A DNA stretch of 64,000 nt from Eubacteriaceae bacterium ES3. GTDB lineage: Bacteria > Bacillota > Clostridia > Eubacteriales > Eubacteriaceae. Position 1 is the first letter of the stretch. The number at the start of each line of letters is the position of its first letter. The position numbers and the translations under genes are program-made. Below the pieces are notes generated by a model. The model saw only the letters and a list, made by a program, of their open reading frames with translations, searched no databases and was not told where the DNA came from. Where the stretch lies: contig CP130741.1 of the NCBI GenBank assembly GCA_030586155.1, forward strand, positions 1,172,680-1,236,679. Direction: 5' to 3'. Shown piece by piece: positions 1-64,000 of this stretch.

Positions 1-1
1 C

Positions 2-94
2 GGTCAGTTTGCAAAAGTACAGGCTGGAGATATTACTTGGATTATTAAGATAAACTGTTTGAGGAAAATCAATAGGAGGTATCCAAACGGATGA
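2..94 (+). CDS. possible C-terminal end of an unidentified upstream gene (partial)
   Basis: An open frame enters from the left edge and ends in a TGA at 92-94. It is about 30 residues long and I do not recognise it. The TGA overlaps an ATG at 91-93 (ATGA), and AGGAGG lies at 74-79, as in translationally coupled genes. However, the ATG frame closes after only 7 codons, directly inside the terminator stem that follows. A downstream gene may have been lost here, or both frames may be chance. Codon content is too short to judge. Confidence 0.2.
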   Translation, partial: GQFAKVQAGDITWIIKINCLRKINRRYPNG

Positions 95-108
95 CCGAAC
101 AGATTTGG

Positions 109-158
109 GACTAGACCGATTTTATTGCAAAGAAAGTAAAATCGGAGCTAGTCTTTTT
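109..158 (+). terminator. rho-independent terminator
   Basis: Long hairpin with arms GACTAG-CCGATTTTA and TAAAATCGG-CTAGTC around a purine-rich loop, followed by TTTTT. It closes the transcript entering from the left edge. Confidence 0.85.
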
Positions 159-186
159 GTAATAAATTATTGATGTAATTTTAATG

Positions 187-220
187 CCAGTACGAATCAA
201 ACTTAATTTGTACTGGTATT
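187..220 (+). terminator. second tandem hairpin, probable terminator
   Basis: Eleven-base-pair hairpin: CCAGTAC-GAAT pairs with ATTT-GTACTGG, with one G-U pair, followed by TATTTT. It sits about 30 bases after the first terminator and is a back-up terminator. The remaining bases up to the promoter at 341 hold nothing I can recognise. Confidence 0.6.
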
Positions 221-340
221 TTAATGCTTATAGGGCGAAAATTGTTCCGATTTTATATAATCAAGACAAGGCAGGGTTTAAATTTAAAATGATGAGAACA
301 TCTTTAACTCGGTGATATATAAATCTGGCATAGAATAATA

Positions 341-369
341 TTGACTTTTGAGATAGAAAATGATAATTT
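341..369 (+). promoter_or_regulatory. probable sigma-A promoter of the UroD-family gene
   Basis: TTGACT at 341-346, a 17-base spacer, and TAATTT at 364-369, about 30 bases before the ATG at 401. The -10 is weak. Confidence 0.4.
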
Positions 370-400
370 CATTTAAGATAAATATTTAGAGGGTTTTACA

Positions 401-1558
401 ATGAATAGTGTTAATAAAAAATATAATGAACGTTTAAAAAGGTTTCAGAAGGCGATTCGTTTAGAGGTTCCGGATCGTGTTCCCATTTTTTCTTTAAATA
501 GCCCTGAAGTAACAGTGGAATATGCGGGTGAAGATTTAAAAACAGTTCATCTTGATTTTATAAAACTTCGAAAGACCATACCACAATATTATGAAGATTT
601 ATTAATAGATGGAGTTGCAACTGCTTTTTTGAGGAATTCCAGATTGTACACCCATTTAGGTGCTAAAAATTTTAATCTCAATAAAGATGGCTTTATGCAA
701 TATTCGGAAGTTCAGGGTATGCTGGAAACAGACTATGAAGAATTGATTACTATGCCAATGGAAACGATTGTTAAAAAGATTTTACCGCGGATATATACAG
801 CATTTTCTATGAATGATCCGGCTTCTTCCTTAAATATTGGCAGGGGCTTTACTGAATATATAGAAAATTCTAGACAGTTGCGTGAAATTGACCAGCATTG
901 TGTTGAAGTTTCCGGAATTCCTGTCATCACAAATCATATGGTGGAAGCTCCGTTTGATTTTCTTGCTGACCAGTTAAGGGGATTAACAGGAATTGTAACT
1001 GATATGCATCGGCGACCCGAACAGGTTGAGACTGCTTGTGAAGCTTTATTGCCATTATTAATTAAATGGGGAATGTCAGGGTTTAAAGAAACAGGAGCGG
1101 AATTTCCTGGTCTGTTTATCCCCTTGCACATGCCTCCATTTTTAAACCCCAGTCAGTTTGAGCGTTTTTTCTGGCCAACTTTTAAACGGATGGTTGATGA
1201 ATTTACTGGCTCAGGCCATACTGTTTCGTTATTTTTAGAAGGAGATTGGACAAACTTTTATGACTTTTTGCAGTCTTTTGATCGGCGGGTAATTGGTTTT
1301 TTTGAGACGGGTGACTTGAAAATAATTAAAAATAAGCTTGGCAAATCTATATGTATTGCGGGAAATTATCCTATTAGCGTTTTAAATTCGGAACCGCTTG
1401 AGAATTGCATTGATATCGCCAAGGCAATGCTTGATGTAGCGGCACCTGGAGGGGGATATATTTTCAGTACAGGTAAGGTGGTTCTTCGAAAAAAAGGAAT
1501 TGATCTGGAAAAATTAAAAGCAGTTCATCGATATGTTATTGAAAATAGCAAATATTAG
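401..1558 (+). CDS. uroporphyrinogen decarboxylase (UroD)-family protein, likely corrinoid methyltransferase
   Basis: A 385-residue protein with the overall pattern of the UroD superfamily, including an N-terminal segment of the R-x-E-V-P-D-R-V-P type near residues 20-30 and a C-terminal glycine-rich stretch (APGGGYIFSTG) near residue 350. In anaerobes most such proteins outside haem operons are methyltransferases acting on corrinoid proteins (MtaA, MtbA, MtvB relatives), not true decarboxylases. No haem gene is nearby, which supports that reading. It stands alone, with its own promoter and a weak ribosome site (AGAGGG). Substrate cannot be told. Three UroD-family proteins occur in this window (also 18484 and 57548), and this is the one furthest from the corrinoid genes. 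Confidence 0.7.
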   Translation: MNSVNKKYNERLKRFQKAIRLEVPDRVPIFSLNSPEVTVEYAGEDLKTVHLDFIKLRKTIPQYYEDLLIDGVATAFLRNSRLYTHLGAKNFNLNKDGFMQYSEVQGMLETDYEELITMPMETIVKKILPRIYTAFSMNDPASSLNIGRGFTEYIENSRQLREIDQHCVEVSGIPVITNHMVEAPFDFLADQLRGLTGIVTDMHRRPEQVETACEALLPLLIKWGMSGFKETGAEFPGLFIPLHMPPFLNPSQFERFFWPTFKRMVDEFTGSGHTVSLFLEGDWTNFYDFLQSFDRRVIGFFETGDLKIIKNKLGKSICIAGNYPISVLNSEPLENCIDIAKAMLDVAAPGGGYIFSTGKVVLRKKGIDLEKLKAVHRYVIENSKY

Positions 1559-1573
1559 CCAGGAGAGACTCAA

Positions 1574-1717
1574 ATGGAAACAAATACATATGAAATTTTT
1601 GAAAAGTTGTTGAAAATAAATAACAGCACTAATTTAGAAGATGAATTGTTGTTGAAAATATTTCAAAGTGAAGATGAAGATGATTTGTTTGGATTTGTGT
1701 TATCATTATTAATTTAA
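1574..1717 (+). CDS. small acidic protein, unknown
   Basis: A 47-codon frame with a good ribosome site (CAGGAGAG, 7-8 bases before the ATG). It lies 15 bases after the UroD-family gene and 22 before radC. The product is rich in Glu, Asp and Leu, with a run of acidic residues (SEDEDD) before a hydrophobic tail. No family recognised. The good ribosome site and tight packing argue that it is translated, but the length leaves room for chance. Confidence 0.4.
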   Translation: METNTYEIFEKLLKINNSTNLEDELLLKIFQSEDEDDLFGFVLSLLI

Positions 1718-1739
1718 TGAAATGCTTTAAGGAGGAATA

Positions 1740-2417
1740 ATGGAAGAAAATCTTCATGCCGGTCATCGGCAACGTGTTAAGAACAGAGTTTTAAATGACG
1801 GCCTGAGTGGATTTGAAGAATATCAGATTTTAGAGTTTTTGCTTTTTTATAGTATACCAAGAAAGGATACAAACGAAATTGCGCATAAACTCATCGAGCG
1901 TTTTGGAACCCTTGCAAATGTTTTTGAGGCCAGTATCAATGATCTTTGCCAGGTAGATGGACTCACTAAAAATTCCGCACTGCTGCTCACAATGCTACCG
2001 GACTTAACTAAACGTTACCAAATAAGCAAAATTAAGGATAAACCTATAATCTCAAGTAGTAAATCGGCTGGAGACTATGTCATGAATCTTTTTACCGGGA
2101 AATTATACGAAGTTTTTTACCTATTATGCCTGGATAGTCAGAATAGGGTTAATTATGCCTTGTTGTTGCATGAAGGAACAATCAATGAAGCGCCAGTCTA
2201 TCCCCGAAACATCGTAGAAAGTGCCCTTCGACATCAGGCTGTGAGTGTTATTCTGGCACATAATCATCCTGGTGGAAGCTTGAAGCCATCTCATGAGGAC
2301 ATAAATGTGACTCAGCGGATCAAACAGGCATTAGAACATATCTCTATAAAAGTTATTGATCATATCATAGTGGCAGAAGATAGATTCTATAGTTTTGCTG
2401 AAAACGGAGTACTTTAA
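1740..2417 (+). CDS. radC: RadC-family JAB/MPN-domain protein
   Basis: A 225-residue RadC-type protein. The N-terminal third is a helix-hairpin-helix-like region (residues about 1-75, including EYQILEFLLFYSIPRKDTN). The C-terminal two thirds is a JAB1/MPN metalloprotease-like domain with the zinc signature AHNHPGG followed by S-x-x-D (PSHED) near residues 176-190. These are the JAMM-type histidines and aspartate. Historically linked to DNA repair, but the biochemical role of RadC in bacteria is unsettled. AAGGAGG lies just upstream of the ATG. It ends at a strong terminator, so it is the last gene of the short transcript starting at 401 or near it. Confidence 0.92.
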   Translation: MEENLHAGHRQRVKNRVLNDGLSGFEEYQILEFLLFYSIPRKDTNEIAHKLIERFGTLANVFEASINDLCQVDGLTKNSALLLTMLPDLTKRYQISKIKDKPIISSSKSAGDYVMNLFTGKLYEVFYLLCLDSQNRVNYALLLHEGTINEAPVYPRNIVESALRHQAVSVILAHNHPGGSLKPSHEDINVTQRIKQALEHISIKVIDHIIVAEDRFYSFAENGVL

Positions 2418-2445
2418 AAGATAAAAAAAAGAATGTAAATAAGTG

Positions 2446-2489
2446 AAAAAAGTAATTTTGCTGAAAAATTTCAGTAGTTACTTTTTTTT
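2446..2489 (+). terminator. rho-independent terminator after radC
   Basis: AAAAAAGTAA pairs with TTACTTTTTTT, and an inner CTGAAA/TTTCAG hairpin completes the stem. A T-run forms the 3' arm. Confidence 0.85.
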
Positions 2490-2658
2490 ATTATTTTTTG
2501 TGATAGAATAATTATTGGCGTTTTTTACAAACAAGCTTATTGAAAAACTTAAATCGTAGTCTATTCACTGTTTGATGAAGACTTGAAAAAAAGTAGTATC
2601 TGTAACTATGTTTAACAAAATGAATGCCAAATATAATTATTCAATAAGGAGGATAAAT

Positions 2659-3012
2659 ATGAAATTACTTTTTTATGTTCTTAGTCGGACCGATAAACTG
2701 GATGTACTGCTGACAGAACTTGGAAACCGTAAACTTTGTGGTGCGACGGTTATCGAAGCGACGGGTATGGCCCGTTATTTGAATAGTCGGCATGATGATG
2801 AAGAAATCCAGTTTCTTAGTTCCCTCAGAGACTTTTTTAGTTTAGATCGGGTTAAAAGCAATGTAGTATTCATGGTTGTTCAGAATGAACAGGTTAAACA
2901 GGTCATAGACGTTATTGAAGAAACGATTGCCCCTTTGGATACTCCCGATTCAGGTATTGTTTTTACTGTCCCATTGGATTTCGTGAAAGGAGTATCTTGT
3001 TTTGCAGAGTAA
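2659..3012 (+). CDS. PII-like signalling protein paired with a cation antiporter
   Basis: A 117-residue small protein with the alternating hydrophobic pattern of PII-type ferredoxin-fold regulators, from MKLLFYVLSRTDKLDVLLTEL to a C-terminal beta segment (GIVFTVPLDFVKGV). The start at 2659 is chosen because AAGGAGG precedes it by 6 bases; an in-frame ATG at 2608 has no ribosome site. It overlaps the following antiporter by 11 bases, so the two are translationally coupled. PII-like proteins encoded next to antiporters are thought to gate them in response to a nucleotide. That role is inferred from context here, and no ligand motif is diagnostic by eye. Confidence 0.65.
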   Translation: MKLLFYVLSRTDKLDVLLTELGNRKLCGATVIEATGMARYLNSRHDDEEIQFLSSLRDFFSLDRVKSNVVFMVVQNEQVKQVIDVIEETIAPLDTPDSGIVFTVPLDFVKGVSCFAE

Positions 3013-4210
3013 TATTATTTTTGAAGTTTTTTTGATGCTTTTTGCTGGGATTATCTTTGGAAGAATAGTAAAGTTTTTTAAAATGCCCAATGTAACGGGG
3101 TATTTGGTTGCAGGACTAATTTTAGGGCCGTCTTTTTTAAACTTTATTCCGTCCTATATGGTGGAAGGGTTTGGTGTTATTTCAGATATTGCTCTAGGCT
3201 TTATTGCGTTTTCTGTGGGGAGTCAGTTCGATTTTAATTACTTTAAAAAAGTTGGACCTGCCCCGATTATTATTGCTATTTTTGAAGCCATAACGGCAGT
3301 CGTTTTTGTGATTATTGCTGTCACTGTTTTTGGATTTGACATAAAACTTGCAATTATGCTGGGTGCGATTGCGGCTGCGACAGCGCCGGCACAGACGATT
3401 ATGGTCATTAAACAGTATCGGGCAAAAGGGCCATTGACATCAATGTTGATGAGTGTGGTGGCAGTAGACGATGCAGTTGCTCTAATTGCATTTGGGTTTG
3501 CCTCAACCCTTGTTAATATGATGTCTTCGACACAATCTGGAAATTTGTTTATTTCGATTTTGACCCCAGTTTATGAACTGTTAATTTCTTTGGTTGTTGG
3601 AATATTGGTAGGGTTTCTGATGAAGCTGATTTTCAGATGGTTTAAGAAGCCTTCAAACCAACTAAGTATTTCAATCGCTTCAATTTTGCTGGCTTACTGG
3701 GTATCTGATTCGCTGTATGGATCTTCACTGCTTTCTTGTATGGCTCTAGGTGCAACGATGGCAAACATTTATCGTGCCCAGATTGATCAGTTGGTTAAAA
3801 TTACGGAAGAGTTCACACCTCCAGTGTTTATGCTGTTTTTTGTGGTTTCAGGAGCTGGTTTTCAGGTGTCGGCACTTTCAAGTATTGGCTTAATTGGTAT
3901 TCTTTATGTAGTAGCAAGAGTGATTGGTAAAATTACTGGAGCATATATTGGTGGTCGGTTAACAGGCCAGGATCAGAATACCTGCCGATATCTTGGTCCG
4001 ACTTTAATGCCGCAAGCTGGCGTGGCCCTAGGGCTTATTGTAGCGGCATCACAGGTGGTTCCGGATTATGCAAATCAGATTCAAGTTATTGTTTTGTGCT
4101 CAACATTTATTTACTCCTTAATAGGACCAGTCGTGGCAAAACAATCACTTATAAAAGCTGGTGAAATTCAATTGGAAAATAAAGGGGTACCAAGGCAGGC
4201 ACATTCATAA
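3002..4210 (+). CDS. CPA2-family cation/proton antiporter
   Basis: A 402-residue membrane protein with about 12 hydrophobic segments and the monovalent cation/proton antiporter-2 pattern: N-terminal LFAGIIFGRIVKFFKMPNVTGYLVAGL, then the VVAVDDAVALIAFG segment near residue 155, where paired acidic residues sit in the ion path. It starts at a TTG inside the end of the PII-like gene, with AAAGGAGT about 10 bases upstream. There is no C-terminal TrkA-N/TrkA-C nucleotide-binding domain, which many CPA2 proteins carry. The separate PII-like protein may replace it. Probably a Na+/H+ or K+/H+ exchanger in the cytoplasmic membrane; the ion cannot be told. Confidence 0.85.
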   Translation: MQSNIIFEVFLMLFAGIIFGRIVKFFKMPNVTGYLVAGLILGPSFLNFIPSYMVEGFGVISDIALGFIAFSVGSQFDFNYFKKVGPAPIIIAIFEAITAVVFVIIAVTVFGFDIKLAIMLGAIAAATAPAQTIMVIKQYRAKGPLTSMLMSVVAVDDAVALIAFGFASTLVNMMSSTQSGNLFISILTPVYELLISLVVGILVGFLMKLIFRWFKKPSNQLSISIASILLAYWVSDSLYGSSLLSCMALGATMANIYRAQIDQLVKITEEFTPPVFMLFFVVSGAGFQVSALSSIGLIGILYVVARVIGKITGAYIGGRLTGQDQNTCRYLGPTLMPQAGVALGLIVAASQVVPDYANQIQVIVLCSTFIYSLIGPVVAKQSLIKAGEIQLENKGVPRQAHS

Positions 4211-4212
4211 AA

Positions 4213-4247
4213 AAAAGTCTTAATCAGATTCTCTGATTTAGACTTTT
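4213..4247. terminator. bidirectional terminator between convergent genes
   Basis: Sixteen-base arms AAAAGTCTTAATCAGA and TCTGATTTAGACTTTT with a three-base loop. A- and T-runs flank it, so it can serve both the antiporter and the minus-strand phosphopantetheinyl transferase, whose stop codon it overlaps. Confidence 0.85.
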
Positions 4248-5001
4248 AAATGACTGATAATTCATGATAAGAAATAGGTGGTAACTGTTCTTTAATACAG
4301 ACTGCCAGCCGAAAATTTTCAAATTGTTTTAACTCAAAGAAATAGGGTTCTATTAGGTTATTTTCTAAAACTTCTATTAGCGATTCACTTTTTCTGATAC
4401 TAAATGAGTTTAGCGGCGCATTTAAACCTGTTCCACGAGCTTTTAGATAACTTTCTTTTAATACCCAATAATTATAAAATTGTTCATTTGAGTCTTTAGC
4501 CTCACGAATGCATTCTTTTTCTTCTTCAGAAAAATAAGTTTTGGCAATCTCAAAATCAGCATGCTGAACGGCTTCGACGTCAACACCAATTGTAGAAGTA
4601 TAAAAAGCAATTACTGCCAGGTTGTGAGTATGTGAAAGATTGAAATGAAGTCCAGAAGGGGATATTAAATAAGGCTTACCGTATTGAGTATAAGAAAGAT
4701 CGGACTCACTGTAATTTTCAATGGATAAAATATGATGAAGGAGAATACCTGCTGCTAAAGATGTGTTTTTGTCTTTTCGAAAACGGAAGTGCTCAATTTT
4801 TTTCTGTCTGCTAAAAGGAAGATGTTTATAATAACGATTGAAAATTATATCTTGATGAAAAACAGCACTGTTCAAGATTATTACATGACAATGGTCAGGA
4901 TTGTAACTTACTTCCTGACCATTGTTTTTTTTTGACTCACTGATATCAAAGCTTCTTAATTTCGGATTTAACAAAGTAGCAGTAATAAACTTATCATTCA
5001 T
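4246..5001 (-). CDS. Sfp-type 4'-phosphopantetheinyl transferase
   Basis: A 251-residue protein of the Sfp/Gsp group, which moves phosphopantetheine from CoA to a serine on carrier proteins. The family signatures are present: IGVDVE near residue 135 (Mg2+ and CoA binding) and the W-x-x-K-E-S-Y-L-K-A-R-G motif near residue 180. The upstream FNLSH segment is also typical. It lies 17 bases after the MetH-activation-like gene, probably in one transcript. No polyketide or non-ribosomal peptide gene is in the window, so its carrier protein is elsewhere. The ribosome site is weak, so translation may be coupled to the gene before it. Confidence 0.88.
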   Translation of the reverse strand: MNDKFITATLLNPKLRSFDISESKKNNGQEVSYNPDHCHVIILNSAVFHQDIIFNRYYKHLPFSRQKKIEHFRFRKDKNTSLAAGILLHHILSIENYSESDLSYTQYGKPYLISPSGLHFNLSHTHNLAVIAFYTSTIGVDVEAVQHADFEIAKTYFSEEEKECIREAKDSNEQFYNYWVLKESYLKARGTGLNAPLNSFSIRKSESLIEVLENNLIEPYFFELKQFENFRLAVCIKEQLPPISYHELSVI

Positions 5002-5018
5002 AGCAACGATTTAAAAGA

Positions 5019-5717
5019 CTAAGCATTTGAACATCCAGTTTTACTTGCCGGACAGGTTTTACCAAGTTTACAGAAATCGCAAGGAATGAGGACTTCGAAA
5101 TCAGCATGATCATAAATTCCCATAATTCCTGAAACACTTTTAACAGGAACCATTTTTAGGTGAGAGGTTAGTTCAAGACCAATATCAGATGGTGAAAGAA
5201 GTTTAAAAATAGGTCGCTGATTAATGAGTTCAAACTGATGCTGTCCAGGATTCCAGACTGGAGAGTGAAAAAGACTATTTTTCTGAAGTTCTAGTCCAAG
5301 ACGCTCTTTTAACCATAAACTTGCATTTTCAATAAAAGAAGTTCCCCAAATATCAAAAAAATATTGTTTCATTGAGCCATCTATTGATTTAAGTTGCTCA
5401 TCGAATCCATTAATTGTTGCAACAAAGCATAAACAATGACTGGCTCCTCTAAGAATTTTAGGTGGCATTTTTCCTGAAAGCATGATATTTGAAGAAATAT
5501 GAACAGTATCGTCAATGATATCGGAAATTTCAAAGAACTGGTAAAGTGATTCAATTGTTAAAGATTCCATCATCAGATTGCGTGTTTCCAGGATGTCGTT
5601 TCCGTATTTAGGGGGAATATTAGAGATATCAATATTGGTATGGCGTTTAAAAAATGAATTGACTTCAGTCAATTCATCAAAGGGTATATTCAGTTGTTGA
5701 CGAGGTTGAGTTAACAT
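5019..5717 (-). CDS. MetH activation-domain-like protein
   Basis: A 232-residue protein resembling the reactivation domain of B12-dependent methionine synthase. The stretch near residues 180-205 (IGLELTSHLKM...SVSG) matches the domain's conserved pattern. The usual R-x-x-P-G-Y AdoMet-binding signature is not clear: NPGQHQFEL stands near its place. The tail carries C-x2-C-x5-C (CDFCKLGKTC), a possible metal or Fe-S site absent from MetH. The ATG at 5717 is preferred over an upstream TTG because GAAAGGAAG lies just before it. In acetogens such free-standing proteins may reactivate corrinoid enzymes, or act as a split MetH subunit; both are inference. Confidence 0.65.
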   Translation of the reverse strand: MLTQPRQQLNIPFDELTEVNSFFKRHTNIDISNIPPKYGNDILETRNLMMESLTIESLYQFFEISDIIDDTVHISSNIMLSGKMPPKILRGASHCLCFVATINGFDEQLKSIDGSMKQYFFDIWGTSFIENASLWLKERLGLELQKNSLFHSPVWNPGQHQFELINQRPIFKLLSPSDIGLELTSHLKMVPVKSVSGIMGIYDHADFEVLIPCDFCKLGKTCPASKTGCSNA

Positions 5718-5804
5718 AGAGCTTCCTTTCAAAAAAATAGTTAGATTTGGCTGTTTTCTTTAGATAATGTATAATAAAAATTGTATTATAAAGAAACAAT
5801 TTCA

Positions 5805-6512
5805 TTACATGGTATCAAGAATAAACATATTAAGGGATTTGATTGTTTTTATCTCATCGGCGGTCATTAAAAGCATTTCTTTAGTAAGTTCCTCAGGTTC
5901 TAAAGGTGTTGATGACATCAGGAATTTAAGCGTAAATGGTGCGATTGGGCGATATGAAATACCAAACATCAAGCCCCAGTAACTTGAATGATAGTGAAGA
6001 GAATTTACGATACAAAAACGCATCTGTTCTATAGGATTAGCTTGATTAATTAAGTGGACATAAGTTACCAGATCGTAGTTTTCAACCTGGCCGAGATAAT
6101 AAAATGAACATTTCTCATAGTTGTCAAACGACGGAATATCCATATAAAAATGACAAACCAAAGTGTCATTAACCGGATCGGGTAATATAGTCAAAAAGGA
6201 CTTAACAATCCTACGCTTACGACCATCATAAAAATAAAGGTGCATTTGTCTGTTCCCACCAAACGGTAAATTTGAAGCTAAGACGGGAGCTGGAACACTT
6301 GACTGAATATCGATCAGTTGTTGAATATTTACATTCAAAGCCTGAGCAATATCATAAAGTGTCTCCAGGTCCATAGCAATTTGACCATTCTCATATTTTG
6401 ATACGGTAGATTTGCTTTTACTGATACGTTCTGATAACTGTGCAATGGACAAGTGCAGTTGCTTTCGATAAAATTTTATTTTTTTCCCTACATATAATGA
6501 AATTGACTCCAT
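5805..6512 (-). CDS. XRE-family transcriptional regulator
   Basis: A 235-residue protein with an N-terminal helix-turn-helix of the Xre/Cro type (residues about 8-65, with the LSERISKSKSTVSKYENGQ recognition region). A C-terminal domain of about 160 residues has mixed alpha/beta character that I do not recognise; it is not a clear cupin. AGGAGG lies 9 bases before the ATG. It is divergently transcribed from corrinoid module 1 across about 500 bases, so it is the best candidate regulator of that module and probably of itself. The effector could be a methylated amine or a metabolite; nothing in the sequence says which. Confidence 0.85.
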   Translation of the reverse strand: MESISLYVGKKIKFYRKQLHLSIAQLSERISKSKSTVSKYENGQIAMDLETLYDIAQALNVNIQQLIDIQSSVPAPVLASNLPFGGNRQMHLYFYDGRKRRIVKSFLTILPDPVNDTLVCHFYMDIPSFDNYEKCSFYYLGQVENYDLVTYVHLINQANPIEQMRFCIVNSLHYHSSYWGLMFGISYRPIAPFTLKFLMSSTPLEPEELTKEMLLMTADEIKTIKSLNMFILDTM

Positions 6513-6557
6513 TGAAATACGCCTCCTGCTAACATCTTAAACTGTTAATTTATGAAC

Positions 6558-6586
6558 ATTGTATACACAATACGATGAGATGTCAA
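6558..6586 (-). promoter_or_regulatory. promoter of the XRE regulator with overlapping palindrome
   Basis: On the minus strand TTGACA (6581-6586) and TACAAT (6558-6563) are separated by 17 bases. The -10 lies inside a near-palindrome (ATTGTATACACAAT), a plausible autoregulatory operator. Confidence 0.65.
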
Positions 6587-6764
6587 GAACTTAAAATGTT
6601 GAACAAGATGAAAAAAACTTCAAAAGATTCGTTAAAATCGACAATTCACTGAAATACCTTAATGGTATAGTAAAACATTTGAAAATAATTAGCATAAATT
6701 ACAATAAAAATATTGATATGAAACTATAAAGGAAACAAAGTTCACAATAAGAAACTCGCACAAA

Positions 6765-6793
6765 TTGACACTTTTTAATATTTGTTATAAAAT
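6765..6793 (+). promoter_or_regulatory. promoter of corrinoid module 1
   Basis: TTGACA at 6765-6770, a 17-base spacer, TAAAAT at 6788-6793. It lies 215 bases before the corrinoid gene, leaving a long leader with two T-tailed hairpins. Confidence 0.6.
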
Positions 6794-6810
6794 TTTGTTA
6801 AATTAACGAC

Positions 6811-6846
6811 AAAGACGTCACTAAGTAATTTAGTGGCGTCTTTTAT
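6811..6846 (+). terminator. leader hairpin with T-tract (attenuator candidate)
   Basis: AAAGACG-CACTAA pairs with TTTAGTG-CGTCTTTT, just after the module 1 promoter and before any gene on this strand. A terminator in this place can only act on the leader, so it is likely regulatory. Confidence 0.65.
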
Positions 6847-6885
6847 CGTTTGATAAGTATTTAAATAGCAATTATGTGGACAATG

Positions 6886-6925
6886 AGGTCTATGATTGAT
6901 AAATAATCAGTCATGGACTTTTTAT
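6886..6925 (+). terminator. second leader hairpin with T-tract (attenuator candidate)
   Basis: About 15 base pairs with several G-U pairs (AGGTCTATGATTGAT against ATCAGTCATGGACT) followed by TTTTTATTT. It is the second terminator-like element within the 215-base leader of the corrinoid gene. Confidence 0.6.
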
Positions 6926-7007
6926 TTATCAATAAGTAAAATTGCGATTTAGTACAAATATGAATAAGCGATGATCAAAATGAAATCAGTTTTAAGGAGA
7001 AAAGAAC

Positions 7008-7646
7008 ATGTCAAAAATCAAAGAATTAGCAGTTATTGTAGAAGAAGGAAGAATTGATGATGTGCTGGCAGCAGTAGATGCAGCAGTTGAAGAAGGCAAC
7101 GCACCAATGGATATCTTAAATGCTGGATTGATTGATCCTATCAATGCATTGGGTGAAAAATTCAGACTGGGTGAGGTATATGTTCCAGAACTGTTAATTG
7201 CCTCAAAAGCAATGAAAATGGGTGTTGAGAAAATCAAACCACTATTGGCATCGGGCGATGTTAAAGTATTAGGAAAAGCAATCTTTTGTACAGTTGAAGG
7301 AGATATGCACGATATTGGAAAGAACCTTGTTGTATTGCTTTTAGAAAGTGCTGGATTCGAAGTAATTGATTTAGGCATGGATATTGAACCTGACGAAATA
7401 GTAGAAGCAGTTCAGGAAAATGACGATGTAACAATCGTAGGAATGTCAGCAATGCTTACAACAACAATGTATGCAATGCAGGAAACAATTGAAGCTTTAG
7501 AAGAAGCTGGTCTTCGAGATCGTGTTAAAGTATTAATCGGTGGTGCTCCAGTTAATCAGATCTTCGCAGATCAGATTGGTGCTGACGGTTATACTACAAA
7601 TGCACCATCTGCAGTTGAAATGTGTAAAAAACTTGTTGTTGCATAG
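7008..7646 (+). CDS. corrinoid-binding methyltransferase protein (MtbC/MtqC-like), copy 1
   Basis: A 212-residue methyl carrier of the methylamine corrinoid-protein family. Residues 1-85 form the helical cap domain and residues 88-212 a Rossmann-like cobalamin domain with D99-x-H101-x-x-G104 (GDMHDIG), where the histidine coordinates cobalt. It accepts a methyl group from an MttB-type partner and donates it toward tetrahydrofolate. It is followed after 23 bases by an MttB-like gene. The protein differs from copy 2 at 14220 only at residue 211 (Val here, Gln there), while the DNA differs at about 30 places, almost all silent. TTAAGGAG precedes the ATG. Confidence 0.93.
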   Translation: MSKIKELAVIVEEGRIDDVLAAVDAAVEEGNAPMDILNAGLIDPINALGEKFRLGEVYVPELLIASKAMKMGVEKIKPLLASGDVKVLGKAIFCTVEGDMHDIGKNLVVLLLESAGFEVIDLGMDIEPDEIVEAVQENDDVTIVGMSAMLTTTMYAMQETIEALEEAGLRDRVKVLIGGAPVNQIFADQIGADGYTTNAPSAVEMCKKLVVA

Positions 7647-7669
7647 TTAGAGTTGTAGGAGGACCATCA

Positions 7670-9139
7670 ATGATAAAAAAACATACGACCGAGAGATTTA
7701 TGGGAGCCAAAGGTATTAACTTTTTGACTCGCGATGAAATGGAAAAAATTCATAGCTTAACTTTGGAATTACTTCAGGATGTAGGTGTGGAAGTTCAGCA
7801 TAAAGGTGCTATAGAAAAATTAAAAGAAGCTGGATGTATTGTTAAGAAAAAACGCGTTTCTATGCCGCCTTCAGTCGTAGAATGGGCGATTAATCAGGCT
7901 CCTTCACGAATTCTCTTATATGATCGAAATGGAGATTTCGCGATGGACGTCAGTGGAAAAAATTCTTATTACGGCGTTGGTTCAGCTTGTCCCAATATTG
8001 TAGACAGTTTTACTGGGGAAGTTCGATTAACGAATGAAGAAGATAACAAAAATTGTGTAAAAGTTGCAGATGCGCTTCCTTATATTGATTACATGATGTC
8101 AATGTGCCAGGTGTATGGACATCCTAAAACTTCTTTCGAACATGAATATGCTGCAATGATCCGTTACAGTTCAAAACCTCAGGTCGTTATTACTGCTGAT
8201 CTTGAGTCTACACAGAACGTAGTGGAAATGGCGTCAGTTGTCAGAGGCTCTAAAGAAGAACTGATTAAAAAACCGATGTTTATACTTTACTGTGAACCAA
8301 CTTCTCCAATGGTTTGTACTAAAGATTCGGTTGAAAAGGTAATGTATATGGCAGAAAATAATCTTCCTGTTTTATATGCACCTATTCCAATGAATGGAGC
8401 AACAGGACCAATCACTCCAGCGGGCGCTTTAATCCAGGCCAATGCAGAATGTTTAGCTGGACTAGTTATCGCACAGGTAACAAGACCAGGTGCACCTTTC
8501 TTATATGGGGCAATTATCACCAATATGGATATGAAAAGTTTACAGCCAACCTATGCATCACCAGACACAATGATGGAATCACTGGCTATGTCAGAAATGG
8601 GTTGTGATTTCTACAGACTTCCAACTTGGGGAACCGCTGGTTGTACCAGTTCTAAACTGGCTGATGAACAGGCTGTACTTGAAGGAACTCAGTACATCAC
8701 TATGGCAGGGATGTCAGGTGCTAATGTTATTCACGATGTTGGATATACTGCCTTTGGATTGGCATATTCTTTAGACTTAGCAGTTATGATGAATGATTCT
8801 ATCGGTCGCGTTAGACGTTTATTTGACGGAATTAATTTAACTAAAGAATATCTTTGCATGGATGATATGAAAGAAGTAGGTCCAAAAGGACACTATTTAG
8901 GACAACTTTCGACTCGAAAATTCAATTCTGAAATGTGGGAATCACCAATCGAAGATCGAAATGAATATGATAGATGGCATGATCTGGGATCAAAAACCAT
9001 GGGACAGCGTGCCAATGAAATGGTTAGAGATATCATCGAAAATGGCGAGCTGAATACACTGCCTAAAGAACTTGATGATCAGATTGTTGCGATCTTAGAT
9101 GCTGCTGATAATAAAGAAAAAGAGTTAGGCTTAGTCTAG
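7670..9139 (+). CDS. MttB-family (non-pyrrolysine) methyltransferase 1
   Basis: A 489-residue member of the trimethylamine methyltransferase family. The frame is uninterrupted, so there is no in-frame amber codon for pyrrolysine as in true MttB. Such members (MtgB, MtpB, MtcB, MtyB types) demethylate quaternary amines such as glycine betaine, proline betaine or carnitine. TAGGAGG precedes the ATG, and the gene directly follows the corrinoid protein. It is closer to the protein at 14888 than to its neighbour at 9338 (compare EIHTSTLEILQEVG with KIHSLTLELLQDVG). The stop is TAG but is followed within 8 codons by another stop, so readthrough would add little. Substrate is inferred only at the class level. 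Confidence 0.9.
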   Translation: MIKKHTTERFMGAKGINFLTRDEMEKIHSLTLELLQDVGVEVQHKGAIEKLKEAGCIVKKKRVSMPPSVVEWAINQAPSRILLYDRNGDFAMDVSGKNSYYGVGSACPNIVDSFTGEVRLTNEEDNKNCVKVADALPYIDYMMSMCQVYGHPKTSFEHEYAAMIRYSSKPQVVITADLESTQNVVEMASVVRGSKEELIKKPMFILYCEPTSPMVCTKDSVEKVMYMAENNLPVLYAPIPMNGATGPITPAGALIQANAECLAGLVIAQVTRPGAPFLYGAIITNMDMKSLQPTYASPDTMMESLAMSEMGCDFYRLPTWGTAGCTSSKLADEQAVLEGTQYITMAGMSGANVIHDVGYTAFGLAYSLDLAVMMNDSIGRVRRLFDGINLTKEYLCMDDMKEVGPKGHYLGQLSTRKFNSEMWESPIEDRNEYDRWHDLGSKTMGQRANEMVRDIIENGELNTLPKELDDQIVAILDAADNKEKELGLV

Positions 9140-9235
9140 ATAATTTACAAATTGCTGGTCTAATTGATTTGTATATTAATAGATAGCTTAATGACAAGCA
9201 ATTTGAGATAGATAAAAGTTAATAATTCAAATACT

Positions 9236-9280
9236 AGAGAACAGCCGACAGCAAACACAGAAAACTGAGAGCTGTTCTTT
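9236..9280 (+). other. intercistronic hairpin between two MttB-like genes
   Basis: AGAACAGC pairs with GCTGTTCT over a loop of about 25 bases, followed by a poor T-run (TTTAGT). It could be a weak terminator or an mRNA processing/stability element that sets the ratio of the second methyltransferase to the first. Confidence 0.5.
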
Positions 9281-9337
9281 AGTAAAATAAGTGTAAGAGA
9301 ATGTTTTGTTTACCGTTTGTTGAGAGGAGAAAGACTA

Positions 9338-10804
9338 TTGATTGAAGGCATAAAATCATACTATGAAGAAAATAAAGCCCGTTATACAACTATTACAGAA
9401 AGTGAATGTGAAACGATTATTTCAGCAACACTTGATGTGATGGAAAGAACAGCACAGATTATTGGAGATCCAGAAACATTGGAGATTCTAAAACAAGCTG
9501 GATGTCCGGTTGACGGGAAAAAAGTAACAATTCCTAGAGAATTGGTTAAAAAAGCTATTGAAACGGCACCAAGTTCCTTTACTTTTTATAATCGTAATGG
9601 AGAACCAGCTTTAGAAGTTGGCGGAAATAACAGTTATTATGGTCTTGGACCAACTAATCCATATTTTTGTGATTTCGAAACCCAGGAAAGACGAACATCT
9701 GTTTCTGACGATACAAAGAATTGCATGATCGTTGCAGATTATCTTTCAAACATTGACTTTGTCATGTCGCTTTCAGGTTCGAATGATGGACCAGCTAATA
9801 ATGCTGAAGTCCTGGAAATGAAAATGATGCTTGAAAATACCACAAAACCAATTGTTGGCTGGGGAAATTCACCTGAAGGTATTGAAGAAATAGTTGAAAT
9901 GTGCGGTGCTGTTGCCGGTAGTGTTGAAGCATATAAGGAAAAACCTTTTGTGGCTATTTACGTTGGTGATCCAGTTACACCGTTGCAGCACCCCAAAGAT
10001 TCACTGGAAAAACTTTTATATTGTTGCAAAAATAATATTCCGGCAATCTATTTATCAGATTCGCAACTGGGAACATTATCACCTGTAACCCTGGCTGGTT
10101 CTGTTGTACTTGGATTGGCAGAAATTTTAACTGGACTGGTTATTAGTCAGTTGGTTAATGAAGGTTGCGTTTATGTAGGTGGTGTTATCAACTTGAGTGT
10201 TGATATGAAACCAGTTAATGTCTGCTATGGTAGTCCGGAATTTTGTTTAGGTAATGGCGCTTGCTATGATGTGTTGCACTATTTGAATTTACCAATTTGG
10301 GGAACTGCTAACATTACAGATTCAAAATTTGTGGATGAACAAGCAGCCATTGAAGGTTCTATGACAAGTCTTACATCCTGTTTAAATGGAGCAAACCTGA
10401 TTCATGATGCTGGTTTTATAGAAGGTGCTATGTCAGCTGCTCTGGAACAGATTGTTATGAGCAATGAAATTATCTCTTATGCTCGAAGAGTACGAGCTGG
10501 AATGGAAATTAATGAGGAAACACTTGCCCTGGATCTGATTGACCAGGTTGGTGCTGGTGGGACTTATATAACTGAATTGCATACTTTAAAACATTTTAAA
10601 GAAGTATGGGAATCAACATTGTTTGATCATGCCATTTTTGATCCGGAAGTTAAATTCACAAAAATGTCTGAACGTATTAAAGTCAGAGTTTCAGAAATAC
10701 TGGAATCGCATCAACCGGAAAAACTGGCGCCAGAAACAATTAATAAATTAGATGACATTTATAAAGAATCACTAGCTAGAATGAAGAGACAGAAAAAAAA
10801 TTAG
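9338..10804 (+). CDS. MttB-family (non-pyrrolysine) methyltransferase 2
   Basis: A 488-residue trimethylamine methyltransferase-family protein without an in-frame amber codon. I place the start at the TTG at 9338 because GAGAGGAG lies 8 bases upstream; two in-frame TTG codons further up would put the ribosome site inside the gene. It is the most divergent of the three paralogues here (for example ERTAQIIGDPETLEILKQAG in place of the QHKGA-type sequence), which suggests a different substrate. It shares the corrinoid protein at 7008 by position and is followed by the BCCT transporter after 44 bases. Confidence 0.87.
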   Translation: MIEGIKSYYEENKARYTTITESECETIISATLDVMERTAQIIGDPETLEILKQAGCPVDGKKVTIPRELVKKAIETAPSSFTFYNRNGEPALEVGGNNSYYGLGPTNPYFCDFETQERRTSVSDDTKNCMIVADYLSNIDFVMSLSGSNDGPANNAEVLEMKMMLENTTKPIVGWGNSPEGIEEIVEMCGAVAGSVEAYKEKPFVAIYVGDPVTPLQHPKDSLEKLLYCCKNNIPAIYLSDSQLGTLSPVTLAGSVVLGLAEILTGLVISQLVNEGCVYVGGVINLSVDMKPVNVCYGSPEFCLGNGACYDVLHYLNLPIWGTANITDSKFVDEQAAIEGSMTSLTSCLNGANLIHDAGFIEGAMSAALEQIVMSNEIISYARRVRAGMEINEETLALDLIDQVGAGGTYITELHTLKHFKEVWESTLFDHAIFDPEVKFTKMSERIKVRVSEILESHQPEKLAPETINKLDDIYKESLARMKRQKKN

Positions 10805-10848
10805 GTTTATATATCAAGAGTGAGGAACAATAATTTAGGAGGGTTATA

Positions 10849-12450
10849 ATGAATTCACAAGGAGAAACAAAAAGTTGGAATCCCGTGCTGATCTTTGGGC
10901 TGCTTATCACATTGGCTATTGTTGCATGGGGTGTTATTTCACCGGGTAGTTTTGAAGAAATTGGAAATTATTTATTTGCTGTACTAACTGGTGATTTTGG
11001 ATGGTTTTATACCGCTTCGGTCGGAGGCTTTTTAGTTTTCAGTATTTGGATAGGGTTATCTAAATACGGAAACATCAAACTTGGTGCTGATGACTCAAAA
11101 CCAGAATATAGCACAACATCATGGTTTGCCATGCTGTTTTCAGCTGGTATGGGAATTGGTCTGATTTTCTGGGGGGTAGCAGAACCTCTGAATCATTTTA
11201 TGGCCCCATTAGGTGCAGAACCTGGAACAAGTGCAGCTGCTGAGTTTGCCATCGAAAAATCATTCCTGCATTGGGGACTTCACCCATGGGCCTGTTTTGC
11301 TATCATGGCTTTAGCACTGGCATTTATGCAGTTTAGAAAAAACAAAAAAGGACAGATTTCAAGTATTTTCATTCCTGTAGTAGGCCAAAAATTGGTAGAT
11401 GGCTGGTTTGGTAAACTGATTGATATTCTGGCAATTTTTGCTACTGTAGCCGGTGTAGCAACTTCGCTTGGTTTAGGAACTATGCAGATTAACAGTGGTC
11501 TAAATTATCTGTTTGGGATCCCAGAGTCTAAAGGTGTTCAGGTTGCAATTATTCTTATTGTTACATGTCTCTTTATTCTTTCGGCAGTATCTGGTATTGG
11601 TAAAGGAATTAAAATTCTTTCAAACACCAATATGATTCTGGCAGCAGCAATTGTTGCAATCGCATTTATCGTTGGACCAAAAGTAATGATCTTAGGTTAT
11701 ATGACAGAAGGAATTGGTAATTATTTCCAGTCAATAGTCGGTGAAACATTTGCTATTGGTGCTTTTGGAGAAAATGCATCATGGTATGGAGGCTGGACAG
11801 TTTTCTATTGGGCATGGTGGATTGCCTGGGCTCCATTTGTCGGTTCGTTTATTGCCCGAATTTCTAAAGGTAGAACCATTCGTGAATTCGTTGGTGGTGT
11901 TTTATTAGTACCAGCACTGCTTACTTTTGTCTGGTTTGGTATTTTTGGAGCATTAGGAATGAATTTAGGATCGGATGTTGCAGCCGAAGCGATTCAAACC
12001 ACGTCTACAGCTTGTTTTGTAGTATTCAGTCATTATCCATTAGGAACACTGCTTTCGCTGATTACATTAGTATTAGTATGTACATTCTTTATTACTTCAG
12101 CCGATTCAGCAACTTTTGTACTCGGCGTATTCAGTTCTGATGGAAACCTGAATCCCAGCAATCGAATTAAAGTTATCTGGGGTCTTCTGGAATCAGCTCT
12201 GGCACTTGTACTGCTGGTAGGAACAGAAAATGGATTATCGATGTTACAAAGTATTTCAATTGTTGGAGCTTTCCCGTTTGCATTTGTAATGCTGGGTGCA
12301 ATGGTTGGACTTTTCAAACTGGTTACAACTGACTCAGGCTATGAACCTGGTGTTGAAATTGTAAGTGACTTTGGAAGCGGTGGTTCTAAAAAAGAAAAAA
12401 CTGAAGAACTTTCTGATTTTGAAGCATCAATGGTAATGGAAGAGAATTAA
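10849..12450 (+). CDS. BCCT-family betaine/carnitine/choline transporter
   Basis: A 533-residue carrier with about 12 membrane segments. Family marks are the glycine-rich segment FSAGMGIGLIFWGVAEPL (about residues 97-115) and the Trp-rich segment around FYWAWWIAWAPFVGSF (about residue 320), which lines the quaternary-amine site. GAGGG precedes the ATG. As the last gene of module 1 it most likely brings in the substrate demethylated by the MttB-like enzymes. The C-terminal tail is charged and cytoplasmic, as in osmotically or otherwise regulated BCCT carriers, but is short. Coupling ion (Na+ or H+) and exact substrate are not visible by eye. Confidence 0.92.
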   Translation: MNSQGETKSWNPVLIFGLLITLAIVAWGVISPGSFEEIGNYLFAVLTGDFGWFYTASVGGFLVFSIWIGLSKYGNIKLGADDSKPEYSTTSWFAMLFSAGMGIGLIFWGVAEPLNHFMAPLGAEPGTSAAAEFAIEKSFLHWGLHPWACFAIMALALAFMQFRKNKKGQISSIFIPVVGQKLVDGWFGKLIDILAIFATVAGVATSLGLGTMQINSGLNYLFGIPESKGVQVAIILIVTCLFILSAVSGIGKGIKILSNTNMILAAAIVAIAFIVGPKVMILGYMTEGIGNYFQSIVGETFAIGAFGENASWYGGWTVFYWAWWIAWAPFVGSFIARISKGRTIREFVGGVLLVPALLTFVWFGIFGALGMNLGSDVAAEAIQTTSTACFVVFSHYPLGTLLSLITLVLVCTFFITSADSATFVLGVFSSDGNLNPSNRIKVIWGLLESALALVLLVGTENGLSMLQSISIVGAFPFAFVMLGAMVGLFKLVTTDSGYEPGVEIVSDFGSGGSKKEKTEELSDFEASMVMEEN

Positions 12451-12487
12451 TTTTTAATTGTCTTTATAAAACACTCTTGATTTATTT

Positions 12488-12511
12488 AAGTCCAGCTAAG
12501 CTGGACTTTTT
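12488..12511 (+). terminator. terminator of module 1, abutting the IS element
   Basis: AAGTCCAGC-taa-GCTGGACTT followed by T. The 3' arm and T-run (GGACTTTTT, 12503-12511) form the apparent 9-base target duplication of the insertion element. Confidence 0.8.
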
Positions 12512-13865
12512 AGTCAAGTCCAAAATAGTGTGTAAAAACCTCGGTGGGTTTAACTAGGCTGCTGATGAAACAGCAGCCGTCTGTTCTTTTAAAAATTCAT
12601 AGTAATCCTGCATATCCAGATATTTTCTGCCGGAAGACCATTTTTCATCCTGTTCCATAAGCAGCGCACCCAGTAAACGGATAACCGATTTTTCGTTGGG
12701 ATAAATGCGGATCACGCGATCACGACGCCTGATTTCCTCGTTGAGTCGTTCGATACTGTTGGTTGTGCGCAGTCTTTTCCGGTATTTCTCAGGAAGACTC
12801 ATTACAGCCATCACATCATCAAAACCTTCTTCGAGTATTTCAATCGCTTTTGGTGCTTTGGATTCAAAATGTCTCAGTGTGTCTTTCAGCAGGTTGCGGG
12901 CATCTTCAATATTTACTGCATTGTAGATGCGTTTCAGATAGGATTTCAATTCGGACTGCTGATTTTTGGGCGTTTTATCCAGTACATTTCTTGAGAAATG
13001 TGTCTGGCATCTCTGCCAGGTGGATCCCTGAAAATGTTTTTTAATCGCATTTACAAGTCCTTTGTGATTATCGGATACTATCAGATCAACGGCTGTCAGA
13101 CCACGCTCTTTGAGATTTTGAAAAAAATCTCCCCAGCTTGATTCTGTTTCGGTATCATTCAGCTGAAAACCAATTACTTCACGATTGCCATTTTCGTTGA
13201 CTGCGGTTGCTACCAATAGACCTTTTGACCGGACTCTGCTGTCTTCGCGAACTTTGAGATATAAAGCATCCACAATTATAAATGGATAATGCTTTTCAAG
13301 CGTTCGGTTACGAAAACCGTTTACTACCGGATCCAGATTTTCACACAGCTTTGAAACTGTTGATTTTGAAAAGCTCTGGCCACAAAGTTCTTCTGTAATG
13401 TTTTCGATTTTGCGGGTTGAAACCCCATTAATGACCATTTCGATCATTGCCAGCATCAGAGCCTGCTCGCTCCGCTGGTAGCGCTGAAACATCGTCGTGC
13501 TGAATTCGCCGTTACGATGACGAGGGATCCGCAGGGTGATACCACCGATTCGCGTTGTTAATTCACGATCCCTAAAACCGTTACGGTAAGCTGTCCGATC
13601 CTCGCATCGCTCATAGCGTTCAGCACCAAGTTGCTCAGCCGATTGCGCTACAAGCACCTGGTTAAGAATTGTTTCCAGAAGCTTTGAAAAAGCCTCATCC
13701 CGGGAATCTTTTGTAAAAAGTCCGTGCAAAAGTTCTGTGTCCAGTGTAATATTTAATTGAGCCATTTGTTCATCTCCTCGATTAGGTATTGGGTGGTACT
13801 TTTATTTTAACCGAGGTTTGAGCTCTTGGCTCATTTTCTTTTTACACCATTATACGGACTTTATC
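12512..13865 (-). mobile_element. IS256-family insertion sequence
   Basis: An element of about 1.35 kb holding one transposase gene. The ends are imperfect inverted repeats sharing AAGTCC and GTGTAAAAA (left about 12516-12538, right about 13839-13861, about 70% identical). An identical 9-base repeat GGACTTTTT flanks it at 12503-12511 and 13866-13874, which fits the 8-9 base duplications of this family. The exact ends are uncertain by a few bases because the repeats are imperfect there. Base composition is visibly more GC-rich than the neighbouring genes, a sign of recent arrival. The element is complete and probably active. Confidence 0.85.
12554..13765 (-). CDS. IS256-family (mutator-type) transposase
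   Basis: A 403-residue transposase, full length for the family. The catalytic DDE triad is readable: VDALY (first Asp), VSDNHKG (second Asp) and NSIERLNEEIRRR (Glu). The family C-x2-H motif (CQTHFSRN) is present. The N-terminal DNA-binding part includes the AYRNGFRDRELTTRIG-type region. There is no frameshift or stop, so it is likely functional. GAGGAGATGAAC precedes the ATG on the minus strand. It runs opposite to the methyltransferase modules. Confidence 0.96.
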   Translation of the reverse strand: MAQLNITLDTELLHGLFTKDSRDEAFSKLLETILNQVLVAQSAEQLGAERYERCEDRTAYRNGFRDRELTTRIGGITLRIPRHRNGEFSTTMFQRYQRSEQALMLAMIEMVINGVSTRKIENITEELCGQSFSKSTVSKLCENLDPVVNGFRNRTLEKHYPFIIVDALYLKVREDSRVRSKGLLVATAVNENGNREVIGFQLNDTETESSWGDFFQNLKERGLTAVDLIVSDNHKGLVNAIKKHFQGSTWQRCQTHFSRNVLDKTPKNQQSELKSYLKRIYNAVNIEDARNLLKDTLRHFESKAPKAIEILEEGFDDVMAVMSLPEKYRKRLRTTNSIERLNEEIRRRDRVIRIYPNEKSVIRLLGALLMEQDEKWSSGRKYLDMQDYYEFLKEQTAAVSSAA

Positions 13866-14139
13866 GGACTTTTTTACGGTGATAAACGTATTATAATTTA
13901 ACATATGCAATTTAAATACAAAACTAAAAGTTTCTTTAAAATATACAAAAATTTGAAAGTTTTTTAATAACTCAGACAAGAATTAAAAATAAAAGATAAA
14001 AAGCCCATATAGAACACTGTGGAGAAACAACGAATTAACATAGTTTCGCAAAATGAAATATTATCAATTTGCATGGATGGGGAAAACCATGTAAAATAAG
14101 CTCAACCTAAAGAGTTGTTCCAAGTCAATTGGAAAAGAC
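13866..14139. other. AT-rich intergenic region before corrinoid module 2
   Basis: There is no coding frame with a ribosome site. A TATAAT lies at 13892-13897 with only a poor -35 match 17 bases before it, so a promoter for module 2 starting at the edge of the insertion element is possible but weak. No further structure was recognised until the hairpin at 14140. Confidence 0.4.
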
Positions 14140-14180
14140 AAAGAAGTCTAATTCACACACTGTGATTTGGGCTTCTTTTT
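14140..14180 (+). terminator. leader hairpin with T-tract before corrinoid copy 2 (attenuator candidate)
   Basis: AAAGAAG-C-AATTCACA pairs with TGTGATTTGGGCTTCTTT (about 17 pairs, one mismatch, three G-U), followed by TTTTTAT. It ends 40 bases before the ATG, the same arrangement as in module 1 although the hairpin sequences are unrelated. Confidence 0.65.
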
Positions 14181-14219
14181 ATATTTTGATCATTAGCTTA
14201 AATAAAAGGAGAAAAAGAG

Positions 14220-14858
14220 ATGTCGAAAATTAAGGAATTAGCAGTTATTGTAGAAGAAGGAAGAATTGATGATGTGCTGGCAGCAGTAGATGCAGCAGTC
14301 GAAGAAGGCAACGCACCAATGGATATCTTAAACGCTGGATTGATTGATCCTATCAATGCATTAGGTGAAAAATTCAGACTGGGTGAAGTATATGTTCCAG
14401 AATTGTTAATTGCTTCAAAAGCAATGAAAATGGGTGTTGAGAAAATCAAACCATTATTGGCATCGGGCGATGTTAAAGTATTAGGAAAAGCAATCTTTTG
14501 TACAGTTGAAGGAGATATGCACGATATCGGAAAGAATCTTGTTGTACTGCTGTTAGAAAGTGCTGGATTTGAAGTAATTGACTTGGGTATGGATATCGAA
14601 CCTGATGAAATTGTTGAAGCAGTTCAGGAAAATGATGATGTAACAATCGTAGGAATGTCAGCAATGCTTACAACAACAATGTATGCAATGCAGGAAACAA
14701 TTGAAGCCTTAGAAGAAGCTGGTCTTCGAGATCGTGTTAAAGTATTAATCGGTGGTGCTCCAGTTAATCAGATCTTTGCTGATCAGATTGGTGCTGACGG
14801 TTATACTACAAATGCACCATCTGCAGTTGAAATGTGTAAAAAACTTGTACAAGCTTAA
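14220..14858 (+). CDS. corrinoid-binding methyltransferase protein (MtbC/MtqC-like), copy 2
   Basis: A 212-residue protein identical to copy 1 except for Gln at residue 211. The cap domain, the cobalamin domain and the D-x-H-x-x-G cobalt ligand motif (residues 99-104) are all intact. The DNA is about 95% identical to copy 1, and nearly all differences are third-position changes, so the protein is under strong constraint or is kept uniform by gene conversion. AAAGGAG precedes the ATG. It is followed after 29 bases by the third MttB-like gene and is therefore the methyl acceptor for that enzyme. Confidence 0.93.
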   Translation: MSKIKELAVIVEEGRIDDVLAAVDAAVEEGNAPMDILNAGLIDPINALGEKFRLGEVYVPELLIASKAMKMGVEKIKPLLASGDVKVLGKAIFCTVEGDMHDIGKNLVVLLLESAGFEVIDLGMDIEPDEIVEAVQENDDVTIVGMSAMLTTTMYAMQETIEALEEAGLRDRVKVLIGGAPVNQIFADQIGADGYTTNAPSAVEMCKKLVQA

Positions 14859-14887
14859 TATATCAATATTAATTAAAGGAGAATAGA

Positions 14888-16357
14888 ATGGATCGTACTA
14901 ATTATAATAATGAATTGAAATGTGGTTCACCACTTAAATTTTTAACAGTAGATGAAATGAAAGAAATCCATACATCTACACTTGAAATTCTTCAAGAAGT
15001 AGGAAGCATCATCCAGCATGAAGGTGCTCGAGAAATGCTTAAAAAAGCAGGATGTACTGTTAAAGGAAAAAAAGTATTTTTCCCTCATGGTTTAGTTGAA
15101 TGGGCTGTTAAACAGGCTCCATCTCATATTCATGTTTATGACCGAGATGGTGATATTGCAATGGATCTGGGCGGACGTAAAGCTTACTTTGGAACAGGTT
15201 CTGACTGTCCTACATTATTAGATGTATACACAGGCGAACACCGAAACTTTACAACTGAAGATATGATTCACGGTGCTAAAATCATTGATGCTCTGCCACA
15301 AATGGACTTCCTGATGTGCTGTGGTTTGATGTATGATTACCCTGTAACTTCATATGAGCATGAATATTCAATCATGGTTAGAAACTCTACTAAACCTCAG
15401 GTAGTTACAGCAGCAGATCGTGAGTCAATCAGTAACATTACTGATATGGCCGTTGCTATTCGAGGAAGCTTAGAAGAACTGGCTAGAAAACCGTTATTCC
15501 TGATGTACAACGAACCAAACTCTCCGCTGATCCATACTTTTGAAGCAGTTGATAAACTGATTTACTGTTCAGAAAATCAGATTCCTACTAACTATTCTCC
15601 TTGTATGATGCCAGGTGCTACAGGTCCAATTACCAACGCTGGTGCTCTTATTCAGGGTAATGCTGAGTGTCTTGCTGGGTTAGTTATCCATCAGTTAGCT
15701 CACCCAGGTTCACCAATTGTATTTGGTGGCGGAATGTACAACATGGACTTAAAATGTATGCAGCCTACTTACTGTTCACCAGAAGCTATGGTTAACAATA
15801 TTACATTAGCTCAGATTGCTCGTGACTTATATGAACTGCCAACGTGGGGATTCACTGGCTGTTCTGGATCTAAAGTATTTGATGCTCAGGCTACTATGGA
15901 AGCATCTGAATTTATCTTCTCAATCGGTTATGCAGGCGTTAACCTGAACCATGATGTTGGATACTTAAACTATGGTTTAACCTTCTCCTTTGAACTATTA
16001 GTATCAGCTAATGAAACAATCAGCCAGATGCGACGAATCTTTGATGGTGTTGTTATGGACAAAGAACATATGGCTATGGATGTTATTAAAGCTGTAGGTC
16101 CTAAAGGACACTATTTAAGTGAACCACACACCTTAAAATACAACAAAGAAATGTGGAAACCAGACCTGACTGATCGAGCTGATTTCGTGGGTTGGCAGAA
16201 TGCTGGTTCTACTACTTATGAAGAACGAGTAAAAGCAAGAACAAAAGATATCATTGAAAACTATGTACCAAAACCATTAACTAAAGAACAGGACGATGCA
16301 ATCCAGGCTATTCTTGATGCAGCTGATAAAAAAGCAGCAGAACAATCTAAAAAATAA
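14888..16357 (+). CDS. MttB-family (non-pyrrolysine) methyltransferase 3
   Basis: A 489-residue trimethylamine methyltransferase-family protein with an uninterrupted frame (no amber codon). It has the same length as the enzyme at 7670 and aligns with it along the whole chain, including the C-terminal VGPKGHYL segment found in both. AAAGGAGA precedes the ATG. Being coupled to an almost identical corrinoid protein, the two enzymes differ in amine substrate, not in methyl acceptor. It is followed by a T-tailed structure and then by the ATPase and UroD genes. Confidence 0.9.
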   Translation: MDRTNYNNELKCGSPLKFLTVDEMKEIHTSTLEILQEVGSIIQHEGAREMLKKAGCTVKGKKVFFPHGLVEWAVKQAPSHIHVYDRDGDIAMDLGGRKAYFGTGSDCPTLLDVYTGEHRNFTTEDMIHGAKIIDALPQMDFLMCCGLMYDYPVTSYEHEYSIMVRNSTKPQVVTAADRESISNITDMAVAIRGSLEELARKPLFLMYNEPNSPLIHTFEAVDKLIYCSENQIPTNYSPCMMPGATGPITNAGALIQGNAECLAGLVIHQLAHPGSPIVFGGGMYNMDLKCMQPTYCSPEAMVNNITLAQIARDLYELPTWGFTGCSGSKVFDAQATMEASEFIFSIGYAGVNLNHDVGYLNYGLTFSFELLVSANETISQMRRIFDGVVMDKEHMAMDVIKAVGPKGHYLSEPHTLKYNKEMWKPDLTDRADFVGWQNAGSTTYEERVKARTKDIIENYVPKPLTKEQDDAIQAILDAADKKAAEQSKK

Positions 16358-16374
16358 TAAAAAATACTAACTAG

Positions 16375-16428
16375 AAGCCGGTACAAGGACGTGCCTTATA
16401 TCTTGTCACGACCTTTATCGGCTTTTTT
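16375..16428 (+). terminator. intercistronic terminator-like structure
   Basis: AAGCCG pairs with CGGCTTTTTT, and an inner ACAAG/CTTGT hairpin lies in the loop. It stands between the MttB-like gene and the ATPase gene, so it would let the first two genes of module 2 be made in excess over the downstream ones. Confidence 0.6.
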
Positions 16429-16459
16429 AGCATTCAGTACAGAAATAGAGGAACAAAGT

Positions 16460-18469
16460 ATGAAAATTGGAATAGGAATTGATACTGGAGGAACTTGTAC
16501 GGATGCCGTCGTTTACCATGTAGAAAACCAGGAAATTATAGCATATGGAAAAACGTTAACGACAAAAGAAGATTTATCCATTGGGATTGGAAAAGCCCTT
16601 GACAAATTGCCGAGAGATTATGTCGATCAGGCAGAAGTAATTGCCCTTTCAACCACCCTGGCTACGAATGCCTGTGTTGAAAATAAAGGTGGTCGGGCAA
16701 AACTTGCATTATTTGGAATTGATCCTAATACCGTATCAAAAGTTGGTAGTCAGTATGGTCTTAATATGGATGACAGTCTCTGTTTTTTAAACAGTAAAAC
16801 TAAACCAACCGGAAAAATTGTTGAAGCACCAGATTGGGAACATTTCGATGATAATTTACTGGATAGATTTGGATCCTGCGATGCGGTTGGAATTGTAGAA
16901 ATGTATGCAAAGAAAACCGGCGCTAATTTCGAAAAAACCGCACAAAAAATGATAGGCGATAAGTTAAATATTCCTTCAGTTTGTGGATATGAACTTTTCT
17001 CTGAGAATAATATTGTAAAAAGAGGTGCCAGTGCCTTACTAAATGCTCGATTGATTCCGGTTATAGAAGATTTTCTGAAATCAGTGGAAAAAGCACTTGA
17101 AAAAAGAGAAATTAAAGCACCTTTTGTCATTGTTCGTAGTGATGGAAGTTTGATGACTGAAAAATTCACAGCTACCAGACCGGTTGAAACACTGTTATGT
17201 GGGCCTGTTGCCAGTGTTATGGGAGCCATCGAGCTGGCAAATGAAGAAAATGCTATGGTTGTCGATATGGGAGGAACCACCACTGATATTGCCTTTGTAA
17301 AAGAAGGAAATCCTAAAAGGGTGGAATCTGGAGTGCGAATTGGCAAATGGGATACTTTTGTAAAAGGGCTGTTTGTTGATACATTTGCCCTGGGTGGAGA
17401 CAGCGGTGTCATCGTTGTAGAAGATAAACTCCAGTTAGAGAATGAAAAAGTTATGCCATTGTGTATTGCAGCACATAAATATCCAGAAATGATTAAGTCC
17501 CTAAAAAAAGAAGAAGAAAGCGGCGTTATTCACCAAAATGAACAAAAGTATATTTTTTTAGGAGTAAAGAACATTTCTGATAACCCTGCCTATTCTGCAA
17601 AAGAAATTGAAATTGCAAATGCTCTATATCAAAATCCATTAAGTCTTGAAAATCTTGGCAAAAAACTTGAAACTCTGGTTCTAAGATCTAGTATTGAACG
17701 TATGGTCAGAGAAGGTATTTTGATTCGAGTTGGAGTAACCCCAACAGATGTCATGCATATAAAAGGCGATTTCAGCCATTATGATACAGAGGCTTCAGAA
17801 TACGGACTTAAAATTATGGCTCGATCATTAGGAACAGACATGAATACTCTGGGAGATATGATCTATGATGAAGTGAAGCGGAAACTTTACTTTAATCTTG
17901 TTCGGATTATGATTGAGGATGCTTTCCCCGAAATTAGAGAAGAAGGGTTAGGATCTCAATTGGAGAGGATGATTAATGATAATTACGAACGAGCTAAAAA
18001 CGGAGAGTCAAGTAATCAATTCTTTGGTTGCCAGTTATCAACTCCAGCAGTATTAATCGGAGTTGGGGCACCTACACACATTTTCTTAAAAGATGTGGCA
18101 GAGATGCTGGGAACTAAATCTTATGCATCTGAATATTCCAAAGTTGCAAATGCACTTGGAGCTATTATTGGTAAGGTTTCGGCAACGATTACTATTGAAA
18201 TTCAATATAATCAGGAAAATGACAATTACATTGTATATGGTGGTGGTGAGCGTAAAGCAATCAATGATATAGAGGATGCTAAAGCGTATGCTCGGGAACT
18301 TGGAGCTGAAAAAGCTCGAATAGAAGCCGTAAGTCGAGGTGCAGATGAAGAAGCGCTAAAAATTGATTTAAAAGATGAAGAGATTATTGTAGAGACGGAG
18401 TTTGGGCCGCTCTTTATGGGGTATAAGCTGTTGGCTGTTGCCAGCGGCAGTTTAAAATTATCACAATAA
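16460..18469 (+). CDS. hydantoinase/oxoprolinase-family (HyuA-like) ATPase of a methyltransferase module
   Basis: A 669-residue ASKHA-fold protein. Two phosphate-binding loops are clear: IGIDTGGTCTDAV at the N-terminus and VVDMGGTTTDIAFV near residue 270. The start at 16460 follows AGAGGAAC; an in-frame upstream start would add residues encoded by the terminator stem. Its middle part (about 330-440) is helical and unlike the classical hydantoinase. Members of this type often stand in corrinoid methyltransferase operons. Possible roles are ATP-driven maturation or activation of the corrinoid partner, or a true ring-opening hydrolase; the first is favoured by position, but a separate RACo-like activator lies downstream. 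Confidence 0.75.
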   Translation: MKIGIGIDTGGTCTDAVVYHVENQEIIAYGKTLTTKEDLSIGIGKALDKLPRDYVDQAEVIALSTTLATNACVENKGGRAKLALFGIDPNTVSKVGSQYGLNMDDSLCFLNSKTKPTGKIVEAPDWEHFDDNLLDRFGSCDAVGIVEMYAKKTGANFEKTAQKMIGDKLNIPSVCGYELFSENNIVKRGASALLNARLIPVIEDFLKSVEKALEKREIKAPFVIVRSDGSLMTEKFTATRPVETLLCGPVASVMGAIELANEENAMVVDMGGTTTDIAFVKEGNPKRVESGVRIGKWDTFVKGLFVDTFALGGDSGVIVVEDKLQLENEKVMPLCIAAHKYPEMIKSLKKEEESGVIHQNEQKYIFLGVKNISDNPAYSAKEIEIANALYQNPLSLENLGKKLETLVLRSSIERMVREGILIRVGVTPTDVMHIKGDFSHYDTEASEYGLKIMARSLGTDMNTLGDMIYDEVKRKLYFNLVRIMIEDAFPEIREEGLGSQLERMINDNYERAKNGESSNQFFGCQLSTPAVLIGVGAPTHIFLKDVAEMLGTKSYASEYSKVANALGAIIGKVSATITIEIQYNQENDNYIVYGGGERKAINDIEDAKAYARELGAEKARIEAVSRGADEEALKIDLKDEEIIVETEFGPLFMGYKLLAVASGSLKLSQ

Positions 18470-18483
18470 ATGTGGAGGATACT

Positions 18484-19833
18484 ATGGGAAAAGAAACTGT
18501 ATTAAAAACATTAAGACATGAAAAAACTGACGAGGTAGCTTGGGTACCGTTTACTGGTGTACATGCAGCATTCATGAAAGGTTACACCGCAACTGATATT
18601 TTGACTGATGGCGATAAACTTTTTGATGCTTTAATGAACGTACATAAACTTTATTCACCAGATGGTATGCCAATCGTATTCGATTTACAGATTGAAGCAG
18701 AAATTTTAGGATGTAAATTATTCTGGGCTGATGAAAACCCACCATCAGTAGTTAAACATCCGCTAAGAAAAACAAAGGAAGTGCCATGTAAGTGCAAAAT
18801 TCCAAAGGCAACAGATGGCCGTATTCCAATGGTTATTGAAACTGCTAAACGCGTTAAAGAAGCAATTGGTGATGACACTGCTTTATACGGTCTGATCTGT
18901 GGACCAGTAACACTGGCTTCACATTTACGTGGAACTGACTTTTTCATGGATATCATCTCAGATCCTGAATACGTTAAAGAGCTGGTTAACTTCTGTGCTG
19001 AAGTAAATATGGCAATGGCTCAGTATTATATTGATGCTGGCATGGACGTTATCGCTGTCGTTGATCCGCTAATCAGCCAGGTATCGCCAAAAGCAATTGA
19101 AGCTCATTTCCTTGAGCCATTCCAGGCAATTTTTGATTACATCAGAAATCAGGATGCACTTAGCTGTATGTTTGTATGTGGAGATGCTACAAATCAGATG
19201 GATGTAATGGCTCGTTGTCATGCTGATGGTATTTCTATCGATGAAAATGTTGATATTAAAAAGGCTAAAGAAATTACAGATAAATATAATGTTACTATTT
19301 GTGGTAATATTCCACTTACAACAGTAATGTTGTTTGGTAGCCAGTTAGACAACATGAAATATGTTGTAGATATGATGGATAACATCGATCATCATAATCT
19401 GATTATCAGCCCAGGCTGTGATATGCCATTCAAAATTCCAGTTGATAACACTATCGCTTGTGTTCAGGCCATTAAACATACTGATGAATCACGAGAAATG
19501 GTTAAGAATCATGAATCTGCAGGTGCTTTAATGGATATTGAGTTGCCAGATTACGATAATCTGACTAAACCATTTGTTGAACTTTTCACGCTGGATGCAG
19601 AGACATGCGCGGCTTGTACTTATATGGTTAATGCTGTTATGGAAGTTCATGCTGATATGAGTGACCTTTTTGATGTAGCTGAGTACAAATACTGTATCAA
19701 AGAAGATATAGCCAGAACTCAAAAAATGGGAGTTGAGCATCTTCCTTCAATTTATATCAACGGTAAATGCCGATGGTCGTCAATTATTCCAGCTCGTGAA
19801 GAATTGATTGCGGCTATTAAAGAATTAGCTTAA
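18484..19833 (+). CDS. UroD-family methyltransferase fused to a thioredoxin-like domain
   Basis: A 449-residue two-domain protein. Residues 1 to about 345 are a UroD/MtaA-like barrel, with conserved-looking segments such as GPVTLASHLRG and ISPGCDMP, the latter holding a cysteine that often binds zinc or a substrate thiol in MtaA-type enzymes. Residues about 365-449 form a thioredoxin/glutaredoxin-like domain with a C-x-x-C pair (C375, C378 in TCAACTYM) and the cis-proline-type segment LPSIYING. The start at 18484 follows GGAGG. It lies 14 bases after the HyuA-like gene. The likely role is passing methyl from the corrinoid protein to tetrahydrofolate or another acceptor; the redox domain is unexplained. 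Confidence 0.75.
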   Translation: MGKETVLKTLRHEKTDEVAWVPFTGVHAAFMKGYTATDILTDGDKLFDALMNVHKLYSPDGMPIVFDLQIEAEILGCKLFWADENPPSVVKHPLRKTKEVPCKCKIPKATDGRIPMVIETAKRVKEAIGDDTALYGLICGPVTLASHLRGTDFFMDIISDPEYVKELVNFCAEVNMAMAQYYIDAGMDVIAVVDPLISQVSPKAIEAHFLEPFQAIFDYIRNQDALSCMFVCGDATNQMDVMARCHADGISIDENVDIKKAKEITDKYNVTICGNIPLTTVMLFGSQLDNMKYVVDMMDNIDHHNLIISPGCDMPFKIPVDNTIACVQAIKHTDESREMVKNHESAGALMDIELPDYDNLTKPFVELFTLDAETCAACTYMVNAVMEVHADMSDLFDVAEYKYCIKEDIARTQKMGVEHLPSIYINGKCRWSSIIPAREELIAAIKELA

Positions 19834-19839
19834 TTTATA

Positions 19840-19958
19840 CCCCCTTTAAATTTATAGATCAGCAGCGAAAGCAAAGTCTTTCGCTGCTGAAAAAATATAA
19901 CTGTTATGCAGGTTTTTTGCATTTTTTGAAGAAATTGAGTTTGCGTAAATTTAAGGGG
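19840..19958 (+). ncRNA. candidate structured leader RNA upstream of the RACo-like gene
   Basis: Two distant arms, CCCC-TTTAAATTTA (19841-19854) and TAAATTTAA-GGGG (19946-19958), are complementary apart from one bulged base. They enclose a perfect 12-base-pair hairpin (CAGCAGCGAAAG / CTTTCGCTGCTG, 19860-19889) and a short ATGCA/TGCAT hairpin with T-run (about 19906-19926). This makes a three-way junction ending 18 bases before the ATG. The strong hairpin is followed by A, not T, so it is not itself a terminator. A cis-regulatory RNA is plausible; no known class is recognised. Confidence 0.45.
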
Positions 19959-19975
19959 ATGTCAGAGGAGAAAAA

Positions 19976-21793
19976 ATGAAGATAGTATTTAAACCCGATG
20001 AAAAATCTGTAACATTTTCCGACTCCATCAATTTACTCGAGGCTGCATCACAAGCGGGAGTATTAATTAATGCCGCTTGTCATGGAGCTGGTACTTGCGG
20101 TAAGTGCAAAGTTCAAATCATAGATGGAAATCTCCCAGAACTCAGCCAGTCAGAAAAAAAAGCATTGACTGTCGAAGAAGTAGAGGCAGGTTTCAGGTTA
20201 GCCTGCAAACTAATGGTCAGCAGTGATTTAACGGTTTTAGTTCCTAATCTGGCCGGAGAGGGAAATCGCAAGAAAGAACTGACAAAACTGCCAGAGCATT
20301 TTAAACAGGATATTAAGATTAGCAAACAATATGTCAAGATAAAAAAGGCTTCGATGAAAAATCAGAAAAGTGATGTAAAACGTCTAGCAGAAGCTCTAAA
20401 TATTTCTGAATTAATTGTAGAGCCGAAGCTTTTATCAACTGTGTCTAAGTCATTGAAACCTAAAAAGGCTGAAATTACTGCGGTTGTCAAAGACCACCGC
20501 TTAATCGCGGTTGAAGATGGTAATACAGAAGAAAAACATTTCGGCCTGGCTTTGGATATTGGAACAACTACAGTTGTTGGAATGCTTTATAACCTCCATT
20601 CAGGAGAAATGGTTGATGTAGAATCCCGGACAAATCCACAAAGCAATTTTGGTGCTGATGTAATTTCGCGTATTCAGTTTACCCGCGAAAGTGAGGAAAA
20701 TCTTACATTTTTACAGAAGCGAATTATTCAATGCTTTAACGAAATGATTCAGATGTTTGCATTAAAAAACGATTTTGATCCGAATTGTATATATGATGTA
20801 ACAGTAGTGGGTAATACGACTATGAGCCATTTATTTGAGGCAGTGGACCCAGAATCTTTGGCTAAAACACCTTTCGTTCCAGTTTATTGTCAAGGCGTTA
20901 ATAATATAGCTGCCGACCTGGATTTACAGGTAAATCCGCTGGCAAATGTTTATTTCTTGCCCAATATTGCCGGTCATGTTGGTGCTGATATTGTTGCTGG
21001 GATGCTGGCTACAAATGTAAAAAATTTACCAGGTATAACGCTGGCTGTAGATATTGGTACAAACGGCGAGGTTTATCTGGCTAACGAAGGAAGCATTTCA
21101 ACTTGTTCCACTGCAGCTGGTCCAGCTTTTGAAGGCGCGTGTATTCGTCATGGGATGCGAGCGGCAAAAGGTGCCATTGAAAAAGTATCATATCAAAGAG
21201 GCGATATTGTGGTTCAAACCATCGAAAATGCAGAGCCGGTTGGGATATGTGGTTCTGGATTAATCGATGCTGTTTCTGTGCTGATTGAACTTGAAATCAT
21301 TGGCAAAAATGGTAAAATGATTTCTCAGGAAGAATGTAAATTAAAAAATTTACCAGAAATGATAACAAATCGTTTAATTCAGGCAGATGACGGTATGGCT
21401 TTCGAACTATACCAGAATAATGGTCGAACAATTATTCTTACGCAAAGTGACGTTAGAGAAGTACAATTGGCTAAAGCTGCCATTATGGCTGGAATGCAGA
21501 CGTTATTAAAAGAAGAAGGCATTGAAACAAGCCAAATTGATAGAGTGCTTATTGCTGGGGCTTTTGGTAACTATATTGATAAGAAAAATGCTGTCACAAT
21601 CGGACTTCTTCCAGATATTGGTTTAAAGAAACTGATCAGCGTAGGAAATGCTGCCGGGACTGGAGCTAGTATGGCATTATTGTCAGAAAAGGTCAGAAAA
21701 GAAGCAGAGTTTCTTTCAAAGTTTGTAAAACATATAGAGTTATCAGCCAGTCCATCATTTCAGGATGAGTATATGAATGCCATGTGTTTTTAG
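19976..21793 (+). CDS. RACo-like ATP-dependent reductive activator of corrinoid proteins
   Basis: A 605-residue protein of the RACo/RamA functional class (pfam DUF4445-type ASKHA). Residues 1-85 form a plant-type [2Fe-2S] ferredoxin domain with C35, C41, C44 and C77 as ligands (ACHGAGTCGKC). A linker follows, then an ATPase domain from about residue 185 (GLALDIGTTTVVGM, and VDIGTNGEVYL further on). In acetogens RACo reduces Co(II) corrinoid back to Co(I) using ATP and an electron from its cluster. Position next to two corrinoid modules supports this. GAGGAG precedes the ATG. The next gene follows after 12 bases. Confidence 0.9.
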   Translation: MKIVFKPDEKSVTFSDSINLLEAASQAGVLINAACHGAGTCGKCKVQIIDGNLPELSQSEKKALTVEEVEAGFRLACKLMVSSDLTVLVPNLAGEGNRKKELTKLPEHFKQDIKISKQYVKIKKASMKNQKSDVKRLAEALNISELIVEPKLLSTVSKSLKPKKAEITAVVKDHRLIAVEDGNTEEKHFGLALDIGTTTVVGMLYNLHSGEMVDVESRTNPQSNFGADVISRIQFTRESEENLTFLQKRIIQCFNEMIQMFALKNDFDPNCIYDVTVVGNTTMSHLFEAVDPESLAKTPFVPVYCQGVNNIAADLDLQVNPLANVYFLPNIAGHVGADIVAGMLATNVKNLPGITLAVDIGTNGEVYLANEGSISTCSTAAGPAFEGACIRHGMRAAKGAIEKVSYQRGDIVVQTIENAEPVGICGSGLIDAVSVLIELEIIGKNGKMISQEECKLKNLPEMITNRLIQADDGMAFELYQNNGRTIILTQSDVREVQLAKAAIMAGMQTLLKEEGIETSQIDRVLIAGAFGNYIDKKNAVTIGLLPDIGLKKLISVGNAAGTGASMALLSEKVRKEAEFLSKFVKHIELSASPSFQDEYMNAMCF

Positions 21794-21805
21794 AAAGGAT
21801 AAAAA

Positions 21806-22297
21806 ATGAGCGAAAATTCAGAAAAAGTATTAAATAAGTTGGATGAACTGGACATCAAGTATTCGGTAGTAGAACATCCACCAGTTTATACATGTGAAGA
21901 ACTGGAGAACTATATTACTGATTTATCAGGTGTTCACTGTAAAAATTTGTTTCTTAGAAACAAAAAAGGTAACCGCCACTTTTTGTTGGTTACTGACGAA
22001 TCACGACAGATTAATATCAAAGAATTTGGAAAAAAAATCGATGTCAGCAATTTAAGTTTTGCATCAGCTGAGAGATTAATGAAACACCTGGGTGTTGAAA
22101 CAGGTGCAGTTTCGGTTTTTGGCACATTGAATGACACTAAGAATCAGGTAGAAGTAATTATCGATCAGGCAATTATGAAAGAAGATTCTATTAATTGTCA
22201 CCCAAATGATAATACAAAAACTATCTCTTTTTCTTCAGCTGATTTGAAAAAGTACTTGGATCAATGTAGCCAATCGGTTAAATTTATTACACTTTAA
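21806..22297 (+). CDS. YbaK/ProX-type aminoacyl-tRNA deacylase-like protein
   Basis: A 163-residue protein of the YbaK/prolyl-tRNA-editing superfamily, closest in pattern to the free-standing ProX/PrdX group (N-terminal LDELDIKYSVVEHPPVYTCEE, then KNLFLRNKKG and VSVFGTLND). Such proteins hydrolyse mischarged Ala- or Cys-tRNA(Pro). It sits between the RACo-like activator and a CobW-like GTPase, 12 and 19 bases from them, so all three are co-transcribed. Why an editing enzyme is in a corrinoid operon is not obvious. AAAGGAT precedes the ATG. Confidence 0.82.
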   Translation: MSENSEKVLNKLDELDIKYSVVEHPPVYTCEELENYITDLSGVHCKNLFLRNKKGNRHFLLVTDESRQINIKEFGKKIDVSNLSFASAERLMKHLGVETGAVSVFGTLNDTKNQVEVIIDQAIMKEDSINCHPNDNTKTISFSSADLKKYLDQCSQSVKFITL

Positions 22298-22316
22298 TCA
22301 TAGAACGGGGAAGTTT

Positions 22317-23243
22317 ATGAAACTTATTTTATTAACTGGTTTTTTAGGGTCTGGCAAAACAACACTTTTAACAAATCTCTTGGAAGAATACAAAGACCGG
22401 AAAATTGGTGTATTAATGAACGAATTTGGTGATGTCGGAGTTGACGGAAAACTGATTGAAAATGATGATTTCAAATTAACGGAGATTAATAACGGATCAA
22501 TATTCTGTGCTTGCTTGAAAGAGAATTTTATCCTTGGACTGGCAGAATTTTTAAAGTATGACCTGGAAATGGTTTTTGTCGAGTCATCAGGGGTATCGGA
22601 TCCTTCCAATATGGGAGAAGTGTTAAACGTTGTAGAAAAATTGGCCAAAACGACCTATCAGTATCTTGGGTCAATTTGTATTGCGGATAGCCTGTTTTTT
22701 TCCAAACAGTATGAATTGATACCAGCTTTACATAAGCAAATTTACTATGCTGATGTAGTGGTGCTAAATAAAGTTGATCTTCAGAGTGCTGACTTGATTT
22801 TAGAGACTAAAAAAGCAATTCGAGAGATTAATCAGGATGCAACAATTATTGAGACAAGTTATTGTAAATTTCCCATCGACGAGCAAATCAGCAAAATGGA
22901 AGCGGCTCATATTGAAAAAGCCTGGACAGAATCTGGTAATACAGTTGAATCAAGGTTGGTGACAAAAGTATTGACGACAGATTCAGAAATACAATATGAA
23001 GCACTAAAAACTTTTCTGGATTTGGTTGCTGGCAACACCTATCGAATTAAAGGCTTTGCAAAAACCGATAAAGGGATTTTTGAAGTAAGTGGTGTTGATC
23101 AGCGAATTGAGTTAATTTCCTGGCCAAAGCCAATTGAAAAAACAGAGATAGTGATGATTTCCTCGATTGGGATTGGAATAATATCTAAAGTGACTTCTTG
23201 TTGGAAAGAGATGATGGAAGCAATTAAGATGAAAATAATCTAA
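22317..23243 (+). CDS. CobW/COG0523-family GTPase, metal chaperone-like
   Basis: A 308-residue P-loop GTPase. The Walker A motif GFLGSGKTT is at residues 7-15, and a cysteine pair, IFCAC, near residue 63 corresponds to the C-x-C-C metal motif of the family, here shortened to C-x-C. Walker B-like VFVESSGVSDP follows, and VLNKVDL is the guanine-recognition segment. The C-terminal domain (about 205-308) is the usual CobW_C type but short. Members insert or deliver Zn, Co or Ni. Being last in the RACo operon it may serve cobalt or zinc supply for the methyltransferases; that is inference. A terminator follows at once. Confidence 0.85.
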   Translation: MKLILLTGFLGSGKTTLLTNLLEEYKDRKIGVLMNEFGDVGVDGKLIENDDFKLTEINNGSIFCACLKENFILGLAEFLKYDLEMVFVESSGVSDPSNMGEVLNVVEKLAKTTYQYLGSICIADSLFFSKQYELIPALHKQIYYADVVVLNKVDLQSADLILETKKAIREINQDATIIETSYCKFPIDEQISKMEAAHIEKAWTESGNTVESRLVTKVLTTDSEIQYEALKTFLDLVAGNTYRIKGFAKTDKGIFEVSGVDQRIELISWPKPIEKTEIVMISSIGIGIISKVTSCWKEMMEAIKMKII

Positions 23244-23277
23244 AAAGAAACCTTCGATTTTTCGAAGGTTTCTTTTT
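23243..23277. terminator. bidirectional terminator between convergent genes
   Basis: AAAAAGAAACCTTCGA pairs with TTCGAAGGTTTCTTTTT. It serves the CobW-like gene and the minus-strand thioredoxin. Confidence 0.9.
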
Positions 23278-23280
23278 AGA

Positions 23281-23592
23281 TTAGCTATTTAGGAGCTCAA
23301 GGATTTCTTCTTTAGATTTTGCGCCTACTGATTTTTTGGTGATAACACCACCTTTTACAACTGCCAATGTTGGGATATTCATAACCATAAACTCCTTGGC
23401 TAAATCGGGTTCTTCATCGACATTAATTTTACCAACTTTTATAATAAATACTTCTTCAGCAATTTCTTCAATAATTGGTGATAAGATTTGACAGGGACCG
23501 CACCAAGGTGCCCAGAAATCGAGAAGAACCGGTTTGTCAGATTGGATGACTTCCATTTCAAAATTTTGACTGGTTATTTTAATTACACTCAT
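23281..23592 (-). CDS. trxA: thioredoxin
   Basis: A 103-residue thioredoxin of normal length with the active site W-C-G-P-C near residue 30 and the cis-proline segment MNIPTLAVVKGG near residue 75. It is monocistronic and ends at the shared terminator. A good ribosome site (AGGAGG) lies before the ATG on the minus strand. It transfers electrons from thioredoxin reductase to cytoplasmic disulfides. No reductase gene is nearby. Confidence 0.95.
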   Translation of the reverse strand: MSVIKITSQNFEMEVIQSDKPVLLDFWAPWCGPCQILSPIIEEIAEEVFIIKVGKINVDEEPDLAKEFMVMNIPTLAVVKGGVITKKSVGAKSKEEILELLNS

Positions 23593-23747
23593 ATTTTTAA
23601 CCTCCTGATTTTTATTTAATTATAACAAACTTCATTAAATATTAGTATATTTTTAAGAAATGACTAAACATTCTAAAGAAACATTGTTATAAAAAAAACA
23701 GCTGTACGTTTACATATATCTAGCTTGTAAAATATGCGAAAACCGCA

Positions 23748-23776
23748 TTGACATAGGGTTTTCATAGTGCTATACT
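23748..23776 (+). promoter_or_regulatory. strong sigma-A promoter of the CPA1 antiporter leader
   Basis: TTGACA at 23748-23753, a 17-base spacer, TATACT at 23771-23776. It is about 150 bases before the gene, with a hairpin-rich leader between. Confidence 0.85.
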
Positions 23777-23782
23777 TTGGAA

Positions 23783-23893
23783 TGTTTAAAGTACGAATAT
23801 CAATGAAGATATCGCTGAGTTTTTAGACTCGTTATGTCAAAATCAAATGGCAATAGCAGACGGAGCCTAACCTGTTATTGCTATTTTTTATAG
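23783..23893 (+). ncRNA. terminator-bearing leader RNA of the CPA1 antiporter (candidate riboswitch)
   Basis: From the predicted start the RNA holds a small hairpin (CGA-TATC/GATATCG, about 23793-23815), a second one (GAGT/ACTC, about 23817-23832) and a terminator, TGGCAATAGCAG against CTGTTATTGCTA followed by TTTTTT (23848-23889). The gene starts 31 bases further on. A promoter, about 60 bases of compact structure and a terminator before a single gene is the layout of a riboswitch. The transporter would suggest a cation or second-messenger ligand. I could not assign it to a known class. Confidence 0.55.
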
Positions 23894-23924
23894 AAAAAAT
23901 TATTTAGAAAGCCGTGAGGAAAAA

Positions 23925-25286
23925 ATGTATAATTTTGATCAGTTACTTATTTTATTCAGCGCATTGCTGTTTCTAGTAGTAATGTTCAGTTTTATCAATG
24001 AAAAGACAGTTAAGCTGCCATATGAAATTGGACTGGTTGTGTTCGGGTTTTTGTTTGTTGTAGTCTATATTATTGCAAGGAATTTTAACCTGTTTATTAT
24101 TCCAGAGGAAGTATTAGATCTTTATCGTGAATTTGATTTTAATGATTTTCTATTTAATGGAATTCTTTGTTTTATGCTTTTCAGTGGGGCGTCAAGAATT
24201 GAATTTGGCGATTTTAATAAAGATAAATTTTTAGTTGGCAGTATGGCAATTATTGGTACTTTAGTTTCAACGGTAATTTATGGTCTTTTATTTTATGGAA
24301 TGGCTTATTTGATTAATGTGCATGTCAGTCTTCTGGAAGCCTGTGTTTTGGGTGCTATTGTGGCACCAACTGATCCGATCTCAGCGATGAGCATTTTAGC
24401 TAAAGCGGGCCTTCCCAAACGTATCGGACTGATAATTGAAGGTGAAGCTTTATTTAATGATGGGGTGGCGGTAGCAATTTTTGCAACCTTGATTACAGCT
24501 TTACGATTATCCGCTGACAGTGTATCTGTATTAGGTTTTCTGGAAGGTTTACTGACAGAACTATCAGGAGCGGTCGCTGTAGGTTTAATTATTTCTTTTC
24601 TTATGTTTGCAGTCTTTAAACGATCTACGGATAATTTTGTAAGAATTTTTACCAGTATCTTAACAGTAATGCTAGCTTATCTGCTTTGTGAATACTTTGG
24701 TTTTTCAGGACCGATTGCAGCGGTTATCTGTGGTCTTTATTATGCAACTGGAATTGGCGGTTTACAGCGAAAAAACCATGTTTGTATGAGCAAAGAACTG
24801 CACCAGCTCTTTTATTCATTTTGGTCAGTGGTTGATAACTTACTTAATGGGATTCTCTTTTTGCTTGTTGGTGTCTTATTGTTAAATATTAAAAATATTA
24901 ATACTTTGTCAATTGGAATGCTTTTGATTGTTGGTATATGTTCAATTGTCTTTAATACTATTGCTCGTTATGTGGGAGTTTATGCTGCAATGATGTTCAA
25001 TAGAAATCCACCGCCAGGAAAGGGGATGCGTAATTCAAAATTTCGTCTTTTCATGACCTGGGCTGGATTAAAAGGTGGGTTATGCTTGGCTTTGATTATG
25101 GGAACCAGCAATGTTATGTCTGCATCTACCTACAACTTATCGATAATTGCAGCATATTTTATCGTTTTATTTACAACTGTTGTTCAAGGTTTGACCGTTG
25201 GAAAAGGTTATTTATTATTAAACCGAAATAATGAAAAGGTCTTTATGCATTCAAAAAAAGAAGCAGCAGGCCATTCATATAAATAA
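23925..25286 (+). CDS. CPA1-family Na+/H+ antiporter
   Basis: A 453-residue membrane protein with about 12 hydrophobic segments. The CPA1 core is clear: GAIVAPTDPISAMSI near residue 145 and EGEALFNDGVAVAIF near residue 180, the latter carrying the N-D pair of the ion site. A long cytoplasmic regulatory tail is absent. GTGAGG precedes the ATG. In acetogens that use Na+ gradients such exchangers balance Na+ and pH. It is monocistronic with its own promoter, leader and terminator. Confidence 0.92.
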   Translation: MYNFDQLLILFSALLFLVVMFSFINEKTVKLPYEIGLVVFGFLFVVVYIIARNFNLFIIPEEVLDLYREFDFNDFLFNGILCFMLFSGASRIEFGDFNKDKFLVGSMAIIGTLVSTVIYGLLFYGMAYLINVHVSLLEACVLGAIVAPTDPISAMSILAKAGLPKRIGLIIEGEALFNDGVAVAIFATLITALRLSADSVSVLGFLEGLLTELSGAVAVGLIISFLMFAVFKRSTDNFVRIFTSILTVMLAYLLCEYFGFSGPIAAVICGLYYATGIGGLQRKNHVCMSKELHQLFYSFWSVVDNLLNGILFLLVGVLLLNIKNINTLSIGMLLIVGICSIVFNTIARYVGVYAAMMFNRNPPPGKGMRNSKFRLFMTWAGLKGGLCLALIMGTSNVMSASTYNLSIIAAYFIVLFTTVVQGLTVGKGYLLLNRNNEKVFMHSKKEAAGHSYK

Positions 25287-25332
25287 AGATTAAACATAAT
25301 ATCCTCAAAAGTTTAAAATGCTTTTATAAATT

Positions 25333-25381
25333 AAAACCTGCATGGAAAATAAGTTAACTTATAATTCCATGCAGGTTTTTT
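25333..25381 (+). terminator. terminator of the CPA1 antiporter
   Basis: AAAACCTGCATGGAA pairs with TTCCATGCAGGTTTT, T-run follows. Confidence 0.9.
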
Positions 25382-25478
25382 AACATGCAGGAAAAAAGAC
25401 TTGTCAACGTAGGATTATATGGACTAAAAAATTTCCAATAAAAACACCAAAAAATATTTTAAAATTACGAAAACATAT

Positions 25479-25530
25479 TTGACAGGATAAAATTAAATGC
25501 ATATAATATTTACAATGAAATCATTTTCAT
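25479..25530 (+). promoter_or_regulatory. consensus promoter with operator-like inverted repeat
   Basis: TTGACA at 25479-25484, exactly 17 bases, then TATAAT at 25502-25507: a perfect sigma-A consensus. The inverted repeat ATGAAA-TCAT-TTTCAT at 25515-25530 overlaps the expected start of transcription, so a repressor may bind there. About 130 bases of untranslated leader follow, without obvious structure. Confidence 0.75.
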
Positions 25531-25662
25531 GCAAATAAAAATTTTTCAAGATTGTTTTGAATAACAGGAAAAATGTCGTTTATTTTGATGGAGATAAAAA
25601 CAATCAACAGTCTAAAAATCAAATCACAAGAACATAATTAAAATGATTAAAAGGAGAGAAAA

Positions 25663-27627
25663 ATGAATAATTGTAAATACCCTAATTTGTTTTCCCCGAT
25701 TGTACTTGGTGATACCTTATTTCGCAACCGAATATTTGCTTCACCAACTGGTTACCAGAATATTAATGGTGACGGTTATTTAAACGATGGGGCCGCGGCA
25801 TATTATGAGCGAAAAGCAAAAGGCGGTGTTGCCAGTGTAACCAGTTTTGAAGGCGTTGTTGACAAAGAATTAGGCAGAGGAGGCCGGGGTCATATCTGTC
25901 TGGATACGCCTGGTATTTCCAATAATCTTTCACGCCTGGCTTATGGAGTAAAAACTCATGGTGCCGTTGCTTCCCTGGAGCTTCAGCATACAGGTATGTT
26001 TGCAAATCGTGATCTGTCTTTTTTTGGAGCATCTTCAAATGGTATTGCTTATGGTCCGGTTGCTTGTGAATTAGATGGTCGAGAAATTCTGCCAATGGAC
26101 GAAGAGATTATAGAGAGAACAATTAAAAAATATGTTGAGGGTGCAGTGCTGGCTAAAATGAGCGGCTTTGGGATGGTAACCATTCATGCAGGTCATGGAT
26201 GGCTTTTGCACCAGTTTTTATCACCGCTTACCAATACTAGAAAGGATAAGTGGGGGGGCAAGGATGTTGAGAATCGTGCCCGATTACTGGTTACCATTTG
26301 TGACTCGATTAAGCAAGCACTGGGAAAAGGTTTCCCCATTGAAGTTAGAATGAGTGGATCAGAGTGTTATAGCGGTGGTTTTGGAATTGAAGATGGTATT
26401 GCTATTGCCAAACAGATTGACGGACATTGTGACCTCATTCATGTATCAGCCGGTAATCATGAAATTGAAGAAGTTTTCCCTGTTACCCACCCAAGTATGT
26501 TTCTCGAAGATGGTTGTAATGTAAAATATGCGGCGGAAATCAAAAAGCACGTTAAAACACCTGTTGCAACAGTTGGGGCTCTTTCTGATCCTGATTTAAT
26601 GGAAGAAATCATTGCTTCAGGAAAGGCTGACGTGGTCGAAATGGCAAGAGGGCTTTTATGTGATCCGGATTTTGCTTTAAAAGCCCGTACCGGGAATGAA
26701 GATCAGATCGTAAAATGCATGCGTTGTTTATCCTGCTTTTCCAGTGAAATGGTAAACGGTGAACCTTATTGTGCGTTGAATCCGGAAACAGGACGAGAAC
26801 TGGAAATGAAATATGGGATGGCTGTGCCGCTTAAAAAGAAAGTATTAGTTGTCGGTGGTGGTATTGGCGGAATGCAGGCAGCGCTAACAGCCTTAAATCA
26901 AGGACATGAAGTTATTTTATGCGAGCAGAATAATCGTTTGGGTGGAGTGCTGCGTTGCGAAGAGAATGTAAGCTTTAAGAAAAATCTGGATTATTATCTG
27001 GATCAGCAAGCAAAAAAAGTAATGGAGTCACCAATCGATTTAAGACTCAATACAAAAGTTACGCCTGAGTATATTAATGATTTGGATGTTGATGTTACAA
27101 TAGGGGCTTTAGGCGCTGAACCAGTAAAACCGGGAATTAAGGGCATTGAAAAAAGCCATGTGCTTTGTGCTCAGGATGCCTATCAGTCCATTTCAGAAAT
27201 CGGGGAAAAGGTATTGATTATTGGCGCTGGATTAGTTGGTGTTGAACTGGGTCTTCATCTGATTGCCAGTGGGAAAGAAGTCGATATAATAGAAGCAACG
27301 GATCATATTAATGATGGCGGCAATTTTCTTCATATGCTTGGTTTAAAAGTCGAGATAGAAAAAAGAGACTTGCGAATTCATTATAACGCCTGTGTTGAGG
27401 AAATAGGTGATGAAGCAGTCACCGTTAAAATTGGCGATGAAATCAGAGAATATGCGGCTGATACTGTAATCTATGCGGTGGGACAGAAACCGCGCCGGGA
27501 TGACGCACTGGCACTTAATTTTTCAGCTCCTGAATTTTATATGGTAGGGGATTGTATTGCGCCAAGGGATATTACCAGTGCCAATACGGAAGCATTTATG
27601 ACAGTCAGAAATATTGGTAGAATTTAG
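25663..27627 (+). CDS. Old Yellow Enzyme-type NADH:flavin oxidoreductase (FMN/4Fe-4S/FAD)
   Basis: A 654-residue protein of the 2,4-dienoyl-CoA reductase/bile-acid oxidoreductase type. Residues 1 to about 340 form the FMN barrel with the active-site segment HAGHGWLLHQFLSP. A 4Fe-4S motif, C-x2-C-x2-C-x11-C, lies near residues 352-370 (CMRCLSCFSSEMVNGEPYC). From about 390 to the end is an FAD/NAD(P) domain with GGGIGG and a second nucleotide fold (IIGAGLVG). It reduces an activated C=C bond or related substrate with NAD(P)H. AAAGGAG precedes the ATG. The strong regulated promoter suggests induction. It faces a second, distinct member across a shared terminator. Confidence 0.9.
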   Translation: MNNCKYPNLFSPIVLGDTLFRNRIFASPTGYQNINGDGYLNDGAAAYYERKAKGGVASVTSFEGVVDKELGRGGRGHICLDTPGISNNLSRLAYGVKTHGAVASLELQHTGMFANRDLSFFGASSNGIAYGPVACELDGREILPMDEEIIERTIKKYVEGAVLAKMSGFGMVTIHAGHGWLLHQFLSPLTNTRKDKWGGKDVENRARLLVTICDSIKQALGKGFPIEVRMSGSECYSGGFGIEDGIAIAKQIDGHCDLIHVSAGNHEIEEVFPVTHPSMFLEDGCNVKYAAEIKKHVKTPVATVGALSDPDLMEEIIASGKADVVEMARGLLCDPDFALKARTGNEDQIVKCMRCLSCFSSEMVNGEPYCALNPETGRELEMKYGMAVPLKKKVLVVGGGIGGMQAALTALNQGHEVILCEQNNRLGGVLRCEENVSFKKNLDYYLDQQAKKVMESPIDLRLNTKVTPEYINDLDVDVTIGALGAEPVKPGIKGIEKSHVLCAQDAYQSISEIGEKVLIIGAGLVGVELGLHLIASGKEVDIIEATDHINDGGNFLHMLGLKVEIEKRDLRIHYNACVEEIGDEAVTVKIGDEIREYAADTVIYAVGQKPRRDDALALNFSAPEFYMVGDCIAPRDITSANTEAFMTVRNIGRI

Positions 27628-27644
27628 TAAACTAAAAAGAAATG

Positions 27645-27675
27645 AAAAGCCGACAAAGAAAATTTGTCGGCTTTT
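27645..27675. terminator. bidirectional terminator between the two flavoprotein genes
   Basis: AAAAGCCGACAAA pairs with TTTGTCGGCTTTT around GAAAA. Confidence 0.9.
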
Positions 27676-27687
27676 CACCTTTTGTGC

Positions 27688-29601
27688 TTATAAATCGAGA
27701 GCAGCATTATAGCCGCCAGTTGTCGCAGTATATAAGGTACCTTTAGAAGATGTGCAATCGCCGATTAAAAAGACATTGTCGATTAGATTGGAGAATTTTG
27801 AGACTTCCAGCAGTTTTGGTTTAACACCCAGTGAAAGGACCAGTGTGTCATAAGATAGCGTTTTTTCTGAACCTTTTGATTCAACGATCAATTTTTGGTC
27901 CAATGCCTTAATGAGTTTATGATTAGATAGAATTAGGGCACCTTCTTTTTTAAGTAATTTCAGTAGTGCTGTCATCGGGATAGGGGAGGATTTAAGCATT
28001 TCTGTTTCACTAACCATTTCCACGATAGTTACTTTTTTTCCTTTGCGAAGAAGAGAAAGGGCTGTTTCGCATCCAGTCAAGCCGCCACCAGCAACAATTA
28101 CTTCATTTCCTGTTTCCTCTAACCCACTTTCTACATCTCCAGCCCAGAGAATATTTGAGCCATCGAGTCCTGGAATAGGAGGGATATTTGATTCAGCACC
28201 GACGGCAACAATCAGAGCATCCGGATTTTCGGCAAGAACCTTTTCAGGAGTTGCTTCAGTAGCCATTTTAAGAGTAATATTAGGATGTCGGCTGGTCATC
28301 CGAACTGTCCATTCCAGATATTTTTTTAGATCAGCCTTAAAATCGGGAGTAGTGGCAAGTCGTAAAACACCACCCAACTGATCACTTTTTTCGAATACTA
28401 CCACCTGATGACCGGAATCAGCTGCTCTACGGGCTGCTTCCAGGCCTGCAGGCCCACCGCCAACAATTACAACTTTTTTTTGCTGACAAAATGTATCAAC
28501 TGTGTTCAGTTCCAGCTCCCGACCGGCTTTGGGGTTGACTGCACAGGCTATACGCAGCGGTTCAAAGCCGTGGGTACGATTTAAGCATAAAACACACCGG
28601 ATACAGGGACGGATCGTTTCTTCCAGTCCACATCGGGCTTTATTCACACTGTCAGGATCGGCAATGACTGTTCGGATCATAGCACAAATATCGGCTTCAT
28701 CATTATTTATGATGTCAGCAGCCAGATCCATATCAATTGATCCTACTGTAGTCACAGGTATGGTAATTCCTTCTGCACCTTTGATACTTGCGGCAAAATG
28801 GGCATTATAACCGCGTTTAAGATAGGTAGGTTGAGTCGTAAAGGGGACCATCTCATCATCCAGCAAAAGACCGGCAGAGATATGAACAAGATCAATTTTA
28901 TCCTGAATGATTTTTATAAATTCAATCGTGTCTTGTAGTTCGACACCACCAGGAATCAGTTCAGAGGCACTTAAACGAAATTCAATTGCTAACTTATTAC
29001 CAACCCTGTCTCTAATTGAATCCAGTAATTCACAGGCAAATCTGGCTCGATTTTCAAGACTACCGCCATATTCATCTGTTCGATGATTAAAAAGTGGTGA
29101 AAAGAAATTACTAACCAATATACCATGACCACCGTGGATTAGGATCATATCCATTCCAGCCTTCAAAGCCCGTTCTGCAGCATCAGTAAACAGGTTAATC
29201 CAGCCTTTAATGTCAGCATGAGTCATTACATCTATAGGAGACATTCCTTCTTCAGGTAAATCGTGACCCATAGCAAAACCAGCCAGTTCGATTGATGCTT
29301 TTGCGCCATATCTGTGGACAGAATCTGCAAGGACAGCAAGACCGGGAATCACGCTGTTACTGCCAATATTTAAACAAAAACCACTAGTATGTTCAAAAGG
29401 TGGCGTAACCATGGAAATACCTACCGTCACAATGCCGGCTCCGCCTTTGGCTAGTTCTCGTGACCACTCTATTAGTTCTGGTGTGACCAGGCCTTCTGAA
29501 TCGGCCAGACGGGGAGCCGCAGGCGAAGTTTCGATACGATTTTTAACGACCATATTACCAATTTGAATGGGTGAAAATAATTTTTCGAATTTTGGGTTCA
29601 T
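27688..29601 (-). CDS. second Old Yellow Enzyme-type flavin oxidoreductase (FMN/4Fe-4S/FAD)
   Basis: A 637-residue homologue of the protein at 25663 with the same order of domains. The FMN barrel holds HGGHGILVSNFFSPLFN, and the 4Fe-4S motif is CIRCVLC followed by a fourth cysteine 14 residues on (near residue 335). Two nucleotide-binding folds follow (VIVGGGPAGLEAARRAA and VIVAGGGLTGCE). The start is the ATG at 29601, preceded by TTGGAGG. The tyrosine in the active-site loop of many reductases is replaced in both proteins (GW and GI follow the second His-Gly), so substrate range may differ from the well-known enzymes. It is convergent with its homologue; the substrate is unknown. Confidence 0.9.
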   Translation of the reverse strand: MNPKFEKLFSPIQIGNMVVKNRIETSPAAPRLADSEGLVTPELIEWSRELAKGGAGIVTVGISMVTPPFEHTSGFCLNIGSNSVIPGLAVLADSVHRYGAKASIELAGFAMGHDLPEEGMSPIDVMTHADIKGWINLFTDAAERALKAGMDMILIHGGHGILVSNFFSPLFNHRTDEYGGSLENRARFACELLDSIRDRVGNKLAIEFRLSASELIPGGVELQDTIEFIKIIQDKIDLVHISAGLLLDDEMVPFTTQPTYLKRGYNAHFAASIKGAEGITIPVTTVGSIDMDLAADIINNDEADICAMIRTVIADPDSVNKARCGLEETIRPCIRCVLCLNRTHGFEPLRIACAVNPKAGRELELNTVDTFCQQKKVVIVGGGPAGLEAARRAADSGHQVVVFEKSDQLGGVLRLATTPDFKADLKKYLEWTVRMTSRHPNITLKMATEATPEKVLAENPDALIVAVGAESNIPPIPGLDGSNILWAGDVESGLEETGNEVIVAGGGLTGCETALSLLRKGKKVTIVEMVSETEMLKSSPIPMTALLKLLKKEGALILSNHKLIKALDQKLIVESKGSEKTLSYDTLVLSLGVKPKLLEVSKFSNLIDNVFLIGDCTSSKGTLYTATTGGYNAALDL

Positions 29602-29878
29602 TGATACCTCCAATTATGCTGGCTGCTATGAGCCTTTTTTTTAGTTTAACAAAGGCTATTAACGTTTACAATGGCAGTATATTAAAAACAAGGTATCAGT
29701 ATTTGTTGAATATTACAAAATTATATTGAAAAAATTCAGGTGAAATCTAGCTGATTACAATGAAAAATATGAGTTATGAGGGACTAAAAGATTTCTGTCT
29801 TGTGAGGTTTAGAAAATACATATCATTTTGATTGAAAAATGAAAGAATGTTTAAAAACTATTTCTGAGCTGCTGTCCA

Positions 29879-30319
29879 TTAAATGGAAGCAGCCAGTTCA
29901 GCATATTCAGATACAAATGCTTCAACATACTCTTTAATTTCGTCGCGAAGGGATCTCATTTGTTCCAGACGTTCATCGTGCGGTCCAGTAAAGATTTCTG
30001 GATCATGCAGATTCCAGTTGATATTTTTTAAGGTCAGTGGAAAGATGGGACACCGCTGTCCGTTTATTTCATCGCAAACTTTAACAACCATCGCGTATCG
30101 ACGACCTTCATTGAAATAATCAAAAACAGAATGAGTCTGATTGTCTGATAAATCATATCCAATTTCCGACATTGCTTCTACCATTATCGGATTTAGGGGA
30201 GCAGGTTCAAGACCGGCACTCTCAGCAAGAAAATCTTTGCCACCGATTTGTTTTAAAAAGGCTTCTGCCATCTGACTTCTAGCTGAGTTATGAACACATA
30301 CAAATAGTACTTTTAACAT
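29879..30319 (-). CDS. arsC: ArsC-type arsenate reductase / low-molecular-weight phosphatase family
   Basis: A 146-residue protein with the N-terminal P-loop C-x5-R-S (VCVHNSARSQMAE) of the thioredoxin-coupled arsenate reductase and LMW tyrosine phosphatase fold. A further cysteine in VCDEINGQRCPIFP near residues 81-92 fits the redox cysteines used by ArsC. No other ars gene adjoins it, so the role is less certain than the family. It is monocistronic on the minus strand with no clear terminator. Confidence 0.8.
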   Translation of the reverse strand: MLKVLFVCVHNSARSQMAEAFLKQIGGKDFLAESAGLEPAPLNPIMVEAMSEIGYDLSDNQTHSVFDYFNEGRRYAMVVKVCDEINGQRCPIFPLTLKNINWNLHDPEIFTGPHDERLEQMRSLRDEIKEYVEAFVSEYAELAASI

Positions 30320-30520
30320 AGAACGTTCCTCGCATTTTCGTTTTTTTTAAAACTAGCACAAGATGTATTTAGAAAAAAGAGAAGTTGTGTTAAATCTAAT
30401 ATATCTTTTGAATGCTGAAATAAAACAAAATTGATTTTTATTAGAAATACAGGGTATGAAATGAATAATCTTGTTTTTTACTCTAGATAAAAGACCATTC
30501 ACAGAAGTCAGGAGACGGCT

Positions 30521-31738
30521 ATGAAAAAAGTAATAAAAGAAAGTCTTGAACTAAGAAAATTATCTGCAATGGATTTGACGCAGTTTAACGATATTTTAAG
30601 ATATGCGTTTCAGGTTACAGACGAGCAATTGCAAAAGGTTGGATGGAAACAGAATGAAATTAAACGTTCGAAATTTCCTATTCTTGAGAAAGCAGATGTA
30701 CTTGGCTGGTTTGAACAAGGTAAGCTGGCAGCACAAATCGCAGTTTATCCCCTTGAGGTTAATATAACTGGAAATATATATAAAATGGGATATATTACTG
30801 GAGTAGCTACTTATCCTGAATATATGGGTATGGGATTAATGTCTGCGTTGATGCAGGAGAGTCTAGAGAATATGTATAAAAGAAAGCAGCATATATCATT
30901 TCTTTATCCTTTTTCCCATCCCTTATATCGTCATAAAGGGTGGGAAGTCGTCTCCGATAAAATGACCTTTACTGTTTTGGATCATCAGCTGCCAAAAAAT
31001 ATTGAGGTGGCTGGGCGTATTAAAAGGGTATCCGAAAGCTCCGAAGACTTGATTGCCTTACATGATAAATTTGCCAGGCAAACCCATGGATGTCTTGTTC
31101 GAAATGAACTGGTATGGGAGGAGTACTGGCGTTGGGATGTTGAAGATGTGACCGTGGCGATTTATTACAGTACAGATGAACAAGCGCTTGGTTATCTGGT
31201 TTATTTAATCGAGAATGATGTGTTCCATGTTAAAGAAATGGTCTATTTAAATCAGGAAGCAAGAAAAGGTCTTTGGGGATATATTGCTGCGCATGAATCG
31301 ATGATAAAGGAAGTGGTTGGCAGCAATTACTATAATCATACCGTCTCATTTTTATTTGGAGACAGCGATATGAAAGAAACGATTCGGCCATATATAATGG
31401 CAAGGATTGTTGATTTTCAGGGATTTATCAGTGAGTATCAATTTACTGAACCAGAAATTGATGAAAACATTACTTTTCAGATTAAGGATGAAGTACTTCA
31501 ATGGAACAACAGATCCTTCACATTAAGATTTATCGGGGGGAGAGCGGATCTTATACTCGATCAGATATCAGAGAATGTTGTTGAGGTTGATATCGGAATT
31601 CTAACTTGTATGTTATTGGGATACAAACGGCCAACTTATCTCCTTCAGATAGAAAGGATTGTGGCCAATAAAAAAACAGTGTCTATCCTTGAACGTATTA
31701 TTCCAAACGAGAAAGTATATTTTTCAGACTACATTTAA
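30521..31738 (+). CDS. Eis-like GNAT N-acetyltransferase
   Basis: A 405-residue protein with an N-terminal GNAT domain: acetyl-CoA-binding segment ITGVATYPEYMGMGLMSALMQ near residue 90, which fits the Q/R-x-x-G-x-G/A pattern loosely. A second GNAT-like fold and a C-terminal sterol-carrier-like domain (about 300-405) follow. This three-part layout is that of the Eis family, which acetylates amines such as aminoglycosides or protein lysines. GGAGACGGCT precedes the ATG. The DUF2252 gene follows after 55 bases, possibly in the same transcript. The natural substrate is unknown. Confidence 0.8.
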   Translation: MKKVIKESLELRKLSAMDLTQFNDILRYAFQVTDEQLQKVGWKQNEIKRSKFPILEKADVLGWFEQGKLAAQIAVYPLEVNITGNIYKMGYITGVATYPEYMGMGLMSALMQESLENMYKRKQHISFLYPFSHPLYRHKGWEVVSDKMTFTVLDHQLPKNIEVAGRIKRVSESSEDLIALHDKFARQTHGCLVRNELVWEEYWRWDVEDVTVAIYYSTDEQALGYLVYLIENDVFHVKEMVYLNQEARKGLWGYIAAHESMIKEVVGSNYYNHTVSFLFGDSDMKETIRPYIMARIVDFQGFISEYQFTEPEIDENITFQIKDEVLQWNNRSFTLRFIGGRADLILDQISENVVEVDIGILTCMLLGYKRPTYLLQIERIVANKKTVSILERIIPNEKVYFSDYI

Positions 31739-31793
31739 AAAAAGATTTTATTGACGTATTTTTTAAAATTTTAGAAGGCATTATGGAGGAATT

Positions 31794-33164
31794 ATGATTT
31801 ATGGATTGACAAGAAATCAGCAGATTGCAACATCAAATATGAATATCGAAAGTGGCAGGGAGGTGAGAGAAAAAATAAGTTTTAAGGACCAGTCGGTATT
31901 CAATGCGGTAGAACGAGATCCGGTTGCGATGATTGAGAGCCAGAATAACATCAGAATTCCGGAACTCATTCCCTTGCGACATAAAAAAATGGCTTCATCA
32001 CCCTTCTCGTTTTTTCGGGGCACAGCTTTGTTGATGGCACATGACTTGTCAAAACAGGCTCAGACAGGCATTCATGCTATTATTTGTGGTGATGCACATA
32101 TTGGGAATTTTGGCTTTTTTGCATCTCCTGAACGGCGGTTGATCTTTGATCTCAATGATTTTGATGAGGCTGCACCTGGTCCATGGGAATGGGATTTAAA
32201 ACGTTTCCTGACAAGTATTATATTAGTTGGTCGAGAACAGGATATGAGTGAAAATAGAATCAGGGAAATATGTCTCGAAGCGGCCAAGCATTACCGAAAT
32301 GGATTGTCATTGATGCTTTCAATGAGTTCCCTTGAACGATATTTTTTAATTGGTGATGAGGTGTTGTTTTTGGACAGCTTTTCTAAATCATCGCGAGCAG
32401 ATTTTGAAAAGATAATCGATAAAGCCAAAACTAGAACTTCAGATCAGGTAATCAATAAAATGACTGAAACAGACCAGTTTGGACGTCGGATTTTCATTGA
32501 AAAACCACCGATAGTTGAACGGGTCAAAAACGATTTAATGGATAAAGTGGAAAGTTGTTATAAGGAGTATTTAAAAAATGTGCGTCCGGATATTGGGGTA
32601 TTATTATCTCAGCATATTCCAACCGATATTGCCAGAAGAGTTGTGGGTGTTGGGAGTATTGGAACCAGATGCTATTTACTGGTTCTGACCTGTGAAGACG
32701 AAAGTCATCTGGTATTACAAATTAAGCAGGCTTCAGACTCAGCTGTTAGCTGCTATTGTCAGAAAAATTTCACGACTCCTGAAACGATGGAGCATGGCCT
32801 GGGAAATGGATATCGGGTGGTCAGTCATCAACAGATGCTTCAGGCGGTTTCTGATCCATTTTTAGGTTATTTTACCAGTAAAGATGGATTTGATTTTTAT
32901 GTACGTCAATTTAGGGATATGAAAGGAACGGTAAAACTTGACGAACTGGATACGGACACATTTAAAGAATATGCCAGAAACTGCGCAATAGTTCTAGCTC
33001 GAGCCCATGCCCAAAGTCCATATGCAAATTGGATTAAAGGGTATATGGGAGAAAGTGACGAGTTTGATCATGCAATTTATGAGTGGAGTCGGGCTTATTC
33101 TAATCAAGTTCGAGAAGATTATAAGACTTATGTAAATACTCTAGGACTTGGAACGGAAAAATAA
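31794..33164 (+). CDS. DUF2252-family protein
   Basis: A 456-residue protein of the DUF2252 family, which resembles protein/aminoglycoside kinases. The segments GDAHIGNFG (near residue 98) and FDLNDFDEAAPGPWEWDLKR (near residue 118) are its most conserved parts and correspond to catalytic-loop and metal-binding regions of the kinase fold. No function is established for the family. It follows an Eis-like acetyltransferase, another family known for modifying aminoglycosides, so a shared small-molecule target is conceivable but unproven. GGAGG precedes the ATG. Confidence 0.85.
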   Translation: MIYGLTRNQQIATSNMNIESGREVREKISFKDQSVFNAVERDPVAMIESQNNIRIPELIPLRHKKMASSPFSFFRGTALLMAHDLSKQAQTGIHAIICGDAHIGNFGFFASPERRLIFDLNDFDEAAPGPWEWDLKRFLTSIILVGREQDMSENRIREICLEAAKHYRNGLSLMLSMSSLERYFLIGDEVLFLDSFSKSSRADFEKIIDKAKTRTSDQVINKMTETDQFGRRIFIEKPPIVERVKNDLMDKVESCYKEYLKNVRPDIGVLLSQHIPTDIARRVVGVGSIGTRCYLLVLTCEDESHLVLQIKQASDSAVSCYCQKNFTTPETMEHGLGNGYRVVSHQQMLQAVSDPFLGYFTSKDGFDFYVRQFRDMKGTVKLDELDTDTFKEYARNCAIVLARAHAQSPYANWIKGYMGESDEFDHAIYEWSRAYSNQVREDYKTYVNTLGLGTEK

Positions 33165-33179
33165 TCAATTAAAATAATA

Positions 33180-33217
33180 AAAACCCTTAAAAGTGTCGCA
33201 GCTTTTAAAGGGTTTTT
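33180..33217 (+). terminator. terminator after the DUF2252 gene
   Basis: AAAACCCTTAAAAG pairs with CTTTTAAAGGGTTTTT. Confidence 0.9.
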
Positions 33218-33489
33218 ATTATGTTGATCCAAGAGACAAAAAAGTTCTTTTCAGTTCATTTTATTTTAAAGGAGTGGATTGGACTGAAAGAAATTGAAAA
33301 GAAAGTAAAAGATAAATATAATTGAATTATACAGGGTGATTGCTAGATTGTCAAGTATGAAACGTTATAAAAATAAATGAAAAGAAACATAAAGTGTTTT
33401 AACTTTTAGCATAGAGTTGCTTATTCAATAATAGTATAGGCAGAAATTTTTCCTCCTATGAATTTACAAACGATTACATTCTATTTACC

Positions 33490-33518
33490 TTGAAAAGCTT
33501 TAATGGTTTTGATAGAAT
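33490..33518 (+). promoter_or_regulatory. promoter of the ArsB/NhaD-family transporter leader
   Basis: TTGAAA at 33490-33495, a 17-base spacer, TAGAAT at 33513-33518, about 160 bases before the gene. The stretch 33218-33489 shows no gene or structure I can recognise. Confidence 0.6.
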
Positions 33519-33524
33519 ACATCT

Positions 33525-33600
33525 ATTGGTGTTTGAAAGGTTTCGAATTAGCAATGGCGCTAAAACTTCGAGGAGTTTTTGCGCCCTTTTTTTGCCAAAA
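33525..33600 (+). ncRNA. terminator-bearing leader RNA of the ArsB/NhaD-family transporter (candidate riboswitch)
   Basis: A short leader ends in a terminator: GGCGC-AAAACT against GGAGTTTT-GCGCC with T-run (33556-33593). The segment before it (TGTTTGAAAGGTTTCGAATTA, then GCAATG) resembles the matching segment of the leader at 23783 (TGTTTAAAGTACGAATAT, then CAATG). The gene begins about 80 bases after the terminator. Regulation by termination is likely; ligand unknown. Confidence 0.5.
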
Positions 33601-33675
33601 CTACGCAAATAGAGTTTTTGACGGAATTGCTCGTTTGCCGATCAGATATTTAGTATTCATTTTTAGGAGGTAGAA

Positions 33676-34956
33676 ATGACAGAAGCAACTTATTTTTTTC
33701 TGTCGCTGGCAATTTTTATCGGTGTTTATGTTCTAATTATAATGGACAAATTGGATCGGACATTGGTCGCGCTGGCAGGCGGTATGTTGATGATTTTTTT
33801 GCAAATTATCAATCAAAAGGATGCGATTGGTGCGATTGATTTTGATACCCTGGCTTTGCTGATTGGAATGATGATGATTGTCATGGTAATGCGGCGAACT
33901 GGAATTTTTGAGTATCTGGCAATCAAAATGTTAAAAATTTCCAAGGCTGATCCGCAAAAACTGATTATTTTGCTTTCGCTGATTACAGGTATTTTATCCG
34001 GATTATTAGACAATGTTACAACGATCATGCTGATAATACCAGTGACATTAAGCGTCGCTAAAGATCTGCGTCTAGATCCGATTCCTTTTATTATTGCTGA
34101 GATTTTTTCATCTAATATTGGAGGAACTGCAACTTTGATAGGCGACCCTCCCAATATTATGATTGGTAGCGCAATGGATCTTTCTTTTAATGATTTCTTA
34201 ATTAACAACGCTGTTATTGCTTTGCCGATTTTGATTGTCACTTCATTTTTGTTTTCATTATTATACAAACGTATTTTAGTAGCAGATGAAACAGTTAAGC
34301 AAAAACTCCTGGAAGTTGATGAATCGGATGCAATTCATGATCCTGTACTATTGAGAAAGAGTCTGGTAATTTTTGTTCTGGTCATATTAGGTTTTATTTT
34401 TAACGGATTTATACATGTAGAATCAGCAACGATTGCCTTGACTGGAGCTGTGGCTTTGATCTTTTTATCTGGTATTTCATCGGAAGAAATATTTATTGAA
34501 GTTGAGTGGAAAACAATCTTCTTTTTTATTGGACTGTTTATTCTAGTTGGAGGTATAGAAGCGACGGGTGTTATTGAAATGTTGGCTGAAGAGGTTCTTT
34601 ATCTTACAGGTGGTGATATTTTCAGTACTTCAATATCAATTTTATGGGTATCTGCTCTCGCATCTGCATTTATTGATAATATTCCTTTTGTTGCAACGAT
34701 GATACCGATGATCACGGATATGGGGATTTTATCGGGAATGGACGTATATCCACTGTGGTGGGCATTGTCAATTGGAGCTTGTTTGGGTGGAAATGGAACA
34801 GTTATTGGAGCAAGTGCAAATGTTGTTGCGATTGGGCTGGCAGAAGGACAGGGTTATAGAATATCATTTGGAAATTACTTTCGGGTTGCCTTTCCTTTTA
34901 TGATTATGACAGTCTTTGTTGCAATGATTTATATCATACTGCGTTTTCTCATTTGA
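33676..34956 (+). CDS. ArsB/NhaD-family ion transporter
   Basis: A 426-residue membrane protein of the ion transporter superfamily that includes ArsB, NhaD and citrate carriers. It has about 11 hydrophobic segments and two internally repeated re-entrant regions: LDNVTTIMLIIPVTLS and SNIGGTATLIGDPPNIMIG in the first half, FIDNIPFVATMIPMI and GACLGGNGTVIGASANVV in the second. These are typical. A Na+/H+ exchange role is likeliest in this setting, but arsenite or dicarboxylate transport cannot be excluded by eye. AGGAGG precedes the ATG. It is monocistronic with its own leader and terminator. Confidence 0.88.
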   Translation: MTEATYFFLSLAIFIGVYVLIIMDKLDRTLVALAGGMLMIFLQIINQKDAIGAIDFDTLALLIGMMMIVMVMRRTGIFEYLAIKMLKISKADPQKLIILLSLITGILSGLLDNVTTIMLIIPVTLSVAKDLRLDPIPFIIAEIFSSNIGGTATLIGDPPNIMIGSAMDLSFNDFLINNAVIALPILIVTSFLFSLLYKRILVADETVKQKLLEVDESDAIHDPVLLRKSLVIFVLVILGFIFNGFIHVESATIALTGAVALIFLSGISSEEIFIEVEWKTIFFFIGLFILVGGIEATGVIEMLAEEVLYLTGGDIFSTSISILWVSALASAFIDNIPFVATMIPMITDMGILSGMDVYPLWWALSIGACLGGNGTVIGASANVVAIGLAEGQGYRISFGNYFRVAFPFMIMTVFVAMIYIILRFLI

Positions 34957-34961
34957 TAAAT

Positions 34962-34999
34962 AGCAGCTTCTTAATTTTGCGTTTGGAAGCTGCTTTTTT
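34962..34999 (+). terminator. terminator of the ArsB/NhaD-family gene
   Basis: AGCAGCTTC pairs with GAAGCTGCT, followed by TTTTT. Confidence 0.88.
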
Positions 35000-35182
35000 G
35001 TACTTCTTTTCGGTTTTATTCGTGAGAAGAAAAATAGTTTAGATTTCAATCTGGTTTTATTGTATTTTTTCATGGGCTTATTTTGTTGCTACATTATCTG
35101 ATAGTTACTTTACATGTGCAGTAATGAATTGATTGATAATTATTTTGATAGCCAAATTAATACGGCGATAAGAATTTTGTGG

Positions 35183-36268
35183 CTACTGATTGGAAGGATT
35201 TTGTATTATTTCAGGAGAATAAGGAACGACCAGGTTTCTGCCGTTGTCTTTAGCATCTTTAAGCGCTTGATTCGCGTTTTTTAGTGAATCAAGGCAGTCC
35301 CCACCAGTATAAAGCGCAGTGCCTATTGAAATTGTGATAGGGCAGATACCATTGATTGAACGCTCAACAGCATTGCGGATTCGTTCAGCAACCTGAACAA
35401 CCTGGTCAGCAGGACAATCAAACAGAATGGCTGCAAATTCCTCCCCACCCCAACGGATAACCAAATCTGATCCACGCAGACTATTACGAATGCAGTCAGC
35501 GACAAATTGGAGAATTCGATCACCATTATCATGTCCGTAATTATCATTAACACTTTTAAAATTGTCGATATCCATGACCAAAACGCCTATTTCATCACTC
35601 ATAAAAGAGATATCATGAGACTTGCCCATTAGTTGATCGAGTTTTCGACGATTAAAAACCTTAGTTAAGGGATCATGTATGAGTGCAAATGCCAATTTTC
35701 GTTCTGTTATATAATGGCGATAATAAAATTGAGCAAAGATAATAGTCAGTCCAGATAGCACTACAATTGTCAATACAAAAAGTAAGAGTGTACTGGCTGA
35801 TGTTTCAAGGTTGAGAAGATAATCTGATAGAAAAAAGTCGCCTACTAACATGAGGTTGGCAAAAACGGCGTAAAATACCGGAGTGGAAAAGGAAGCCAAC
35901 AATAAAACGAATCCGGTAATCAGAAAGACTTCATTTAAAATAGAATGTTGAAATTGAACATATGAAATTAATATATTTCCAAGAATAAGAGTATGGATGG
36001 TCGCAAAAGATAAGACAGACATAATTTTAAAATTTCGGGTTTTATAATAAGTTACAAACACCACTGATAAAGGGATAACAAAAAGAAACCGAAGCAGAAA
36101 ATTGAGCGATAAAAACGTTCCTGAAAGCTTCCAGTCAGAGAACACCATCAGGAAATATAACAATGATGCTAGTGTTAATACGCCTAAATTTAAGTGTCGA
36201 TAATAATTGTATTTTGCCTGATAGAAATCATTTCTGGCATTTTCAGGAAGGTTAAAAAAAACATTCAT
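35183..36268 (-). CDS. membrane diguanylate cyclase (GGDEF domain)
   Basis: A 361-residue protein with six or so N-terminal membrane segments (residues about 20-190) and a C-terminal GGDEF domain. The active site reads GGEEF, which is catalytic in the family, and an inhibitory-site R-x-x-D (RGSD) lies five residues before it, so product feedback is expected. It makes the second messenger c-di-GMP. The start at 36268 is chosen for the AGGAG about 10 bases upstream; an in-frame ATG 21 bases earlier would put that site inside the gene. No sensory domain beyond the membrane part is evident. Confidence 0.9.
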   Translation of the reverse strand: MNVFFNLPENARNDFYQAKYNYYRHLNLGVLTLASLLYFLMVFSDWKLSGTFLSLNFLLRFLFVIPLSVVFVTYYKTRNFKIMSVLSFATIHTLILGNILISYVQFQHSILNEVFLITGFVLLLASFSTPVFYAVFANLMLVGDFFLSDYLLNLETSASTLLLFVLTIVVLSGLTIIFAQFYYRHYITERKLAFALIHDPLTKVFNRRKLDQLMGKSHDISFMSDEIGVLVMDIDNFKSVNDNYGHDNGDRILQFVADCIRNSLRGSDLVIRWGGEEFAAILFDCPADQVVQVAERIRNAVERSINGICPITISIGTALYTGGDCLDSLKNANQALKDAKDNGRNLVVPYSPEIIQNPSNQ

Positions 36269-36367
36269 CCATAATTCTCCTCTTTTCATGAAATAAAGAA
36301 TGATTTTATATTTTATTACAATATATCATAACATAAACTCACACTGATTTCTATTAGACTTCAAACG

Positions 36368-36413
36368 AAAAAGGCCACGAAGAATGCTTCTAAACAGATT
36401 TCTTCGTGGCTCA
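36368..36413 (-). terminator. terminator of the minus-strand ferredoxin gene
   Basis: GCCACGAAGAA pairs with TTCTTCGTGGC; on the minus strand it is followed by CTTTTTCG. It lies downstream of the NapH-like gene and the DUF3298 remnant. Confidence 0.75.
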
Positions 36414-36435
36414 CTTTTGTTAGGCCAAAATAGAT

Positions 36436-36555
36436 TTATATTAGGGTTTCAATATCATTAAGCAGGTCCGTCCGATTATTAGGAAGTAGTATTTCAATCC
36501 AGCCAGCAGCACCTGGAGCAATCTCATAAGGATTAAAATAAATAACTAGTCCACT
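36436..36555 (-). pseudogene. C-terminal remnant of a DUF3298/RsiV-like protein
   Basis: An open frame of 39 codons without a start codon or ribosome site, closed upstream by TAA. Its translation contains YFNPYEIAPGAAGWIEILLP, which matches the end of the DUF3298 domain found in RsiV-type anti-sigma and related extracytoplasmic proteins, where a Y-F-x-P-Y-E-I-A-P motif precedes the C-terminus. Only the last portion remains, 15 bases after the stop of the NapH-like gene. The missing upstream part was probably deleted when the present junction formed. Confidence 0.6.
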
Positions 36556-36569
36556 TTATCGAGAGTGAA

Positions 36570-37577
36570 TTAATAATCGACCTTTTTATTTGGAGCCTCT
36601 GTCATACTAACAATTGCCTGCTGTTTTTTCTGGATTCCGCTATTGTTGTCAACTTTTGAGCTGGTTTCCCAAAACCCCAAAGCAGTTGTAGCAAAGATCC
36701 CACCAAAAATAATCAGGAATACAATAAATGATAGAATGGCAGGTTTTATTTTCACAACATTATTTTTTGCAGCAATTTGCAGATCAAGGGTATCAGTTTT
36801 AGGGCAGTTGGCGCTAGAAGTGCATTTCATACAACTGATGCAATTGAGATTAGAGACAATTTCATTCTGACAAACATTTATTTGCATAGGACAAATTCTA
36901 GTACATTTTTTGCAATCGATACATGTATCGGTATTTCTTTTCAATTTAAAAATTCTGATCTTATTAAAAAGTCCTAAAATGGCGCCATAAGGGCAGGCAT
37001 ATTTGCACCAGGGCCGTTCAACAAAAAGCGATAAAATAATGATCGTTAAAAGCAGTATCAGTGCCTGAGTGGCAACAGTGCCAGTCCAGAATTTGAAAAG
37101 AGCATGATAAGGGTCTAGGTTAATAAAGAGAAGAGTTCCCGATTGGGCGGTTATGTATAATACCCAGGCTAGGACGAAATAGCGGAAGAATCGCAGAATA
37201 TTATGAATATTCTGGGGTATAAATTTATTATACTTTTTTTTGAACAGTTTTTTTCCAAGTAGTCCTATCAACTCCTGAAATGAACCCAGCGGGCAGACCC
37301 AACCACAAAAAACAGGTCCGAAAAAAAGTGCCAATAAAAAAATAAGGCCCATTAGAATCAATGAAGAGCCAGCAACCTTTTCGATAAGCATTCCAGAAAT
37401 TATAAAAGAATAAAGTGTTTCTACGCCACCAAATGGACAAAGAGCATGAAGCGATGCTGTTGCTAGAATTGGGATACCCAAACCAATTTGCGATAGTGTT
37501 TTATTGACAGAGATTAATGCAATCAGAATAAAGAAGAAGATTTGAGTTATTAATCTGTAATTAAAGTTCTTTTTCAT
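36570..37577 (-). CDS. NapH/YccM-like membrane 4Fe-4S protein
   Basis: A 335-residue polyferredoxin with about five membrane segments. Membrane-associated cysteine motifs are CGWVCPLGSFQE and CKYACPYGAILG, each of the C-x3-C-P type seen in NapH, NosR and CcoG-like proteins. Two soluble 4Fe-4S motifs follow: CIDCKKCTRICP and CISCMKCTSSANCP (the second has an enlarged last spacing). A C-terminal membrane segment and a short tail end it. It probably carries electrons between a cytoplasmic ferredoxin and a quinone-like or extracytoplasmic partner, which is not encoded next to it. The start at 37577 follows TTGGAGG. Confidence 0.82.
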   Translation of the reverse strand: MKKNFNYRLITQIFFFILIALISVNKTLSQIGLGIPILATASLHALCPFGGVETLYSFIISGMLIEKVAGSSLILMGLIFLLALFFGPVFCGWVCPLGSFQELIGLLGKKLFKKKYNKFIPQNIHNILRFFRYFVLAWVLYITAQSGTLLFINLDPYHALFKFWTGTVATQALILLLTIIILSLFVERPWCKYACPYGAILGLFNKIRIFKLKRNTDTCIDCKKCTRICPMQINVCQNEIVSNLNCISCMKCTSSANCPKTDTLDLQIAAKNNVVKIKPAILSFIVFLIIFGGIFATTALGFWETSSKVDNNSGIQKKQQAIVSMTEAPNKKVDY

Positions 37578-37767
37578 AAATACCTCCAATTAATATTTCA
37601 TTTGTATTATAGAATTATGACGTGACAATTTAGTGTCAAAAAATTAAATTGATTAAATAGAGTGCAAAAAGTTGAAGTGTATTATATAATTGTGCATATA
37701 TTTAATTTTTTATAATGAAATTAGTAATATGTTATATATTAAGCATTTAGAGAGTTGGGATGAGGTT

Positions 37768-40059
37768 ATGAATAATCACAGAATCAGCGATTTTTTCAAA
37801 CTAAAAATATTAAAAAAATTTGAGGATGACGAAACGATCATCACCCTCAAGATTTTAAAAAACAGGATTTATGCAATCTTGTCATTGCTGATAGTTATTT
37901 TTAGCGGACCAGTTCTTTTTTATGGAGCTTATCTTTTTTATCAGAATGGTCAACATTTATTTGCGTTTTTGGAGATTTTAGTTTATCTGGTTATTAGTTT
38001 GTCCGTTTTTTTACCTGCTATCAGAGTTTCTGTAAAAAAAATAATTCTGGTAATGTGCACATATTTTTTTAGTCTTATTCTGCTTTTTAACACCGGTCCA
38101 ATGGGGGCTGGCATGATTAGTATTATTATGGCTTTTGTTTTATCTACAACACTACTTGATAAAAGACAGAACATTATATTTTTTATAGTCAATTTTCTGA
38201 TTTCTGTAATTATAACAGTTTTTTTATATACAGGTTTGTTAGACGATTTTGCTATTGCCTACTATGACAGTTACTGGTTGATCAATATACTGACATTACA
38301 ACTAGTTTTGTTGGGCCTTACAATTTTTCATCATATGATTTATGAAGGGTTGGAAAAACAGACAAAAGAAATTATCAAGTCAAAAGAAGAATTGGCAGCA
38401 AGCGAAGAAAATTTTCGGGTTCTGGCTGATACGACAGTGGACGTTATCTGGGTGTATAATATTGATTTAGAACGTTTTGTCTATATTAGTCCGTCAATTA
38501 CAACGTTTAGGGGTATAAGTGTTGAAGAAGCGTTGGAAGAAACACTTGAAGAAACCATTCTTCCGGAGTTTAGAGAACCAATTCGAGAAGAAATTGCTAA
38601 AACGCTAAAGGAGTTTAAACAAAATCCAACCGATCCAAAATGCTATATCAACGAGGTTCAGCAGCCTAATAAAGATGGTGGTACGATCTGGATTGAAACA
38701 GCTTCAAGATACCGCTACAATAAAAAGGGAGAAATTGAAATTGTTAGTTCCAGTCGAAATATTATGGAGCGTAAACAAAAGGAAGCTGAAATTGAGTATC
38801 TGGATGTTCATGACCCGTTAACCGATTTGTATAATCGAAAAATTTTGATGAAACGGATGTTGAATGAAGAACCATTTTCGTCAGTAATTAGTATAAATAT
38901 TGATAACTTTCGAGTAATAAACGAAGAATTGGGACATAAAGAAGGGGATCGGATTTTAAGGGATATAGCCATTAAAATTGAAACTGCGGTTAATAATCGC
39001 GGCACTGTTTATCGTGCTGGTGGCGATGAGTTTGTTGCAGTTATTAAACTGACTGATGAAAAAGGCGTTTTTAAAGTAGCTGAAGAAATTAATAAAGCTA
39101 TTTCCACGCAATTTATGTCAGGAAAAAGGCTCTTGTTTTTGACTGCTTCACTGGGAATCAGCCTGGGTAAGAAAAATGCGGTTTTATCTGAGACAGTTAG
39201 AGAAGCAGATGCAGCGTTATATGTCGCTAAAAAAGAAAAAAATAGAATTCTTTTATACCAACCTTCGATGGAGAAAAGGAGAAGCTGGGAAGCAATTATT
39301 GAAAAGGAGCTAAAAACAGCCCTTGAAAATAATGAGTTTGAAATCGTCTATCAGCCAATTTATGATTTGAAGGAAGATAAATTTAATCATGCTGAAGCTT
39401 TGCTGCGTTGGAATCATCCTGAGTATGGCCTGATTTCTCCAGTTGATTTCATTCCAGTTGCTGAAAAAATACGTCTTATTATCCCGATTACAAACTGGAT
39501 CATTAAAAAAGTATGCTTTCAAAGTAAAATCTGGCAAAATGTCGGACTTCATGATATGGTAATTGGGATTAATATCTCATTGTTATCGTTTGAGAATCGC
39601 GGAACAGAATTGATGGATGCAGTTGAAAATGGAATTCAGGAAGCAGATATTAAACCGACTTCGATAAAATTGGAGATTACTGAGAGCTGTCTGATTAGAG
39701 ATACAAAAGAGTTAATCAAAACTTTTAACCAGATCAAGAAAATTGGCGTTCAGCTGGCGTTAGATGATTTTGGAACCGGCTATTCTTCCTTTGGCAGTTT
39801 GAAGGATTTTCCTTTTGATATGATCAAACTGGATCGCTCTTTGATTAGTAATATTGAACAGGATAAACGAGAGGAGCAAATTGCCAGAGCATTGATTACC
39901 ATTATTCATAGTTTGAATATTCTGGTGGTAGCAGAAGGCATTGAAACGCGTCAGCAGTTTGAGATCTTAAAGAATATGAATTGTGATTATATTCAGGGCT
40001 TCTATTTTAGCCAACCATTGATGCCGGATGATTTGAATTCATACTGCAAAAAAAAATAA
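37768..40059 (+). CDS. membrane PAS-GGDEF-EAL c-di-GMP protein
   Basis: About 763 residues. The N-terminus has six or so membrane segments (to about residue 195), then a PAS domain (about 215-335; FRVLADTTVDVIWVYN), a GGDEF domain with an intact GGDEF and no R-x-x-D inhibitory site before it, and an EAL domain with the EALLRW signature, KLEITES and DDFGTGYSS, which is the metal/catalytic set of active phosphodiesterases. It could therefore make and break c-di-GMP, with the PAS domain sensing a signal. The start is uncertain: ATG at 37768 or an upstream in-frame codon near 37690; neither has a good ribosome site. Function does not depend on this choice. Confidence 0.88.
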   Translation: MNNHRISDFFKLKILKKFEDDETIITLKILKNRIYAILSLLIVIFSGPVLFYGAYLFYQNGQHLFAFLEILVYLVISLSVFLPAIRVSVKKIILVMCTYFFSLILLFNTGPMGAGMISIIMAFVLSTTLLDKRQNIIFFIVNFLISVIITVFLYTGLLDDFAIAYYDSYWLINILTLQLVLLGLTIFHHMIYEGLEKQTKEIIKSKEELAASEENFRVLADTTVDVIWVYNIDLERFVYISPSITTFRGISVEEALEETLEETILPEFREPIREEIAKTLKEFKQNPTDPKCYINEVQQPNKDGGTIWIETASRYRYNKKGEIEIVSSSRNIMERKQKEAEIEYLDVHDPLTDLYNRKILMKRMLNEEPFSSVISINIDNFRVINEELGHKEGDRILRDIAIKIETAVNNRGTVYRAGGDEFVAVIKLTDEKGVFKVAEEINKAISTQFMSGKRLLFLTASLGISLGKKNAVLSETVREADAALYVAKKEKNRILLYQPSMEKRRSWEAIIEKELKTALENNEFEIVYQPIYDLKEDKFNHAEALLRWNHPEYGLISPVDFIPVAEKIRLIIPITNWIIKKVCFQSKIWQNVGLHDMVIGINISLLSFENRGTELMDAVENGIQEADIKPTSIKLEITESCLIRDTKELIKTFNQIKKIGVQLALDDFGTGYSSFGSLKDFPFDMIKLDRSLISNIEQDKREEQIARALITIIHSLNILVVAEGIETRQQFEILKNMNCDYIQGFYFSQPLMPDDLNSYCKKK

Positions 40060-40144
40060 TTGAAGCGAAGACGAATGCAAATTGAATTTAGCTATGGATG
40101 TTTCGCATCAAGAGTTTTAATAATATATTTTAGGAGGATTGAAA

Positions 40145-42133
40145 ATGAAAAAGAGAATTTTGGGATTACTCGTTTTGATAAGTTGTTTGCTTTCTTTGAG
40201 TGGTTGTGGTGTAACCCAGACCAGTTCATCTGAAAACAGTCAATATGAGGGAACCATTGAAACCGCTAGGACTGAAATATGGCGTTCAATTACTTCAGGA
40301 AATGTTTCAAGTGCTTCGGTTGCTATCATGAAGGATAGCGAGATTGTTTATCAGGAAAGTTTTGGGATGGCAAATCGATTAACATCTCAACAGGTGGATT
40401 CAGAAACCCAATATAATATCGGTTCTGTGAGTAAAGTGTTTACAACTGTTGCTGTCCTTCAACTCGTTGAAGAGGGTTTAGTAAATTTGGATGAACCGGT
40501 AACCACTTATATTAATGATTTTACCATGTTAGATGACCGATATCAGCAAATTACTGTGCGAATGCTTATGAATCATGCTTCGGGGCTTCCTGGAACATTC
40601 CTGTATAATGGATTTGCCAGTGCAGATGATCCTGACTTTTTGACGAAATTTATGAACTATCTAAAACAAAGTACTTTAAAAAGTGATCCTGGCAGTGTGT
40701 CAGTTTATTGCAATGACGGATTTATGTTAGCTGAGGTTTTAATTGAACGTGTTTCCGGTCAGCCTTATGCCGATTATCTGCAGGCGCATGTTTTTGATGT
40801 AGCTGATATGGGCAAAACCAGTTGTTCATTCATGCCAGATAATGATAATATTGCCTTGAATTATAGTGAAGACGGTTTAGCAAATCCGGTAGAAATCGTC
40901 AATTTAATGGGGACAGGGGGACTGACCTCAACAGCATCAGATTTATGCAGGTTTGGTCAGGCACTTTTAAATAATACATTAATTAGCGAAGAATCATTTT
41001 TAATGATGTCGGAAGCGCAATATGGAAGTGCGACTGTACCACAGGGCATCCCGATAACTGATTACGGTTTAGGGTGGGATATGGTCGAAGTTGCTGATTT
41101 TGTCAATCAGGGTTTAACAGTTCATAGTAAAAATGGCTCAACTTTTCAATATTCGTCTCAGTTTTATCTGATTCCAGAACAAAATCTAGTAATAGCTTTA
41201 ACATATTCAGGAAATAAAGATGTCACACCGGTAACCAATTCGATAACAGAAGCATTTTTAAGAGATACAAATGTGATTTCGACGGACACAGAACTAACGA
41301 ATGTTGGAACAGGTTTAAGCGTCATTCCGGCTGATGTACTCCAAAACACTGGAATATATGGTGGTAATGGAATCATCTGGAGAGTCAGATTTGATCTGAC
41401 AAACAATCAGTTGATTATCGATGAATACCTGGAAGGCGACTTTGTTGAGACCCAGGCGATGAGTTATTATGATGATGGATATTTTCATAACGATGCCGGG
41501 ATGAGATATAGCTTTTACGATGGGCCTGATCAAACTTTGATTGTTATGACATTACCTGATGTTGAAAGACATTTGGTTGTTGCTGAAACACTATCAAGTG
41601 GGTCAATATCAGATGTTGGTAATTTTTCAGACTCCTGGTGGATACCCGCGAATTTAAGTGCGACTGATTTAAATGCTGAAGCAACTTATACAGATTCATT
41701 TGATCAAATCCCTGGTTTGATAGTGGTGGACGGGGGAACTATTTATGCTCTTAGAGATAATATGAACAGTCAGATGATTCTTGAATATGCCAGAGATCTG
41801 ACGGATCTTAGTATCAGCCTGAAGAATGGGGCAGCTATGCTTTCTGCCTATGGATATCAGTATATAAATGCAGCTGCTATTGATGTACTGGCAAATTCAG
41901 AAGATATAACAATAGCTGATGATGATACTAGCATGAGCAGACGAATAAATAATAACTGTGTTCTTCAGATAACAATGCCAGAAAGCGGGCGTGTGGTTAT
42001 TTATTCTCCTGATTATTCAATTGATTACGATAGTTTATATGAGACACAGGAATCAGTTGATGTAGAGGCCGGTTCGATACTACTACTTACCGGCAAAGCA
42101 AATGATGAATTTAACGTAAAAGTAATAAATTAA
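40145..42133 (+). CDS. lipoprotein serine hydrolase (class C beta-lactamase/PBP fold)
   Basis: A 662-residue exported lipoprotein. The signal peptide ends in the lipobox LSGC with C21. Residues about 40-370 form the serine beta-lactamase/penicillin-binding-protein fold: S94-x-x-K97 (SVSK in YNIGSVSKVFT), a Y-x-N (YCN) near residue 195 and a late HSKNGST segment standing for the K-T/H-x-G motif. The C-terminal 280 residues are a beta-rich extension of unknown role. Such proteins cleave D-amino peptides or esters outside the cell; a resistance role is not implied. AGGAGG precedes the ATG. Confidence 0.85.
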   Translation: MKKRILGLLVLISCLLSLSGCGVTQTSSSENSQYEGTIETARTEIWRSITSGNVSSASVAIMKDSEIVYQESFGMANRLTSQQVDSETQYNIGSVSKVFTTVAVLQLVEEGLVNLDEPVTTYINDFTMLDDRYQQITVRMLMNHASGLPGTFLYNGFASADDPDFLTKFMNYLKQSTLKSDPGSVSVYCNDGFMLAEVLIERVSGQPYADYLQAHVFDVADMGKTSCSFMPDNDNIALNYSEDGLANPVEIVNLMGTGGLTSTASDLCRFGQALLNNTLISEESFLMMSEAQYGSATVPQGIPITDYGLGWDMVEVADFVNQGLTVHSKNGSTFQYSSQFYLIPEQNLVIALTYSGNKDVTPVTNSITEAFLRDTNVISTDTELTNVGTGLSVIPADVLQNTGIYGGNGIIWRVRFDLTNNQLIIDEYLEGDFVETQAMSYYDDGYFHNDAGMRYSFYDGPDQTLIVMTLPDVERHLVVAETLSSGSISDVGNFSDSWWIPANLSATDLNAEATYTDSFDQIPGLIVVDGGTIYALRDNMNSQMILEYARDLTDLSISLKNGAAMLSAYGYQYINAAAIDVLANSEDITIADDDTSMSRRINNNCVLQITMPESGRVVIYSPDYSIDYDSLYETQESVDVEAGSILLLTGKANDEFNVKVIN

Positions 42134-42233
42134 TCGGTAAAAATTTTAACAATGAATGGTATCTTTGCTTGGTTATAATTGATTCGTATAAAATTTACAG
42201 TTAAAAGCAATTGATTAAAGGTGGTTAATTGAG

Positions 42234-44771
42234 ATGAGTGACTCGCTAAATAAAACAATGATGAATCAATTACCTGTTGGCTACGCCTATCATAAAATTC
42301 TGCTTGATAATAATGGTTCGCCAATTGATTATGAATTTCTCGAAATAAATAGGGCCTTTGAAGAGTTTACCGGTCTTTGTGCAAAGGAAATTATTGGTCG
42401 TAAGGCGACAGAGGTAATTGACGGGATTGAAAAAGATGATTTTGACTGGATCAGAGAATATGGAAAAATTGCTCTCGAAGGCGGGGCCTACGAAATTGAA
42501 CAATATTCAAGTGCTTTTGATAAATGGTACCAAATTCATGTTATTTCAGACGAAAGATTATATTTTGCAACATATTTTACAGATATTACACTTTTACGTG
42601 AGCAACTCAATGATTATAGAGTGCTGCTGAATTCGTTAAATGATGCAGTCTTTGAATTAAATGATCAATTGGTTTTCGAAAAGGTTCTTGCCCCTGACGA
42701 AACAATTCTACTTTATCCTAAAGAAATAATCATTGGTAAATCTGTTAGTGACTTATTTACAGGCGAAATTCTTGACTCATTCCTTAGTGTTCTTAAGAAA
42801 GCGAAAAAAACGAGGAAATTACAGAATATCGAGTACCCTCTGATGATTCATGGTAAGGATGCCTGGTTTAGAATGAACATTCGCTTTCTAAAGTTTAATC
42901 AACAGGAAAAATTTGTGATTAGTTTGGTGGATATAACAGAGAACATAAAAACAGTTCATGCGCTTACAGAAAAAACTAATGAATTGGAACGATTTTTCTC
43001 AGTTAACTTGGATTTACTTTGCATAGCTAACACGAAGGGAGAATTTATAAAAGTTAATAAATCATGGGAAGATATCCTCGGGTATTCAAGTCCAGAGCTG
43101 GAAGGCAGGTCTTATTATGATTTTGTTCATCCGGATGATCTTGAGGAGACGATTGAAGTGACCAAGCAGCTTGAAAATCTTAATGAGGTTGATAATTTCG
43201 TGAACCGTTACAGGGTGAAAGATGGATCGTACAAATATATAGAATGGAAAAGTCGTGCATTCGGAGAGGTGATTTACGCAGCAGCACGAGACGTAACGGA
43301 AAAAATAGAAATGGAAGAGCAATTATTTCTGGAAAAGGAAAGGTATTATTCAACGCTTTTATCAATCGCGGATGGTGTGATTGCGGTTAACAATAAGCAG
43401 GAAATTACCTTGATGAATAAGGTAGCAGAGGAGCTGTCTGGATGGAAACAGTGCGAGGTAATTAATAAACCCTTTTCTGAAGTGATGCATCTTATTAATG
43501 AAAAAAACAGACAAATAACCGTAAATCCGATAAAAAAAGCATTAATCTCTGGAGAGATTTCAAAAGTAAATAATCACACCATTCTAATTAAAAAAGATCA
43601 GACCGAAATTTCGATCGAAAATAGTGCGGCACCAATTCATGACCTTAATAAAAACATTCGAGGAGCGGTCCTTGTTTTTCACGATGTTACCCAAAAAAGA
43701 AAAATACAGAATGAGATACTATATCTAAGTTATCATGATTTTTTAACAGGTCTACATAATCGCAGATATTTTGAAGAAGCAATTATTCAGCTTAATAAAT
43801 CAGAAAATCTGCCAATTTCAGTAATTATGCTCGATGTTAACGGACTAAAATTAACAAATGATGCATTTGGCCATAAAAAAGGAGATTTATTGCTTCAAAA
43901 AGTGGCTGAAATCATCAGAAAAAGTTCTCGAGAGACAGATCTTATTGCGAGAATTGGCGGTGATGAATTCGTCATGATTTTGCCTAACACTGATGAATTC
44001 GAAGCATCAATAATCAGCAAACGCCTAAAAAAATCTTCTAAACAGGAAACTGTAGATTCTGTGATAATTTCTATGGGGATTGGTTTTGCATGCAAAACGA
44101 CGATGAATGAAAGCATGGAAGAAATCATTAAAACGGCTGAAAATCAGATGTACAAAAATAAGGTTAAGTCGAGCCGGTTAATGAGAAATCAGACAATAAA
44201 TCTGATCCAGGAAACCTTAAACAATAAAAGTGATCGAGAACGGATTCATTCCCAGCGAGTATCCCGAATTGTCCAATATATTGGACTCGCAATGGATTTA
44301 CCAGAAGAGGATGTCAAAACACTTGAAACACTGGGGTTCCTCCACGATCTGGGGAAAATAATTGTTCCGGAAGAAGTTTTAAATAAAAATGAGTTAATGA
44401 CGAATGATGAATTTAAGCTGATGAAAACTCACACTGAGACTGGTTATCAGATTTTGAAGTCTGTTGAGGAGTATGTTGGTCTGGCTGAGGTTGTATTATA
44501 TCATCATGAATGGTGGAATGGCTGCGGTTATCCTCAAAATTTAAAGGGTAAGGAAATCCCGTTATTTTCAAGAATTATTCATGTAGCAGATGCTTTTGAG
44601 GCGATGTCTGCCGGTCGGCCATATAAAAATGCACTGAATAAAGAAGAGATTATTGCTGAATTAAAAGCGTTTTCCGGCATTCAATTTGATCCGGAAATAA
44701 TCGATGTAATGGTGGGAAAAGTATTGATGGAATCATATGATGAATTAAATAAAGAAAAGGAAATAAAATGA
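42234..44771 (+). CDS. PAS-GGDEF-HD-GYP c-di-GMP protein
   Basis: An 845-residue cytoplasmic protein without membrane segments. There are at least three PAS domains (about 8-115, 240-360 and 370-480), then a GGDEF domain with intact GGDEF and an R-x-x-D inhibitory site five residues before it. An HD-GYP phosphodiesterase domain follows with HDLGK (near residue 705) and HHEWWNGCGYP (near residue 755), the family metal and substrate motifs. It holds both synthesis and hydrolysis sites. The next gene overlaps by 4 bases (ATGA), so both are co-translated. Confidence 0.92.
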   Translation: MSDSLNKTMMNQLPVGYAYHKILLDNNGSPIDYEFLEINRAFEEFTGLCAKEIIGRKATEVIDGIEKDDFDWIREYGKIALEGGAYEIEQYSSAFDKWYQIHVISDERLYFATYFTDITLLREQLNDYRVLLNSLNDAVFELNDQLVFEKVLAPDETILLYPKEIIIGKSVSDLFTGEILDSFLSVLKKAKKTRKLQNIEYPLMIHGKDAWFRMNIRFLKFNQQEKFVISLVDITENIKTVHALTEKTNELERFFSVNLDLLCIANTKGEFIKVNKSWEDILGYSSPELEGRSYYDFVHPDDLEETIEVTKQLENLNEVDNFVNRYRVKDGSYKYIEWKSRAFGEVIYAAARDVTEKIEMEEQLFLEKERYYSTLLSIADGVIAVNNKQEITLMNKVAEELSGWKQCEVINKPFSEVMHLINEKNRQITVNPIKKALISGEISKVNNHTILIKKDQTEISIENSAAPIHDLNKNIRGAVLVFHDVTQKRKIQNEILYLSYHDFLTGLHNRRYFEEAIIQLNKSENLPISVIMLDVNGLKLTNDAFGHKKGDLLLQKVAEIIRKSSRETDLIARIGGDEFVMILPNTDEFEASIISKRLKKSSKQETVDSVIISMGIGFACKTTMNESMEEIIKTAENQMYKNKVKSSRLMRNQTINLIQETLNNKSDRERIHSQRVSRIVQYIGLAMDLPEEDVKTLETLGFLHDLGKIIVPEEVLNKNELMTNDEFKLMKTHTETGYQILKSVEEYVGLAEVVLYHHEWWNGCGYPQNLKGKEIPLFSRIIHVADAFEAMSAGRPYKNALNKEEIIAELKAFSGIQFDPEIIDVMVGKVLMESYDELNKEKEIK

Positions 44772-45340
44772 GAATTATTTGTTTTGGGGACAGCCTCACA
44801 TTTGGACATGGATTGTCTTTTGATGAAAAATGGCATGTAATAGTCGAAAAGAAAACTGGTATTCAAATGATTAATCGTGGTGTTAGTGGTAATACTACAA
44901 CTGAAATGTTGGCACGCTTTAACCGTCAAGTTCTCCTGATGCAACCGGAAGAAGTAATTATCATGGGCGGATATAATGATGTTTTTTTTGAAAATACATA
45001 TGAAAAAGTTAAGGATAACCTGAAGACTATGATTTATAAAGCTCAAAAAAAAGGTATTATAGTTATCGTAGCTGTTCCTCCGCCAATAAAATTACCGATT
45101 AGATTTTTTGAAAACGAGCCTAAATTAAAGTTCAATTCCGATTTGATTGATGAATATTTGGATTGGTTACGAAAGTATTTAGAAGAAGAAAAACTTCCTT
45201 GTATTGATTTCGGATATGAAATTGACTGGATTAATGATGATTTATATCTGGATGGTATTCATCCCAATGCAAAAGGAAGCAATTTGATGGCAGAAGCATT
45301 GATTAAATTTTTAAGTCGAGATAAATTATTAAACTTGTGA
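44768..45340 (+). CDS. SGNH/GDSL-family lipase/esterase
   Basis: A 190-residue enzyme with the SGNH block I motif FGDSLTFGHG at residues 5-14 (nucleophilic Ser), a block III MGGYNDVFF segment (Asn of GxND) and the block V DGIHPNAKG with the Asp/His pair. No signal peptide, so it is cytoplasmic. Relatives act on acyl-esters including lysophospholipids and acylated carbohydrates. It overlaps the c-di-GMP gene before it by 4 bases, an unusual pairing. Confidence 0.9.
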   Translation: MRIICFGDSLTFGHGLSFDEKWHVIVEKKTGIQMINRGVSGNTTTEMLARFNRQVLLMQPEEVIIMGGYNDVFFENTYEKVKDNLKTMIYKAQKKGIIVIVAVPPPIKLPIRFFENEPKLKFNSDLIDEYLDWLRKYLEEEKLPCIDFGYEIDWINDDLYLDGIHPNAKGSNLMAEALIKFLSRDKLLNL

Positions 45341-45362
45341 GGTGGGACTTCGCAAGTTTTTT
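45333..45362 (+). terminator. terminator overlapping the end of the esterase gene
   Basis: AAACTTG pairs with CAAGTTT, followed by a T-run. The 5' arm includes the last codons. Confidence 0.7.
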
Positions 45363-45488
45363 GGCTTTTGAATTATTTTAATTGATTTAAGATCTCGATT
45401 TCATTGCTGTTACAGCAGTCAGATTTGAAAATTATTTGTTTTAAAAAATGAAAAGATGTGGTTCGGACGATTCTGGAGGTGTTAAAAG

Positions 45489-46829
45489 ATGGAAGAGTCA
45501 TTATTGCTGCTATTGTTGTTGCAACTAATATTTATTTTATTAAACGCTGTTTTTGCCGGGGCTGAGATTGCGATAATTACGTTTAATGACAAAAAATTAA
45601 AAAAATTAGCACTTGGAGGAGATAAAAGAGCGATAAGATTATTATCATTAATAGAAGAGCCAGCCGGTTTTTTGGCAACAATACAAGTTGGTATTACATT
45701 GGTAAATTTGTTAAGCAGTGCGGTTGCTACCGATAATTTTTCATATCGGCTGCAGGAATGGTTTATCAGTATAGGCCTAAACATATCGGACACTGTTTTA
45801 AATGCTTTATCAATGATAATTATAACAATCATTCTAACATACTTCACAGTACTGTTGGGGGAATTGGTCCCTAAAAGGTTGGCAATGAAAAAGGCAGAGT
45901 CAATAGCATTAGCAATGTCAGGAGTAATATCAGTAATTTCAAAGATTTTTAAACCAGTTGTCTGGTTGTTTACAGTATCTACTGATGGTCTGCTAAAACT
46001 TTTTAGAGTTAATATCAATCAGGAAGAAGAGGAAAACGTAGAAGAAGAAATCCGAATGATTCTCGATGCGGGCAAACAAAAGGGTATTGTTGAACCCGAT
46101 GAAGAAAGAATGATTCAGAGGGTATTTGAATTTGACGATATTCGTATTGATGAGATTATGACCCATCGGACGCAGGTTTGTATCCTTTGGATGGATGAAT
46201 CAGAAGAAAAGTGGCAGGAAAAAATTATGAATTCGAGGCATACGAATTTTCCGATTTGTCGAGAATCTCATGATCAGGTTGAAGGGGTTCTTTTTACCAA
46301 GGACTATTTTAGAATAAAAAAACGAACTAGAGAGAATGTCTTAAAAGATGCCGTGAGAACTGCGAGATTTGTACCAGAGTCGACCCATGCAGATGTTGTT
46401 TTTAGAAATATGCAAAAAAGCAGGAATCACTTTGCGATTGTTGTTGATGAATATGGTGGAATGAGTGGAGTGATCACAATGAATGATTTGTTGGAACAGC
46501 TGGTCGGAAGTCTTGATGATCGTCGTGTTTTTTCGGAAGAATTACCGATGATTGAACAGATTGATGAAAATACCTGGCGTATTCATGGCGCATGTGATTT
46601 GGAGGAAGTAGTTAATCAATTAGGAACAGCTTTCTTCGATGAGCATTTTAATACATTCGGTGGGTGGGTTTTTGACAGATTGGAGATTATTCCTGAGGAC
46701 GGAAGTACGCCTGAATTTAGCTATAAAGGATATAAGATTATGGTTGCTAAAATAAAAGATCATCGGCTTATTAGTGCAGTTGTTAGTCGTTTAACCAGCG
46801 ATAAAATAAATAAAAAAGAAAAGCTTTAA
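45489..46829 (+). CDS. CNNM/CorC-HlyC-family transporter-like protein
   Basis: A 446-residue protein with the usual three parts: a DUF21 (CNNM) membrane region of four segments (residues 1 to about 190; FILLNAVFAGAEIAII and VGITLVNLLSSAVA), a pair of CBS domains (about 215-335; VDEYGGMSGVITMNDLLEQLVG), and a CorC_HlyC domain to the end. The family is linked to Mg2+ or Na+/Mg2+ transport, not to haemolysis as the old name suggests. GGAGG precedes the ATG. It is monocistronic. Confidence 0.9.
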   Translation: MEESLLLLLLLQLIFILLNAVFAGAEIAIITFNDKKLKKLALGGDKRAIRLLSLIEEPAGFLATIQVGITLVNLLSSAVATDNFSYRLQEWFISIGLNISDTVLNALSMIIITIILTYFTVLLGELVPKRLAMKKAESIALAMSGVISVISKIFKPVVWLFTVSTDGLLKLFRVNINQEEEENVEEEIRMILDAGKQKGIVEPDEERMIQRVFEFDDIRIDEIMTHRTQVCILWMDESEEKWQEKIMNSRHTNFPICRESHDQVEGVLFTKDYFRIKKRTRENVLKDAVRTARFVPESTHADVVFRNMQKSRNHFAIVVDEYGGMSGVITMNDLLEQLVGSLDDRRVFSEELPMIEQIDENTWRIHGACDLEEVVNQLGTAFFDEHFNTFGGWVFDRLEIIPEDGSTPEFSYKGYKIMVAKIKDHRLISAVVSRLTSDKINKKEKL

Positions 46830-46921
46830 TATCAATATGTGAGTAAGCTTGAATATAATGACAAGCTCAAAGAATATAAGAATCAGGCTCTAGTGAATCA
46901 ATTATTACTGTCAAGTTTCAT

Positions 46922-46952
46922 AAAAAGCTTCCGAGAAATCGGAAGTTTTTTA
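46922..46952 (+). terminator. rho-independent terminator
   Basis: AAAAA-CTTCCGA, GAAA loop, TCGGAAG-TTTTTT. About 90 bases after the CNNM gene. Confidence 0.88.
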
Positions 46953-47095
46953 TGCTTTCAAAAGAGTTGACGACAAGCTGCTAATAATATGGCATAATAT
47001 AATCAGAATGGTTTCAAAATTTTGATAACAATATTTACATGAGTTTTTAAGCTATGAAGCCTATCAGAGAAACATGATGAGAGGAGCAAATCATT

Positions 47096-48079
47096 TTGAA
47101 TGACAAAAGTGGATTGGAATTATCTACACAAAGTCTTATTGATGCAGCTATAAAACGTAATCTCACTGTTGAGGTTTTAGATCGCGCAGATAATTTTATT
47201 AGAATAAAGAAGAATGAAAAAGTTGAATATATTAAGCAGGCAACCAAAACTGCTTTGGACCCATACATTGTACCCTTAATAATGGAAAACAAGGAAATTA
47301 CCAAACTGATATTGAAGGAAAAAAATATCAATGTTCCTGCAGGAGTTAGCGTTAATTCCTTGGAAGAGGGGCTAAAATTATTTCCTGACTGGGAAAATAA
47401 AGCTCTGGTGATCAAGCCTAAGAATACTAATTTTGGAATTGGCATAACTATTATTAAAGAATTGAAAGCACGGGATGATTTTCAAGAAGCCCTGCAATTT
47501 GCCTTTTCCTATGACAAAACCGTTCTGATTGAAACCTTTATTCCGGGAAAAGAATATCGTTTTCTTGTCATCGGTGATGAAGTTGCAGGGATTTTGCATC
47601 GGGTACCAGCTAATGTAAAAGGTGATGGAGTTAGAACGATTAGTGAGCTTGTTATTGAAAAAAACAAAGATCCTTTGAGGGGAAAAGGGTATGTCACCCC
47701 TCTTGAAAAAATTAATATTGGGGAAACTGAGATCGGATTTTTAAAGGCTGATAACAAAACGATCGAGACAATACCTGCTCAGGAAGAAATTGTTTATCTG
47801 CGGGAGAACTCCAATATTAGCACCGGAGGTGACAGCATTGATTATACAGAAATAATTGGGGATGATTATAAAAATATTGCTATTGCTTCAGCTCAGGCAG
47901 TCGGTGCAAAAATTTGCGGTGTTGATATGATGATTAATGATATTACAGAAAATGCGACTAAAAGCAATTACAGCATTATTGAGCTGAATTTCAACCCTGC
48001 ATTACATATTCATAATTATCCCTTTAAGGGTAAAAACAGGCATGTTGAAGAAAAAATTCTTGATCTTCTAGGTTTTTAA
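47096..48079 (+). CDS. stand-alone GshF-type ATP-grasp ligase
   Basis: A 327-residue protein matching the C-terminal ATP-grasp half of bifunctional glutathione synthase GshF: LSTQSLIDAAIKRNLTVEVLD at the start, then ATKTALDPYI, the MENK-x-x-TK-type segment, the ATP-binding VIKPKNTNFGIGI, and RENSNISTGGDSIDYTE near residue 235, ending in an ELNFNPALHIHNYP active-site-like stretch. The N-terminal glutamate-cysteine ligase half is absent and no trace of it is found upstream. The TTG start follows GAGGAG by 9 bases. It may join an amino acid to a gamma-glutamyl or other dipeptide; the substrate is unknown. Glutamate decarboxylase follows after 162 bases. Confidence 0.75.
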   Translation: MNDKSGLELSTQSLIDAAIKRNLTVEVLDRADNFIRIKKNEKVEYIKQATKTALDPYIVPLIMENKEITKLILKEKNINVPAGVSVNSLEEGLKLFPDWENKALVIKPKNTNFGIGITIIKELKARDDFQEALQFAFSYDKTVLIETFIPGKEYRFLVIGDEVAGILHRVPANVKGDGVRTISELVIEKNKDPLRGKGYVTPLEKINIGETEIGFLKADNKTIETIPAQEEIVYLRENSNISTGGDSIDYTEIIGDDYKNIAIASAQAVGAKICGVDMMINDITENATKSNYSIIELNFNPALHIHNYPFKGKNRHVEEKILDLLGF

Positions 48080-48241
48080 AGAATATTTGAAAGGCTATTG
48101 CAGTAGCGACGAAGAAATTGGTTGTTAGTTGTAAAGTAAAACCCATGTCTAATTTGGGCGACCTTTTGATACCTGGAATTCTGTTTAAAATCGACGATAT
48201 TGTCTGTTTGAAATAAAAAGTTTATCATTGAGGAGGAACAA

Positions 48242-49642
48242 ATGCTACATTCAAGACCAGATGAAAAAGAGTTTGACAAGGATTGTTACCATGCATCCGT
48301 ATTCAGTGAAGAAGTTCTAAGCTTTCCCAAATATCATTTAAATGATGAATCGGTTGACCCGGAGCTGGCCTATCGAATTATTAAAAATGATTTAATGGAT
48401 GAAGGCAACGCAAGACAGAATCTGGCAACTTTTTGCCAGACTGATATGGAACCGTGGGCAACTCGCCTGATGTCAGAAACTCTGGAGAAAAATGCTATCG
48501 ATAAGTCTGAGTATCCGCAGACGGCTGACTTGGAAAAAAGGTGTGTAAACATATTAGCTGATTTATGGAATGCCCCCAAGAAAAGCTCCTTCATTGGGAC
48601 ATCAACAGTTGGTTCATCAGAAGCATGTATGCTTGGTGGAATGGCGATGAAATTTCGTTGGCGAAAAGAAGCTGAAAAAAATGGACTCGATATTTACAGA
48701 AAAAAACCAAACCTGATAATCTCTTCAGGCTTTCAGGTATGCTGGGAAAAGTTCTGTGTCTACTGGGACATTGAATTAAGGACTGTGCCTGTTGAGGAAA
48801 AACATTTGTCTCTGAATCTTGATACGGTGATGGATTATGTGGATGATTATACTATTGGAATTGTGGCGATCATGGGGATTACCTATACCGGAAAATACGA
48901 TGATGTGAAGCGCCTTAATGAGCTGGTGGAAGAATATAATCAGACAGCCAGTTATAAAGTGCCTATCCATGTGGATGGAGCGTCGGGCGGGATGTTTACG
49001 CCATTTGCTTTTCCAGACCTGGAATGGGATTTTAGATTGTCAAATGTCATCTCCATTAATACTTCAGGCCACAAATATGGACTGGTTTACCCGGGAATCG
49101 GCTGGATCATCTGGAAGGATCGGGAGTATGTTCCGGAAGAACTGATTTTTGATGTTTCTTATCTTGGCGGGGACATTCCCACAATGGCGATTAATTTTTC
49201 CCGGTCGGCCAGTCAGATTATTGGGCAATATTTTAATTTCCTTTCTCTTGGCTTTTCCGGTTACCAGCACATTCAAATGCGAACGCGTAATGTTGCCATG
49301 TATATTGCTTCCGAAATTGAGAAAACCGGGTTGTTTGAGATTATCAACGACGGAGACAATATTCCAATCGTTTGCTGGAAAATGAAAGTTGAGAAGCAAT
49401 GGAACCTTTATGATTTGGCCGATCGTTTACGGATGAATGGCTGGCAGGTGCCGGCCTATCCGCTGCCGGAAAATATGGAAGAGACTCTGATTCAGCGAGT
49501 AGTGGTGCGTCAGGATCTAAACCGGCAGTTGGCATCACTATTTATTGAAGATTTTAATCGTGCCATTGATGATTTGAATCATGCCCGAATTCTTTTCAGT
49601 TCACCTGAAGATGATGGAAAAACATATGGATTTACCCACTAA
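48242..49642 (+). CDS. gadB: glutamate decarboxylase
   Basis: A 466-residue PLP enzyme of the group II decarboxylase family, normal GadA/GadB length. The PLP lysine is in NTSGHKYGLVYPGIGW near residue 280, and the HVDGASGGMF segment (the Asp holding the cofactor ring) lies near 245. It converts glutamate to GABA, consuming a proton and so aiding acid resistance. No glutamate/GABA antiporter is in the window, which is unusual for an acid-resistance unit. GGAGG precedes the ATG. Confidence 0.95.
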   Translation: MLHSRPDEKEFDKDCYHASVFSEEVLSFPKYHLNDESVDPELAYRIIKNDLMDEGNARQNLATFCQTDMEPWATRLMSETLEKNAIDKSEYPQTADLEKRCVNILADLWNAPKKSSFIGTSTVGSSEACMLGGMAMKFRWRKEAEKNGLDIYRKKPNLIISSGFQVCWEKFCVYWDIELRTVPVEEKHLSLNLDTVMDYVDDYTIGIVAIMGITYTGKYDDVKRLNELVEEYNQTASYKVPIHVDGASGGMFTPFAFPDLEWDFRLSNVISINTSGHKYGLVYPGIGWIIWKDREYVPEELIFDVSYLGGDIPTMAINFSRSASQIIGQYFNFLSLGFSGYQHIQMRTRNVAMYIASEIEKTGLFEIINDGDNIPIVCWKMKVEKQWNLYDLADRLRMNGWQVPAYPLPENMEETLIQRVVVRQDLNRQLASLFIEDFNRAIDDLNHARILFSSPEDDGKTYGFTH

Positions 49643-49646
49643 ATTT

Positions 49647-49673
49647 AAAAGTCGCAGATCTCTGCGACTTTTT
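49647..49673. terminator. bidirectional terminator
   Basis: Perfect palindrome AAAAGTCGCAGA-TC-TCTGCGAC with flanking A- and T-runs, between gadB and the minus-strand operon. Confidence 0.9.
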
Positions 49674-49674
49674 C

Positions 49675-50238
49675 TTAACTATATGTGGCGTAGTATTCTT
49701 GTTGAGCATTTGAAGCTTTTTGCTGACCTCTTCCGCAACGGGGATTAATCAGAGAACAGTTTTTGCCGCAACCACCACAACGCAGTTGGGAAAGGTATTC
49801 GTTTAAGGTTGGGACAACGGGATCCGGTTCAGTGACAACTGTCTGACTGTCAGATGCGGTTTCATCAGGAACTATAATTTCGTCTTCCTGAACAGGAGCT
49901 GCCGATGCTATGGATTCTTCAGAAACACTTGACTCCTCGGTGACCGATTGAACAGGGGCAGCAGCTTCTGTTGTCGCAGTTTCAGTAGTTTCTGTAACTG
50001 CCTCCGTCGTTTCGGTAGTTTCTACCACTTCAGCCGGAGTTGTCTCAACAACTACTGAAGGCGTGGTAATTTCAGTATCGACATCATCTACAGTTTCACC
50101 GACTAAAACAATATCAGGGGATTCAACCTGTGCCGCTAGAACACTCTGATAAGAGCGATAAGTTGTTGAAATAATTCCATATACAATCAGAATCGATGCG
50201 ATCGCTGCGCCAAACTGCTTAAATATTTTTAATTTCAT
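49675..50238 (-). CDS. membrane-anchored Thr/Glu-rich protein with C-terminal cysteine cluster
   Basis: A 187-residue protein I do not recognise. An N-terminal membrane segment (about residues 8-28) is followed by a long low-complexity Thr/Glu/Val/Ser linker (about 55-145) with the repeated unit TTE-x-x-x-TTET, and a tail with four closely spaced cysteines, CGGCGKNC, and a fifth in NPRCGRG. The layout is of an extracytoplasmic domain held away from the membrane or cell wall by a flexible stalk. The cysteines could bind an Fe-S cluster or metal or form exchangeable disulfides. It is the last gene of the six-gene operon, 14 bases after the thiol-transporter-like gene, so it may be the receiver of its electrons. 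Confidence 0.65.
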   Translation of the reverse strand: MKLKIFKQFGAAIASILIVYGIISTTYRSYQSVLAAQVESPDIVLVGETVDDVDTEITTPSVVVETTPAEVVETTETTEAVTETTETATTEAAAPVQSVTEESSVSEESIASAAPVQEDEIIVPDETASDSQTVVTEPDPVVPTLNEYLSQLRCGGCGKNCSLINPRCGRGQQKASNAQQEYYATYS

Positions 50239-50252
50239 AATTCCTCCGAAAT

Positions 50253-50921
50253 TTAAAGATTTGAAAGTGCATTAAAGCTTAAAACGGTAATTAGTATATA
50301 AGAAGCAAGTTGAAACCACCTTATATATTGTGGGATTTCTTTTTTCATCCGACCGGATAGGACTCCGGAAATTAATACCATTAAAAGAACCGGTGTTAAA
50401 GTGCTGGCCAGAGTAAAAACAAAACCAACCAGTATTGCTGATGAAACAGATAGGGTGGCACAAAGACCAATCATCAGAATCAGTGGACTGCAGGGGGTGG
50501 CACCATAGGTAAAGCCAGCCATAAATAGCGGAACGATCCCTTTAGCGTCTATCTTTTTTTCACCGGAACAGGAACTGCAGTTTTTGTTGGGATTTTTGGC
50601 ATCAATGATCCATTTGCCGATTAAAATAATGCCCAAGCCAATCATCGAAATCTGCATTACAAGTTGCAAGTTAATATTTCCTAGATAACCGGAATCATCA
50701 ATAAACTGATTGCCTAAAGCGGCGGCAACAGCACAGATCAATATCACGGAAGTAATTTTTCCAGATACAAAACTTATAAATGAGAGAATTGATTTTTTCA
50801 TCCCACCGGAATGAGAAATAATATAGGTGGAAAGAAAAATACTCACTGTGGGACTGCAGCAGGTGCCGCAGCTCAAGCCAACAGATACTGCTGTAGTTAA
50901 AATGGGAAGAAGGAGTTCCAT
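50253..50921 (-). CDS. CcdA/DsbD-like (TauE/SafE-related) membrane thiol transporter
   Basis: A 222-residue membrane protein with about six segments. Two symmetric cysteine motifs lie in membrane helices: CGTCCSP near residue 18 and ATPCSP near residue 145. They match the paired P-C/C-x-P motifs of CcdA/DsbD, which pass electrons from cytoplasmic thioredoxin across the membrane. A cytoplasmic loop carries NCSSCSG, another C-x-x-C. The start at 50921 follows GAAAGGGG, two bases from the stop of the ATPase gene. The cysteine pattern favours electron transfer over sulfite or metal export. Confidence 0.75.
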   Translation of the reverse strand: MELLLPILTTAVSVGLSCGTCCSPTVSIFLSTYIISHSGGMKKSILSFISFVSGKITSVILICAVAAALGNQFIDDSGYLGNINLQLVMQISMIGLGIILIGKWIIDAKNPNKNCSSCSGEKKIDAKGIVPLFMAGFTYGATPCSPLILMIGLCATLSVSSAILVGFVFTLASTLTPVLLMVLISGVLSGRMKKEIPQYIRWFQLASYILITVLSFNALSNL

Positions 50922-50922
50922 A

Positions 50923-51708
50923 TCAGCCCCTTTCGCTGGCAATTAAAGCGGCTCCGATAGCCCCGTTAAATTGCGGGTGTCTAGCCACATAGACGTCGCG
51001 CATCATTTCTTCTTCAAAAGCCTTATGGACTCCGATGTTTAGGGCGCCACCGCCAGTCATAAGGATATCGCCGCCTTTTTCAGACTTTTTCATCATCTTG
51101 ATGATTCGTTTGGCCATCGATAGATGCATTCCAGCCAGAATATCCCGGCGATCATATTTTCGGGCAACCAGGGAGATGACCTCAGACTGGGCAAAGACCA
51201 CACAAGTGCTGTTAATATCGCAAGGGGTTTTACTTTCCAGTGATAGTGGACCAACCTGGTCAATGGTTGTTTCCAGAATCTGGGCGATTACTTCCATAAA
51301 TTTACCGGTTCCAGCAGCACATTTGTCGTTCATGGTAAAATTCTTAACGGCATAATTAGGGTCAAGATAAATAATCTTTGAGTCCTGGCCACCAATATCA
51401 ATAATCATCCCCGGTTTGTATTCTTTGGGAGCTGTCACACGAACACCATAGGCGTGGGCAGTAATTTCAGAAATATCGTCATCAGCTACATCAAAAACTT
51501 TGCGGCTGTAGCCGGTGGCCATAATGTATTTGATATCTGCACGACCAATCCCCCGTCGTTGACACATTTTTCCAATCAGTTCAATCGCTGATGTGTTATT
51601 GTCTATTCCAGTGTTGGTAACCATGGCATCAACAACCTGATTGCCATGTAAAAGTGCAGCTTTCGTATAAGTGGACCCGCCGTCAAGGCCGGCATAGTAA
51701 TTTTTCAT
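50923..51708 (-). CDS. HgdC/BcrAD-like ATPase activator (ASKHA, 4Fe-4S)
   Basis: A 261-residue activator ATPase of the 2-hydroxyacyl-CoA dehydratase and double-cubane-protein systems. Motifs: N-terminal GLDGGSTYTK, DIGGQDSK near residue 105, NDKCAAGTGKF (first cluster cysteine, about residue 128) and STCVVFAQSEV (second cluster cysteine, about residue 167). In the family one 4Fe-4S cluster is held between two subunits by these cysteines, and ATP hydrolysis drives one low-potential electron into the partner. It lies 10 bases downstream of the cysteine-rich HgdB-like gene, its obvious partner. Confidence 0.9.
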   Translation of the reverse strand: MKNYYAGLDGGSTYTKAALLHGNQVVDAMVTNTGIDNNTSAIELIGKMCQRRGIGRADIKYIMATGYSRKVFDVADDDISEITAHAYGVRVTAPKEYKPGMIIDIGGQDSKIIYLDPNYAVKNFTMNDKCAAGTGKFMEVIAQILETTIDQVGPLSLESKTPCDINSTCVVFAQSEVISLVARKYDRRDILAGMHLSMAKRIIKMMKKSEKGGDILMTGGGALNIGVHKAFEEEMMRDVYVARHPQFNGAIGAALIASERG

Positions 51709-51718
51709 TGTTAGCTCC

Positions 51719-53002
51719 TTATTTTTTCTGTAAATCTTTCAGTTTAATGAGTTCGATAAAAGCTTCAATACGAATTCTCAGCTGTTCAATATCTTCTTCA
51801 TTGTAGTCACTTTCGACCCTGATTATGGGGATATTCATTTTACCCAGTTCCTCTTCAAGGGTCTGATATTCAAAATCATAAACCAGGCATCCGCGCAATA
51901 CATGATAGACAACCCCTTCGACCTGATGGTCTTTGATCATCTGTTTAATCCTGTAAATTCGCTGATTGTTGTCGACAAAAGTTGGACAGGTACAGGGACG
52001 GGTATAGCGGTTGGCCAGGGCCCTCATCATTCCATCAAAGCTCTGGTCTACAACTACCGACGGATCATACATGGCACGTTCTCCCATACAGGTTTCATCG
52101 GCCACTAAACTACCGCCCATTTCTTCAATTAGCAGGGGAATTTTAATATTGGGAAAGATGATAGGAGACCCGGTTACCATTAGTCGAGGCTCTTTTTTCT
52201 GACTCACAAATGCTTTGGCTTTTTTTCGTTTTGCCAGTTCCTGATTAAGCAGATACAGTTTTTCACTCCATTCATCAATAGGCATATAGGAAGATGCATT
52301 CATAATAGCCATAGCATGGGTCCCCTTTATTAAAGCGGGGACATTTTTTTTGTATTCGTTAAATTGTGACAGCTGATATTGAGCAAAGCCAACTTGGTCC
52401 ATACTTTCAGAGAGGCTTTTATGAGTAACGTTCTTACCGGTTGCTGCTTCCAATGCCGGGATCAGCTCGTAGAGTTCATTAAGGACCTGTTCCAGGTCGG
52501 TGTCATCTTCTTTAGATGTGGGGATATGAAAGGAGTGGACAGGAACCAGGTCTTTTAACATACCAGCCATTTTCTTCTTACAATCGCAGGTGATGGGAAA
52601 AACCATCATCGAGCAGTCATCATATATTGGCATCACGCCCATAGTCTGGTAGCCCATGACAGCTTTAACCAGTGGGCAGGCATCTCTGGGAACCAGGTCA
52701 TCGCCGATGTAAAAAGCTGTATAACTGCCGCTGCAGAGTTTGACAGGTTGGGCTCCAGCAGCATAGATCAGCTCCTGAGGAACCATGACACAGTAAGTAC
52801 CGATCAGCGGTTTTTCAATAGAAAAGCTTGGACCATCCATATTGACATAAATATTTTCAAGTACATCGAGAAATGGTTTTAAAGCATCCGGAGCTCCTTT
52901 GAGTTCACTGAGTCGCCTTAGATATTTGCCTGAGACACGGGTTGCTTTTTCTATAAATCGCTGTCTTTGTCGTTCTTCTGATGGTGTAAGGTTTTTATTC
53001 AT
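51719..53002 (-). CDS. HgdB/double-cubane-cluster-type reductase
   Basis: A 427-residue 2-hydroxyacyl-CoA dehydratase D-component-family protein. Cysteines at conserved-looking places are LCSG, DACPL, ITCDC, ETCMGER, RPCTCP and LRGCLVYDFE, enough for a 4Fe-4S or a double-cubane [8Fe-9S] cluster. The ATG at 53002 is chosen over an upstream in-frame codon because AAAGGA precedes it; its first bases overlap the end of the polyferredoxin gene. Only one full-cysteine subunit is present together with one activator, as in the double-cubane proteins (homodimers), not the two-subunit dehydratases. No CoA-transferase or acyl-CoA gene adjoins, which argues against a fermentation dehydratase. The substrate is unknown. 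Confidence 0.82.
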   Translation of the reverse strand: MNKNLTPSEERQRQRFIEKATRVSGKYLRRLSELKGAPDALKPFLDVLENIYVNMDGPSFSIEKPLIGTYCVMVPQELIYAAGAQPVKLCSGSYTAFYIGDDLVPRDACPLVKAVMGYQTMGVMPIYDDCSMMVFPITCDCKKKMAGMLKDLVPVHSFHIPTSKEDDTDLEQVLNELYELIPALEAATGKNVTHKSLSESMDQVGFAQYQLSQFNEYKKNVPALIKGTHAMAIMNASSYMPIDEWSEKLYLLNQELAKRKKAKAFVSQKKEPRLMVTGSPIIFPNIKIPLLIEEMGGSLVADETCMGERAMYDPSVVVDQSFDGMMRALANRYTRPCTCPTFVDNNQRIYRIKQMIKDHQVEGVVYHVLRGCLVYDFEYQTLEEELGKMNIPIIRVESDYNEEDIEQLRIRIEAFIELIKLKDLQKK

Positions 53003-54752
53003 CACTTTTTTTCCTTTTTTTAATCTGACGTTTAAGTATGCGCTCGTTTTTCCTGTAACCCGACATAAAGGTTTTACGTGATGCCCGGTAAAAAGGGATT
53101 CCACAAAAGCTCATATAAAGGGCATTATTTTCCGGACATTTATCAACACAGGCACCACACATAATACAATCACTGGTGGTCACGTCTTTTTTCGTTCTTT
53201 CAGTATAGATACTCTTAATGCCCATGGGACAGGCTTCATAGCAGGCACCGCATTCAGTGCAGGCCTGACAGTCTTTTTTGAGTTTAAACAGCGAAATCTT
53301 ATGGAACAGCCCCATCAGATAGCCAAGGGGACAGATAGTACAAAAGAAACGGCGTTTGAAGAAACCGGAAATCAGTACAAAGACCATCATAAAACCGCTT
53401 AAGTAGAGGCTTAATTTAAATCCGGCAAAAGCAGGTGAAACGGTAATGGCAGGACAGATGTCACAGAAATTACCACCGACAAAACATAGGACTAAAAAGA
53501 TCAGAAGCATAACCCATTTGATTGGAGTGGTATTCTGATAGATTTTCTCATCAAAGTAAACACCTTGGATTTTAAGCTTCCGGCGAATCCAGTCAAAAAT
53601 ATCCTGAATCAGTCCCATCGGACAAAGAAAGCCACAAATAATTCGTCCCAAAATAACCAGTGAAGCCAGGAATGATCCGACAAAGATCAGAATTTCCTGC
53701 CAGGTCATGTCAAACAGGGTGTTTAAATGGGACAAAGTGTAGCAGGAGGAGCCGATCAGCTGATCCTGATTAATGGGGCAGGAAAAGATTGGAATCTCCA
53801 GGTTTTGATACCAGGTGCCCAGAATTTTGCCACCAAAAATCAAAAGAAAAAAGCTTAAAAGCATAATAATCCAGCGAAAATTCATTAAACCAAACCGCTT
53901 TTGGCCCTCTACTATTCCACTTGAACCGATGTTTCGATCATCTGATAGAAAACGCCCCATAACCGGGTCCTTTAAAAGAAGTCGACGTCGAAGAGCAAGA
54001 CAAATTACAATCCCCAGAACTGTCAAACCAATAATTATGAATAATGGTGTGAGCGCCGATAAATAGCGCATTGAAAAGAGGGTGTTATCCTCAACCTGAT
54101 AGTGCATTTGATATACAGTTTCATCATTTTCAAAATAGGTCACAAGAATACCGCTGCGAATATCGAGAATAGATAAATCGCTGATTTCACCATTCTCATT
54201 GCTAGTGTATTCTGCCTCGCCACTTCTTTCAGAGTAAACGGACACTGTTTGATTAGCCAGTGGCTCACCATTGAAGTTTAATGAAATTGTAGTCCGATCT
54301 GTAAAAATGACTTCAAATGGGAAGAGTTCACTGTCAAATGAGGGCGCAACTGGTCGGTAACCCTGGGTGAATTCCATATCGGTCTTGGCGGTAGAATATA
54401 AGGTTTCATCTTGACCGTCTTGATTAAGATCTGTTGTCTGTTCAGGTATGGTTGCAATAAAACTTCCTAAATAATCGGAATTCAAAGAATTCATATTGTC
54501 TTCTGTCATTTCCGCAATACCTTCGACGCTTAGAGCGTAAAGACTTATTTCATCAGACGGGGAATTAAGAATTATTTCGTTATTGCTATAAGAGAAGGAA
54601 AGAAGATCACTCTCAGTATTTTCAGAAACAGTATAACCACTGGCATCTGTACTAAAGTTGTAAAACTCAAATACATACGCGAAAAAAGCCAATACACACA
54701 GTACTACAGATATTATTAAAATGGGAGGGGTAAATAGTTTTTTTAATCTCAT
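52995..54752 (-). CDS. membrane polyferredoxin with extracytoplasmic beta-sandwich-like domain
   Basis: A 585-residue protein. After one N-terminal membrane segment comes an extracytoplasmic part of about 200 residues with a calcium-loop-like DLNQDGQDE and a repeat of the NGEPLANQTVSVYS...NENGEIS type that resembles DUF4198/carboxypeptidase-regulatory-like beta-sandwiches. A NapH-like membrane core follows with CGFLCPMG, CDICPA and CTICPLG motifs, then two 4Fe-4S sets (CQACTECGACYEACP and CIMCGACVDKCP). There is no FMN-binding motif such as that of NosR. The gene overlaps both neighbours (4 and 8 bases), so it is translated together with the two HgdB-like proteins. Probably carries electrons to or from the HgdB/activator pair. 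Confidence 0.8.
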   Translation of the reverse strand: MRLKKLFTPPILIISVVLCVLAFFAYVFEFYNFSTDASGYTVSENTESDLLSFSYSNNEIILNSPSDEISLYALSVEGIAEMTEDNMNSLNSDYLGSFIATIPEQTTDLNQDGQDETLYSTAKTDMEFTQGYRPVAPSFDSELFPFEVIFTDRTTISLNFNGEPLANQTVSVYSERSGEAEYTSNENGEISDLSILDIRSGILVTYFENDETVYQMHYQVEDNTLFSMRYLSALTPLFIIIGLTVLGIVICLALRRRLLLKDPVMGRFLSDDRNIGSSGIVEGQKRFGLMNFRWIIMLLSFFLLIFGGKILGTWYQNLEIPIFSCPINQDQLIGSSCYTLSHLNTLFDMTWQEILIFVGSFLASLVILGRIICGFLCPMGLIQDIFDWIRRKLKIQGVYFDEKIYQNTTPIKWVMLLIFLVLCFVGGNFCDICPAITVSPAFAGFKLSLYLSGFMMVFVLISGFFKRRFFCTICPLGYLMGLFHKISLFKLKKDCQACTECGACYEACPMGIKSIYTERTKKDVTTSDCIMCGACVDKCPENNALYMSFCGIPFYRASRKTFMSGYRKNERILKRQIKKRKKSDE

Positions 54753-56005
54753 ACAGCTTTCCGTTTGTCCTTATATTGATTTTGTGTAAGCACTTCCATA
54801 AATGCTTCCATTCTTATTCTGAGCTGTTCAACGTCCTGATACTGATAATCAGTCTCAAGTCTAAATACCGGGATTCCTACATCAGAAAAAAGTTTTTCAA
54901 AACGCTCCAATTCAAAATCGTATTCGATTTGCCCTTTTAAAACATGAAAAATGACCCCATCAATTCTCCCCTTTCGCAGATGCCAGGAAGCACTTTGATA
55001 TAGCATTTCATTTTTTGAATATGCTGAAGAACAGTCGTAGCGCAGTTGAGAAAAAACTACCGCTGTAAAAAGATCTACTTCCTGATGTTCCTTTTTAGAG
55101 CCGGAATAAATTTTTTGTGTCGTTGAATCGAGGGTAGCTTCAATATTCATGCCAATATCTTCAACGAGGAAAGGTATCTTATAATTTGGCATAAACACAG
55201 GTGATCCCATTAAAAGAACTGAGGGTTTATTGGTATTCTTATAAGGGGTACAATTTAATATTTCTATCAGCTCGAGATTTAAGTTTTTAAGATGTTGGCA
55301 ATAACTTCTTAAATCACTGGTGTAATAATAGGCGTTTAGGACTGCCATCCGAGTTGAACCATTTATATATTGCCCAGCTTGTTCACAAATGCTGATAAAC
55401 TCTGCCATCAGTCCTCTAGCCTGATTAACCCGCTTCGTTGCAGATTGCAGACTTTTTTTTGTAATTTTCGTTCTGGTGTGATCAGAAATTTTTTCCGAAA
55501 GCTTTTTCATCTCTTGTGTCCATTTGATGCCGGCCAGGGGATCGGTCTTATCTGGAGGAACATCGACAGTGATTACTTTTTTTCCAGAATTTTTAAGAAG
55601 CCAAGCCATTTTACGGTTAGAATCACAGGTGACTGGACAAATAATCAGCGCATTTTCGGTAAGGTTGAAAGTATCATTTAAAAGGAATCCAAGCATTGAA
55701 CGACTCACCGGGTCGGTATCTCTGGGAACAGAATCATCTGACCAGTTAACGGCTCCTTGACTTCCACCAAGAATATAGAAAGGTTTGGATCCGGCAGCGT
55801 ATATCAGTTCTTCGGGAATTCCTGACCCCATGACGATGATGTCCGGCTTGTGATTTAGCATTTGCTGTGGCTTAAAATAAGAATATATGATATTAAAAAA
55901 GTAATGGAGCTCTTTTGATGAAGGGCTGTTTTGCATCAGTTTTTTGAGTGTGTTCAGATATTCTTCCTCGTAGTCTGTAAACTTAGTTTTATCAGTTTGA
56001 TTCAT
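54749..56005 (-). CDS. HgdB-like paralogue with most cluster cysteines lost
   Basis: A 418-residue homologue of the protein at 51719, aligning along its whole length (for example PEELIYAAGSKP with PQELIYAAGAQP, and QLRIRMEAFMEVL with QLRIRIEAFIELI). Where that protein has LCSG, DACPL, ETCMGER and RGCLVYDFE, this one has ILGG, DTDPV, LDSTTQ and KGQIEYDFE. Only the C in VTCDS and one in YDCSS line up. It cannot bind the same cluster alone and may be a structural or substrate-binding partner. It is the first gene of the operon; AGGAGG precedes the ATG. Confidence 0.8.
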   Translation of the reverse strand: MNQTDKTKFTDYEEEYLNTLKKLMQNSPSSKELHYFFNIIYSYFKPQQMLNHKPDIIVMGSGIPEELIYAAGSKPFYILGGSQGAVNWSDDSVPRDTDPVSRSMLGFLLNDTFNLTENALIICPVTCDSNRKMAWLLKNSGKKVITVDVPPDKTDPLAGIKWTQEMKKLSEKISDHTRTKITKKSLQSATKRVNQARGLMAEFISICEQAGQYINGSTRMAVLNAYYYTSDLRSYCQHLKNLNLELIEILNCTPYKNTNKPSVLLMGSPVFMPNYKIPFLVEDIGMNIEATLDSTTQKIYSGSKKEHQEVDLFTAVVFSQLRYDCSSAYSKNEMLYQSASWHLRKGRIDGVIFHVLKGQIEYDFELERFEKLFSDVGIPVFRLETDYQYQDVEQLRIRMEAFMEVLTQNQYKDKRKAV

Positions 56006-56215
56006 CTGATAACCTCCTGAACTTAATTTTCTGGTAACAGTATAGACATTTTAAATGAAATCAATTTGTCTCTTATGTGAATTTTGTGTGAAATATTTCA
56101 AGTTTTTTTCAAGCTTAAAACCTTCTATTTATAGTTAGTTCAGAATCGTGTGATATTATCACAGATAAAGAGACCGAGAACGTGTAGAATTTAGAAAAAA
56201 GATTGGAGATAGAAG

Positions 56216-56551
56216 ATGAAAGATGTAATTTTATTGACAACACAGACCTGTCCTCATTGTAAAACGGCTAAAGAATTCTTAAAACAAAATAATATCCAGT
56301 TCACTCAGAAAGATATAAATGCTGATGCTCAGGCAAGAAATGAATTAATAAAGAGAAATATTAAAGGCGTGCCAACTATTTTGATTGGTGATGAAGCGGT
56401 AGTAGGCTTGGATACTCAAAGGATTATGCAGCTTGTAGATCATCGGGTTAAAACCTGTCCAAATTGCGGGACAAAACTTCGAGTGCCTACAAATAGGGGG
56501 AAAATATCTGTTAGGTGTCCTAAATGCAAGGAAAGTTTTACTGCAAGCTAA
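56216..56551 (+). CDS. glutaredoxin fused to a zinc-ribbon-like domain
   Basis: A 111-residue protein. Residues 1-80 are a glutaredoxin with active site C-P-H-C (residues 12-15), the cis-proline GVPTILIGD and the C-terminal GLD glutathione-type helix cap. Residues 80-111 form a zinc-ribbon-like end with two C-P-x-C knuckles (CPNCG, CPKC). It is divergent from the HgdB-like operon across 210 bases and likely shares its regulation. The fusion could localise a dithiol reductase to a protein partner through the ribbon. Confidence 0.85.
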   Translation: MKDVILLTTQTCPHCKTAKEFLKQNNIQFTQKDINADAQARNELIKRNIKGVPTILIGDEAVVGLDTQRIMQLVDHRVKTCPNCGTKLRVPTNRGKISVRCPKCKESFTAS

Positions 56552-56628
56552 AAGATTCAATTTTGATTCAAGTCTGTTGGGATACATTTTATACTAAGAT
56601 TTTCAAATTAGTTTGAGGAGGTGTCCCT

Positions 56629-57057
56629 ATGAACATTTCAAGTATAGCCAGCTCTTATTATAACAATTCACTGATTGCTGAACTTAGTAGTACAACTTCT
56701 ACCGATTATTCGGAATTATTTGATTCAAGTGGAGTCAGCTCGAATGAGTACGAATCGATTTATAACGTGATCAATGAAGAATATGATTTAGCGTTTACGG
56801 ATTTTAGTGATGAGGAGGAGTTAGACTCTATTTTGACTGATTTACCCTCTTTAGCAGAAATTTTTGCTTCAATGCAGTCTAATCTAATTTCTTCTTTTTA
56901 TGATTACAGCGACGATGAAACCGGCCTAATGAGCCTTTTATCAGAGTATAATCTCTCTCGCATTCAGTCTTTAAAAGAACTGTATCAGAGTCTATACAGT
57001 GATTCAACAACAGAAGAATCATCTAATGCGGGTTCGATTTTAAATATATTAGCATAA
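56629..57057 (+). CDS. small acidic Ser/Leu-rich protein, unknown
   Basis: A 142-residue protein I do not recognise. It is rich in Ser, Glu, Asp and Leu, low in basic residues, and mostly predicted helical after a Ser-rich N-terminus. No membrane segment or signal peptide stands out and there are no cysteines. A strong ribosome site (GAGGAGG) lies 8 bases before the ATG and a long terminator follows, so it is a real gene. It lies 77 bases after the glutaredoxin gene and may be co-transcribed with it. Confidence 0.7.
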   Translation: MNISSIASSYYNNSLIAELSSTTSTDYSELFDSSGVSSNEYESIYNVINEEYDLAFTDFSDEEELDSILTDLPSLAEIFASMQSNLISSFYDYSDDETGLMSLLSEYNLSRIQSLKELYQSLYSDSTTEESSNAGSILNILA

Positions 57058-57068
57058 AGAGGATTAAC

Positions 57069-57116
57069 AAGACCTTTTAGGAGAACATCGTATGTTCACC
57101 TAAAAGGTCTTGTTTT
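57069..57116 (+). terminator. strong terminator
   Basis: About 20 base pairs: AAGACCTTTTAGG and GAACAT pair with ATGTTC and CCTAAAAGGTCTT, then GTTTTATT. Confidence 0.9.
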
Positions 57117-57333
57117 ATTCTTAATTAGTAAAATACTGATATCACATAAAATTAGAATTCAACAGAAAAGATCAGCTAATAATCAAAGAATAAGTAAAAC
57201 ATTAAATAAATGTAAAAAATAAATATTAACAATTATATGAAATTTACTTGCATCCTATTCAAACAGCGATAGCAGTGTAAATCAGGTGCTATAGGAGTCA
57301 GTTAAACGTGTTCAAAAAATCAATAAATTACTC

Positions 57334-57362
57334 TTGTGCGATTTCAAAACTAGTGATATAAT
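57334..57362 (+). promoter_or_regulatory. promoter of the UroD-family methyltransferase leader
   Basis: TTGTGC (57334-57339), a 17-base spacer, TATAAT (57357-57362). The -10 is perfect, the -35 weak, so an activator may be involved; a GTGTTC word stands upstream at 57309. Confidence 0.6.
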
Positions 57363-57367
57363 CTGTT

Positions 57368-57501
57368 TTACAATAATTAGTTGCGTGTAATTATTGTAAG
57401 TTGGTGTTCTGAATGGAATTTCTTTAACCAGGCAGAATGGCTATAATTGTAAGATGTTGATAATAAGTGTTTTCTGAACACGTTCAGCTATCTTATAATT
57501 A
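57368..57501 (+). ncRNA. structured leader RNA of the UroD-family gene
   Basis: A perfect 12-base-pair hairpin at the very 5' end (57368-57379 with 57388-57399, loop GTTGCGTG) is followed by a stem of about 12 pairs with one G-U (57444-57455 with 57490-57501), which encloses a small GTGTT/AACAC hairpin (57467-57481). GTGTTCTGAA at 57404 could pair alternatively with TTCTGAACAC at 57472, with one mismatch. No T-run follows, so control would act on translation or RNA stability, or the repeats are protein-binding sites. I know of no riboswitch class with this plan. Confidence 0.45.
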
Positions 57502-57547
57502 GAGTGTTTGAAGGGTAATGATTCATTTTTATTTAGGAGGAATGTTA

Positions 57548-58555
57548 ATGCTAACAAAACGTCAAAATCTTATGGAAACGATTAAAGGTGGAAACCCTGA
57601 TCGGTTTGTCAACCAGTATGAAGCTTTTGTCTGTACAGACGCGATTTATGGAATGATCATGGCTGATCCCATTTCTATCCAGGGGGGATTTCCGATGCCA
57701 GGAGGAGAACCGGTAAAAAATGCCTGGGGTATTACATTTGCGTGGCCAGCAGGAACACCGGGTGCCTTTCCACTTCACGATGAAGAACACAAAGTACTTA
57801 AAGATATCACTAAATGGCGTGAAGTAGTTAAAATGCCAAAGACAGATTTTCCACCAGAAGCATGGGAACCGTTTATGCCAATGATTGATGCGATTGACAG
57901 AAATGAAGTATTTACAACCTGTTTTGTAGCACCAGGTGTATTTGAACAATGCCATCATTTAATGGGTATGGATGATTGTCTTTTGAATTTCTATGAAGAA
58001 CCTGAAGAAATGCATGCACTGATTGATTATATTACTGAATATGAACTGAAATATGCTGCTGAACTGATTAAATATTATAAACCGGATTGTATTTTCCATC
58101 ATGATGATTGGGGTTCTTCAATTAGTTCCTTCCTGTCACCAGACATGTTTAACGAGTTTATCGTTCCTGCATACAAAAAAATCTACGGATTCTATAAAGA
58201 AAATGGCGTTGAATTAATTGTTCATCATAGTGATTCCTATGGAGCTAATCTGGTTCCATCAATGATTGAGATGGGAATTGATATCTGGCAGGGATGTATT
58301 TCTAATAATAACGTTCCTGAACTGATTAAAGAATATGGCGGTAAAATTTCTTTCATGGGAGATATCGACAATTCACTAATTGACCGTGAGGACTGGACCC
58401 AGGAAAGCGTAGGCGCTGAAGTTCGAAAATCTGTTGAACGTTGTGGAAAACATTATTATATTCCATGCATTACTCAAGGTGGACCAGGTAGTGTTTATCC
58501 AGGAGTTTACGAAGCGATAACTGCTGAGTTAGAAAAAATTAATTCTGAAATGTAG
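57548..58555 (+). CDS. UroD-family methyltransferase
   Basis: A 335-residue UroD-superfamily protein. An HHDDWGSS segment near residue 190 and VHHSDSYGANLVP near 225 give histidine- and acid-rich surroundings often seen in the methyltransferase branch, including the methyl-transfer enzymes of aryl O-demethylases. The start is the third of three clustered Met codons (57548), 7 bases after AGGAGG. It is alone, with no corrinoid protein beside it, so it must share one from elsewhere, possibly those at 7008 or 14220. Its promoter and structured leader suggest tight control. Confidence 0.75.
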   Translation: MLTKRQNLMETIKGGNPDRFVNQYEAFVCTDAIYGMIMADPISIQGGFPMPGGEPVKNAWGITFAWPAGTPGAFPLHDEEHKVLKDITKWREVVKMPKTDFPPEAWEPFMPMIDAIDRNEVFTTCFVAPGVFEQCHHLMGMDDCLLNFYEEPEEMHALIDYITEYELKYAAELIKYYKPDCIFHHDDWGSSISSFLSPDMFNEFIVPAYKKIYGFYKENGVELIVHHSDSYGANLVPSMIEMGIDIWQGCISNNNVPELIKEYGGKISFMGDIDNSLIDREDWTQESVGAEVRKSVERCGKHYYIPCITQGGPGSVYPGVYEAITAELEKINSEM

Positions 58556-58569
58556 TGATAATTAACCCT

Positions 58570-58616
58570 AAAGCTGGTAGTATAGGGCTCTTATGAGCCT
58601 TCCTACTAGCTTTTTT
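58570..58616 (+). terminator. terminator of the UroD-family gene
   Basis: AAGCT-GTAG pairs with CTAC-AGCTT with an inner GGGCTC/GAGCC, then TTTTTT. Confidence 0.85.
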
Positions 58617-58768
58617 AATTAGATTGTATATCTTTCGGCAAAATTTACTTTTGCCTTATGGTATTTATCAGTATAATGGATACTATAATGAAAGTAGAAT
58701 GGTTATACTGAAACAGAATAGAAATTTAATTTAACTGAGTATTTTGATTATACTATAAGGAAGAGTTT

Positions 58769-58896
58769 GTGCTCAGCTATGCGGTAGGTATGAATTGTCA
58801 GATGCTTATGAAGAATCTACCCGACAGCTGTTAATGGACAGAGCAGATAAAAATATGTATCTTGATAAGGTAAGAAAGAAACAGGGGAGGATTTAA
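58769..58896 (+). pseudogene. decayed C-terminal fragment of a GGDEF gene
   Basis: One frame reads VLSYAVGMN, matching the beta strand near the end of GGDEF domains. After a frame change the next reads DAYEESTRQLLMDRADKNMYLDKVRKK, ending at TAA (58894-58896), which is the typical closing helix (ADKNMY) of a diguanylate cyclase. No start, no GGDEF motif and a frameshift: a relic. The stretches 58617-58768 and 58897-59063 show no gene; one small GGCAAAA/TTTTGCC hairpin lies in the first. Confidence 0.7.
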
Positions 58897-59063
58897 AAGA
58901 AAAATATTTTTTAATATTTTAGCGTATTTAATGGAGAAATATTTCGTTTAACGAAAAACATACAGCATAGAGTTGATTTTTAATGGCAATATTTTTAGTT
59001 GTATCCGGTTTCTTGAAATGAATTCATATCTGTGATAATGCCGGAAAAATGCTTTTGAGGTTA

Positions 59064-59092
59064 TTGACATTTAGTTAAGTACAGTGTATACT
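59064..59092 (+). promoter_or_regulatory. promoter of the glycine operon
   Basis: TTGACA (59064-59069), 17 bases, TATACT (59087-59092), about 55 bases before the riboswitch. Confidence 0.88.
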
Positions 59093-59149
59093 TTGTACAT
59101 CAAATGTTCTTAAACGAAACTTTACAATTAAATAGCTGGTATGGATGAA

Positions 59150-59318
59150 GGATACGGGAGAGATTGTTTTTACAACACCGAAGGAATAAGCGGTTAACTA
59201 AGCCATAGTAATCGTGATGATCTCAGGTAAAGGGGACCGTAACCGGACATAACTCTGGAAAGCGTAGCACCGAAGGGGCAACCTCTATATAGGGAGAATC
59301 TCTCAGGTTAATAACAGA
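59150..59318 (+). ncRNA. tandem glycine riboswitch
   Basis: Two aptamers in series. The first (about 59150-59243) has GGGAGAG, CACCGAAGG and ATCTCAGGTAAA. The second (about 59250-59318) has ACTCTGG, GCACCGAAGGGGCAA and TCTCTCAGGTTAATAACAGAG. These are the conserved parts of the gcvT element. The 3' strand of the second aptamer's closing stem abuts the terminator, so glycine binding would decide whether transcription continues. It sits directly before gcvH and fits glycine-induced breakdown. Confidence 0.95.
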
Positions 59319-59347
59319 GCAGAAGGCTTTAGCTTTCTGCTTTTTTT
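59319..59347 (+). terminator. expression-platform terminator of the glycine riboswitch
   Basis: GCAGAAGGC pairs with GCTTTCTGC, followed by TTTTTTT. It shares a base with the last aptamer stem. Confidence 0.88.
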
Positions 59348-59477
59348 GTTGCAAAATTTAATTGCACTTAACGAACGGTCTTTATTGTAACTAAAGAGCA
59401 GAGATGTATAGTAAGATTGATAAGGTACGTTTGTGGCGAAACTAATTTTAAAATATTAAATTCAGGAGGAATTAAAA

Positions 59478-59855
59478 ATGAAAATTGTTGAAGGTTTAAA
59501 ATATTCAAGTGATCATGAGTGGGTAAAAGTAGAAGGTGAAAAAGCCTATATTGGTATTACAGATTTTGCACAACATTCTCTAGGTGATATCGTATTTGTT
59601 GAACTTCCGGAAGTTGGCGATGAAATTGAAAAAGAAGGCGTTTTTGGAACAGTAGAATCTGTTAAAGCAGCATCTGATGTGTTTCTACCTGTTTCTGGTA
59701 AAGTAGTAGAAGTTAATGAAGCTTTGGTTGATGAGCCAGAACTTGTAAATGCAGATGCATTTGAAAATTGGATGGTTTGCGTTGAGCTGACAAATCCTGA
59801 AGAACTTGATGAATTAATGGACGCTGCAGATTACGAAAAAATCTGTGTCGAATAA
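59478..59855 (+). CDS. gcvH: glycine cleavage system H protein
   Basis: A 125-residue lipoyl carrier of normal length. The lipoyl-lysine motif E-S-V-K-A-A-S lies near residue 64. It carries the aminomethyl group from the P protein to the T protein. AGGAGG precedes the ATG. It is the first gene after the riboswitch and 25 bases before the gcvT-SHMT fusion. Confidence 0.97.
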
Positions 59856-59880
59856 GTCTTTATAATAGGAGGAAGATTGG

Positions 59881-62523
59881 ATGCAGGAATTAAAACGTAC
59901 CATATTTTATGATTGTCATGTCAAAGCTGGAGCTACATTAGTTGATTTTGGTGGTTGGGAAATGCCTATCAACTATCCAGCCGGAATTGTTGATGAACAT
60001 ATTTATACTCGAACAAAATGTGGGATTTTTGACGTTTCACATATGGGTAGATTTATTGTTTCCGGAAAACAGGCCACCGAGTTTTTACAACATGTATTAA
60101 CTAATAATGTTCTGGCTTTGGATCTTTTACAATCTCAATATACAATGATTCAAAATGAAAACGGCGGAGCTTATGACGATGCTTACCTTTACCGTTTTTA
60201 TGAAGATGAATATTTGCTTGTAGTTAACGCTGCTAACATCGAAAAAGACTGGAATCACCTACAGGAAGAAATCAAGGCTTTTGATGCAAAAATGGTTGAT
60301 CGTTCCAGTGAAATTGGAATGATTTCTGTTCAGGGACCGGAATCAAAAAATATCATTCAGGCACTGACTGGAGAGCGTTTTTTAACAGAACCATTAAAAA
60401 ATGCTTTAGGAATTCTTACATATAAAGGTGAAGAATTAAAATTGGCGCGAACTGGTTATACAGGTGAACCATTAGGACTGGAACTGTTTACCGTAAAATC
60501 TCAGGCAGTTGAAATCTGGGAAAAATTACTTGAGCTGGGAGCAAAAGAAACAGGTCTTGGGGCTCGAGATACGCTTCGATTAGAAGCAGGTCTTCCTTTA
60601 TATGGTCATGAATTGGGCCTTGATATTGATGGTAAGGAAATTCCGATTTTTTCTTGTCCGTTGGCAAAATTCGCAGTCAGCTTTTCTGATGTAAAAGGTG
60701 ACTATATTGGTAAAGCAGCTCTGGAAAAACAATATATTGGCTTTAAAAAGATCATGGAACGGGATTTCTCTGATTTCTCAAATCTTGAAAGAATTGTCCG
60801 TCCAATCGCTTTAACAGGCAAAGGCGTTGCCCGAGCCGGCTGTAAAGTATTTAAAGATGGTAAAGAAGTTGGATATATTACCAGTGCAACTATGGTACCT
60901 TATCTGGTAGCCAAAGGATACGGTCTGGACAGCAAAATTACTGACGAAAAAGCAAGACGTTCAATTGGTCTGGCACTGGTTGACGGCGATGTTGAGTTTG
61001 ACGATGAAGTAAAAGTAGAAATCCGTAACAAGATGGTAGATGCTGTTATTGCTCCTTACCACATGAAAGGTGATGCGCCACCATATGCGCGACCGATTAT
61101 TTATGGCGTTGAAATTGAACTTGATTACAGCAGCAGTGATGATTATCATACAAAAGCACTCAATCTCCTCGAAAGAAGTTATGAAAATACCATTCACAGA
61201 CAACACGAAACTATTAACCTGATTCCTTCAGAGATGTCAATTTCTGCAGCAAGCCGAATATTATCAATAATGGATCCTGCAATGCGATATGCTGAACACA
61301 AGAAAACAAAATCTTTCTATGATTTTGATGTATTCTATTATCAGGGAACTGCGTTTATTGATGAAATTGAACACTTACTGATGGAAGAACTGAAAAAATA
61401 TTTCGGTTGTGCTGAAGTAGAAACCCGAGTTGTCAGCGGACAGATGGCAAACATGGCTGTGTTTAGCGCACTGATGGATTACAAAAATCGCGTTAATCGA
61501 AAAGTGGACCCATTGCGATTAGGCTATGTTATGAACAACCACATTATAAAAGGCGGACATTTAAGTGCACAGCCAATGGGTGCTTTACATGACTATATTG
61601 CTGTTGATCCTAAGACTGAGAAAAAGGCGGTTGTTAATTTCCCGGTTGAAAGAGACAATCAGTACAAGATTGATGTTCCTGAAACGAAAAAACTGATTGA
61701 ACAATACAAACCGGAGCTAATTATCTTTGGTAAAAGTATGGTGCTTCATAAAGAACCTGTAGAAGCAATTCGAAAGTTTGTTGATGAACAGAATATTAAA
61801 ACAACCATCATGTATGATATGGCACACGTTCTGGGTTTGATTGGTAAAAACTTCCAGGATCCATTTGCAGAAGGTGCTGATCTGGTTACCGGTTCTACAC
61901 ATAAAACTTTCTTTGGAACTCAAAGAGGGGTTATCGCCGGAAACTACAAAAAAGAAGATTACGATTATGCATTATGGGAAACGATTGAAACTCGTGCTTT
62001 TCCTGGTAGCGTAAGTAACCATCACCTGGGAACCATGTTAGGTTTGTTAATGGCAACTTATGAAATGAATAATTTCAGAGACGAATACCAGAAAAATGTT
62101 ATTGATAATGCAAAATACTTTGCCAAATGTCTGGCTGACGAAGGTCTTGACGTTGCGGGCGATCCTGCAATTTCTTACACAGAAACACATCAGGTTGTTG
62201 TACGAGTCGGTTATGGAATTGGACCAGATGTTGCAAAACGTCTTGAAGAAAACAACCTGATCATTAATTACCAAGCAACTCCAGAAGAAGAAGGCTTTAC
62301 CGCTTCAGGAGCGATTCGAATTGGAGTTAATGAGATGACACGCTTTGGATTTGGTTTTGACGAATTTAAACAAACAGCAAAATTAATGGCAGATGTTATT
62401 TTACGAAATAAAGATGTTAAAGATGACGTTGTCGAGCTGAAGCAGAACTTCAAAGATCTGAAATACTGTTTCACAGATGAAGATATCATGAAACAGTTAG
62501 ATAAACTGAAGGCTACACTATAA
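59881..62523 (+). CDS. glycine cleavage T protein fused to a serine hydroxymethyltransferase-like domain
   Basis: An 880-residue fusion. Residues 1 to about 405 are aminomethyltransferase GcvT (VDFGGWEMPI, FDVSHMGR, GARDTLRLEAGLPLYGHEL). Residues about 412-880 are a PLP enzyme of the SHMT type: NLIPSEM for NLIASEN, and GSTHKT with the PLP lysine at about K675. It is divergent: canonical G-x-P-G-x-R-Y-Y near residue 475 is replaced by KSFYDFDVFYYQG, and there is no T-T-T-H-K. GcvT releases methylene-THF and ammonia; SHMT can use it with glycine to make serine. No stop or frameshift separates the halves. GGAGG precedes the ATG. Confidence 0.88.
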   Translation: MQELKRTIFYDCHVKAGATLVDFGGWEMPINYPAGIVDEHIYTRTKCGIFDVSHMGRFIVSGKQATEFLQHVLTNNVLALDLLQSQYTMIQNENGGAYDDAYLYRFYEDEYLLVVNAANIEKDWNHLQEEIKAFDAKMVDRSSEIGMISVQGPESKNIIQALTGERFLTEPLKNALGILTYKGEELKLARTGYTGEPLGLELFTVKSQAVEIWEKLLELGAKETGLGARDTLRLEAGLPLYGHELGLDIDGKEIPIFSCPLAKFAVSFSDVKGDYIGKAALEKQYIGFKKIMERDFSDFSNLERIVRPIALTGKGVARAGCKVFKDGKEVGYITSATMVPYLVAKGYGLDSKITDEKARRSIGLALVDGDVEFDDEVKVEIRNKMVDAVIAPYHMKGDAPPYARPIIYGVEIELDYSSSDDYHTKALNLLERSYENTIHRQHETINLIPSEMSISAASRILSIMDPAMRYAEHKKTKSFYDFDVFYYQGTAFIDEIEHLLMEELKKYFGCAEVETRVVSGQMANMAVFSALMDYKNRVNRKVDPLRLGYVMNNHIIKGGHLSAQPMGALHDYIAVDPKTEKKAVVNFPVERDNQYKIDVPETKKLIEQYKPELIIFGKSMVLHKEPVEAIRKFVDEQNIKTTIMYDMAHVLGLIGKNFQDPFAEGADLVTGSTHKTFFGTQRGVIAGNYKKEDYDYALWETIETRAFPGSVSNHHLGTMLGLLMATYEMNNFRDEYQKNVIDNAKYFAKCLADEGLDVAGDPAISYTETHQVVVRVGYGIGPDVAKRLEENNLIINYQATPEEEGFTASGAIRIGVNEMTRFGFGFDEFKQTAKLMADVILRNKDVKDDVVELKQNFKDLKYCFTDEDIMKQLDKLKATL

Positions 62524-62535
62524 GGAGGAGCAACA

Positions 62536-63882
62536 ATGGCATCTTATATACCAAATACCAATGAACAAAAGAAAAAGATGTGTCAGGTGATTGGCGTTGA
62601 TTCTGTCCAGGAACTTTTTGAGAATATTCCTGAGAAAGTCAGATTGGGCCGCGATTTGTTGTTGCCAGACGCTTTGTCTGAAATGGATCTGGTCTCACAT
62701 ATGCAAAAAATTTCGGCAAAAAGTGTTGACCTTGATGAGCTGACCTGTTTTTTAGGGGCTGGTGCTTATGATCACTATATTCCCAGTGCTGTGGGTAATT
62801 TGACTTCACGTCAGGAGTTTTATACAGCTTACACACCGTATCAGCCAGAAATCAGCCAGGGAACCCTGCAGGCGATTTTTGAATTTCAGACTATGATTTG
62901 CGAACTAACGGGGATGGATATTGCCAATGCATCAATGTATGACGGAGCTACAGCGCTGGCAGAAGCGGTATCTATGGCGTGTGAACAAAAAAGAAAAAAA
63001 GAAATTATTATGGCTACTTCAATCCATCCAGAAAGTAAAGAAGTTGTTAGAACATATGCAAAGTATAAAGGTATTACGGTGAAAGAAGTTGGATATCTAA
63101 ACGGTCAGGTAGATGAAGCAGCCTTGTCGGAATTAATCAGTGATCAGACTGCAGCAGTACTAGTACAAAGTCCAAACTTTTTTGGAGTCATCGAAAATCT
63201 TGAGAAAATCGCTGAGATTGCCCATGATAAAAAGGCTCTGACAGTCGCAAGTGTAGATCCAATTTCGCTAACAGTTTTAAAATCACCAGGCGAACAAAAC
63301 GTTGATATTGCTGTTGGTGAAGGTCAATCGCTGGGTAACCCCATTAGTTTTGGCGGACCAGGTTTTGGTTTCATGGCTACATCAAAATCATTAATGAGAA
63401 AATTACCTGGTCGAATTGTAGGACAGACGACCGATAAAGAAGGAAAAAGAGCATTTGTATTAACCCTGCAGACGCGTGAACAACACATTAGGAGAGAAAA
63501 AGCAACTTCAAATATTTGTTCAAATCAGGCACTGAATGCTTTAACGGCAACAATTTATATGACGATGCTTGGTAAAGAGGGACTTAAAGAAGTGGCAACT
63601 CTGAGCCTTAAGAAGGCCCATTATCTCTATGAACAACTGATTAAAACCGAAAAATTCAAACCAGTTTTCACTGCACCATTCTTTTGCGAATTTGCCGTCA
63701 GCGGTTGTAGTTCAATCGAAAAATTAAATGAAAAACTCTTGGATGATGGGATTATTGGTGGTTATAACTTAAGTGCGGATTTTTCAGAAGTTGAGAATGG
63801 CTGGCTTTTAGCAGTCACAGAAAAAAGAACCCGACAGGAAATAGATAGTCTGGTAAGTAAGGCGGTGAGCTATTGTGATTAA
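62536..63882 (+). CDS. gcvPA: glycine dehydrogenase (decarboxylating) subunit 1
   Basis: A 448-residue N-terminal half of the split P protein, as usual in Firmicutes and archaea (SYIPNTNEQKKKMCQVIG at the start, FLGAGAYDHYIP and SQGTLQAIFEFQTMICELTGMD further on). With subunit 2 it decarboxylates glycine onto the H protein lipoamide. The PLP lysine is in subunit 2. GGAGG precedes the ATG, 12 bases after the fusion gene. Confidence 0.97.
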   Translation: MASYIPNTNEQKKKMCQVIGVDSVQELFENIPEKVRLGRDLLLPDALSEMDLVSHMQKISAKSVDLDELTCFLGAGAYDHYIPSAVGNLTSRQEFYTAYTPYQPEISQGTLQAIFEFQTMICELTGMDIANASMYDGATALAEAVSMACEQKRKKEIIMATSIHPESKEVVRTYAKYKGITVKEVGYLNGQVDEAALSELISDQTAAVLVQSPNFFGVIENLEKIAEIAHDKKALTVASVDPISLTVLKSPGEQNVDIAVGEGQSLGNPISFGGPGFGFMATSKSLMRKLPGRIVGQTTDKEGKRAFVLTLQTREQHIRREKATSNICSNQALNALTATIYMTMLGKEGLKEVATLSLKKAHYLYEQLIKTEKFKPVFTAPFFCEFAVSGCSSIEKLNEKLLDDGIIGGYNLSADFSEVENGWLLAVTEKRTRQEIDSLVSKAVSYCD

Positions 63883-64000
63883 GCAGGAATCTTTAATATT
63901 TGAAAAAAGTATTCCGGGAAAAAGAACAACATTGTTCCCGAAATGTGATGTTCCGGAAATTGAAAACAGTGCTGTTATTCCAGATGAATTTTTAAGATCA
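63875..64000 (+). CDS. gcvPB: glycine dehydrogenase (decarboxylating) subunit 2, N-terminal part (cut by window end)
   Basis: The first 42 codons, from a GTG at 63875 that overlaps the end of gcvPA by 8 bases. AAGGCGG lies in the end of gcvPA. The sequence (LIFEKSIPGKRTTLFPKCDVP) matches the start of GcvPB. The rest, with the PLP lysine, lies outside the window. Confidence 0.88.
   Translation, partial: MIKQESLIFEKSIPGKRTTLFPKCDVPEIENSAVIPDEFLRS

Follow-up and report, generated by a model that had tools for sequence, protein, structure and literature searches.

Proteins with a double-cubane [8Fe-9S] cluster have a physiological role that is stated to be unknown (PMC11971306), and an operon of six genes from a genome of Acetobacterium raises the question of what such a protein does when its gene is packed together with those of a membrane polyferredoxin and a CcdA-like membrane protein. 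The window, to whose positions all coordinates refer, is a stretch of 64,000 nucleotides. As an earlier note on this DNA had described, the six genes all lie on the minus strand with overlaps or gaps of 14 bases or fewer (Table 1). The operon ends at a strong terminator hairpin (-19.2 kcal/mol, z -6.4; 0/200 shuffles equally stable) that the generic terminator scan did not pick up. A promoter scan returned matches that were not in excess of shuffles. Both HgdB-like proteins were assigned to the HGD-D family, hgdC to BcrAD_BadFG, napH to Fer4_5/NapH-like and ccdA, which has an alternative TTG start at 50942, to DsbD_2; the stalk protein matched no Pfam family.

Table 1. Features of the operon in the 64,000-nt window, in order of transcription.
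Feature	Position	Strand	Size	Description
hgdB2	54749..56005	-	418 aa	HGD-D fold (Pfam HGD-D 4.2e-54); DCCP paralogue without double-cubane ligands
napH-like membrane polyferredoxin	52995..54752	-	585 aa	4-base ATGA overlap with hgdB2
NapH outer Cys pair C325...C337	53742..53780	-		TM3-TM4 loop, predicted outside; invariant 68/68
NapH outer Cys pair C430-x2-C433	53454..53465	-		TM5-TM6, predicted outside; invariant 68/68
dccp, double-cubane-type protein	51719..53002	-	427 aa	ATG start; 8-base overlap with napH
hgdC, ATP-dependent activator/reductase	50923..51708	-	261 aa	10-base gap after dccp
ccdA-like DsbD_2 membrane protein	50253..50921	-	222 aa	ATG start; 1-base gap after hgdC
stalk	49675..50238	-	187 aa	14-base gap after ccdA
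Stalk Cys tail C-x2-C-x3-C-x6-C	49735..49779	-		C154, C157, C161, C168; invariant 38/38
Intrinsic-terminator-like hairpin	49647..49672	-	26 nt	followed by T's; operon end

Linkage was evaluated in the 80 best loci, which came from Acetobacterium, Ruminococcus and Lachnospiraceae genomes and were counted where the contig reaches far enough; as these loci were picked by DCCP similarity, the figures apply within this DCCP subfamily. There, dccp was linked to an adjacent hgdC in 67/67 loci, to ccdA in 66/67, and to napH and the second HgdB-like gene in 60/61 each. The earlier note had named as refuting its reading the case that the six genes are not neighbours in relatives; this check did not refute it, as linkage held for five genes, the stalk being optional rather than essential since stalk-less genomes exist. 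The gene set recurs with differing flanks in ten genomes of the same genus (some cut by contig ends) and many other Clostridia have conserved it, which argues against chance; in numerous anaerobes of the gut and rumen the operon is kept as one block. Genomes with and without it both exist within the same genus, and phylum and class samples searched with operon profiles held almost no further complete operons, indicating that the system is patchy and not universal. Evolutionary distances were correlated for all pairs tested, which did not include NapH (rho 0.57-0.88; permuted maximum 0.19), and the DCCP and hgdB2 clades are broad mirror images of each other. Judged by these comparisons, DCCP, HgdC, hgdB2 and NapH are a co-inherited core, to which most forms add CcdA and four extra, predicted outward NapH cysteines; some forms further carry the four-Cys tail, borne on a long linker.

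The loci fall into three architectures. Type B (three loci) has the complete core, yet is without CcdA, the stalk and the outer NapH cysteines, while CcdA and the four outer cysteines are both found in types A and C, a correlation drawn from few deep lineages, with type C also represented by three loci. The membrane coupling that had been proposed is supported by the co-conservation of NapH (60/61), and the proposed coupling to an outer cysteine or thiol branch by the occurrence of the outer NapH cysteines only where CcdA is present. Regulators near the operon vary by lineage (LysR, two-component, Crp); a divergent Crp/Fnr-type gene is conserved in 3/3 type B loci, and one of these adjoins the hydroxylamine reductase gene hcp, an association seen once. 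Redox genes neighbouring operon loci include LysR, FMN_red, Flavodoxin_4 and aldo/keto reductase genes. The window also holds an AhpD-like CMD gene, below its cut-off, and a divergent glutaredoxin gene at 56216, whose link to the operon we rejected because it is absent in the closest operon-bearing relative. A UroD-like gene at 57518 lies near the operon in some Acetobacterium genomes and not in other genera. A defence role was discarded, as PADLOC gave no hit.

DCCP matched the solved structures 6eno/7yyl with an E-value of 2.4e-59 in an alignment across the HGD-D domain, and its six cluster cysteines (C71, C109, C139, C305, C337 or C339, and C372) are kept in 81/81 aligned sequences, at the positions where BzdN ligates its [8Fe-9S] cluster (PMC11971306). 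C90, C339 and C141 are further invariant cysteines. Against the curated double_cubane equivalog NF040772, the protein scored 6.7e-97 and 324.8 bits, below the 350-bit cut-off, as did the type B DCCP at 269.9 bits. HgdC scored 225 bits against TIGR00241 (cut-off 125.4) and has 4eht/1hux as structural relatives; its cluster cysteines C130 and C169 are conserved in 75/75 sequences, and C163 is an extra invariant cysteine. Together, linkage and cysteine census support the view that this is a conserved operon with a genuine DCCP-type protein and its activator. The DCCP and DCCP reductase of Carboxydothermus hydrogenoformans (PDB 6eno, 7yyl) share the six cluster cysteines and the adjacent HgdC-type ATPase. 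However, that DCCP is soluble and is described as a homodimer whose subunits each hold a cluster, whereas the operon adds a ligand-less duplicate, a membrane ferredoxin, usually CcdA, and the extra invariant C141. Two other candidates for kinship were set aside: type 1 mlp clusters, in whose description DCCP is mentioned, belong to a selenium/methyl-transfer context, and the paper on the isoprene reductase of A. wieringae cites double cubanes as an analogy only.

The earlier note had counted two HgdB-like proteins; both are HGD-D proteins, but hgdB2 lacks the cluster ligands, a point that note had missed. At the DCCP ligand sites hgdB2 carries G60, D98, C127 (S/N in most relatives), S294, D324 and Q359. 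In a 69-sequence alignment, the positions of DCCP C109 and C372 are occupied by Asp (D98) and Gln (Q359) in 69/69 each, and that of C139 by S, N or C; the Asp and Gln are retained in types B and C. On this evidence hgdB2 is not a cluster protein, and its cluster site appears to have been emptied and then refilled. BzdN pairs with BzdO, and conservation of the paralogue suggests that DCCP and hgdB2 likewise form a heterodimer. The class I benzoyl-CoA reductase BzdNO and HadBC also combine a diverged HGD-D pair with an activator, and the operon DCCP has BzdN-type [8Fe-9S] ligands. Their second subunit, in contrast, keeps a catalytic [4Fe-4S] cluster on three cysteines where hgdB2 has D, S/N/C and Q, so that, of the three positions that hold a BzdO-type cluster, two are taken by invariant Asp and Gln, and the operon is without CoA genes.

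NapH is predicted to comprise an N-terminal TM segment, a DUF4198-like extracytoplasmic beta domain, five TM segments and a cytoplasmic 2[4Fe-4S] domain (AF2 model pLDDT 84.6, pTM 0.81). It scored 89.9 bits against the curated NapH model TIGR02163, under the cut-off of 213.05. Exactly 16 cysteines are invariant in 68 sequences: those of the two CP motifs and the eight ferredoxin cysteines (68/68, with E. coli NapH aligned), and four placed outside by hydropathy, the positive-inside rule and the inner CP motifs. E. coli NapH lacks the outer four, and two paralogues compared from the same genome retain only the first (C325); C430-x2-C433 is present in type C and absent in type B. This arrangement suggests that NapH may carry a complete transmembrane cluster chain. 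Its N-terminal domain matched DUF4198/Zcp by Foldseek (E 3.5e-6), but we rejected DUF4198-type metal binding, as this is a fold match only, the single His of the window copy is not near the domain start, and the domain is missing from many operon NapH proteins. Thus the extracytoplasmic domain and the stalk, both reported in the earlier note, are present here but dispensable. NapH-like proteins, like those of the DsbD family, are recognised as modules that carry electrons across membranes, and other NapH-like electron systems, including flavinylated ones, share the inner CP motifs, the 2[4Fe-4S] domain and, in some, an N-terminal outer domain (PMC8238504). The operon protein differs from these in its four extra outer cysteines, a DUF4198-like rather than an FMN-binding domain (none was found by Pfam, and the operon is without ApbE), and its DCCP/HgdC partners.

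The CcdA-like protein matched DsbD_2 at 1.1e-12 (48.7 bits; cut-off 24.9), and its C-C-S-P and P-C-S-P motifs, like the stalk Cys tail, were found as earlier stated. Its conserved cysteines are C19, C22, C23, C64, C116, C119 and C145 (P0002 numbering), of which C19/C22/C23 and C145 lie near TM1 and TM4, as in CcdA/DsbD_2. Unlike those proteins, it has a vicinal cysteine pair and, in the TM3-TM4 loop, an additional conserved CxxC that is extended to CxxCxxC in many sequences, and the operon is without a thioredoxin-like partner. A search of its model (pLDDT 74) against solved folds gave nothing at E<=0.001, and a weak similarity to RnfE/NqrE was rejected because C155, the cysteine in common, varies among the homologues. 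The stalk has one N-terminal TM/signal segment, a Thr/Glu-rich linker and the four-Cys tail. This tail also occurs, away from the operon, on DUF4405 membrane cytochromes (b-type), for which heme has been demonstrated (PMC11334425). Where the stalk is missing, Flavodoxin_4 proteins are often encoded close to the operon, and many of these have a lipobox.

We found no described system with this six-gene set in the literature searched, in agreement with the earlier note. The best explanation, which we put just short of evenly balanced, is that the operon encodes a membrane-coupled, ATP-dependent double-cubane reductase working at very low potential. The cytoplasmic 2[4Fe-4S] domain of NapH would be the dedicated electron donor to HgdC which, with ATP, would drive electrons into the [8Fe-9S] cluster of a DCCP-hgdB2 heterodimer modelled on BzdN and BzdO. 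The refilled D98/K357/Q359 site of hgdB2 would hold the electron-receiving substrate or docking group. The inner (C373/C377/C471/C474) and outer (C325/C337/C430/C433) NapH cysteines could bind two further clusters, forming a transmembrane wire; CcdA together with the Cys tail, with an exported flavodoxin instead in some Lachnospiraceae, would link this wire to an extracytoplasmic thiol/redox pool. HgdC-type activators take their electrons from ferredoxin, which favours the NapH domain as donor and hence flow from membrane to reductase. The earlier note had proposed the opposite direction, with HgdC and DCCP lowering electron potential for delivery through NapH to an outer stalk thiol or Fe-S acceptor. 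CcdA-type proteins do normally carry reducing equivalents outwards, and the outer NapH cysteines and stalk tail also speak for this direction, but type B keeps the whole core without CcdA, stalk or outer cysteines, so the core must serve something other than export; moreover, HgdC is known to pass electrons to its partner rather than to ferredoxins, and we know of no outside acceptor that needs so low a potential. The MCR activation complex (PMC12176620) offers a precedent as an ATP-gated relay through large nitrogenase-type Fe-S clusters to a distant site, although its proteins are unrelated, archaeal and soluble, and the double cubane of BzdN is an electron transfer/storage cofactor (PMC11971306); on balance we regard outward delivery as unlikely. 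CcdA, with the stalk, might instead keep the outer NapH cysteines reduced or load their cluster, leaving DCCP as a cytoplasmic reductase. The joint presence of CcdA and these cysteines in types A and C and their joint loss in type B fit such a maturation role, as does the classical role of CcdA in holding outer cysteines reduced; the four-Cys tail on DUF4405 cytochromes without the operon, resembling a redox partner, and the extra CxxC loop of CcdA speak against it, making it a possible, if somewhat unlikely, account.

In vitro, DCCP can reduce azide as well as hydrazine (PMC11971306), and the heterodimer could accordingly detoxify small N- or O-species under stress, with a protective outer branch. 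The Crp/Fnr-type gene and Hcp of type B, the redox neighbours, and the CMD and glutaredoxin genes of the window are compatible with this, but Hcp was found once only, the regulators are lineage-dependent and glutaredoxin is not kept in the closest relative, and we consider this role improbable. CcoG/RdxA, a cupric reductase, is also a polyferredoxin with an Ig-like outer domain (PMC7558416), albeit at the other end, and NapH could similarly reduce Cu or Fe, aided by its domain of metal-binding DUF4198/Zcp-like fold and a metal-binding Cys tail. The absence of that domain from many operon NapH proteins, its lone His here and the lack of a linked metal transporter at operon loci make metal homeostasis very unlikely; to our knowledge, copper reduction requires no ATP-driven low potential. 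The operon further differs from CcoG/RdxA in its attached ATP-driven cytoplasmic reductase. An ordinary 2-hydroxyacyl-CoA dehydratase with a distant CoA-transferase would account for the HGD-D and HgdC families, but the ligand census contradicts it: DCCP has six conserved ligands, not three, and hgdB2 is without the three cysteines on which HadB/BzdO carry their catalytic cluster. With no recurrent acyl-CoA gene near the operon, we consider this scarcely credible; the earlier note likewise judged a fermentation dehydratase unlikely.

Within the preferred membrane-coupled reductase, we offer, as a possible, if somewhat unlikely, version, a machine in which moderate-potential electrons from an outside carrier, either the four-Cys tail or an exported flavodoxin, would be boosted by HgdC and passed through the [8Fe-9S] cluster to chemistry in the cluster-less HGD-D subunit. 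If true, this would be a new kind of bioenergetic machine and a use of the HGD-D fold beyond DCCP, BCR/HAD and TudS. The four-Cys module, for its part, suggests a recurring extracytoplasmic unit without a Pfam family. Because the conserved operon appears to link a double-cubane protein with its own membrane electron donor, with a partner subunit stripped of ligands and with a redox arm outside the cell, it makes the role of double-cubane proteins concretely testable in cells, with natural comparisons provided by its presence and absence within one genus.

The six ORFs of the operon lie where the earlier note had placed them, overlapping or separated by gaps of ≤14 bases and closed by a strong hairpin followed by T's; the window itself spans 1,172,680-1,236,679 of a single-contig, 3.39 Mb genome. 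Pfam families were matched for all but the stalk, a membrane-anchored Thr/Glu-rich protein with a four-Cys tail for which the Pfam search returned no family: HGD-D twice, BcrAD_BadFG/CoA_E_activ, Fer4_5 NapH-like and DsbD_2. Identical gene order, with the operon whole or cut by a contig end, was found in ten genomes of the genus (G001, G003, G004, G005, G006, G008, G011, G013, G016 and G018), while G002 carries a fragment and some genomes lack the operon, e.g. G010 (best match ~30% identical). The flanking genes differ: GadB/GshF-like in the window and G006, TetR plus a transporter in G005 and G011, and DNA polymerase downstream in G001, G003, G008 and G013. A stand-alone ATP-grasp gene, by eye resembling the C-terminal part of GshF, adjoins a glutamate-decarboxylase-like gene, and the pair is kept beside the operon in G006. 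Several Acetobacterium (loci L035, L038 and L049) share with the window a UroD-like methyltransferase gene (85–87% identical) that sits upstream of hgdB2 at a distance of a few kb, despite their differing other flanks. Elsewhere in the window, a match to Rfam PYLIS_3, the pyrrolysine insertion sequence of mttB, may indicate a pyrrolysine-containing trimethylamine methyltransferase in this acetogen, and a glycine riboswitch precedes GcvH and an 880-aa ORF that by eye looks like a fusion of GcvT with a serine hydroxymethyltransferase-like domain.

Coordinates of the features described (window positions unless a locus of a compared genome is named)
Feature	Locus	Position	Strand	Remark
Operon	window	49675-56005	-	
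Hairpin then T's (operon end)	window	49672-49647		-19.2 kcal/mol, z -6.4
Second NapH-like protein	window	about 36570-37589	-	339 aa
ATP-grasp gene and glutamate-decarboxylase-like neighbour	window	47096-49642	+	
UroD-like methyltransferase	window	57518-58555	+	
PYLIS_3	window	10313-10412	+	42.6 bits; gathering score 38
Glycine riboswitch	window	59145-59249	+	
GcvH and 880-aa ORF	window	59478-62523	+	
Type B locus of G494	L183	1171-6887		
Tail-bearing DUF4405 protein	L187	4296-5120		cytochrome-like
Tail-bearing DUF4405 protein	L188	5440-6549		cytochrome-like
Tail-bearing DUF4405 protein	L189	4999-6108		cytochrome-like

Scanning the alignment of the double-cubane cluster protein (DCCP) against one genome per species gave 168 relatives, the best 80 of which fall in Acetobacterium, Anaeromicropila populeti, Ruminococcus albus, many rumen and gut Ruminococcus, Oscillospiraceae and Lachnospiraceae. 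Among those best-80 loci whose contig reaches far enough, all selected through DCCP, this gene is accompanied by hgdC in 67/67, ccdA in 66/67, and napH and hgdB2 in 60/61 each, so, the optional stalk aside, the neighbourhood that the earlier note expected in relatives holds within and beyond the genus. The DCCP and hgdB2 trees are broadly mirror images, and distances between families, NapH being outside the pairs tested, correlate with rho of 0.57–0.88 versus a largest permuted value of 0.19, some correlation being expected from shared ancestry alone. The system is patchy, since full NapH occurs in 2/391 genomes of an even sample of the class (both Acetobacterium) and in about 3/295, centre genome counted, when the order to which a Lachnospiraceae genome belongs was sampled in the same even way.

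In class I benzoyl-CoA reductase, the [8Fe-9S] cluster of BzdN is ligated by Cys36/73/100/263/293/327 and the [4Fe-4S] cluster of BzdO by Cys95/128/380 (PMC11971306). The window DCCP (P0004) aligns with all six ligand cysteines of BzdN and 6eno, and operon DCCPs carry Cys at these columns in 81/81 sequences; C90 and C339 are likewise invariant, and C141 is a trait of the main type. Of the two HgdB-like proteins named in the earlier note, hgdB2, unlike BzdO, has zero conserved cysteines among 69 aligned sequences. Its six columns hold G60 (67/69), D98 (69/69), S/N/C127, Y/S294, D324 (59/69) and Q359 (69/69), and the neighbouring Arg is replaced by Lys357 in 68/69; D98, K357 and Q359 are retained in the two further architectures. 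Since these replacements are invariant rather than drifted, the alignment argues for a reused site. Classical dehydratase chemistry, which the earlier note had thought unlikely for this operon, is contradicted by this ligand census and by the absence of CoA genes.

Operon NapH has 16 invariant cysteines (n = 68). Its C-terminal 2[4Fe-4S] domain accounts for eight, the two inner CP motifs (C373/C377 and C471/C474) for two each, and loops that hydropathy predicts to lie outside for the last four (C325/C337 and C430/C433). E. coli NapH shares the first twelve but has none of the outer four, and two further NapH-like proteins of the window genome keep only the C325 equivalent. A second NapH-like protein within the window lacks C337 and C430/C433. 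The predicted structure is of good quality (pLDDT 84.6, pTM 0.81) and matches DUF4198 proteins such as Zcp in its N-terminal domain (E 3.5e-6). In the window protein this domain lacks a His close to its start, and four Acetobacterium and most Ruminococcus members do without the domain altogether.

Three architectures were found. Type A, that of the window, comprises hgdB2, napH, dccp, hgdC, ccdA and an optional stalk. Type B (G036, G494 and G715) has a Crp/Fnr-type gene in divergent orientation and then hgdB2, a small TM protein similar to NapH's N-terminal TM portion, a short napH lacking the outer cysteines, dccp and hgdC, with neither ccdA nor stalk at the three loci. Type C (G970, G994 and G869) has hgdB2, this small TM protein, a napH that keeps the full set of four outer cysteines, dccp, hgdC and ccdA, with an Ig-like membrane protein added in two of three. 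The outer cysteines therefore occur where CcdA does, across three deep lineages, and, as type B illustrates, an outer arm is not required for the core to occur. The type B locus of G494 adjoins the hydroxylamine reductase Hcp, a ferredoxin and two Crp-type genes, a possible link to nitrosative stress.

The stalk occurs in 37 loci as last gene, divergent upstream gene or first gene, its four tail cysteines being invariant at every position. It is dispensable, since 13 stalk-less genomes contain no tail-like sequence anywhere, the positive control having been recovered. In the 41 loci with full coverage, Flavodoxin_4 neighbours were present at 9/17 stalk-less versus 0/24 stalk-bearing loci (Fisher p 7e-5), a contrast confounded by phylogeny; most of these proteins carry a lipobox. 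The tail also occurs at the end of or within DUF4405 (b561-like) membrane proteins at operon-free loci of G023, G047 and G043. Flavodoxin_4, FMN_red and DUF4405 have been reported among the extracytosolic electron-transfer proteins associated with flavinylation (PMC11334425). Together, these patterns support, but do not prove, a redox function of the tail outside the cytoplasm; the tail is apparently an unnamed redox module.

HgdC-type activators drive ATP-dependent electron injection into an HGD-D partner, drawing electrons from ferredoxin. Since NapH ends in a ferredoxin domain, it is the candidate donor, and from family knowledge a path from NapH through HgdC to DCCP would be the most economical reading; gene content, linkage, ligand census and co-inheritance are the observed basis. 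The outer cysteines, CcdA and the tail would tie this chain to an outside redox pool, and hgdB2 may be the substrate or docking subunit. Outward flow, the direction taken in the earlier note, is possible. An ATP-boosted, membrane-wired reductase delivering electrons from an outside carrier via [8Fe-9S] to a cluster-less HGD-D subunit is a tentative and, in our estimate, rather unlikely reading. As the earlier note had supposed, no description of this gene set was found in the full-text literature searched, which covers few subscription papers. All parts save the stalk belong to known families; what appears new is their conserved combination, together with the refilled HGD-D subunit and the NapH bearing outer cysteines. 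DCCP, BzdNO, HAD and TudS are described as a series in which clusters are lost stepwise (PMC11971306), and a cluster-less subunit would be a further branch of it.
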